Shown: positions 1 to 34,805 of the stretch, one piece after another
Layout: every line of letters begins with the position of its first letter
How positions within the stretch are numbered: position 1 is the first letter of the stretch
NCBI GenBank assembly: GCA_019359015.1
Contig: JAHHID010000074.1
Location: forward strand, 1 to 34,805
Source: Spirirestis rafaelensis WJT71-NPBG6
Lineage (GTDB): Bacteria > Cyanobacteriota > Cyanobacteriia > Cyanobacteriales > Nostocaceae
Direction of reading: 5' to 3'
DNA length: 34,805 bases
Translations under genes and position numbers: made by a program
Notes under the pieces: model-generated
Database searches by the model: none
Seen by the model: the letters and a program-made list of their open reading frames with translations, nothing else
Told to the model about the DNA's origin: nothing

Positions 1-125
1 CGAAGCTGCACGATTATCATTTTCATCTCAGGAAGTTTGAGTATTTTAACTGATTGACAAAAGGTGCTTTATTTTAAACTTTAACGGATGCACTGATACC
101 AATTGTGCCAGTTGCGTAAGTCCTG
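1..125 (-). repeat. Arm of a palindromic MITE-like element, continues from 34648-34805
   Basis: This stretch is the reverse complement of 34648-34772 with one mismatch (base 95). It ends at 125 in GCGTAAGTCCTG, the same terminus as the 151-bp MITE family of this window. It is followed by TTTAC (126-130), and TTTAC also precedes the other arm (34643-34647). If the window is closed into a circle, the two arms plus 33 bp between them make one element of about 283 bp with a 5-bp target duplication. The interior is unrelated to the 151-bp MITEs apart from the ends. Confidence 0.85.
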
Positions 126-404
126 TTTACCTATAGGGGTAGTGGGGGTTTTTGAGAGCTAACACCCAATTAATGTTAGTTAAAAATAAAAAGCTCTTTA
201 CTATCATCGGTACAAATCAACATCAAACTAACAACAACTCAAAATTAACTACTTTCGATTAAATAGCTAAAACTGAGGTACAGCAGAGATTACAGCCTAA
301 TTAATCGATTAATTCAATAATGAATTACTCAACCCTGTAACAGCAATACTTTCAGCCATCGAAAATATCAGCTATTCGCAATAAGAACCACTTTGTAACT
401 ACAC
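126..404. promoter_or_regulatory. AT-rich leader of the parM-like gene with a 16-bp perfect palindrome
   Basis: No gene is seen except the last 11 codons (131-162) of the small ORF that starts at 34512, if the junction element is removed. The rest is AT-rich. Bases 299-314 form the perfect palindrome AATTAATCGATTAATT, about 90 bp upstream of the ParM-like start. ParM systems usually carry their centromere and autoregulatory operator next to the ATPase gene, so this is a candidate operator or part of a centromere. I see no array of iterons here and no obvious small ParR gene. Confidence 0.35.
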
Positions 405-1640
405 ATGCACACCGTAGTATCCAACCAACCACCAACCATAAAACCGATGAACTTTGAAACACAGACAGCGAACGGATTTACAGCATCAGAATCAATCAGC
501 ACCGATATCACCGAAGATATCAAACCGAAAGTACAGCGAAAGCGCACAAATGCTTACTGTAATCTCGAAATCAATCTTGATGCAGGAGCCAACCACGTTA
601 AAGGCGTTGTCAAGTTTGCAGACATCTCACAAAGTATTCACTTTCCATCAAGAGCGCGAATCGTAGACGGTGAAATCAGCCCGGATAATATCGGTAATTT
701 TTCCTATGATGGCACTAACTACGCCTCTGGTAAATCAGCCGATTACTACAAAGGTGAATGGTTGGAAGCTAGAGAGGGTAACAAAATTGACTATCTTGAT
801 GTTTGGTTTTTGTCGGCATTAACTCACGCTAAAAAGGTGCTACTAGAGACATCTAAGAAGCGCAAAATCAACACCACAGTTAAATTACGTTGCTACATCC
901 GACTGTTAACACTCTCTAAAGAACGCAAAGGTGAAATCGAAAAAATCTTAAAGTCTATAGAGCGTTTCACTTTCAATAATTGTGAGTATGAAATTTCTAT
1001 CGCATCGCTGGAAGTTTTTACCGAAGGCTATGGTAGTGCGATCGCTGCATTGAAACTAGATGAGAGCGCCAAACGCATCAACATTTTAGATATGGGTGGA
1101 GGCACATTAAGTTTTACCAGTTACAGCAACGATTTTGAGGAACTTGATGAACGAGAACGAACCATTGCTGACTGTGGAGGAATCAACGCCATAGTAGGAG
1201 CGCTTCAATTGGGGATGAGTTCAAAAGATAATGCAGGCGTGCAACTTTACCCAGAACTACTAGAAAAATCCTTGCGAGTCTCTCGGACTAAACAGGTACT
1301 CTACGATTTCGGTTCAGATATCTCAAACATTTTCCCAGCTTTCACTAGCGCTATGTCGGACTGGTTACGGATTAACCCACAAGTGCAACAGGTACTAAAA
1401 AATGTTCGCTTTGCTCTAATCAACGGTGAAAAAATTTATCTGACTGGGGGCGGGTTCAGTAGCGCGGTCATCCGAGAATATGTAACCGATTATTTATTGA
1501 GGGCTAACGGCGTAGGGACTAAATCTAAGCGGAAAAAGACTGACGAAATTCTCATTGATAAAGAGCTAATCATCCCATTGGAAAACGGACACACGCTTAA
1601 TATCACTGGCTTGCAGTCTTTACCATCCCTGATTAAATAA
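405..1640 (+). CDS. parM: ParM/StbA-like plasmid-segregation actin
   Basis: This is a 411-aa actin-fold ATPase. The phosphate-1 loop is at about residues 57-67 (LDAGANHVKG), a glutamate in FTEGYGSA at about 205-212 matches the catalytic region, the phosphate-2 loop is ILDMGGGT (about 227-234), and the adenosine motif is LTGGGFSSA (about 346-354). In the family, ParM filaments push plasmid copies apart using an adaptor (ParR) bound to a centromere. The first 45 residues are a low-complexity tail before the fold. The start at 405 has a poor ribosome site, and Met15 (447) is an alternative. No ParR-like gene is recognisable next to it; the HTH protein at 2303 could serve as partner, but that is a guess. 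Its presence argues for a plasmid. Confidence 0.85.
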   Translation: MHTVVSNQPPTIKPMNFETQTANGFTASESISTDITEDIKPKVQRKRTNAYCNLEINLDAGANHVKGVVKFADISQSIHFPSRARIVDGEISPDNIGNFSYDGTNYASGKSADYYKGEWLEAREGNKIDYLDVWFLSALTHAKKVLLETSKKRKINTTVKLRCYIRLLTLSKERKGEIEKILKSIERFTFNNCEYEISIASLEVFTEGYGSAIAALKLDESAKRINILDMGGGTLSFTSYSNDFEELDERERTIADCGGINAIVGALQLGMSSKDNAGVQLYPELLEKSLRVSRTKQVLYDFGSDISNIFPAFTSAMSDWLRINPQVQQVLKNVRFALINGEKIYLTGGGFSSAVIREYVTDYLLRANGVGTKSKRKKTDEILIDKELIIPLENGHTLNITGLQSLPSLIK

Positions 1641-1648
1641 TCAAAAAC

Positions 1649-1675
1649 CTGGGGAGGATGCAAAAACTACCCCAG
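1649..1675 (+). terminator. Hairpin just after parM
   Basis: CTGGGG (1649-1654) pairs with CCCCAG (1670-1675) across a 15-nt loop, eight bases after the parM stop. There is no clear T-run after it, so it may be only a weak terminator or an mRNA 3' stabiliser. Confidence 0.4.
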
Positions 1676-1708
1676 TAGAGTACTATTGATACCCTTGTTT
1701 TTTGGCTG

Positions 1709-1943
1709 CTAGTTAAAATTACCTGCTTTTTTAACTACTTCCTTTAACTCTTCATAGGTAATACTATCGTTTTTCTCTAAATTACTCTGTGCTAGTAACT
1801 CAGGCGGGAGTACTGGTATTTGTTTCTAATGAGATGATTGCACTTAAGCCAGGACTTAAAAAAATCTCATTAATGGAGACTTTGCCGTCTTGATCGCCAT
1901 CTAATTTATCAAAAAGAGATCGAAGCTCTTGCTCGGTTGCCAT
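1709..1943 (-). pseudogene. Small EF-hand calcium-binding protein, frameshifted
   Basis: An ATG at 1943 opens 47 codons ending at 1800. It contains a perfect EF-hand loop, DGDQDGKVSINE, with acidic residues at loop positions 1, 3, 5 and 12 and Gly at 6. A one-base shift near 1805-1815 opens a second stretch, ending in TAG at 1709, that reads PPELLAQSNLEKNDSIT and YEELKEVVKKAG. That looks like a degenerate second EF-hand. The intact gene would encode roughly 77 residues. Either the gene has decayed or the one-base shift is a sequencing error. It lies opposite to parM and the HTH gene. No partner is evident. Confidence 0.6.
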
Positions 1944-2302
1944 AAGTTTCTACCTGAATTAATTTTCCAATTTAATATTTCATTTTGTTGACGTAAATCC
2001 TATGCCTGACACAGAAACGGTTTCGAGGGATTAACGCGGTCTGTGGGAGATATCGGGTAATTGGCGTTAGACGACATTTTAATAAAAGCCCCCAGGCGTG
2101 CTACTGGAGGCAAAGAATGAATACCTTTGTGCTTCCCACTATTGCGATGAATTCTGAGAAATTTCTGAGGTTTTACTAGTGGGATCACGCAATGATGTGG
2201 CGATCGCACAAAGTTTTAAAGCCCAGTTTGCGGATTTGGGCTTTGTGGGTCGGATGGTACAGATTTAAACTAAAAACTAAAGACACAATTTTGAAACGAA
2301 CT
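1944..2302. other. Intergenic region with a hairpin at 2218-2244
   Basis: No convincing gene. AAAGCCCA (2218-2225) pairs with TGGGCTTT (2237-2244) across an 11-nt loop, upstream of the HTH gene. It has no T-run, so attenuator, operator and terminator all stay open. A HIP1-type GCGATCGC lies at about 2201. The HTH reading frame stays open back to 2192, but that extension would be translated across this hairpin, so I do not use it. Confidence 0.4.
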
Positions 2303-2986
2303 ATGAGCGCACAAAATGACGGATTACAACGATGGCAAAACACTAATATTGATGTCTTGAAACATCAAAAAGCCATTTGTTTTTTAGTCGCTGGAGTACC
2401 ACTAGATGAAACAGCGAAAGAGTTAGGGATATCAACTAGGACACTTGAAAGGTGGTTTAAACACCCTGAATTTAATCAAAACTTGGCGTTAGCCATTAAG
2501 CATGTTTATGTGTCTTCGTTCGCTAAAGCAGTAGGCTATGTTGATGAAAGTATGAGTGTTTTAATGCAGATTATTAAAGATGAGAATACACCTACCAGGA
2601 ACCGCATAGATGCTATTAAGTTACTACTTGATTTCACGGCAAAAGGCTATCAAGAGATTTTCAAAAACCAAAGCCATACAGAGGAAAACCAGATTTCATC
2701 AAGTATCAAAAAAGAGCTACGTGTGCTGAATGAAGGTTTGCTACTTAACCAAACTGCACAGGGGTATCCTAGGCAGGTGGCAGAAGAAATAATAGATAAA
2801 AGCTCTCGTAAGGTCTGGGCTGAGTTGTACCCTGATGAGCCTTACCCTAAAGAAGAGGACAGATTATTGTCAGTGGAGATGCGAGAACGGGTAGCGGCTG
2901 AAATTGGACGAAGGCGCTTTGAGGCAGAACAACAGGCTTTAAATCCAGGTGAGAAGCCTGAAACCGAGTCAGAGAGAGAACCATAG
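2303..2986 (+). CDS. Helix-turn-helix protein, small-terminase/phBC6A51-like
   Basis: A protein of about 227 aa starts at Met MSAQNDG (2303). A homeodomain-like HTH lies near the N-terminus: AGVPLDETAKELGIST, then RTLERWFKHPEFNQN. It is followed by a helical segment with the motif DENTPTRNRIDAIKLLL, and a charged C-terminal half rich in Glu, Arg and Pro. The protein at 30027-30623 shares the layout and the motif (DDPDTPTRLRLSAIQIML), so the two are homologues. Both lie beside a protelomerase-like gene, which suggests a conserved partnership, for example repressor or site-binding factor. The family resembles HTH domains of small terminases, but no large terminase or other phage gene is present, so I would not call it a terminase. 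Confidence 0.65.
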   Translation: MSAQNDGLQRWQNTNIDVLKHQKAICFLVAGVPLDETAKELGISTRTLERWFKHPEFNQNLALAIKHVYVSSFAKAVGYVDESMSVLMQIIKDENTPTRNRIDAIKLLLDFTAKGYQEIFKNQSHTEENQISSSIKKELRVLNEGLLLNQTAQGYPRQVAEEIIDKSSRKVWAELYPDEPYPKEEDRLLSVEMRERVAAEIGRRRFEAEQQALNPGEKPETESEREP

Positions 2987-3100
2987 ACAAAAATCTATCG
3001 GTTTACAGTTTGGATAACGTCCAAGTCTATACAGTACTATCGCCCGTCCTGTGGTGGGTTTTCTTGTGCCTGCCGCCATCCATAGAGATTTTGCTATCGG

Positions 3101-3161
3101 ATAACTCGTTATATATTAAGTAGTTATATAACTTGAATAATCACAAGTTAATAACTAGTTA
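3101..3161. promoter_or_regulatory. Cluster of AGTTA/TAACT half-sites and palindromes before the recombinase gene
   Basis: Within 61 bp, TAACT or AGTTA occurs six times (3102, 3122, 3129, 3146, 3152, 3157). They form the perfect palindrome TAACTAGTTA (3152-3161) and a near-perfect larger one: AGTTATATAACTTG (3122-3135) against CAAGTTAATAACT (3144-3156). The cluster ends 34 bp before the protelomerase-like start. The same half-sites, again including TAACTAGTTA, recur at 22564-22677. Candidate roles are an autoregulatory operator, the recombinase target, or an origin site. Confidence 0.5.
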
Positions 3162-3195
3162 AATATTATATAGAAGTCAACCAACAACGAACGAG

Positions 3196-4962
3196 ATGAG
3201 CAACCCACTAAAAGACCAAGTGTTAAAGCTTTATGAAGCGACAAAGGACTTACAGTCATTTGAGGAACTAGAGCCACACTGCGAACGCTTCAATAAATGG
3301 ATTAAAGAAGAAAGTAAGATGAGCATTGCCACGCTAGGCAGTAAGTTAAGCAGTGCCGGATTCTACAAGTTGTTTAATACCATCCCCCTAGAGCAAGGTA
3401 AGAATGCTGAATCCATCCCTAAGCACGACGAACACGGCAACGTTAAAGGCTATCAGCTAAAGCATTATGTTTTAACTCAATGTGGGTTAAAGCCTCAAGA
3501 TTGGGCAACCCGTAACGAAACTGCCAGGGTAACAAATCGATTAGCAGAAGGGCAGGAAGTTGACCCAGAACCCTATATTGAAGTGACTGGAAAGCTTTTA
3601 GAAAGTAGTGACCCACACGAGTTAGCCGTTGGATTAATAGCCGCCACAGGCAGAAGACCTCACGAAATTTTAGCTCGTGCCGTCTTCACTCCTGTAGCCG
3701 ATGAACCCTACAAAGTAAGCTTTAAGGGACAAGGGAAAAAACGCGGTAAAGCTGTCGAATTCATAATTTCTACTTTGTTTCCAGCTACCCACATCATCAA
3801 ACAGCTAAACCGACTACGCAGGGAAGCAAGTACTAAAGCCTTACTAAAAGAAGTGGCTAACGAATTCCCTACAGATGTAGCCGCTCAAAATACAGCTATA
3901 GAAAACCGTCGGGGTAACTCATTGCGCCGTGTTGTGCAAAATTTCTTTGGTGGACGCCAAACAAAGACACCTATACTTAGCTTCCGTGCTGACTCCGACC
4001 AAAACGACTGTAAAGCCCTACGTGCAGCCTGTGCAGCGCTACTAACTGAAAGAGATTGCGAGGGTTCAGTTGGTTCTAAAATGCTATTTTACGGTCGGTT
4101 TCTGGGACATGTTGACATCTCTACAATTCCCACAGATAAAGACTTACACAATCTTGTCACATCGCTCGGATATGCCGATTATTACGTTAAAAAATCGGTT
4201 CCCTTCCCACCTGCGCCCGACATCGAAAAAACAATACGAGTTGGACTGACTCACGAGATTAGAGACATCATTAACGATTTAAAACCAGAATTTGAAGTTA
4301 ATACTCAAGCTGAGGTTATTGAAAAGCTTATTGATTCTCATCTCAATCGGTCTGAAGGGGTCAAAAAACTGATGGCTGAAATCGCTCAATTACGCGCTGG
4401 AAACGAACAATTACAGGAAAAACTCATCATGTCAGAATCTAACCCTACCGCAGATATTCAAGCCATCATTGCTCCACTAGTAGCCAGGATAGAAGCTTTA
4501 GAAGCGGCGCAAATGGTTGCACCCACCACCAAACCTCAAGCACCACAGCCAAAAGAGGATATCAACTGGGAAAGCGTTAGTAACACTGAATTATGGACAA
4601 ATCCAGACGGCACAAGCAACAGAGCCAAGGGAAGCGCAGAGGAAAAAATTAGACGCTCTTATGAGGCGATAACCAAATACAACGACACAATAGCCACAGG
4701 TGAAGGCGACAGGCTAGCTATTACCAACTTGGCACTAAGAGCGTTATCAGGGGTTAATGGCTTAGTGGTTGGCGAATGGATAAAAGTCCACACTGATGAA
4801 ATCATCGGTCATCACACTAAATATGAAATGCTCAATCCCAAAGACCCAAACAAAGTTGAGACTTACTACAACAAGCGACACGGGAACGAGAAAATCAATA
4901 GCATCTTGGAACTTATAAATAAAGAACTACTTGATGGAGTAGCTTTGAAAAAGTCTAACTAA
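3196..4962 (+). CDS. Protelomerase (telomere resolvase) family protein
   Basis: This 588-aa tyrosine-recombinase-like protein resembles cyanobacterial proteins of the protelomerase family. Visible candidates for the catalytic set are Arg153/154 in ATGRRPHEIL, Lys in GQGKKRGK (about 179-185), Arg276 in KALRAACA, His305 in RFLGHVD, and a Tyr cluster in LGYADYY (326, 329, 330). The spacing from LGH to the Tyr cluster is longer than in TelN or XerD, and the homologue at 30720 keeps both blocks with a different spacing. Residues about 355-450 are helical and coiled-coil-like; the last ~110 (SAEEKIRRSYEAI onward) look like a separate DNA-binding domain. Known family members cut a palindromic site and reseal it as two hairpin ends, giving linear replicons. 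Here the window ends suggest a circle, so resolution, dimer processing or a lost linear form are all possible. Confidence 0.7.
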   Translation: MSNPLKDQVLKLYEATKDLQSFEELEPHCERFNKWIKEESKMSIATLGSKLSSAGFYKLFNTIPLEQGKNAESIPKHDEHGNVKGYQLKHYVLTQCGLKPQDWATRNETARVTNRLAEGQEVDPEPYIEVTGKLLESSDPHELAVGLIAATGRRPHEILARAVFTPVADEPYKVSFKGQGKKRGKAVEFIISTLFPATHIIKQLNRLRREASTKALLKEVANEFPTDVAAQNTAIENRRGNSLRRVVQNFFGGRQTKTPILSFRADSDQNDCKALRAACAALLTERDCEGSVGSKMLFYGRFLGHVDISTIPTDKDLHNLVTSLGYADYYVKKSVPFPPAPDIEKTIRVGLTHEIRDIINDLKPEFEVNTQAEVIEKLIDSHLNRSEGVKKLMAEIAQLRAGNEQLQEKLIMSESNPTADIQAIIAPLVARIEALEAAQMVAPTTKPQAPQPKEDINWESVSNTELWTNPDGTSNRAKGSAEEKIRRSYEAITKYNDTIATGEGDRLAITNLALRALSGVNGLVVGEWIKVHTDEIIGHHTKYEMLNPKDPNKVETYYNKRHGNEKINSILELINKELLDGVALKKSN

Positions 4963-5010
4963 AAGTAAAGTGACTTTTAGTTTTGGTCTTGGCTTTAACT
5001 TCACCTGGAA

Positions 5011-5056
5011 AAGGGCGTTTTTCCTCTGTGCCTGAGAAAGGAAACGCCCTTTTTTG
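5011..5056 (+). terminator. Rho-independent terminator after the protelomerase-like gene
   Basis: AAGGGCGTTT (5011-5020) pairs with AAACGCCCTT (from 5042), followed at once by a run of T. It is 48 bp past the recombinase stop, in the right direction and place to end that transcript. Confidence 0.8.
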
Positions 5057-5851
5057 GCATAAAACCTTTAAAAACCACATCAGGTACATTCGGGAGCATC
5101 CCACTTTTTATGCTTCCAAAAAAGGTAAATAAAGCATGAGAAGGTAAAGTAATAATCTATGCGATCGTTTTAATGGGAGGCGTCATGACTGAAGAAGAAA
5201 ACCAACTTTTACTTCAACACGCTCGTGCGATCGCTAAGATACTCTACAAAAACGCTCCGGTTGAGGAACTGACAAGCTTAGGCAAGATAGAAGAAGTAGT
5301 ACGTAGCCAAATGCAGGAGCATGTAATGCCATGCGTAGGGGTTTTTTTACCCTTAAATGTCACAGGAGAAAACACCGGACACAGACGAGAAATAAAAAGT
5401 ATCATTGGAAAACTACCAGTTACAAGTTCTCAAGCACAAAAACTGGAAGTTAGACCCCATAGTCAATTAAGTCCATACTTAGAGGCATGTTGTTTAAGAG
5501 CGAGCGCTTCAGTATCGTACCAACGTGCACTTCTAAGACGTAAAATATGCAACCGGGATAGAAGTCCCTAAAAGTGTCCAACAGAGGCTAGTACATCGCC
5601 AAAATTTTGAATTTACACAAACACAGTTAACTGTTGAGGAGTTGAGTGTTGACGGAGGAAATATCCGTATCCGTACACCAACTGGACAGCAATGTGACTG
5701 GAAAGGTTATAAAGCAGTTCGCTTACACAATTTACAAGCGATCGCTGCTTCATTCCAGGAAAATAATCTGGTGATTGATTGGGTCAACAGCCAACCTTTG
5801 GCTGCGACCCTCACATGTATCGGAGACGGACATGATGGCATCTGGAATATT

Positions 5852-6773
5852 AGACCTCTTGCAAAAGTCAGTTAAACAGATTCAGTTTTAGAGAGACGAA
5901 GCTCATAGTTGTACAAACCAGCTATAAGATTAAATCTCAAAGCAAATCTTTTTCGACGATTGCGATAACGGTCAGACAAAATTTTAAATATTTTCAGTTT
6001 TCGATTGATATGCTCACCTAAAACTCGGACTTTGGCTAACTCTTGATTACTCTTTTTATCTTCACGATTTAGCGCACCACCTCTAGGTTTCTTTTTTGGT
6101 ATTCGGCTCTTGGCATGAAATTTATGAATTCCTTGATATCCTTTATCTCCCAAGAATTCAATATCTTTTCTTAACCTAACTTTACTGTTTTTGAAGATGC
6201 GAAAATCATGCTCTTTTCCCTTACCGTGTGCGGTACAGAGAATTTATCTCGTACTTTGGTCTACAACAACTTGAGATTTGAATGTATGTCTTTTCTTTTT
6301 ACCACTGTAGAACTGTTTTTGTTTTTTTTAGGACGTTCTATCGGACTTTCCGTAACATCCACTACCACTACCTCTGTTTGATAATTTGGGTAAGAAAGCT
6401 TTTTCTTCCCAGGAAGCGAAAATTCTCTAGAACTGATGAGAATATCTTCAATTTTTCTGATAATACGATATGCTGTTGACTCATTGACTCCCCAAGATTG
6501 GCCAATATGAAAATATGTGCGGTACTCCCTCCAATACTCCAATGTCATCAATAATTGGTCTTCCAAGCTCAGTTTACCCGGTCGCCCTGTTTTCAGCTTT
6601 GTTTTTGAACGCGATCGCACTACCTCTGTCATTTGAGTAAAAGTCTCCAGATGCACACCACACAAGCGTTTGAATTCTTCCGGCTTGAGGTTCTTTACCT
6701 TTTCGTAGGTCATAGATGTCAAGAAAGCTCTTACCTACTTGTCCCATGCTCATGAGACTTTTGCAAGAGGTCT
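5852..6773 (-). mobile_element. IS5-like insertion nested in the ISKra4 element
   Basis: The 18-bp inverted ends AGACCTCTTGCAAAAGTC (5852-5869) and their complement (6756-6773) are perfect. A 3-bp target duplication ATT flanks it (5849-5851, 6774-6776), and removing the element with one ATT restores the host transposase frame exactly. It is 922 bp long, with one transposase on the minus strand. Confidence 0.85.
5872..6722 (-). pseudogene. IS5-family transposase (HTH + DDE_4 type), broken
   Basis: The first part (6722-6261) reads MTYEKVKNLKPEEFKRL, an HTH block GVNESTAYRIIRKIEDIL, and a DDE strand VVVVDVTESPIERPKK. At a run of eight A (about 6320) the frame is lost. The other frame continues as GKKKRH-like sequence and VVVDQSTR, then meets an in-frame TAA near 6250. 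It resumes as CTAHGKGKEHDFR and LGDKGYQGIHKFH (second catalytic Asp region), ending at 5872. The A-run could be a programmed frameshift site, but the additional stop codon makes this copy non-functional. Confidence 0.75.
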
Positions 6774-7205
6774 ATTGTCCGCGAGTTTAAACCCGAACAA
6801 GAACGACGCGAAATACTTGACTGGTTCCATAAGCATGGAAAATCTTTATAAAGTTGGTGGTTCGATACAAAGAATAAACAAAGTCAAAGGGCTTCTGTGG
6901 CAAGGAAAAGTCGATGATGCGATCGCTTGTTTTGTTGATTGCACGCGATAAACTTGCTGAGAATTTCTGCGTCTACCTTGAAAAACATCGACACCGTATC
7001 GTCAATTATCAATATTACCAAGCCGAACAAATTTGTTCTATTGGCAAGGCGTGCTATTGAATCTACCGTTAAGCAAATTGACCGTCGAACTAAAATCTCT
7101 GGCGCACAATGGAAAATTGAGAATGTTCCTCAAGTCATCGCTCATCGTTGCGCCTACCTTAATGGATTAATCTCTGCTCACTAAATAAAAAGTGGGATGC
7201 TCCCG

Positions 7206-7627
7206 TTTTGCAGCATCTCCATCACATGGTCTATCTTTGTTTTTCCATCTCTATCTGGGTCATAAATGCGATAGTCAACTACCCAAAATTTTCCAATTTC
7301 ATGATTTACATATATACAATTTACTAGCCCAATACCTTGAATTACGCCATGTTCATTGCCACTATATTGGCGTTGACTTGGCTCTATTTCAATAGCATAT
7401 TGTTTATCAATGACTGTGTCATCAAAAACCAAGTAGGCGTGTTCATTTATTTCTATTAAATCTTTCACGTTATCCCAAAGAATCCGAGGTGTTAATTTTT
7501 CGTTCTTTAAATAACGGTTGATTTTATCATGACTGATCTGCTCTAAATGCGCTGCCAAATTTGTCAGCGTATAATTAATCTGGCTACTTAACAAGTACTG
7601 GCAATAGTTAAGTTTAGTAAATTTCAT
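7206..7627 (-). pseudogene. IS701-type transposase, N-terminal remnant
   Basis: The frame opens with MKFTKLNYCQYLLSSQ (7627) and runs to DHVMEMLQN, where it meets the terminal repeat of the ISKra4 element at 7205. The block YLVFDDTVIDKQ carries the first Asp of the DDE triad, and HGVIQGIGLVNC and FWVVDYRIYDPDRDG follow as in IS701-family proteins. About 140 residues remain of a protein that is usually more than 300. The missing C-terminal part is not found beyond the ISKra4 element, so this is a truncated relic. Confidence 0.75.
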
Positions 7628-7780
7628 AAAGCTACAGGATTTATTTTATGCATCCTCAGCTAATTTTCTCATGATTTGATGAATACTTAACACAGCCGAT
7701 TACTATTACTAATTTCGGCAATGTCCTCTGAATGCACCACTTTATTGTAGTACATAGCTACTATAATAATGCGATCGCAC

Positions 7781-7802
7781 TGTGCCAGTTGCGTAAGTCC
7801 TG
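7781..7802 (+). repeat. Solo terminus of the 151-bp MITE family
   Basis: TGTGCCAGTTGCGTAAGTCC followed by TG matches the right end of the MITEs at 21204 and 32771, but the rest of the element is absent; the sequence to its left, including GCGATCGC (7771-7778), is unrelated. It is a truncated copy in the 258-bp gap between the IS701 relic and the dehydrogenase-like gene. I see no terminator for the biosynthetic cluster in that gap. Confidence 0.7.
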
Positions 7803-7885
7803 TTGTCAATAGCGTTTGAAATGCGCTTACCCTGGGGGACAAAACTAGTTAACGGTGGCTGGTTTACAATCTCGAACAATCAAGA

Positions 7886-8944
7886 CTATTTAGCTACGCC
7901 CTCTCTTAGTTTTTTTGCTCTAATAATGTTATCGTGAGCTAAACGTTTAGAAGCCTCGTGTGTAGTTAATTCCTCTTGTTTAGCCCTAATAAAAATCTCC
8001 ATAAGAGTGTTGTAAATATTCTTAAGTTGTCTGCAAGCATTTTCTTCATCATATCCAATCATTTCATTGTAGACATTTATCAATCCTCCAGCGTTAATCA
8101 CATAGTCTGGGCAATAAAGAATTCCCTTAGATTCAAGAAGCATACTGTCTATTTGCTCATCTTCAAGCTGATTATTTGCTGCACCAGCAATAATCAAAGC
8201 TTTAATCTGAGGAATTGTTGCGCTGTTAAGAACTCCTCCTAAAGCACAAGGAGCAAAAACATCAACATCAAGACAGTAAATTTCGTTTGGCTCTACCACC
8301 GTTGCCCCATAAAGGTGTTTAATATACTCTGTATTTTCCCTGTTCAAGTCGCTTACAAAAAGTTTTACACCATGTTCATGTAAGTAATGACAGAGATTTT
8401 TGCCTACATTCCCCAGTCCCTGTACTGCGACTTTTAGCCCATCAAGCTCTTGTGTACGTAAAGAAAACTCTGTAGCGGCTTTAATTCCTAAAAAAACTCC
8501 TCTAGCTGTGACAGGCGCTGGTCCTCCACCTTTTCCTGATACGCCAACAACATAATTAGTTTCACTGCGAATCGTACGAACATCTTCAACAGAAAGATTA
8601 ACATCTTGACCTGTAATAAAACATCCATTGAGTTTTTGGACAAAACGTCCATATGCTCTGAGCAACTTATCTGTTTTATTTTCAGGATTAGCAATAATGA
8701 CTCCTTTTCCTCCTCCGATAGGAATGTTAAGACAAGCAGCTTTGTAGGTCATACCACGACTTAGGCGAAGAGCGTCTTGTAAAGCCTTTTCCTCACTGGC
8801 AAAAGGCCATAGACGTGTAGCTCCCATCGCTGGACCTAGGCTTGTGTCATGTATCGCAATAATTGCTTTCAGGTCTGACTCTTCATCATGGCAGAAGAGA
8901 ATTTGCTCATGGCCCATCTTTTTAATGGTTTCAAAAAGTTTCAT
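7886..8944 (-). CDS. Leu/Phe/Val dehydrogenase family protein (ScyB-like)
   Basis: At 352 aa it is full length for amino-acid dehydrogenases of the leucine dehydrogenase group. Lys68 (MTYKAAC) and Lys80 (GGGKGV) fall at the positions of the substrate and catalytic lysines of leucine dehydrogenase. The Rossmann loop is VQGLGNVGK (about 178-186), and CPDYVINAGGLINVYNE is typical of the group. These enzymes interconvert amino acids and 2-oxo acids with NAD. ScyB of scytonemin synthesis is the close cyanobacterial relative I recall, acting on Trp to give the keto acid used by a ThDP enzyme. Here it probably supplies 2-oxo acids (phenylpyruvate or branched-chain) to the ThDP enzyme at 14150. The start has a good ribosome site (TAGGAGAAAAGC then ATG). 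It is last in the cluster, 489 bp from the gene before it, so it may have its own promoter. Confidence 0.85.
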   Translation of the reverse strand: MKLFETIKKMGHEQILFCHDEESDLKAIIAIHDTSLGPAMGATRLWPFASEEKALQDALRLSRGMTYKAACLNIPIGGGKGVIIANPENKTDKLLRAYGRFVQKLNGCFITGQDVNLSVEDVRTIRSETNYVVGVSGKGGGPAPVTARGVFLGIKAATEFSLRTQELDGLKVAVQGLGNVGKNLCHYLHEHGVKLFVSDLNRENTEYIKHLYGATVVEPNEIYCLDVDVFAPCALGGVLNSATIPQIKALIIAGAANNQLEDEQIDSMLLESKGILYCPDYVINAGGLINVYNEMIGYDEENACRQLKNIYNTLMEIFIRAKQEELTTHEASKRLAHDNIIRAKKLREGVAK

Positions 8945-9433
8945 GCTTTTCTCCTATAAATCAGATTTAGCAAAATATGTCAACAATTTGGAAAGAACAA
9001 GAAAATGTAGATTTTTCTCCTTGCTTAGAATGAAAATATTGCTTGTTTGTTTACAGCAGGATTGAGAAGTACTGCTTTCAACTTGCCTAATCACCCGCAG
9101 ATTATCAAAACTGCCCTGGAAAAATTTCTGGTCGGTTAGCACTGATAAACAAGCAGCACTGCTGCCTTTGTATGCCTGAGCAATCTCGAATGAGCCAAAG
9201 TCAGCACGGATAAACTCCTTTACTAGCTGAGGCTTTCTTGGTCAAGAAATAACTCAGAACTCAGGAGCCAGGAGTCAGAATGACTCCTGTGCGACTAGCT
9301 GACGAGTAAACAGTCCAAGCCCCCACGCTGATCTTTGGTTTAGTGATCAACACGCAAAGTCACGGGTTTGGAGCCCCCACTAATTGCCTAAAGTTGTTAA
9401 GTAATATTCTTAGATTGAGGGGTTTGGCTACAG
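8945..9433. other. 489-bp intergenic region within the cluster
   Basis: No gene is supported. CAGGAGTCA (9271-9279) pairs with TGACTCCTG (9283-9291) over a 3-nt loop; it has no T-run and resembles dispersed cyanobacterial repeats. The rest is AT-rich close to the dehydrogenase start and may hold a promoter for it, but no convincing -35/-10 pair stands out. Confidence 0.4.
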
Positions 9434-10918
9434 TTATCGAACTTTGTCTGGTGTTTCATGTAGCGTGAACGCTTCGGATAATAGGGGAAATTGTTCAGGG
9501 TTTGCTGGGTTTGAGGTAGCCGCTTGATTAATTGACTTGATCGCTCCCCAGAAGACGCGCAGGAGAATGTTGGGCTGCATCAGCGACTGCGGTGGCACCA
9601 TCATACCCACCACGTTGAGATAAGCCTGAGTCACCTTAGGATCGTCACAGGCTTGCTTTAGAACCAGATTCATGTAGTGGTGGAGAATTCCCAAACCAAT
9701 TCGGGGTCTTGCTCCACTCAACTTCACCCCTGACCAACGCAGATCCTCGCTGCTTGACATGAACCAGGGCCCAGCGACGGTTTTGGCTAGTTGCTGCTGG
9801 AAGAGCCGCTCAAACCCCTGCCTGTTACAATGTTTGTAGTGGCGCAGACATTCATCCAAGACCAGTGCCTCCAGCGCAATGACGGTTGTCCCCTGACCAT
9901 AAACGGGGTTGAAGGCACAGACAGAATCACCAGTAACAATAAAGCCAGTTGGCCAACGGTCTAATCGCTCGAAGTGGCGTAACCGGGTTTGGGGAACGCG
10001 GAAACCCTGGATCGGGGAGAGGGGTTCGGCAAATCGGATGGCCTCATAGAGGCTAGGGTCTGACAGGTCATGTGCCCATTGCAAGAAGCCCGCTTCATTA
10101 GTCGGTGGATAGTTGCCACCAGAGCCGACCAGTGACACATGCCATTTATTATGTTCGTTGCTCATGATGAAGCCAGAGCGAGGATTGTGGGGGGGATGAC
10201 CAAAGATGACAAGGTGTTGCCAAGCTGCGGGAAAGTTAGTGGGTTTGGCGTAAATGCGGGAAGCGTAACCAGTCCCAGAGTTAACACTCTCTTCAGGAGG
10301 AACTGCGTATCCAAGCTCGACGAGCCATTCGGGAGCCTTTGAGTAGCGACCGCTAGCGTCTACAACAAGATCGGCCTGTATCATTTCAGGACTAGCGTCC
10401 TTATCTTGATGGTGCAGACGAACCCCGATCACCCTTGCCCGATCTGGTGTGGACAACAGACCCGTAACCTTGCGATTAGTGAGGAAGTATACCCCAGCTT
10501 GAGCCACGAGCCGACGACGGAGCTGCCACTCCAACAGTAACCGACTGAACCCTAGAGACTCGCCGTCTTGCTTGACCAAGGGCAGCTTGCCAGTGGGTGT
10601 GACGACTGCCGTTGGCATAACCCCATAGGCGCTAGACGCTCCGCCTGCGCGTAGCTCATCCAAGATGCCTGGAAACAGTCTGTTAATAATTTCTTGCCCT
10701 TTTTCATGCAGGGCGTGAGCATGATACGACTGGGGTACACCCTTACGGGGTTCAGGCACTTCGGGAAAGGTATCGCGGTCAATGATGCTCACCTGCTCAA
10801 AGTAATCAGTCAGGACGCGAGCTGTCAATAAACCGGCCATACTGCCACCAATAACTACGGCATGGCGACCAGTATTTAGTTGGTTGGAAAACGAATGGAC
10901 ATGATTGTGGGTGTTCAT
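9434..10918 (-). CDS. FAD-dependent monooxygenase-like oxidoreductase
   Basis: A 494-aa flavoprotein. The N-terminal dinucleotide fold is VVIGGSMAGLLTARVL (Gly24, Gly25, Gly29), followed by DRDTFPEVPEPRKGVPQ. The second FAD motif is VTGDSVCAFNPVYGQGT with EALVLDECL after it. The order fits group A flavin monooxygenase/epoxidase-like proteins. I do not find the WxWxIP motif of flavin halogenases, so chlorination is not supported. In the pathway it is a candidate for oxidising an aryl ring or the assembled core. The ribosome site CAGGAT lies 9 nt before the ATG. The gene looks richer in G and C than its neighbours, which may reflect separate acquisition. Confidence 0.75.
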   Translation of the reverse strand: MNTHNHVHSFSNQLNTGRHAVVIGGSMAGLLTARVLTDYFEQVSIIDRDTFPEVPEPRKGVPQSYHAHALHEKGQEIINRLFPGILDELRAGGASSAYGVMPTAVVTPTGKLPLVKQDGESLGFSRLLLEWQLRRRLVAQAGVYFLTNRKVTGLLSTPDRARVIGVRLHHQDKDASPEMIQADLVVDASGRYSKAPEWLVELGYAVPPEESVNSGTGYASRIYAKPTNFPAAWQHLVIFGHPPHNPRSGFIMSNEHNKWHVSLVGSGGNYPPTNEAGFLQWAHDLSDPSLYEAIRFAEPLSPIQGFRVPQTRLRHFERLDRWPTGFIVTGDSVCAFNPVYGQGTTVIALEALVLDECLRHYKHCNRQGFERLFQQQLAKTVAGPWFMSSSEDLRWSGVKLSGARPRIGLGILHHYMNLVLKQACDDPKVTQAYLNVVGMMVPPQSLMQPNILLRVFWGAIKSINQAATSNPANPEQFPLLSEAFTLHETPDKVR

Positions 10919-10944
10919 ATGTATTTCATCCTGTAGAACATTGG

Positions 10945-11009
10945 GCGTTGCTGAAGCAAAATATGAATCAAGCGATCGCCCTAATTCATATTTCTATTCT
11001 GCAACGCCG
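10945..11009. repeat. Small palindromic intergenic repeat
   Basis: GGCGTTGC plus AAATATGAAT on the left is mirrored by ATTCATATTT and GCAACGCC on the right, around a GCGATCGC core. The sequence GGGCGTTGCTGAA...TATGAATCA recurs inverted at about 25264-25300. It is a dispersed non-coding repeat between the flavoprotein and cupin genes, and could also act as an mRNA hairpin. Confidence 0.6.
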
Positions 11010-11091
11010 AACATTGAGTCGCAGCTTTATCGAAGTCTTAGTTACAAAACGAGAAACGCAAACTTCACCATTCGTCGTGTAGTGATGGAAA

Positions 11092-12009
11092 TTAAAAAAC
11101 ATTTATTTTGTGTTTGCGCTTCCGGATTGAAATTGCACAAAAAGCACCAAATGCTAACACGCCCAAAACAGAAGAAGGTTCGGGTACTGGTCTAGCATTA
11201 TTATTTAACAATGCAATTAATTCGTCAGCACGGTTGTTCTTAACGATTTCATCTGGAACTGGAACATCAAAGTATACTTTGTCTTCTAATTCACCAAAAT
11301 TAGAACTAAGGATTAGTCCGTAATCAGCGGCTACTGCTATAGCCGCTCCCAGTTTGCTAAAATCTGGCTCTGGCAAATTAGATGGGTCTGTAACTGGTAC
11401 ACCTCCTAGCTGGAACCACTTATCAAGATTTCTAGAGGGTGAGGCAACTATTCTCTCTCCTGCCGGCGTTGTTCCAGTGACTTGATGTGCGTGGATCTGG
11501 CCCCTCGGAGAAAAGAACAAATCTCCGGGTTTTGTATCTATGGCGTAGAGGTTTCCTTTTGGAGCATTGGTTCCAGGAATTACACCTTTAGGATAAATCT
11601 GATCTCCTAGGTACAGCGTAATCCCTTCATCAACGATGTAGAACCACTCGTCTGAATCAACGTGAATGTGCGGCGGTGTAAGGTTCCCCGGTAGACCTAC
11701 AGCATCGAGTAGAATGTACTGTCCGTCGGTATCGTCAGTTGTTCTTTGAAAGGTAAGGAGTTCGCCTGCTCCAAACAATACCCGCGACGGGTTTGGATTC
11801 GGTGTTACCTCTGGATATTTAAAAGCTTCTCCAGTTGAGGGCGATGTTACCTTTGAGAAACCAATAGGTGGGGAATCAGTATGTGGGATACCAGTAATAT
11901 GAGCTTCTCCTCTAGAGCTACTCATCAAAATGGAAAATACCACTCCAGTGATAGCTATAGATAAATCTTTTACAGTAGCCATAGACAAATGTACCTTGAA
12001 AGAACTCAT
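11092..12009 (-). CDS. Secreted cupin with PEP-CTERM sorting signal
   Basis: This 305-aa protein has an N-terminal hydrophobic signal (about 15-35, ending near SSSRGEA), a cupin core, and a C-terminal PEP-CTERM: VPEPSSVLGVLAFGAFC, then an Arg/Lys-rich tail. Cupin metal ligands are visible as His114, His116 and Glu121 (PPHIHVDSDEWFYIVDE), with a His in SPRGQIHAHQ (about 173-175) for the second motif. Cupins include metal-dependent dioxygenases, isomerases and cyclases. PEP-CTERM proteins are exported and processed by exosortase. An exported enzyme inside a biosynthetic cluster suggests a late step outside the cytoplasm, or product binding. Met10 (11982) has a better-placed AAGGT than Met1 and may be the true start. 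Confidence 0.75.
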   Translation of the reverse strand: MSSFKVHLSMATVKDLSIAITGVVFSILMSSSRGEAHITGIPHTDSPPIGFSKVTSPSTGEAFKYPEVTPNPNPSRVLFGAGELLTFQRTTDDTDGQYILLDAVGLPGNLTPPHIHVDSDEWFYIVDEGITLYLGDQIYPKGVIPGTNAPKGNLYAIDTKPGDLFFSPRGQIHAHQVTGTTPAGERIVASPSRNLDKWFQLGGVPVTDPSNLPEPDFSKLGAAIAVAADYGLILSSNFGELEDKVYFDVPVPDEIVKNNRADELIALLNNNARPVPEPSSVLGVLAFGAFCAISIRKRKHKINVF

Positions 12010-12079
12010 GATAAATCTTAATATTACTAGCCCTATTACAAGACTTTTATAGGGCGGACACTTCGTATCTGCTTCGCTC

Positions 12080-12192
12080 TATAGCAATCCTATTTGAGTT
12101 GTGAGAATTTTTTTGTGAATAAACCGTTCCTGAGCCAAGAGCGCCAAGAAAAGATAAACAGAGAATCTCACGAATCATTTAGGAGTGCTATA
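12080..12192. repeat. 113-bp MITE-like inverted-repeat element
   Basis: The left end TATAGCAATCCTATTTGAG and the right end, complement of TATAGCACTCCTAAATGA, form imperfect terminal repeats, with GTGAGA / TCTCAC just inside. There is no coding capacity. It sits in the 213-bp gap between the SRPBCC and cupin genes, which suggests the cluster has been loosened by more than one kind of small element. Confidence 0.6.
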
Positions 12193-12222
12193 ATTCATCA
12201 GTAATGAGTTGTTCAGCTACAG

Positions 12223-12894
12223 CTAACCATTAGCAAAGCGATACTCTAAAATAGCTTTCATGTTCCTTGCTTCAAGCTGGTGACCTGGATAAAAATATGG
12301 CCAAAAATCGCCTATCCACTCGCGATCAGTGCGATTACGACTCTCGGATATATAGCTTGGAACATCAGCAACGTTACGCTCGTAATACGGATGTTTGCAG
12401 TTAGTCCACAGCATAATAGTCCCTGGTTTACGAAGCGTTGGCATTGCGTCAAGAAAACGGTAATGATATCGCATCCAAAGCTCTTGTCCCTGATCCCAGG
12501 CACAGGGAAAGTCCACCACTTTAGAGTCGGGGTATGCTTCAGCGCGGATGTAGATATAGGTATTATCACCTAAGAAATCTAAACCTTTATAAAGACCACC
12601 GCCGATGTGTTTTAACTGGCGCACGCTATATGTCCACTCTTCCATACTATAGATGTTGGCAGCGTACTCAAAAGCCATGTCTACCGGACATTGAATGTAC
12701 TCGCAAACAGTACAATAAGTGCCGAATATCTCCTCTTGTGGATAACTTTGCTTGGTAACATCTTTAAGCTTTTCCATAACCCCTGGAATGTCCACATCTT
12801 CACAGACACACACATTTGGTATCTCTTTTGAATTAATTCCATTGGTAACAATGCTGTCCTTAGTCCACAGTTCTAAATTGTTGTGTAATTGCAT
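12223..12894 (-). CDS. SRPBCC-fold protein, possible cyclase/aromatase-type enzyme
   Basis: A protein of about 223 aa. The start is taken at MQLHNNLELW (12894) because AGGAGGAAC lies directly before it; the frame is open 5 codons further up. Residues about 60-150 (GTYCTVCEYIQCPVDMAFEYAANI onward, then MEEWTYSVRQLKHIGGGLYKG) resemble the START/SRPBCC helix-grip fold, with many Trp and Tyr that could line a hydrophobic pocket. There is no signal peptide. SRPBCC proteins include polyketide cyclases/aromatases and ligand binders. Directly behind the KASIII-like gene (69-bp gap), it may guide cyclisation of the condensed product. Family assignment is from fold-like pattern only; I do not recognise a specific homologue. 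Confidence 0.6.
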   Translation of the reverse strand: MQLHNNLELWTKDSIVTNGINSKEIPNVCVCEDVDIPGVMEKLKDVTKQSYPQEEIFGTYCTVCEYIQCPVDMAFEYAANIYSMEEWTYSVRQLKHIGGGLYKGLDFLGDNTYIYIRAEAYPDSKVVDFPCAWDQGQELWMRYHYRFLDAMPTLRKPGTIMLWTNCKHPYYERNVADVPSYISESRNRTDREWIGDFWPYFYPGHQLEARNMKAILEYRFANG

Positions 12895-12963
12895 AGTTCC
12901 TCCTGACATTATCCGAATCTAAAAAGCCAAACTATAGTGCAACAGTGAATGCCTAGGGTAGCG

Positions 12964-13959
12964 TTATCCCCAACGTATGACTATCGAACTGACAAAATCT
13001 CCTCCATTCGAGAAAGTTCCCAGTGCCAGCAAATCGCCAGATTGCACTTTGTTCTTCTCTATGGCATCAGCAAGGGTTACAGGTATCGAACCTTGAAAAA
13101 GATTTCCGTAACACTCGATAGTGTCATGAACGCGTGGCTCACCGATACCGATCCGCTTACGCCACTCCTCAATAAAAAAGACATTGGGTTGATGAGTAAT
13201 CAGTAGCGATATATCATCAGAAGATAGACCAGCCTGATAAAGACACTTACTAACCGCTTCGGGAACAAGTCTTAGAGCATTTGAGCGTAAAGTATCTAAC
13301 ATCTCTTGTGAGAAATTGATAGTAATCTGTCCAGAACCGCTTTCCCAATAGTTTAAAAAGCGACCATCCACTAAGTCGGGCTGTCCAACTAAAAGCCCGT
13401 AGTGTTCTCCATAAGAACGCTCATAACTTGCTACAAAACTAGATTGACCATCCACTAATAACGTTGCTGATGCTCCGTCGCCAAGCACCGAATACCGCTT
13501 TGAATTTTGAAGTTCTGGCAGCCGGGAAATGTAGTTAGTGACAGTGACAACAGCAATTGTTTTGTACAACCCTGACTCAATGAAGGCACGGGCAGTATTT
13601 AGCATCGACAGATAGGAACTACAACCTGTGTCAATATTCAAAACTGTTGCTCGGTTTGCCCCAACCCCATATTGAATCGCCGATCCAATACCGGGGCAGA
13701 AAAAATCGTTAAATATGCAGGAATACAAGATCAGGTCAAGTTCTTCTGGCTTAGTCTCGGTTCGTTCTACCAGCTTCTTTAGAGCATAAGTCCCCAAATC
13801 GGAGGACTGATATTCTGGTGAGGCGAAGCGTCTTTGCTTGACTCCTTTGAAAAAGGGGTTTTTCTCTAATTCATCTTCGGAGCTAGATATTAGTTCAGTA
13901 TTATCAACAATACGCTCCGGCATAAAACTAACAACGTCTAAAATTTGTGCGCTAGGCAT
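12964..13959 (-). CDS. KASIII-like 3-oxoacyl-ACP synthase III family enzyme
   Basis: This 331-aa protein starts at MPSAQILDV (13959), where AGGAGGTAAAACA precedes the ATG; the frame is open 8 codons further. The triad is visible: Cys113 in NIDTGCSSYLS, His256 in LLITHQPN, and Asn286 in CYGNLFQGSIP. KASIII enzymes condense an acyl-CoA with a second nucleophile, and some relatives form esters or C-C bonds with non-ACP partners. With the CoA ligase and ThDP enzyme upstream it is the obvious enzyme to join cinnamoyl-CoA to the ThDP product. Before a MITE inserted at 14002, the ThDP stop lay only 4 nt upstream of this start. Confidence 0.85.
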   Translation of the reverse strand: MPSAQILDVVSFMPERIVDNTELISSSEDELEKNPFFKGVKQRRFASPEYQSSDLGTYALKKLVERTETKPEELDLILYSCIFNDFFCPGIGSAIQYGVGANRATVLNIDTGCSSYLSMLNTARAFIESGLYKTIAVVTVTNYISRLPELQNSKRYSVLGDGASATLLVDGQSSFVASYERSYGEHYGLLVGQPDLVDGRFLNYWESGSGQITINFSQEMLDTLRSNALRLVPEAVSKCLYQAGLSSDDISLLITHQPNVFFIEEWRKRIGIGEPRVHDTIECYGNLFQGSIPVTLADAIEKNKVQSGDLLALGTFSNGGDFVSSIVIRWG

Positions 13960-14001
13960 TGTTTTACCTCCTTTGAATATCATTGTTAGTGCTTAATACC
14001 A

Positions 14002-14152
14002 CAGGACTTACGTAACTGGCACATTTATCTGAAAAGTCTCACATAGAATTAATATGGCTTTAAGGTTTATAAAACAATGCTTACAAGCATTTACGGGAAA
14101 TTGAAATATATGTGCCAGTTTACCTTATATTGTGACGCTTGCGTAAGTCCTA
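14002..14152 (-). mobile_element. 151-bp MITE inside the biosynthetic operon
   Basis: The ends are CAGGACTTACGTAACTGGC at 14002 and GCGTAAGTCCTA finishing at 14152. A target duplication TACCA flanks it (13997-14001 and 14153-14157). Its outer bases supply the TAG stop of the ThDP gene (14150-14152). It is in the opposite orientation to the copies at 21204 and 32771, with a few substitutions. No coding capacity; it must have been mobilised by an unseen transposase that recognises the same ends. Confidence 0.9.
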
Positions 14153-15997
14153 TACCAATGGAATTGTCGGTGCATCTTCGCTCAGAAAAGGTGTAAACGG
14201 TGGCATTTCTTCACGCAAGAGCTTCAGCTCCAAAACTCCCGGAAGATCAGCGTGCTTCATATAGTCCTCAAGTTGATGGCGCAATTCGGCAGCAGTGGCA
14301 GCACTTCCCGCCCAAAGTCGATGGGAAGGACCAAAACCCCGAGCAATCATTGCAATATCCACTGGTGCATAACGCACGCATTCCAATCGCGACTCAAAAT
14401 AGAGTTGTTGACGGATTACGCACATGCCATGCATGTTGTTATTGAACACAATAAATAGGATCGGGAGTTGCAAATCTACTGCTGTATGGATTTCTAATCC
14501 GGTCATTAAAAAGGCACCGTCACCTGCAAAAACTACTGTGTGTGTACCTTTTGGTGAGCCTAGTTGAGCACCAATTGCTCCTGCGATCGCATAACCCATC
14601 CCTCCCATACCAAGCGCGATTGTAGAACTGGAGCCGAATGGTACTTTTGTCAAGTGAAGTGCGGCGGCAGCGCAATTGCCCGCGTCGTAGAGGATATGTC
14701 CATTCTCCGGAAGGAACTTTTGCACAATGGCAATAGCCTCACTTTGTAACAGCAGTTGGCTATCAGCTATTGGCATCGGGTCGTTTGACGAGATTGGTGG
14801 GGCAGGAAACTGCTTGAATATCTTCAAATAATAGCCTTGAGGTGGCTTATGCTTGAAAGGCTTTTGCTTGAGCAATTCCAAAAGCCCTTTGAAGACCACT
14901 CCTGCATCTGCTTCCACGACCAGATCTGGAGAAATAGTACGGCTGATCTGATCAACATCTACATTCACTACCGCAATTTTCTTGTCAAGGAGTGCAGATT
15001 GGATTGGCTGTCGTGTCATGAACTTGAGATCACATCCAACAACAATCAGCAAATCTGCTTGCTCTTTCAAGTAGGCGTGAGCAGAAGGATGGCCCGCAAC
15101 ACCCAGCATTCCCAAATACAGAGGATCATCATTGGGAAAGTTACCACGTCCCCCTAGAGTCGTTATCACTGGCAAGTCAACACAACGAGCAAAGTTGACT
15201 ACTGCTTGCGGATTGCTGCACCGTCTTACCCCATCTCCCAAAATGAGTACGGGATTATTAGCCCGATAAATCTCCTCAAAAAGAGGACGAATCATCTCTG
15301 ATGTCACTTGTGGAGGACGGATAAGTGTTTTAAGTTCATCAGCCCAGATTTCTGGGCAAGGTTCGACCTCTTGCTCAAAGATGTTGCGAGGAAACAAAAG
15401 AACAGCCGGTCCGGGACGACCAGAAACAGCAGCTTTAATAGCATGAGTCAGGTGATACCAGAAGTCTTCGGATTTGGAAATCTTCGCTACATACTTGGCA
15501 ACGGCACTCCAAAGCTTTATGCTATCTACTGTACGACCGATTCCGGAGGAATCTTGAAAAGCTCCTTTTCCCTCAAGCGCTGAGGGTGGCTGTCCAACTA
15601 AAGCCAGAACAGGCACTGAATCAGCATAGGACTCGGCGATACCAGCAATGAGATTCATCATTCCCCCACCAGATGTTGAGCAGCATACACCCAAACTTCG
15701 GTGAACCCTTGCTCGGCAGTCCGCCATGAAAGCTGCTCCGTCTTCGCTCTTAGCCATTACCGATTTTAGCTTTCCTTCACCTACCCGATGAATCGCATCA
15801 TGCAGGTGTTCAATATTCGCGCCGCTGACACCAAATACGTAGCGCACATCTAGGGAAATGAGAACCTTTACTATTGCATCACTTATCTTCAACTTTTCAT
15901 GTACATACTTACCCCCGAACCGATCAAACCTGTCGAGTGCTAATGGGCGCCCAGTAGTCGGTAAAACTGGAGTATAGATGTGTTCTGTGCTTGTCAC
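14150..15997 (-). CDS. ThDP-dependent enzyme, acetolactate synthase/ScyA-like
   Basis: At 615 aa it has the three-domain ThDP decarboxylase/carboligase layout. Glu85 (AKSEDGAAF) fits the cofactor-activating glutamate, the middle domain carries VLILGDGVRR, and the ThDP-Mg motif runs from GDG (492-494) to NNN (519-521). The start is GTG at 15997 behind AAGGAG. The family decarboxylates a 2-oxo acid and can add the resulting carbanion to a second carbonyl compound; ScyA does this with aryl pyruvates in scytonemin synthesis. Here it probably makes an acyloin-type partner for the KASIII-like enzyme. The last codon and stop come from the MITE insertion: without it the frame would add LSTNNDIQRR and stop 4 nt before the next gene. 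The loss is only about 10 residues, so activity may persist. Confidence 0.85.
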   Translation of the reverse strand: MTSTEHIYTPVLPTTGRPLALDRFDRFGGKYVHEKLKISDAIVKVLISLDVRYVFGVSGANIEHLHDAIHRVGEGKLKSVMAKSEDGAAFMADCRARVHRSLGVCCSTSGGGMMNLIAGIAESYADSVPVLALVGQPPSALEGKGAFQDSSGIGRTVDSIKLWSAVAKYVAKISKSEDFWYHLTHAIKAAVSGRPGPAVLLFPRNIFEQEVEPCPEIWADELKTLIRPPQVTSEMIRPLFEEIYRANNPVLILGDGVRRCSNPQAVVNFARCVDLPVITTLGGRGNFPNDDPLYLGMLGVAGHPSAHAYLKEQADLLIVVGCDLKFMTRQPIQSALLDKKIAVVNVDVDQISRTISPDLVVEADAGVVFKGLLELLKQKPFKHKPPQGYYLKIFKQFPAPPISSNDPMPIADSQLLLQSEAIAIVQKFLPENGHILYDAGNCAAAALHLTKVPFGSSSTIALGMGGMGYAIAGAIGAQLGSPKGTHTVVFAGDGAFLMTGLEIHTAVDLQLPILFIVFNNNMHGMCVIRQQLYFESRLECVRYAPVDIAMIARGFGPSHRLWAGSAATAAELRHQLEDYMKHADLPGVLELKLLREEMPPFTPFLSEDAPTIPLV

Positions 15998-16048
15998 TGT
16001 GGAATCTCCTTGTTTTCCTATACTTAGAAAGTCATTCCATATTGACCT

Positions 16049-17584
16049 TTACTGGGGTAGCAAACTTACACTTCTATGGGACACAACGGCAAGTTTTTCC
16101 TTGCGTAATAGTCGCTTAAGAACTTTACCAATCGGATTCTTTGGAATTGAATCGACAAAATTAATAGCATGGGGAATCTTGTAGGCTGCCATCCTTTGAT
16201 AACAAAATTCAATGATTTGTTCTTCTGTCATTGCGTGACCAGCCTTTAGTACGATATTCGTCTGAACTATCTCACCTTTTACCTGATCTGGAACACCGTA
16301 AACAGCACATTCAGCAACAGCTGGATGTTGATAAATCACATTTTCTACTTCGGCAGGATACACCTTAAAGCCAGAGAGATTTATCATATCTTTGAGGCGG
16401 TCAACGATGTAGAAGTAGCCCTCTTCGTCCATCCGACCAATGTCCCCCGTATGAAACCAACCATTTTTGAGAACTTGAGCAGTTTCATCAGGGCGATTCC
16501 AATAACCAAGCATGACGTTCGGACCCTTGACAACTATCTCGCCAACTTCTCCTGGTTGTACCAACTCACCATCCAGATTGACAATCCTCATTTCCACATT
16601 TTCAATTGGACTACCAATTGAACCGAGTTTGTATTTCAAGTCGTGGTTATACGTAGAAAAGGGGGAAGTTTCAGTCAGACCATATCCTTCATGAATGACC
16701 ATGCCATGCTTTGACTGCCATCTTTGAATCACCTCCATTGGCATAGTTGCCGCAGCTGTAAAGTAATAGCGCACCGAACTTAGGTCATAGTCAGATGTGT
16801 TTGTATTCAGCAGTTTAATGAAAATTGTGGGCACCCCGAAGAACATCGTGACGTGATCGCTGGCAATGGTTCTTAGGACTTGCTCCAGATTGAAACGGCG
16901 TTGCAGCACGATAGTTGCACAGGAGTGCAGCCCAGCGTTGAGAACAGCGTTTTGACCAAAGCAATGGAATAGCGGTAGGTAAAGCAGTAATCGGTCTTCA
17001 GGTTGAGCGTGATAACAATGGTTGGCAGCGTAGACGTTGGAAATCACATTACCATGCGAAAGCGTTGCTCCCTTGGGAAAGCCTGTTGTGCCTGATGTGT
17101 AGATGATGGCAGCTGGCTCATCGCGATCCATTTCAACAGCACGCGCATCAGGTGAAACACTTGAGATCAGCTGATCTAGACTGATTCCAATTCTTGCTTG
17201 ACCCTCTGCAATCAAAATGTGTTTAAGTTCAGGTAATTCTGAATCAGGGACATTTTCTGTGAGAGATTCTGTTGTAATTAATACTTTAGCAGAGCAGTCA
17301 TCAAGAATGAATTTGACTTCATTCTTCTTTAACATAACATTTAATGAGACTGCTATGGCACCAATTTTTAAAATGCCAAGATAAGAAATCACAAATTCTG
17401 GAATATTTGGCAGCAATAATGCCACTCTTTGTCCGCGTTTAATACCCAATCCACGCAAGCCATTGGCAAGACGGTTTGCCATTTCATCAAGTTCTTTGTA
17501 CGTAAAAGATTTTCCCTCAAAAATCAGAGCCGTTTTGTTAGGAAAAAATCGACCACCGCGTTCTACATTGTGTGCAATGTTCAT
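16049..17584 (-). CDS. Aryl/acyl-CoA ligase (4-coumarate-CoA ligase-like)
   Basis: This 511-aa ANL-superfamily adenylating enzyme shows the ATP loop YTSGTTGFPKG (162-172), YGLTETSP, the hinge region TGDIGRMDEEGYFYIVDR, and the C-terminal catalytic Lys487 in NPIGKVLKR. The family activates a carboxylic acid as an acyl-AMP and transfers it to CoA. Placed 18 bp behind the ammonia-lyase, its natural substrate is most likely cinnamate, giving cinnamoyl-CoA; fatty acids are possible from sequence alone. The gap to the ThDP gene is 51 bp, so the three genes are probably co-transcribed. Confidence 0.85.
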   Translation of the reverse strand: MNIAHNVERGGRFFPNKTALIFEGKSFTYKELDEMANRLANGLRGLGIKRGQRVALLLPNIPEFVISYLGILKIGAIAVSLNVMLKKNEVKFILDDCSAKVLITTESLTENVPDSELPELKHILIAEGQARIGISLDQLISSVSPDARAVEMDRDEPAAIIYTSGTTGFPKGATLSHGNVISNVYAANHCYHAQPEDRLLLYLPLFHCFGQNAVLNAGLHSCATIVLQRRFNLEQVLRTIASDHVTMFFGVPTIFIKLLNTNTSDYDLSSVRYYFTAAATMPMEVIQRWQSKHGMVIHEGYGLTETSPFSTYNHDLKYKLGSIGSPIENVEMRIVNLDGELVQPGEVGEIVVKGPNVMLGYWNRPDETAQVLKNGWFHTGDIGRMDEEGYFYIVDRLKDMINLSGFKVYPAEVENVIYQHPAVAECAVYGVPDQVKGEIVQTNIVLKAGHAMTEEQIIEFCYQRMAAYKIPHAINFVDSIPKNPIGKVLKRLLRKEKLAVVSHRSVSLLPQ

Positions 17585-17602
17585 AACTTTTGCAGACTCA
17601 CT

Positions 17603-19297
17603 TCAAGCTTGACAAATATCATTAACAGCTTGCACAATCCGACCGCCAGCAGCGATATCAGCCGCAATCAGCGCAATGTGTTCGTCTAAGGATTGCTCGC
17701 AATCGTTCCAAATGTATGGTCGGTTTGTCGTTGGTGGCTGTCCGACTACCTCGCGTAGTGCCACATACAACTTTGCGGTTGCGGGGGACAAACATGCACG
17801 CGCATCGTAATGACGATCCATGACATATGTCCGTAGGTCAACAGCTTGCACGCCAAACATTAAGGCGATCGCCATATATTGTTGAAAGATTTCAACTGAG
17901 TGCCGCGCTAAATTGGCAGAAGCAAAACCTTGGCTATTAATATTTTGGTTAAACTGTTCCGCGTGGGTAGGGAATTTGTCGGCTATGGAATTTCCATAAA
18001 AGATCAATAACGGCATGATGGAGTTTCCAGCTATTTGTAAACCCTTCAACCCCATGTTGACAGTACGCTCTCGGTTTCCAACTAAAGAGGGTGACAATCC
18101 GTTGTTAAATTCTGGCGCTACCAGAGAGGCTATTTGTACATCCAGGTGTTTAGCCAACAACCCAATGTAATAGCGTAGCCGATCCATTGCTACACCAACA
18201 TACTGTCCCAAGAAATTGCCGCCATGATAACTCGCTTGATTTTCTACATCAATCAGTGGGTTGTCTGTGGCAGAGTTAATTTCCACCTCAATTTGTCTTT
18301 TAATCTCTTCAATGCCATCGACAATCGGACCCATGTATTGTGGCAGACAACGCAAGGAATAACGGTCTTGAATCAAATTGTCGCGATACTCGTGAGAACC
18401 ATCTAACTCATCGCGTACTAAGTGTGAGCCTGCGAGCAGGTTAAGCATTTGCGCTGCTGCCCATTTTTGCCCTGTATGAGGTTTAAGCTGATGGATAAAT
18501 GGGTGGAATGATTGATTGGTACCATTCAAACCTTGGATAGCTAAAGCGTGCGCACCCACCGAAAGTGCTAATAAAATTTTGGTGTTGTACACGCAGTTAG
18601 CAGCAATCCCTGTCATGACTGAAGTGCCATTCATCATCGCCAACCCTTCTTTGGGAAGGAGTTGCAATGGTTCTAAACCCAGCTTACTGAGGGCTGTTGG
18701 CGCGTCCATTTCTGTGCCCTTGAAGTCAACCTTATAAGAAGATTCAAGACCTGTTAGAGCTCCAGTGATGTAGGATAACGGCACCAAATCCCCACTCGCA
18801 CCAATCGAGCCAAATTCATAAACATACGGTGTGACACCAGCATTCAAAAATGTCTCCATGCGCTGGATAAGTTCGAGGCGGATGCCAGAGGCTCCATGCA
18901 AGTGAGAGTTGATCCGCAACAGCATAGCGGCGCGCACATTAGCTAGCGGTAATCTCTGGCCTGAGCCAGATTTGAGAAACCACATCATGTTGTTTTGCAG
19001 CAGAGTCGCATCGTCGCGAGAAATCACGATATTTGCCATTCCACCAAAGCCACTTGTCACGCCATAAATTGGCGCTCCCGTTTCAACGGCGTTGTTGATG
19101 TAGTCACACGATGCCTGCACACCCCGCAACACATCATGATTATCGGTTAAGCGTACTTGAGTTCCATAACGAGCCACACTGACGACTTCGTCTATTGTCA
19201 GGTTCTGATCGCCCACAGTTACAATTTTGTCTGAATTCCCAAACAAGGGTGATGAACAACTTCTTGTTGTGTTCAAGGCTGGAGATGCTGTATTCAT
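17603..19297 (-). CDS. pal: Phenylalanine ammonia-lyase
   Basis: A 564-aa MIO enzyme of the aromatic amino acid lyase family. The start is taken at MNTASPALN (19297), because the longer open frame would run into the upstream gene and cyanobacterial PALs are about 567 aa. Counted from that start, the MIO group forms from Ala-Ser-Gly at 167-169 (GSIGASGDLVP), the catalytic Tyr is at 78 (PIYGVTSGFGG), and the aryl-binding pair is Phe107-Leu108 (WFLKSGSG). Phe-Leu at this site marks preference for Phe over Tyr. Long stretches agree with the Anabaena variabilis and Nostoc punctiforme PALs. It makes trans-cinnamate and ammonia. It lies 55 bp after DAHP synthase and 18 bp before the CoA ligase, which points to a dedicated cinnamoyl-CoA supply. 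Confidence 0.95.
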   Translation of the reverse strand: MNTASPALNTTRSCSSPLFGNSDKIVTVGDQNLTIDEVVSVARYGTQVRLTDNHDVLRGVQASCDYINNAVETGAPIYGVTSGFGGMANIVISRDDATLLQNNMMWFLKSGSGQRLPLANVRAAMLLRINSHLHGASGIRLELIQRMETFLNAGVTPYVYEFGSIGASGDLVPLSYITGALTGLESSYKVDFKGTEMDAPTALSKLGLEPLQLLPKEGLAMMNGTSVMTGIAANCVYNTKILLALSVGAHALAIQGLNGTNQSFHPFIHQLKPHTGQKWAAAQMLNLLAGSHLVRDELDGSHEYRDNLIQDRYSLRCLPQYMGPIVDGIEEIKRQIEVEINSATDNPLIDVENQASYHGGNFLGQYVGVAMDRLRYYIGLLAKHLDVQIASLVAPEFNNGLSPSLVGNRERTVNMGLKGLQIAGNSIMPLLIFYGNSIADKFPTHAEQFNQNINSQGFASANLARHSVEIFQQYMAIALMFGVQAVDLRTYVMDRHYDARACLSPATAKLYVALREVVGQPPTTNRPYIWNDCEQSLDEHIALIAADIAAGGRIVQAVNDICQA

Positions 19298-19352
19298 GTT
19301 GTGGTTTATTTGTCCTTCGGGACAGCTACTTGCACGCCCGTGATTAACTTGT

Positions 19353-20453
19353 TCAAACGCCTGCAGTGGAGGAAACTCTTGGAGCAAAGTTTGGCGTTGT
19401 AGTAGCGCGATGGTTTTGAGTCCAACGACCAAAGAATGTACCCAAGGGAGCTATTTCTTGCATTAATTGCTCAAATCCTTCCAGCGTTAAAGATTGAGGA
19501 CCATCTGAAAGTGCCTTTGCCGGGTTGGGGTGAACTTCTATCATCAACGAATCTGCGCCAGCTGCTATAGCCGCCATTGCCATCGTGGGTACAAACTCTG
19601 AAAAACCAGTGGCGTGGCTCGGATCAATCATGGTGGGCAAGTGAGTCAGCGTACGCAATACTGGGAGCGCAGATATATCAAGGGTATTGCGGGTGTACTG
19701 TTTGTCAAAGGTACGGATTCCTCGCTCGCACAAAATCACATTGGGGTTGCCTGCTGCCAAAATGTACTCAGCTGACATCAGCCAATCTTCAATTGTGGCT
19801 GACAGTCCGCGCTTGAGGAGAACCGGCTTAAGAGTTGCCCCTACTTTCTTGAGGAGCGAGAAATTCTGCATATTGCGCGCACCAATTTGCACCACATCTG
19901 CGACAGATGCAACTTTATCGATGTCAGTTGTATCCATGACTTCTGTGATGATCCCCAGTCCGGTGACAACGCGAGCCTTAGCTAACAACTCTAAGGCACT
20001 CTCACCATGACCTTGGAAAGCGTAAGGTGAAGTGCGGGGTTTGTATGCCCCACCTCGGAGAAACTGCGCTCCTGCTGCTTTTACTGCTAGCGCTGTTTCT
20101 ACGATCATCTCTTCGTTTTCTACGGAACAAGGTCCAGCGACTACAACTAAAGGATGGTTTTGTCCAAAGGTTACAGCTCCATTGGGTGTTGGTACAACGA
20201 CCTCACTAGGTTCGCCATAGCGAAATTCTTTTGAAGCCCGTTTAAAAGGCTTTTTCACCCGTAGAGCCTGCTCAATAAAAGGGCTTAGGTTTTGAATTTG
20301 TCGTGGGTCAATTTCTGACGTATCACCTATTAAACCAATCACCACTTTGTGCTGACCTGCAGATTTTTCTGGAGTGATTTCCCACCGGCGGAGTTCAGAG
20401 CTGACTCGCTCAATTTCTGCTGCTGGAGTGTCGGATTTCATGATGATAATCAT
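19353..20453 (-). CDS. aroF: 3-deoxy-7-phosphoheptulonate (DAHP) synthase, type I-beta
   Basis: At 366 aa it carries an N-terminal ferredoxin-like regulatory domain (about 1-75) and a TIM-barrel catalytic domain. Visible motifs are [38 protein letters not shown], and MIDPSHATG with IEVHPNP. It condenses phosphoenolpyruvate and erythrose 4-phosphate, the entry to the shikimate pathway. As first gene of the operon it should raise Phe and Tyr supply for the cluster, as dedicated DAHP synthases do in other aromatic clusters such as scytonemin. Start at 20453 is supported by AGAGGAT 9 nt upstream; MKSDTPA (20441) is an alternative. An exact Fur-core-like 11-mer overlaps the start codon. Confidence 0.93.
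20443..20453. promoter_or_regulatory. Fur-box-core-like sequence over the start of the operon
   Basis: ATGATAATCAT equals the central 11 bases of the classical Fur consensus; by my count about 14 of 19 consensus positions agree. It covers the start codon of the DAHP synthase gene, so bound repressor could block initiation of the whole cluster. The same 11-mer occurs at 24200 and 26840 inside repeat-like hairpin modules, which weakens the case for a dedicated regulatory site here. Confidence 0.3.
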
Positions 20454-20735
20454 TGATTCACAATCCTCTTTAAATATTGCAAGTAATCGTGTTGCGTGAC
20501 TGACCTAACCTCAGTTATTTCAGTTGCATCTCGTTTCATTCAACCTCTATAAGTAGTAATCAAGTCCATTTTTCTGTTTTACGCAAAATTCCTAAATAAT
20601 ATTTTCTTATTAATGTAGTTTCTAAAAAATCATTAACTTTTACCTCAAATTTTAGAGTATATGCCCAGCTTTTTACATGATGTTCACGTGTTTGAATTCC
20701 TGGAAACACCGTTAGTGTGTTTAGCAGAATTTGGA

Positions 20736-21002
20736 TAGGACTTATGCAAGCGTCACAATATAATGTAAACTGGCATACATATTTCAATTTGCCGTAAATG
20801 CTTGTAAGCATTGTTTTATAAACCTTAGAGCCATATTAATTCTATGTGACACTTTTCAGATAAATAGACATATCCGCAAATGAGCATCAAAGCCTTGTAC
20901 AGCAAGGGTCGAAACACAGTTTTCGGATAAGTCTAATAGACCTGTCCGCAAATAAAGCTCTCATTTCCGGATAAGTCTAATGTACTAGTTGCGTAAGTCC
21001 TG
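20736..21002 (+). mobile_element. MITE of the 151-bp family, enlarged by nested insertions
   Basis: The ends are TAGGACTTATGCAAGCGTC at 20736 and GTTGCGTAAGTCCTG ending at 21002. A target duplication TTGGA flanks it (20731-20735, 21003-21007). The body matches the 151-bp copies up to 20865 and from 20982 on. The extra 116 bp are two tandem mini-elements with AAT repeats. Confidence 0.88.
20866..20978. repeat. Two tandem mini-elements inserted in the MITE
   Basis: Unit 1 (20866-20934, 69 bp) begins AGACATATCCGCAAAT and ends TTTTCGGATAAGTCT. Unit 2 (20938-20978, 41 bp) begins AGACCTGTCCGCAAAT and ends TTTCCGGATAAGTCT. The ends are inverted repeats of AGACTTATCCG-type, and AAT flanks each unit (20863-20865, 20935-20937, 20979-20981), as expected for 3-bp target duplications. 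Neither can encode a protein. Confidence 0.75.
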
Positions 21003-21203
21003 TTGGACATTGCTCCTGCTGATTGCAATGGACACGAACAGCCCTTAAGTAAGACTATAGTTAATTACATTTTCTCTAAATATTGCAATTAGTCATACTT
21101 GTTTTGACTGATAAATGTTATATATCACTCAAAACACTGACTGTACAGTTACTGTCGCTTTTCTTTACATTTTTTACAATTTTCAAAAGTAATAATTTCT
21201 CAA

Positions 21204-21354
21204 TAGGACTTACGCAAGCGTCACAATATAAGGTCAACTGGCACATATATTTCAATTTGCCGTAAATGCTTGTAAGCATTGATTTATAAACCTTAGAGCC
21301 ATATTAATTCTATGTGACAGTTTTCAGATAAATGTGCCAGTTGCGTAAGTCCTG
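21204..21354 (+). mobile_element. 151-bp MITE, intact copy
   Basis: TAGGACTTACGCAAGCGTC at the left and GCCAGTTGCGTAAGTCCTG at the right, with target duplication CTCAA (21199-21203 and 21355-21359). By eye it is identical in the body to the copy at 32771. The near-identity points to recent movement. Non-coding. Confidence 0.92.
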
Positions 21355-21461
21355 CTCAAGTTGACTCTGCTAATTAATACCATTCACTCATTAGACAACA
21401 ACCGCTGAATCATCCCCTCGCACCCTGCCCTAAGGGACTTCCAAAGAATAAAATATTCCAA

Positions 21462-22353
21462 GAACCTATCCCACTAATAATATTTTGTTAATCCAGATGT
21501 GGATTGTAGCAAGGTCAATGAATGAGTCAAAGTAAACTTTTTGGCGTTCCCATCTGACGACGAGACGGCGGTATTTACGTTGATACCAAGCGAAACAACG
21601 CTCCTGCTGAAATCTCGGCACAGAAATTTTGATAGGTCTCCCTTTATTTTTCTTTGTTTTCCAGACTCGTTTTGGTATTTGAGGACGAATACCGCGTTGA
21701 TGAAGGGAAACACGCTGTTGTTTTGAGTCGTAACCTTTATCAGCAGCCAGCACTTTCAAGCGTTTGCGTGGTCTGCCTCGTTTCAAAGTTTTCAGTTTGA
21801 CTTTGTCAAGTAGAGGTAATACTTGTTCTCTCTCGTTACCATTAGCCGGGGTTGTAGAGTTAGCTAGCGGCATTCCATTGCCTTCAGTCAGCGTGTGAAT
21901 AAGAACACCTTTACCCTTGCCACCATAGGCAATTTCCTCACCTCCTCCCTTTCCAGGGGGAAAAAGAGCCATCAATAGCCCCAAAATCCCAGTTGATAAG
22001 ACCTTTCTCATCAGCGATCGCTAATATACGTGCTTGTAAATATTCAAATGTTCCATTCTCACGCCATCGCTTTAACCATCGGTGGGACAAGCTTTTTGAT
22101 GCCCACATATTGCCCCGTGGTAGGTCACACCATCGACACCCAGTAATCAGAATGTACAACATGCTATTTAGTACATGGCGATATGGCGCATGAGGCATTC
22201 CTTTACCACGTTTTTCTGACTCAGGAGGAAATATATCTTCAAACAACTTCCATTCCAAGTCGCTCAATCCTTCAAAACGCCCAGCCATAAAGTAATACAT
22301 CCAACTCAAGCCAAAAATAGATTACCATATTTTGACATTAGTGGGATAGGCTC
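21462..22353 (-). mobile_element. IS5-family insertion sequence (IS1031/IS427-like)
   Basis: The terminal repeats are GAACCTATCCCACTAAT at 21462 and the complement of GAGCCTATCCCACTAAT ending at 22353, about 890 bp apart. It carries a two-frame transposase on the minus strand. A target duplication is not obvious from the flanks. Confidence 0.8.
21466..22309 (-). CDS. IS5-family transposase made by programmed frameshift
   Basis: The first frame (22309-21938) reads MAGRFEGLSDLEWKLFEDI, an HTH-like region with PRGNMWASKSLSHRWL, and AIDGSF with the first catalytic Asp. The second frame (to 21466) continues as PPGKGGGEEIAYGGKGKG, HTLTEGNGMPLANST, LAADKGYDS (second Asp) and a basic C-terminus with RRLVVRWERQK. 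They overlap at a slippery CTTTTTCCCCC on the minus strand (about 21956-21966), the usual frameshift place in this group. All expected blocks are present without other stops, so the element may still be active. Met at 22288 (MAGRFEG) is the likelier start. Confidence 0.8.
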
Positions 22354-22563
22354 ATGCCTTCTAGGCGATGGTCTTTGACCCGCCTTCTTGCGATCGCGAA
22401 GCGCGCCTGTGGTATCGCCTAGAATTAACTTATGGATCGGGGGTAGCCTGTTTGTCGGCGACGCCCCTTCGGGAAATATGAATGGTCGGGCACGGGAATT
22501 AAGTGGTTAATATATCCCAAAAATTAAAATAACTAGATGATGACCACCGCAGCATATTTTAAT

Positions 22564-22677
22564 AGTTACGATGCCTAGATAACCAGTTACGATAACTGTA
22601 TAACTAGTTAATCATGCAAATATAACCAGTTACGATATTTATATAACGACTTCATCATGCATATAACCAGTTATGAT
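22564..22677. repeat. Iteron-like array of AGTTA/TAACT half-sites
   Basis: ATAACCAGTTACGAT occurs at 22579 and 22622, and as ATAACCAGTTATGAT at 22663, at 41-43 bp intervals. Between them a second related unit, TATAAC(T/G)A(G/C)TT followed by ATCATGCA, occurs twice (about 22600 and 22640). TAACTAGTTA at 22601-22610 is identical to the palindrome before the protelomerase-like gene (3152-3161). Seven AGTTA/TAACT pentamers fall within 110 bp. Candidate replication-origin iterons, recombinase site or partition site. The rest of this 378-bp gap between two ISs (22354-22731) holds GCGATCGC-rich repeats, one of them matching 24408-24450 in inverse orientation. Confidence 0.6.
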
Positions 22678-22767
22678 GTATTATCACTAGTGTCCGGGGA
22701 TTTAGGCGAACGCAGTGAGCAGTCAGAGGTCGAGCATCTGTGACAGGTTAAGGAAATTGCACGTCTG

Positions 22768-24075
22768 TCAAGAGGAAGCAGGAAAAGGGGAGAAATCTAG
22801 CTTGGAGACTGGCTTTCGGATACTTTTAACCACACCTAGGTCTTGGTTTTCTTTTGCAGCAAAGTACTTAACAGGGTCATCCGCTTTACCTTTGTCATAT
22901 GCAACGCTAAAATGATAGAGACCGCGATAAATCATTTCTAAAGAAATTTGGTCAAATGGCAGAGATAATTCGTCGGCGATCGCATCTCCCAAGTCAACTA
23001 ATACCGCGTAAAATAGCCAAGTAGCCCAAACTTGTAATTTGACACCATTAATAGAACCAGTCCATAAATAAGACAATCCCAACAAGCGTTTAACAGTGTG
23101 GAAAGCTTCTTCAATCCGCCAACGGCGTCGATATAAATCAGCCACAACGTATGGTGGTAAAATAGCTGGGTCAAGAACAGAAGTAATGTAAGAATAGGTA
23201 GTTTTACCAAGTTTAATTTCTATTAAACGTAAAGTAAGAACTGGTGCGTCACCTCGACCAGTACCAAGTTTAATCAATTGGTCTTTCACAGAATAATCGT
23301 AGGTAAGAACCTTTAAGACTTTAATAGATGCTTTAGCTTTTAAACGAGTGATAAAATCAACTTCTTGATTGATAAGTTGTTGTAAAAACTGGAAATGATA
23401 AAAACCTCTATCGAGTAAAATCAGAGTTTTAGCAGTCAGTAAATTCAGCAATGCGGCTTCAAAATTAGTTTCCGATGCTGCGGGGTTAGTGTGAAACCAA
23501 ACTTCAACAGGTAACCGAGTAACTAAATCAATAACTGTACATATCTTACCTGCCAATTGCCCTGTTTTCATGTCTTCCAGGCTTTCTAGCTTCCGAAACA
23601 AAGCTTCTAATGTTGAGCCATCAGCTATCCAAATCCGTTCAAACTTCGTCCGTGCAAACTTAACACTATCTGGCAATGGTCGTTGAGTACGTTGTTGCCA
23701 ATTATGTTGTAATTGAGGTAATAAATCTTTAAATACCCTCTCAAACAGTTCTGCCGGAAAAACTAAAAATCTTTCTGAGAGTGATTGTTGAGTAATGCGA
23801 GTGGCACGACACCATAATAAATCTTCTCTTGCCAACAAACGAGTTAATTCTTGCACTCCAGGAACTTGTCGCCACAATAACGTTAATACTGCTGCCACCA
23901 TTAACGATAAATTGAGAACTCTATCTCGTAATCCTAACTGTTTATAATATTTTTGTTGGTTAGCGAGCGCAGGAGTTAATAAGGCTTCTAATTGATTGGC
24001 GATCGCTTGATTATCTAATGTAGGCGTATTGTGTCGTTGTACGTGGTCAGGATTTCTTTTCGTCCGCTTGGGCAT
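22768..24075 (-). CDS. IS4-family DDE transposase
   Basis: A 435-aa protein, full length, with the DDE triad visible: Asp152 (IWIADGS), Asp222 (LILLDRGF), and Glu322 in the Y-R-E-K signature (Tyr315, Arg318, Glu322, Lys329; YRRRWRIEEAFHTVK). It cuts and pastes DNA at the ends of the element. No internal stop or shift is seen, so it may be functional. The start MPKRTKRNPDH at 24075 gives a basic N-terminus, usual for transposases. Confidence 0.88.
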   Translation of the reverse strand: MPKRTKRNPDHVQRHNTPTLDNQAIANQLEALLTPALANQQKYYKQLGLRDRVLNLSLMVAAVLTLLWRQVPGVQELTRLLAREDLLWCRATRITQQSLSERFLVFPAELFERVFKDLLPQLQHNWQQRTQRPLPDSVKFARTKFERIWIADGSTLEALFRKLESLEDMKTGQLAGKICTVIDLVTRLPVEVWFHTNPAASETNFEAALLNLLTAKTLILLDRGFYHFQFLQQLINQEVDFITRLKAKASIKVLKVLTYDYSVKDQLIKLGTGRGDAPVLTLRLIEIKLGKTTYSYITSVLDPAILPPYVVADLYRRRWRIEEAFHTVKRLLGLSYLWTGSINGVKLQVWATWLFYAVLVDLGDAIADELSLPFDQISLEMIYRGLYHFSVAYDKGKADDPVKYFAAKENQDLGVVKSIRKPVSKLDFSPFPASS

Positions 24076-24198
24076 GGTAATCAGCCAAACTTTTCATCAC
24101 TCAGTTTGACATTTTTATGCAACCAAAAAATAACAACAACGTAATCTATTCCTAACTGGTAATTGGAGTACTTTAGTGTCGTTGGGAATCTCATTAAT

Positions 24199-24271
24199 AA
24201 TGATAATCATATGAGAGATTAGGGGAGAGGCGAGCGACGCTCGCCTCTCCCCCTACTGTTTGATTATCATT
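24199..24271. repeat. Palindromic module: AATGATAATC arms around a long hairpin
   Basis: AATGATAATCAT (24199-24210) and TGATTATCATT (24261-24271) flank a 31-nt palindrome with 15-bp arms (24222-24252, GGGGAGAGGCGAGCG and its complement around one A). The same arrangement appears at 26839-26899 (one arm) and across the end/start of the window (34752-34805 then 1-21). The arms contain the core of a Fur box. Confidence 0.7.
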
Positions 24272-24343
24272 CTTCTGTCCCTAGATTTCTACATTTAGAC
24301 GTATTGACAAAAGCAACTGAACTTTAACCTGTCACAGATGCTC

Positions 24344-25365
24344 TCTACCCGACCGTTGAGAGTTCTGGTGTTTACAGTCTATAGCAGCAAACCCATGCGA
24401 TACCGTTCGTAAAGTGGACGCGATACCGAAGGCGCGCTTCGCGATCGCCTGAACAAACGGTGATGATGAATCCAATAACTAACCCTAAATAAGCCCCTTT
24501 AGGCTCACAGCAAAGGCATTGTGGGTAACTAGGAGAAGCTTTGTCAAATAAACTATAGCGCCCCATTAACCGGATTTGCTGTTGGTAATATACAGTGTTA
24601 ACGGCACTTAATCCTGTTCATACTTGCGTAAACAGCATAGCTGGAAGCAAGACAGGGGGCGAGTTTCAAGTCGAGCTTTTCTGCGCTAGTGTTAATAGCA
24701 GGACAAGTGTTAGCGGCAATTACTGTTGTTTGCACTTGCGTAAACGGCCTCTGTAGAATCTACGCAGAGCAAGGGTTTCACCGCTTTGGTAAGCGTTAAC
24801 GCTACACCTCAGTATTAACGGGAAGTGTAAACAGGAATTGCAGATTCAAAATTGGGGGTGCATCTCGCAGGGGTGTCACCAACATTCGAGGCGACCGCCG
24901 ATTTTTCCACCCTGCCGTTAATAGTTTGGGTGATGTTTACACTACTGCAAACATCAGGAATTGCAAATTCAAAATTGCCTGTCGCCGATTTCCACTTTGC
25001 TGTTGATAGTTTGGCTTGCCGCTTACACTTATGTAAACAGGAATTGCGGATTCAAAATTGGGGTGCGCGCAAATTCCCCTCAATTCCCAATCCCCGATGC
25101 CCAATTCCCACCCTCGCTTTTTTACTGCTCACTCCGTTCGCCACTGAGGCGGTCGTCGCTCCGCTCGACCTTCGCGAATTCATACGGCAAAACAAGACCG
25201 TATAATATCGTACAGTATTGCTTATCCGTGGCTATGTAGTGCTGTAGTTCCTGTAGTGCTAGGCGATCGCATGATTCATACTTTGATTCAGCAACGCCCA
25301 AATTTCTACTGGTGGCCTCAAGTTGCAGCTTAATTATGGGTAAGCATCCGGACATAATATGACTA
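24344..25365. other. 1-kb non-coding stretch of degenerate cyanobacterial repeats
   Basis: No convincing gene. It holds GCGATCGC-rich repeats (about 24408-24450), several units with TAAACAGGAATTGC and GATTCAAAATTGGGG, and at 25264-25300 an inverted copy of the GGGCGTTGCTGAA repeat seen at 10945. Open frames here follow the repeats and look accidental. It probably represents decayed intergenic DNA accumulated between insertion sequences. Confidence 0.6.
24825..25065 (+). repeat. Degenerate repeat units with GATTCAAAATTGGGG core
   Basis: Three units lie at about 24833, 24955 and 25036: GGAATTGC(A/G)(G/A)ATTCAAAATTG, mostly preceded by TTTACAC or GTAAACA and the first two followed by CCGCCGATT or CGCCGATT. 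A fourth, longer copy is at about 33045-33160, including CGCAGGGGTGTC and CGAGGCGACCGCCGATT. They are dispersed intergenic repeats of unknown function. Confidence 0.55.
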
Positions 25366-25500
25366 CAACTTGAAACTCTATTTCCTACTGATGGTCAACC
25401 TGCCATCTGTCCTTGGCGATTAGCATTAGTTTGCGTTATACAATTTATTGAAGGTTTGTCAGACCGACAAGCATCTGAAACGGTTCGCAGTCGCATGACA
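25366..25500 (+). pseudogene. Transposase fragment, IS1182-like N-terminus
   Basis: The frame reads QLETLFPTDGQPAICPWRLALVC in part, then QFIEGLSDRQASETVRSRM, a block typical of the N-terminus of IS1182/IS5-superfamily transposases. It loses similarity at about 25490 and runs into the 3' end of the PEP-CTERM gene on the other strand. About 40 residues remain of several hundred. Confidence 0.65.
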
Positions 25501-25506
25501 GTTAAG

Positions 25507-26292
25507 TTATTTCTGCCGGGATGCACTAGAACGCCTTTTGCGCCAGAGCCGCAATCCTACACCCAAACCTCCCAAAGCCAACAGACTGCCTGTAGCGTTA
25601 GGTTCGGGGACAGTTGTTACAGATCTAAAGCTAGTACTGCTCTGAAAATCCGAGAAGCCAAATATTTCAGTAACATCGGGACGAATTAATACTCCAGGTA
25701 TTTCAGTACCTTCACTTATATCTGATAAAGAATTAATTAAATCCCCATCAGTGTTCTGAACGAACAGGAGCAATGTAGTATTAGGATTGCTTTGCAGCGT
25801 AACATCATACCTTAGTAAATTATTGCTTAAACCACCAATGTCGTAAACAAGTTGGCCATATGTAAGCTCCGGGAGGCCGGGAATAGGTGTGTTTTGAATA
25901 GAAGCCCGATCAATTCTCGAAGTCACCAGATTTCCAGACTGAGGAGGTATAGGGTTAAATAAAGAGCCGCCATTATCAGTAAAGTTCTCAATTGCTCCAG
26001 GATAAGAGCCCATATCATTGTTTGGATTGATATCCGAAATCGAGGTATTTAAAGCAAAACGAACTCCTGCCTGCACCTGGTTTGGTGGATTACCTATCAA
26101 GTTTGAAGTTCCGGAAAATCTAACTCTTTGAGCGTGAGCAGACTCCGATGCCAGACATGCTAGCATCGTAAGAAGTGCTGCTGAAGTTCCGGAAAATCTA
26201 ATTTGAGCGTGAGCAGACTTCGGCACCAGATTTGCTAGCATCGTAAGAGATGCTGCTGCGGCTTTAGCCATCTTTAATTTAATCAGATTCAT
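25507..26292 (-). CDS. PEP-CTERM exported protein with doubled signal-peptide region
   Basis: A protein of about 261 aa. The start MNLIKLKMAKAA (26292) has a strong AGGAGG 6 nt upstream, so the longer open frame is not used. The N-terminus contains two in-frame copies of a unit LTMLA...SAHAQ...RFSGTS, so two signal-peptidase sites of the AHA-Q type are present. The middle (about 75-235) is a beta-rich exported domain I do not recognise. The C-terminus has the sorting signal VPEPNATGSLLALGGLGVG followed by WRKRR. Such proteins are exported and processed by exosortase. There are no neighbours in an operon; the divergent exoprotein gene lies 0.85 kb away. Confidence 0.8.
   Translation of the reverse strand: MNLIKLKMAKAAAASLTMLANLVPKSAHAQIRFSGTSAALLTMLACLASESAHAQRVRFSGTSNLIGNPPNQVQAGVRFALNTSISDINPNNDMGSYPGAIENFTDNGGSLFNPIPPQSGNLVTSRIDRASIQNTPIPGLPELTYGQLVYDIGGLSNNLLRYDVTLQSNPNTTLLLFVQNTDGDLINSLSDISEGTEIPGVLIRPDVTEIFGFSDFQSSTSFRSVTTVPEPNATGSLLALGGLGVGLRLWRKRRSSASRQK
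26105..26257 (-). repeat. In-frame tandem duplication in the signal-peptide region
   Basis: Unit 26105-26182 (78 bp) and unit 26183-26257 (75 bp) both begin GAAGTTCCGGAAAATCTAA and end in GTGCTGCT or ATGCTGCT. They differ by one 3-base indel and several substitutions. The duplication lengthens the exported N-terminus by 26 residues. Confidence 0.85.
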
Positions 26293-26365
26293 CGATTGCC
26301 TCCTATTTTCGCAGTTTGGTGTTATTTGATCGTTGCCACTAATTACAAGATGTATCTCATGCCTG

Positions 26366-26402
26366 TTTGACACTCCCCACAGAAGACAGCCGGGGAATTC
26401 TC
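26366..26402 (-). repeat. Possible right end of a lost IS200/IS605 element
   Basis: Read on the minus strand, CTGAGAATTCCCC, an 11-nt loop, then GGGGAGTGTCAA resembles the hairpin at the right end of cyanobacterial IS200/IS605 (tnpB) elements. No tnpA or tnpB frame is recognisable in the adjoining 26403-26640. The 26293-26838 stretch otherwise shows nothing I can assign. Confidence 0.3.
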
Positions 26403-26838
26403 AGGCTGCTCGCGCCTTTAGTAATGAGTGCTCTTACTGATCACATTAGGCGTAACTACGGAACGTTCAACTCCTAATGTTGCATCAGGAAAAGTCTGGG
26501 CAAAGGCATAATTCCTATGTGTGACGATGTCCCTACATATCACCAAAGCTGTTGAGGGCGAGCTGGCGATAGCTGTCCTACCTGCCAACGGCCGCTTAAC
26601 ACTTCAGCTTTCGAGAGTTGTTCACTTGATCTTTAAAGATACACCACATAAGTGAAAAAATCGGTAGAAACTTAAGACAAAATATAAACTGGAGTTTTGA
26701 CTAAGGGAGTAGAGTAGTAACTGTCGGATCACTCATTTTTTGAGCCAAAAAGTAATTCCTTTGTACTATTGTTTCTGCACATTATTGAGAAAATTCGCTA
26801 TTATGGACTTCCAGAAAATAAAATATACAATTAAGAAG

Positions 26839-26899
26839 AATGATAATCATTACGAGGGGAGGGAGAGGCTGCCGTTGGCAGCCTCTCCCTCCCCTTTTT
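26839..26899 (+). terminator. Fur-core arm followed by an 18-bp-stem hairpin and T-run
   Basis: AATGATAATCATT (26839-26851) is followed by an 18-bp perfect stem (26856-26873 with 26877-26894, GTT loop) and TTTTT. By shape it is an excellent terminator on the + strand, but no gene before it is supported. By sequence it belongs to the module seen at 24199 and at the window junction. It lies between the divergent PEP-CTERM and exoprotein genes. Confidence 0.55.
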
Positions 26900-27135
26900 G
26901 TAGTAAGGCACTTACAAGTAATAAAATATCCAGCCGTGTATTGAAATAATTGGTTGGGTATCGCGGATCTAGGTTTGACAGCTGGATATTTTATTTTTTG
27001 GATCTCCCTAAATTCAATGATGATGGGATTTTTGGGTAGAAACAGGTGTCAATACAAAAATATATTTAATTATTAGGGTGATTTATACCAAAATGGGGGG
27101 GCGCTTAAATATGGTAAATAATAAAAAATCAGTTT

Positions 27136-29796
27136 ATGAACCCTTTTAAATTTAAATTTTGCAGCTTTAGTGGGAGTGTCTTATTTTGCTTGTTAGCTTC
27201 CTATCCAGCAGCGGCAGAAATTATTCCAGATACAACGCTCCCTGTGAATTCTACTGTTACTCCTCAAGGTAATATAAGACTGATTGAGGGAGGCACTCCG
27301 GCAGGGAACAATCTGTTCCATAGCTTTCAGGAGTTTTCTTTTTCTGGGGGTACTGCCTTTTTCAACAACGACATGGCAGTTAGGAATATCATCACCCGTG
27401 TGACAGGTGGATTGCCCTCTAATATAAATGGCATTATTGGAGCTAATGGAATTGCCAATCTGTTTTTTATCAATCCCAATGGCATAGTTTTTAGACCGAA
27501 TGCAGCTTTGCAGATAGGGGGTTCGTTTGTGGCAAGTACAGCCAATAGCTTGAAGTTTGCTGATGGCACTGAATTTAGTGCAACGGCTCCTCAAACTTCT
27601 CCCTTATTAACGGTGAGTGTTCCTATCGGTTTGCAATTTGGCTCAAGCCCTAGCAGGATTGTTAATCAATCCCAGGCAAGTCCAAATGGAGAACTCACAG
27701 ATGCTATCCCCCCTAACCCCATCGGGCTAAAAGTTCCCATCGGTAAAACCCTAGCCCTGGTAGGAGGTGATTTGACGTTAGAGGGGGGCAATTTAACGAC
27801 TACAGGAGGCAGGATTGAGCTAGGTAGCGTTGCTGGAACGGGTCTAGTCAATCTGACAAAGATTGAAAAAGGCTATGCTCTCGACTATCCAGATATTCAA
27901 AACTTTGACGATATTCAAATCTCCCAAGGTGCAATTGTTTACGGAAGTGGGGAGGGGGGTGGCGATATCCAACTGCAAGGTAGGAACATCAGTATCACTG
28001 AAGGTTCCCAAGTTTTTTCTAACGCTTTAGGGGCTGCAACAGGAGGAAATATAGTAGTAAATGCCAGGAAATTAAGCGTCGAAGAAGGTGGATTGATATC
28101 AACCTATGCTCTGGGTGAAGGTCAAGCAGGAAATGTGTTAGTAAGAGCCTCAGATTCTGTAGAATTGGAGGGAACAACATCAGATGGTCAGTTTCCTAGT
28201 AGTTTGGGTTCTCAAGTTTTTGAACAAGCCACAGGCAACGGGGGTAATTTAATTATTGAAACTGGGAAACTGGTGATACGAGACGGAGCCACTATCGACG
28301 CTTCTACTTTTGGAGCAGGTTCAGCCGGGAATGTGCAAGTAAGAGCCTCCGATAGTATAGAACTAATAGGAAGAACATCAGATGGTCAGTTTGCTAGTGG
28401 GATTTCTGCTCAAGTTGCACAGGGAGCCATAGAAAATCCAGGTGATGCAGGAACTCTGACCCTTGAAACTAAACGGCTAACTGTCCAAGGTGGAGCGCAG
28501 ATTTCTACAGCAGCACGGCAAAACGGAAATGGTGGAAATTTGACTATTAATGCCTCAGATTCGATTCAACTGAGTGGAACTTCACCACTTGCCACAGCCT
28601 CAGGTGACGATCTTAACCGCAGTGGAGTTTTTGTCACCGCTGCGCGAGAAGCTAGAGGTAATGTCGGAAAATTGAATCTAACCACTGGACTGCTGACTGT
28701 TGAAAATGGAGCCAGAATATCAGCGGATAATTTTGGTATAGGTCAGGAAGCAACTCAAACCTTAAATGTCAGGCAGTTGGTTGTTAGGAACGGAGGCGAG
28801 ATAAGATCAGGTTCTTTTGCTGAAGGTGCCGGCGCAACTTTGAATGTAAACGCTACCGAGTCAATACAGGTTATCGGTACAGGAACCATTGATTCCACAC
28901 CAGTCAAAAGTACCTTGTTCAGTCAAGCTCAAAGTGCAGGCAAAGCTGGCAACTTAAACATTACAACCCCAAGGTTAAATGTCGAAGATGGGGCAGAAGT
29001 GACTGTGAGCAATCTAGGTTCGGGTTCTGCTGGCAACTTGACCATAACAGCTAATGACGTTCGCTTGAACCGAGGAAGTCTGACTGGAGAAAATTACGCG
29101 GGAGACGGAGCAAATATCAACCTACAGAATTTAGATTTATTATTGTTGCAAAATCAAAGCCTGATTTCCGCTCAAGCTTTCAACAACGCCATCGGCGGTA
29201 ACATTAATATTGATGCTGGAAACGGTTTTATTGTTGCATTTCCTGGGCAAAACAATGATATTATTGCTAATGCTTCTCAAGGTCAAGGTGGCAGAATAGA
29301 AATTACATCTCAGGGTAATTTCGGTATTGAAGAACGAAAAGCAACTCCCGAAAATACCACCAATGACATTGATGCTAGCTCTGAATTTGGCTCTAATGGT
29401 ACTGTGACGAACAACACACCAAATGTCGACCCCAATCGGGGATTATTAAAACTGCCTACAGGTTTAGTAAATACTCCAGCGTTAGTTTCCTCTAGCTGTG
29501 GTGCTTTTGGTAAAGGGGGTAGCGAGTTTACTGTTACTGGACGCGGTGGCTTACCCCCCAGCCCTGATGACTTTCTCAGTAGTGATGTGGTGTGGTCAGA
29601 TACTCGGTTGACGGCGTTACCTGTTTCAACTAGTTCTCGTGTTACGCCATCAGTTCGCAAAACTTCTGAGGGTGTAGCGATTGTACCTGCTACTGGGTGG
29701 GTGTTTGATAAGAAAAAAGGAGAAGTTACACTGATTGCTTCTAATGCAACTTCTTCAGGTGTAGGTTCCAATCAGGTTAAGTGTGTTGTGCCGTAA
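27136..29796 (+). CDS. Haemagglutination-domain exoprotein (two-partner-secretion TpsA type)
   Basis: An 886-aa exported protein. A signal peptide with cleavage near SYPAAAE (about 27) is followed by the filamentous-haemagglutinin N-terminal domain (about 30-160), with HSFQEFSFSGG, FFNNDMAVRNIITRVTG and the hallmark FFINPNGIVFRPNA. The rest is repetitive beta-helix, with recurring units such as GSAGNVQVRASDSIEL, LTVQGGAQISTAA and GNGGNLTINASDSIQL. A short C-terminal part has paired Cys (SSCGAFGKGG and NQVKCVVP). TpsA proteins are secreted through a TpsB outer-membrane pore, which is not in the window and must be supplied elsewhere. Likely roles are adhesion or surface structure. The gene is monocistronic, with no clear ribosome site. 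Confidence 0.88.
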   Translation: MNPFKFKFCSFSGSVLFCLLASYPAAAEIIPDTTLPVNSTVTPQGNIRLIEGGTPAGNNLFHSFQEFSFSGGTAFFNNDMAVRNIITRVTGGLPSNINGIIGANGIANLFFINPNGIVFRPNAALQIGGSFVASTANSLKFADGTEFSATAPQTSPLLTVSVPIGLQFGSSPSRIVNQSQASPNGELTDAIPPNPIGLKVPIGKTLALVGGDLTLEGGNLTTTGGRIELGSVAGTGLVNLTKIEKGYALDYPDIQNFDDIQISQGAIVYGSGEGGGDIQLQGRNISITEGSQVFSNALGAATGGNIVVNARKLSVEEGGLISTYALGEGQAGNVLVRASDSVELEGTTSDGQFPSSLGSQVFEQATGNGGNLIIETGKLVIRDGATIDASTFGAGSAGNVQVRASDSIELIGRTSDGQFASGISAQVAQGAIENPGDAGTLTLETKRLTVQGGAQISTAARQNGNGGNLTINASDSIQLSGTSPLATASGDDLNRSGVFVTAAREARGNVGKLNLTTGLLTVENGARISADNFGIGQEATQTLNVRQLVVRNGGEIRSGSFAEGAGATLNVNATESIQVIGTGTIDSTPVKSTLFSQAQSAGKAGNLNITTPRLNVEDGAEVTVSNLGSGSAGNLTITANDVRLNRGSLTGENYAGDGANINLQNLDLLLLQNQSLISAQAFNNAIGGNINIDAGNGFIVAFPGQNNDIIANASQGQGGRIEITSQGNFGIEERKATPENTTNDIDASSEFGSNGTVTNNTPNVDPNRGLLKLPTGLVNTPALVSSSCGAFGKGGSEFTVTGRGGLPPSPDDFLSSDVVWSDTRLTALPVSTSSRVTPSVRKTSEGVAIVPATGWVFDKKKGEVTLIASNATSSGVGSNQVKCVVP

Positions 29797-30026
29797 GAGG
29801 GTTTCACGCATTCGGGTAGCGTCGCACACAGAAGGCATAAAGAGATTGCCTACATCCTCAAAAATGAGTCTTTGATACACTTGGACGTTTCCAGAATTAC
29901 ATTGATGTATGTAGATAGCGACTAATAAGACATAGTACTGAGAAGGCGGGGGTAGATGGGGGATGGCGAATAAAAAAACCGACTACCAGGGAAAGCTATC
30001 GGGCTTAGGTGTTTGGGGATAGTGAA

Positions 30027-30623
30027 TTATTTAGTTGCCTTGCTTGCTGTTTCAAGTTGCATTTTTTCAATTTCCATCATAAAAAACATCATTTTTTCTT
30101 CAGGAATATACTTTTGCACTATCTCAACAAAATTGCTAACAGTTTTCTTCAATTCCGATAACAATATTTTGTCTTTATTTTTAGTTTCAAATTCTTGATT
30201 TTTGCGTTTGAATTCCAGTGCTTTAAAAACCTGTTCTTCATCACCATGCTTTAAAAAATAATCAAGTATTTCCTCTTGATTTACACTATTAAGTTTTGAT
30301 AGCGCTGTCTCTTTTGTTGATTTTAATCCGTATTGCAGCATGATTTGAATAGCAGATAACCTTAGGCGTGTGGGCGTATCTGGGTCATCTAAAATATTTT
30401 GTAACTCAAAAACAGCCTTTTGGGTATGTAACATTAACTCGGCGTGACTTGCCTCAAAAGCTTTGGTACAAGATTCACGTAAAAGGCTAGCAAAATCAGG
30501 GTCATTTTTCCAAAGTTCGATACAGCGCTGTGTTACACCAAGCTTGGCTGAAATCTCTTTAGTACTTCTGCCAGCGGTAAGCATTAAAATAGCGTCACGG
30601 TGATTGCTGTTTAAAAATTCCAT
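30027..30623 (-). CDS. Helix-turn-helix protein, homologue of the one at 2303
   Basis: A 198-aa protein. The HTH lies in LTAGRSTKEISAKLGVT and QRCIELWKNDPDFASLL (about 15-45). It is followed by the family segment DDPDTPTRLRLSAIQIMLQ and a Lys/Glu-rich helical C-terminus with EEKMMFFMMEIEKMQ. It has the same order of motifs as the protein at 2303. It lies 96 bp downstream of the truncated protelomerase-like gene, same strand, whereas the other pair has the HTH gene first. The start at 30623 has no strong ribosome site. Confidence 0.65.
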   Translation of the reverse strand: MEFLNSNHRDAILMLTAGRSTKEISAKLGVTQRCIELWKNDPDFASLLRESCTKAFEASHAELMLHTQKAVFELQNILDDPDTPTRLRLSAIQIMLQYGLKSTKETALSKLNSVNQEEILDYFLKHGDEEQVFKALEFKRKNQEFETKNKDKILLSELKKTVSNFVEIVQKYIPEEKMMFFMMEIEKMQLETASKATK

Positions 30624-30719
30624 ACTTTGTTTTGATTGCGTTCGATTGTGTTCGATTTATTTCAGATAGACAAATTAACTTTAACCACTTAGCATTATTT
30701 AATACTAAATACTTGATTT

Positions 30720-32299
30720 TTACCAACTAATTACTTGAGATATTGTCTGTCTATGTTTTTTATTATGTTGGTTGCTTAAAGCGTGCTTCGCGTTATGGTC
30801 ATCAATCATTGTTTTGTGGTCATCAACATATTTTTTAATTGGTGCGTAATTACATCCTGATACGTCCTGAATGGATCGAACGCCTATAAACCAACGTTCA
30901 CTGTTAGAAGGTGCTGTGTAGTCGTTGTGTTCCATGATTGCCTTGATCGCACGCCTGATTTTTTCCTCAGCCGAGCCTGGGGTATGTTTGCCTTTGAGGT
31001 TTTCACTTGGTATTGATTCCCAGTCTTTCTCTACCGTCTTCTGTGGTTCTGGCATCAATATCGTCTTCTTTGGTTCTGCTGTTAATACTGTGCTAACGGT
31101 TGGAATAGTATTAACAGCAGTTGGCTTGGTTTGTGTTGCTAGTTGTGTCAATGCATTCTTCACTTTCGTTTCAACAATTTCATCAATCTTGGCTAACAAT
31201 TCTTCGCTAATCATTTCTTCTGTTTCCTGTGTGTATAATTGGCGTTCTCTGGCTTGGAGAGTTTCTTGAGCTAGCTCCCAAAGCTTGCGAAAGGTTTCTT
31301 GCTGAGAGGTAATCTCAAATTTTTCTTGGAAAGCTTTAACCGCTTCTACATCGTTGGCGTAACCTCTAAAGACTGTTGTAATTTCACTCTTAGGCGTATC
31401 AAGTAGAGGCACGGAGGCATCTTTTTCCAGGTAATAGTCAAAATATCCAAGCGTTGTTAAGACTGCCCGTAAATCGGCTTTTTCATCCATATGTCCTAGC
31501 AATCGACTTGACCAAACCAAGTCATTCTTACCAGCAGGACAATCCCTAGCAACTGCTAAACGAGCATAGGCAGCGCGAAGTGACGAACGGCTAACGCTGT
31601 TTTTACCGTGTCGGATGTCCAGAGACTTTAGCTGAGTCTGTAATAATTTATTTTGCTTAGAACCAAAGCGATTATCTAAATATTCGTTTTCTTTAATAGC
31701 AACTTGATACTCTAAATCTTCACCTTTGTGTCGCTCTTGTAGTCTGGGAAGTTCTAGCGCTGTTACTTCTGCTTTGATTTCTTTGATGACTGTTGCCACT
31801 TCTGGCATCTTCCTTAATCGCTTCACAGACTTGATGATGAAGTCAGCAGGAAATAGCACAGCTATAGGAGTGTAATTAATAGCGGTATTGCGTCGTTTCT
31901 TAGCTTGACCTGAGAATTTAAGCCAGTGGCTAACGGGTTGATACTCTGGGAATGTTAAATCGCTTTCTTTAGCTGTTACAAAATCACCTCTCAACAACAC
32001 TTCGCAAGGTCTTCTACCTGTCGCACCAATTAAGCCAAGAGCTAATTCATCAGCCTCGTCGCTGGTCAAGAGTCTCCCTAAATCTTCTAGGTAGGGTTCG
32101 GGTTCTAGAAGCGTACCGTTATCAAGTCTCTCTTCTTTTTGGTTGTTGCTCTTGATATTTAGCTGTTGATATTCCTTTGGTCTGAGTCCTGCGTACTTGA
32201 AAAACAAATGCTTTAAAACTAATTCACCATTATCTTTTTTGTAGTAATAAGCATTTTTACCTTCTACTAAAGCGATAGCTTTGATGACTTTGTTATATG
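30720..32299 (-). pseudogene. Second protelomerase-like recombinase, 5' end removed by a MITE
   Basis: The frame is open from the MITE edge (32299) to a stop at 30720. It begins AYNKVIKAIALVEGKNAYYY, which aligns with residues from about 56 of the intact homologue at 3196. The first ~55 residues are missing, and no ATG or GTG is available before TTG at 32207. The catalytic region is preserved: ATGRRPCEVLL, SGQAKKRRN, RSSLRAAYARLA, SRLLGHMD, LGYFDYY, with the C-terminal SAEEKIRRAIKAIMEHND domain. It differs a good deal in sequence from the first copy, so the two are old paralogues or came from different plasmids. Possible expression from TTG would give 495 aa with the catalytic domain. Confidence 0.75.
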
Positions 32300-32450
32300 C
32301 AGGACTTACGCAACTGGCACATTTATCTGAAAACTGTCACATAGAATTAATATGGCTCTAAGGTTTATAAATCAATGCTTACAAGCATTTACGGCAAATT
32401 GAAATATATGTGCCAGTTGACCTTATATTGTGACGCTTGGGTAAGTCCTA
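32300..32450 (-). mobile_element. 151-bp MITE without target duplication
   Basis: CAGGACTTACGCAACTGGC at 32300 and GGGTAAGTCCTA ending at 32450, in inverse orientation to the copy at 32771. The flanks (ATATG left, AACAC right) do not match, unlike most copies here. Recombination between two MITE copies with loss of the sequence between them is the simplest explanation, and would also explain the missing start of the recombinase gene. Confidence 0.88.
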
Positions 32451-32951
32451 AACACAACAAAAGTGTTTAAACGAGTAGCTGGAAAAACTAACGATGGGGA
32501 TAGACTTGGTTACAACCCAACAAGTGTAAAGTTAAACGGAACAGAACGGTATTTTCAATATGCTGTGTACAGACCAAATGGCGAAGTGAGAATTAATAAT
32601 GCAACGACATTGTGGTGTAGAAGAGGAAAAGTAGAATACGATTTTAGAGGTTATGACGGAGGTAACATGCACGCACCAATATCAAAAAGTCTTCCCGGTT
32701 GGCATTTGCTAGCCGAATACAATGAATTAGGTGGTTATATTGTTGCTAACTCTACAGCATCAAAGAATTTTAGGACTTACGCAAGCGTCACAATATAAGG
32801 TCAACTGGCACATATATTTCAATTTGCCGTAAATGCTTGTAAGCATTGATTTATAAACCTTAGAGCCATATTAATTCTATGTGACAGTTTTCAGATAAAT
32901 GTGCCAGTTGCGTAAGTCCTGAATTTGTTGAAAGCAGTGTGCGCTTACTAG
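32451..32951 (+). pseudogene. Unknown gene fragment caught between two MITEs
   Basis: A frame open from the left MITE reads VFKRVAGKTNDGDRLGYNP, YFQYAVYRPNGEVRINNATT, GYDGGNMHAPISKSLPGW and IVANSTASKN, where the MITE at 32771 interrupts. Removing that MITE and one AATTT adds LLKAVCAY and a stop at 32949-32951. The start is not present; GTG at 32463 is the first possible. I do not recognise the protein. It is cut at the 5' side by loss of DNA and at the 3' side by insertion. Confidence 0.55.
32771..32921 (+). mobile_element. 151-bp MITE, intact copy
   Basis: TAGGACTTACGCAAGCGTC at the left, GCCAGTTGCGTAAGTCCTG at the right, target duplication AATTT (32766-32770, 32922-32926). It ends the reading frame of the fragment before it after adding RTYASVTI. 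By eye it is identical to the copy at 21204. Confidence 0.92.
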
Positions 32952-33348
32952 AATAAAAACAAACAGTACAACAGCAGTTCTATTTCTGTATTATCGCGGT
33001 GTTTATACTCATTTTGCTGTTAATACTTAGCGTAAACGGTAATCAAAGATTCAAAATTTGGGTGCATCCCGCAGGGGTGTCCGTCAAGCGATCGCTTTCA
33101 ATCCGTCATTGATAGCTAACGCGGTGAGGGTGTCACCAACAACCGAGGCGACCGCCGATTATCATATGGGGTGTTACTTTGTTGTGCAATGTGGACATGG
33201 GGTACATCGTTTCATCATTGTTTTCTATGGGTTTTGATAATCAGTTTTGCTACTAACTATAGCTAGTAACTCCACACTTTCGACTTTCAAAACATCCTCT
33301 CAGCTTTTTTATACCTAAAAGTAAATTTTAGGGATTTGAGATTCCTGG
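32952..33348. other. Non-coding gap with a dispersed repeat copy (33045-33160)
   Basis: GATTCAAAATTTGGGTGCATC, CGCAGGGGTGTC, CACCAACAACCGAGGCGACC and GCCGATT in this stretch match the unit at 24840-24902, with extra sequence containing GCGATCGC between them. No gene is supported. Confidence 0.55.
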
Positions 33349-34224
33349 TTATGGCTGGATAAGAATAGGTACTCCACCTTTTTGAGAACCGACAACTACA
33401 ATTTTAGAATTATTAGATTGAGCTAGTTTTTCTGTCGCTTCAATGGCTCGTAATTGCAGCACTTGATTAGTAAGTCCAGCAGAGATAATTTTTTGGTAAT
33501 CTGCTATACCTTGAGCTTCAATACGCTTTCTTTCTGCTTCTTGACGCTCTTTCTCTAAAACAAATTTCATCTGCTGGTTTTGTTGCTCTGCTTTGAGTTT
33601 CTCTTGAATTGCAGCTTGTAGAGTATTAGGCATTTTAACGTTTCTTAAAAGAGTTTCTTCAACGATGAAACCCAAAGCAGGCATTTCTTGAGTTAGTTGT
33701 TGGTCAATTTTTTGGGCTATTTCTTGGCGTTTGGTAGAGTAAACAGAACTGGCTGGGTAGTTAGCGGTAATAGCGCGGACAGTAGAGCGGAATCTAGAAA
33801 TTACTAATTCTGTCTCGTTAGTTCCAATTGTTTTATATACCGTAGCAGCCTTCTGTGGATCGAGTTTGTACTGAAGACTTACATCAAGATTTAAGCTTAA
33901 TCCTTCTTGGGATGTTGCATCTACGTTTTCTTTCACATCCTTCAAACGAGTGGAAAAATTTAGCACTTTAGTAAATGGGTTTAACAGGTGAACGCCTGGA
34001 CTAAGAGTATTTTCGGAAACATGACCAAACAAGTTGACGACACCAACGTTCCCTGGCGGAACAATTACAAAAAGTTTAGAAATAGAATTTAGTACTGCAA
34101 TACTGCCGATTAATATAGCAAGAGAGCGGACTGCTAAACGAGACTTTTCACTAGGTATCTTGCTTGTATTGAGATAAATGATAATTGCAATCAGGCTAGT
34201 GAGAAGAGTGACTATAAAACTCAT
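33349..34224 (-). CDS. Prohibitin/SPFH (Band 7) family membrane protein
   Basis: At 291 aa the protein has two hydrophobic N-terminal segments (about 2-18 and 30-54), then the Band-7 domain from VPPGNVGVVNLFGHVSEN to about 200, with PGVHLLNPFTKVLNFSTR and LDVSLQYKLDP. An alanine/glutamate-rich coiled coil follows (about 210-250, KLKAEQQNQQMKFVLEKER). The family forms large membrane rings that scaffold proteins and regulate proteases. The start is supported by AGAGGA 8 nt upstream. It stands alone on the plasmid backbone; a role in plasmid or membrane stress is only a guess. Confidence 0.88.
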   Translation of the reverse strand: MSFIVTLLTSLIAIIIYLNTSKIPSEKSRLAVRSLAILIGSIAVLNSISKLFVIVPPGNVGVVNLFGHVSENTLSPGVHLLNPFTKVLNFSTRLKDVKENVDATSQEGLSLNLDVSLQYKLDPQKAATVYKTIGTNETELVISRFRSTVRAITANYPASSVYSTKRQEIAQKIDQQLTQEMPALGFIVEETLLRNVKMPNTLQAAIQEKLKAEQQNQQMKFVLEKERQEAERKRIEAQGIADYQKIISAGLTNQVLQLRAIEATEKLAQSNNSKIVVVGSQKGGVPILIQP

Positions 34225-34511
34225 AAAAATTTTCCTCTATATTTACACTACATACTTAACTACATGATTCCCAAATGCTTTAACGAAAGTTTCGTAGCAA
34301 TATAAGATAACTTCAAAAAAATTAACAAATTTCTTTTCATTAAGCGATTATTGACAAGTGTGTTTTTTCATACAAAATGTGTTTACATTTTAATCTGACT
34401 TTTGTATGAACTTTTAAAACTGATAAATAAATCAAAAGAAAGATACCTAATAGTGATTATTTAATCCAGCATTGTTTCATCAGCTAAATAAGATTTCTAG
34501 TGTTAAAAACT

Positions 34512-34647
34512 ATGGAAAATGAGTTAGATAGCTCCAAAATTTTCTTTCAAAAACAACGCTATAATGGTAAACTTACCCTTAATAATTTAGCCTTTAACGT
34601 CTATCTACAAGAATTTGCGGCGCAAGTACGTCACATTTGCAATTTAC
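34512..34647 (+). pseudogene. Small ORF interrupted by the junction element
   Basis: It reads MENELDSSKIFFQKQRYNG and TLNNLAFNVYLQEFAAQVRHI, then CNL, where the palindromic element begins. If the window is a circle and the element plus one TTTAC are removed, the frame continues at 131 as PIGVVGVFES with a stop at 160-162, 55 residues in all. I recall similar short hypothetical proteins (FF.RQRYNG...NLAFN...LQEFA) as common in Nostocales, usually somewhat longer. Function unknown. Confidence 0.5.
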
Positions 34648-34805
34648 CAGGACTTACGCAACTGGCACAATTGGTATTAGTGCATCCGTTAAAGTTTAAA
34701 ATAAAGCACCTTTTGTCAATCAGTTAAAATACTCAAACTTCCTGAGATGAAAATGATAATCGTGCAGCTTCGGGGGAGCAGGTGAGCGTCGCTCACCTCT
34801 ACTTG
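34648..34805 (+). repeat. Other arm and centre of the junction element
   Basis: The sequence begins CAGGACTTACGCAACTGGC (34648), preceded by TTTAC (34643-34647). The arm to 34772 is repeated inverted at 1-125. The last 33 bases hold a hairpin, AGGTGAGCG and CGCTCACCT around one T (34780-34798). Read on into base 1, AATGATAATCGT (34752-34763) and ACGATTATCATT (10-21) flank this hairpin just as in the module at 24199-24271, so nothing appears to be missing between 34805 and 1. Confidence 0.85.

Follow-up and report, generated by a model that had tools for sequence, protein, structure and literature searches.

Organization of the locus

The window, that is, the whole 34,805-nucleotide stretch analysed here, is one complete contig (C74) of the 7.07-Mb, 143-contig draft genome of Spirirestis rafaelensis WJT71-NPBG6. 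As the earlier note had described, nine co-directional ORFs of an aromatic biosynthetic cluster occupy the minus strand from 7886 to 20453 in the ORF listing. Searches with Pfam and NCBIfam profiles confirm the gene classes, except that of the SRPBCC-like protein. The features are as follows.

19353–20453, minus strand: DAHP synthase (DAHPS), shikimate-pathway supply (NCBIfam PRK13396, 676 bits)
17603–19432, minus strand: phenylalanine ammonia-lyase (PAL; PF00221, E 2.4e-147; W-F-L-K motif)
16049–17584, minus strand: aryl-CoA ligase, presumably forming cinnamoyl-CoA (PF00501, E 3.4e-103)
14150–15997, minus strand: ThDP enzyme of the carbazole (CqsB3/NzsH) kind (57% identity to Embleya, 23–26% to the furanolide-type enzymes aligned with it; tree)
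14002–14155, no strand assigned: MITE-like repeat of ~152 bp between the ThDP and KASIII genes (repeat matches)
12964–13983, minus strand: KASIII of the carbazole (CqsB1/NzsJ) kind (49% identity to Embleya; tree; triad C121-H264-N294)
12223–12909, minus strand: CqsB2-like putative carbazole synthase (SRPBCC protein; PDB 6ipv, E 1.7e-74)
11092–12009, minus strand: cupin with a PEP-CTERM tail (PEP-CTERM and weak cupin profile matches)
9434–10918, minus strand: flavoprotein, relative of the epoxidases Lsd18 and MonCI (phmmer E 4.5e-67)
9086–9241, minus strand: trpC relic, an incomplete gene (61 aligned residues, 65.1 bits)
7886–8944, minus strand: ScyB-type tryptophan dehydrogenase (NF035922, 635.4 bits; cut-off 600)

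All nine frames are open, with lengths near those of relatives. The intergenic gaps from CoA ligase/PAL through CqsB2-like/KASIII are 18, 51, 166, and 54 bp. The 166-bp gap between the ThDP and KASIII genes contains the mobile-element insert, which has 40 matches across the genome; the equivalent gap in Nostoc mirabile (L006) is 2 bp. In both the window and L006, PAL and the ligase precede the ThDP gene by 51 bp. The gene order is identical in L006 and in Nostoc sp. FACHB-892 (L008), indicating that the arrangement is not due to chance.

In profile searches the ThDP protein is a three-domain TPP enzyme, and the acyloin-type ThDP enzyme and KASIII joining enzyme proposed previously are both borne out as classes. 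The PAL ORF as listed encodes 609 residues, of which a 45-residue leader overlaps the DAHPS gene. Met46 (~19297) is the likelier start, since many relatives align only from about residue 41–47 and several have a stop within the match. No WxWxIP motif occurs in window ORFs of at least 150 residues, in agreement with the previous remark that no flavin-halogenase motif is visible. Promoter-like and terminator-like sites are found at or below the numbers in shuffled sequence.

Two telomere resolvases are encoded in the window, and transposase-like ORFs lie near the cluster. The resolvases make a plasmid location plausible but do not prove it, as the window is a single entire contig in an assembly of 143. 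A search for near plasmids with positions 1–25000 returned partial matches only, none above 6% coverage.

Identification of the SRPBCC protein as a CqsB2 homologue

The 228-residue SRPBCC-like protein has no Pfam match even at E 10. A six-sequence profile retrieves CqsB2 (PDB 6ipv) at E 3.1e-96, with no other match better than E 0.4. The window protein as a single query retrieves the same entry (E 1.7e-74), along with five designed proteins that match far more weakly over a 36-residue stretch. Identity to CqsB2 is 54% over 191 positions. The protein is therefore a CqsB2 homologue. In an actinomycete carbazole cluster described in PMC10100901, the carbazole synthase also carries the SRPBCC annotation.

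In carquinostatin synthesis, ring closure to the carbazole is the work of CqsB2, and PMC7466098 ascribes roles to its residues Glu105, Tyr144, Tyr172, His206, and Glu209. The corresponding residues in the window are D/Y/Y/H/E, with one conservative change. Asp occupies position 105 in the window, L006, Nostoc sp. XA010 (L007), L008, and three Rhodococcus/Nocardia loci; Glu105 is retained in Scytonema tolypothrichoides (L009), a second N. mirabile locus (L010), a Blastocatellia MAG (L011), and Embleya, whose homologue is 85% identical to CqsB2. The structure prediction of the window protein has a mean pLDDT of 39 and was not used as a basis.

CqsB2 homologues occur in 6 of 217 Nostocaceae genomes (one a fragment) and, in an overlapping sample of the order, in 1 of 388 genomes, namely the window's own. 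No relatives were found among IMG/VR viral contigs. The earlier note had suggested a furanolide or another cinnamoyl acyloin product; the presence of a CqsB2 homologue favours a carbazole over a gamma-butyrolactone.

ThDP enzyme and KASIII group with a carbazole-type triad

The ThDP–KASIII–CqsB2-like unit is common to the six related loci L006–L011, with KASIII on the opposite strand in L011. The named closest KASIII relatives are from Nostoc and Scytonema. A triad on an Embleya plasmid (L088) is 57, 49, and 54% identical to the ThDP, KASIII, and CqsB2-like proteins of the window, respectively. It adjoins a squalene/phytoene-synthase-family protein and a second KASIII, neighbours that recall NzsG and NzsF of the neocarazostatin clusters as described in PMC7466098. 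More distant ThDP–SRPBCC–KASIII sets are present on Rhodococcus and Nocardia replicons.

The ThDP tree, built from 37 rows with a quick method and subject to long-branch warnings, places the window with the core loci and Embleya (SH-aLRT 99); the genome's ScyA and 21 furanolide-type rows make up a single group (100). The KASIII tree (33 rows), to which the same caveats apply, joins the window first to the core loci (96), next to Embleya (91), and after that to two Nocardia rows (97). Its furanolide-type group (100) comprises 15 rows plus the genome's KASIII from contig C12 (row L005, labelled FabH), which is itself of the furanolide type. In both trees, the Embleya triad stands in for CqsB1 and CqsB3, and loci classed by gene order and literature stand in for CybE and CybF. 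The ThDP tree leaves out L153, L165, and L129, L130, and L139, which repeat the L006, L008, and L007 genomes; the KASIII tree leaves out L089 (truncated), L153, and the second KASIII of L146 and L147. No KASIII match is present in the fetched stretches of L133, L136, L144, L148, and L165.

The KASIII triad is C-H-N in the window, the six core relatives, and Embleya, and C-N-N in 15 of 15 furanolide-type rows. C-N-N is also found in the two Nocardia rows near the core, and outside cyanobacteria the triad by itself cannot tell the two types apart. The genome's furanolide-type ThDP enzyme passes the NCBIfam model TPP_ScyA_rel (1057.9; cut-off 1000); for the window's ThDP enzyme, this model is absent from the best 25 of 52 models, the 25th of which scores 177.7.

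When 388 genomes of the order were searched with the ThDP enzyme, three matches besides the window were obtained, and no KASIII match is present in the stretches fetched around them. When 386 genomes of the phylum were searched with KASIII, the window scored 707 bits and 50 other genomes scored 139.5–154 bits; 315 further genomes, not itemised, are without a match, and two of the matched loci served as FabH rows.

The earlier note had named the phylogeny of these two enzymes as decisive, and it goes against the furanolide reading: both fall outside the furanolide-type groups. A furanolide assignment of the core is rejected, given 22–27% identity of ThDP enzyme and KASIII to their furanolide-type counterparts, separate groups in both trees, and the KASIII triad. 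The window very probably carries a carbazole core. Homologues of the three core genes in S. tolypothrichoides are already mentioned in PMC7466098, so the occurrence of such a core in cyanobacteria was known before.

The front end is related to furanolide-type loci

PAL matches occur in 35 of 217 Nostocaceae genomes; of the 47 places listed, 44 are near full length, including the window. Forty of the other 43 loci were fetched (up to 20 kb each); three are core-type (L129, L130, and L139), and the remaining 37 were compared. Loci are called furanolide-type by gene order and on the basis of PMC13288894, PMC12395478, and PMC8777810.

In these 37 loci, PAL is 75–83% identical to that of the window, the ligase, where present, 64–83%, and DAHPS, where present, mostly 72–89%, with a few lower or short matches. 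The ThDP gene is found in 23 of the fetched stretches and KASIII in 18, each 22–27% identical to its window counterpart, and CqsB2 has no match at E 1e-6 in any of the 37. The window ligase nests with furanolide-type L131 and L132 (SH-aLRT 98). In the PAL tree, which keeps all 40 loci, the window groups with L131 (98), then L132 (79). In the DAHPS tree, for which 17 of 40 loci have no usable match, the nearest sequence to that of the window, leaving aside the core group and L139, comes from L131; the three core DAHPS sequences are not one clade, and L139 and L141 fall among them. Both L131 and L132 carry ThDP and KASIII genes of the furanolide type.

PAL and ligase adjoin the core in the window and also in L006 and L008. 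They are of the CybB and CybC type (PAL/TAL and CoA ligase), a pair that suits the cinnamoyl-CoA front end suggested earlier. The ThDP enzyme and KASIII are not of the CybE and CybF (furanolide synthase) type, as both belong to another clade and KASIII has C-H-N instead of C-N-N. The furanolide-like logic previously read into the locus therefore holds for DAHPS, PAL, and ligase and fails for the core.

Judged from sequence, the window is a chimera of a furanolide-type DAHPS–PAL–ligase module, a carbazole core, and a ScyB-type tryptophan dehydrogenase, because PAL and ligase are near those of furanolide-type loci, while ThDP enzyme and KASIII are distant there and CqsB2 is absent. Two relatives bear on its origin. 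L009 retains only the two ends of a DAHPS gene, directly before ScyB. XA010 (L139) has DAHPS, PAL, a ligase only 70% identical to the window's, a transposase-like ORF, a truncated ligase 94% identical to that of the window, and then the core ThDP gene. The evidence points to recombination between the two cluster types. The ThDP leader, compared by eye with furanolide-type leaders for a recombination point, shows no clear likeness.

The genome also carries an orphan furanolide-type ThDP–KASIII pair on contig C12 (L169) and no second PAL at E 1e-60, so the window's PAL and ligase could feed that pair. Furanolide-type KASIII is also present in genomes G743, G755, and G766; none was found in G688 and G722.

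Tryptophan supply

The dehydrogenase had been described as Leu/Phe dehydrogenase-like. It does belong to the Glu/Leu/Phe/Val-type class, but it passes the curated ScyB cut-off and shares 67% identity with the ScyB encoded in the scytonemin cluster of this genome. It is thus a predicted source of the indole-3-pyruvate used in carbazole pathways, with tryptophan as precursor. The trpC relic between the flavoprotein and ScyB genes scores 65.1 bits, compared with 28.9 for the best hit of 200 shuffled queries, and is also found in L006 and L008. In L006 and L010, trpE and trpC lie beside the cluster, and part of trpE in L008. The relic supports the predicted use of tryptophan.

A response regulator upstream of the cluster in L006, L008, L009, and L139 is 54–57% identical to the one upstream of this genome's scytonemin genes; the window lacks a match to it. 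Stretches that are furanolide-type or have PAL only (L133, L140, L143, and L165) contain close relatives too, so the regulator may have come with the front end.

With scytonemin (scy) clusters, the window shares the ScyB-type dehydrogenase and a PEP-CTERM protein, and its relatives share the regulator. A scytonemin variant is nonetheless rejected: scyA, scyB, scyC, two ScyD/E-family genes, and scyF all lie on contig C50, and among the best-scoring models listed for the nine window proteins there is ScyB only, with no ScyA, ScyC, or ScyF.

Tailoring genes

The flavoprotein has matches in the PAL-bearing loci L006 and L008 and none in L009, L010, and L011, which have no full PAL; the L007 stretch ends before the position concerned. 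The link between flavoprotein and PAL is weak, since the loci are few and closely related. The cupin, whose profile matches fall just under the curated cut-off, has weak similarity to quercetinase. It is probably exported, given its PEP-CTERM tail, and may act in tailoring. A UbiG-like methyltransferase gene is present in L006, L007, and L009, with no match in the window and L008.

Proposed pathway and alternatives

We propose, with a probability of about 0.7, that the cluster directs the synthesis of a carbazole alkaloid from a phenylpropanoid starter. Protein families, trees, active-site residues, and synteny are established here; substrates, step order, and product are predicted. The ScyB paralogue would convert tryptophan to indole-3-pyruvate. 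By carquinostatin logic, indolepyruvate would be joined to pyruvate, then to an acyl thioester, before ring closure. DAHPS, PAL, and ligase would provide cinnamoyl-CoA, which KASIII would condense decarboxylatively with the indolepyruvate–pyruvate product. The CqsB2-like protein would then close ring A from indole C2 to the former cinnamoyl carbonyl, giving 1-styryl-2-methylcarbazole-3,4-diol (computed as C21H17NO2) or its quinone. The epoxidase relative and the exported cupin may be tailoring enzymes, perhaps acting on the styryl double bond. Such a cluster would have arisen by the joining of a furanolide-type DAHPS–PAL–ligase module to a carbazole core.

PMC9822442 gives pyruvate or 2-oxobutyrate as the only acceptors of NzsH; if the window's ThDP enzyme is similar, C2 would carry methyl or ethyl. 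That KASIII accepts cinnamoyl-CoA is inferred, and the strictness of CqsB1/B2 for beta-hydroxyacyl substrates counts against it, although acyl- or acetyl-ACP is the presumed substrate in related pathways (PMC7466098). Asp at position 105, the orphan C12 pair, and the Nocardia C-N-N triads also weigh against a carbazole pathway with a phenylpropanoid starter. We consider a cinnamoyl starter somewhat favoured, and put at even odds a recombined assembly line making 1-styrylcarbazoles, possibly epoxidised by the Lsd18/MonCI-like enzyme.

The starter could instead be an acyl thioester from primary metabolism or cinnamate-derived benzoyl-CoA, with PAL and ligase serving the orphan C12 pair in trans. 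Benzoyl-CoA would give a 1-phenyl carbazole like hyellazole, but no chain-shortening gene is seen among the nine. Cores without full PAL and ligase genes do exist (L009 and L010), probably running on a primary-metabolism acyl thioester, the genome has an orphan pair and no second PAL match, and starters vary among CqsB1 relatives (PMC7466098). The close spacing of PAL and ligase to the following ThDP gene, seen in both the window and L006, and their retention in L008 speak for a starter made by them, and we regard this alternative as unlikely.

That ThDP enzyme and KASIII gained furanolide activity independently, with the CqsB2-like protein in another role, is very improbable. Enzyme classes and the DAHPS–PAL–ligase–ThDP–KASIII order do match furanolide-type loci; the low identities, separate groups in both trees, and C-H-N triad do not, and a CqsB2 homologue with conserved residues accompanies the core here and none of the 37 other PAL loci. 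Equally improbable is a decaying, silent cluster. The insert at 14002–14155, the regulator missing from the window, the transposase-like ORFs close by, and the trpC relic would fit decay, but nine open frames of near-normal length argue against it.

Comparison with known clusters

Cyanobacterial carbazoles have been known since 1979 (hyellazoles). The cluster shares with the cqs/nzs clusters a ThDP enzyme, a KASIII, a CqsB2-type synthase, and indolepyruvate logic. It differs in having a ScyB-type dehydrogenase in place of the cqs aminotransferase, in the addition of PAL, CoA ligase, epoxidase-like flavoprotein, and cupin, and in nine genes without ACP, prenyltransferase, or second KASIII. L009 shares ScyB, ThDP, KASIII, CqsB2-like, and cupin genes (62–80% identical), but its DAHPS is a mere remnant, and it lacks matches to the flavoprotein and to full-length PAL and ligase. 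The furanolide clusters (cyb, ncl, and mac) share the gene order and related DAHPS, PAL, and ligase, but not the clades of ThDP enzyme and KASIII, the KASIII triad, or the CqsB2 homologue.

In the open-licence literature, we found no cyanobacterial carbazole cluster tied to its product, no report of a furanolide–carbazole hybrid, and no natural 1-styrylcarbazole. The gene content points to an undescribed carbazole as the predicted product. If so, the cluster, a testable candidate for cyanobacterial carbazole production, would give a genetic handle on compounds such as the hyellazoles, and would represent apparent natural module swapping between two pathways that share enzyme classes. A quick check in cyanobacteria, namely the presence of a CqsB2 homologue and His or Asn in the KASIII triad, would keep carbazole clusters from being labelled as furanolide clusters. 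Halogenated carbazoles have been reported from Kyrtuthrix maculans, the source of maculalactone, according to a title cited in PMC13288894.

Ends and repeats of the window

The window carries two telomere resolvase genes, one towards each end, together with a gene for a large secretion-domain protein and five copies of a MITE-like repeat of ~152 bp:
3196-4962, + strand, telomere resolvase (ResT/TelK; PF16684)
30720-32207, - strand, telomere resolvase (ResT/TelK; PF16684)
27136-29796, + strand, large protein, TPS secretion domain (PF05860)
14002-14155, 20736-20886, 21204-21354, 32300-32450 and 32771-32921, MITE-like repeat

A 125-nt terminal inverted repeat (99%) is present at 1-125 and 34648-34772. 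The window is perhaps a linear plasmid with hairpin ends, or the assembly may simply have broken at this sequence because it is a shared repeat.

The MITE-like repeat has 40 matches across the genome. The copy at 14002-14155 separates the ThDP gene from the KASIII gene; the corresponding gap in the Nostoc mirabile locus L006 is 2 bp.

Related genes in the same genome and elsewhere

Two further ThDP-KASIII pairs are located in the window's own genome. An orphan furanolide-type pair is found on contig C12 (L169, 7359-10248), with no match to PAL or ligase in the 19.9 kb stretch covered. On contig C117 (L170), a third ScyA-like ThDP gene lies next to a KASIII gene (780-2675 and 3006-4025, respectively). 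The ThDP protein is 65% identical to that of the furanolide-type locus L135, and the KASIII protein has Phe in the active-site Cys column.

In a Blastocatellia (Acidobacteria) MAG (L011, 2096-10940), a methyltransferase accompanies a carbazole core triad 50-62% identical to the window. In another Nostocaceae genome (L186, 5194-9867), a CqsB2 homologue is present as a C-terminal fragment, close to flavoprotein-, methyltransferase- and cupin-like ORFs, and the locus looks decayed. Nostoc mirabile has a second carbazole core, without PAL (L010, 9751-15544), followed by genes for two O-methyltransferase-like proteins, an EasG-like NAD(P)-binding protein and a ScyD/E-family protein. The L010 cluster is a candidate source of methoxylated carbazoles.
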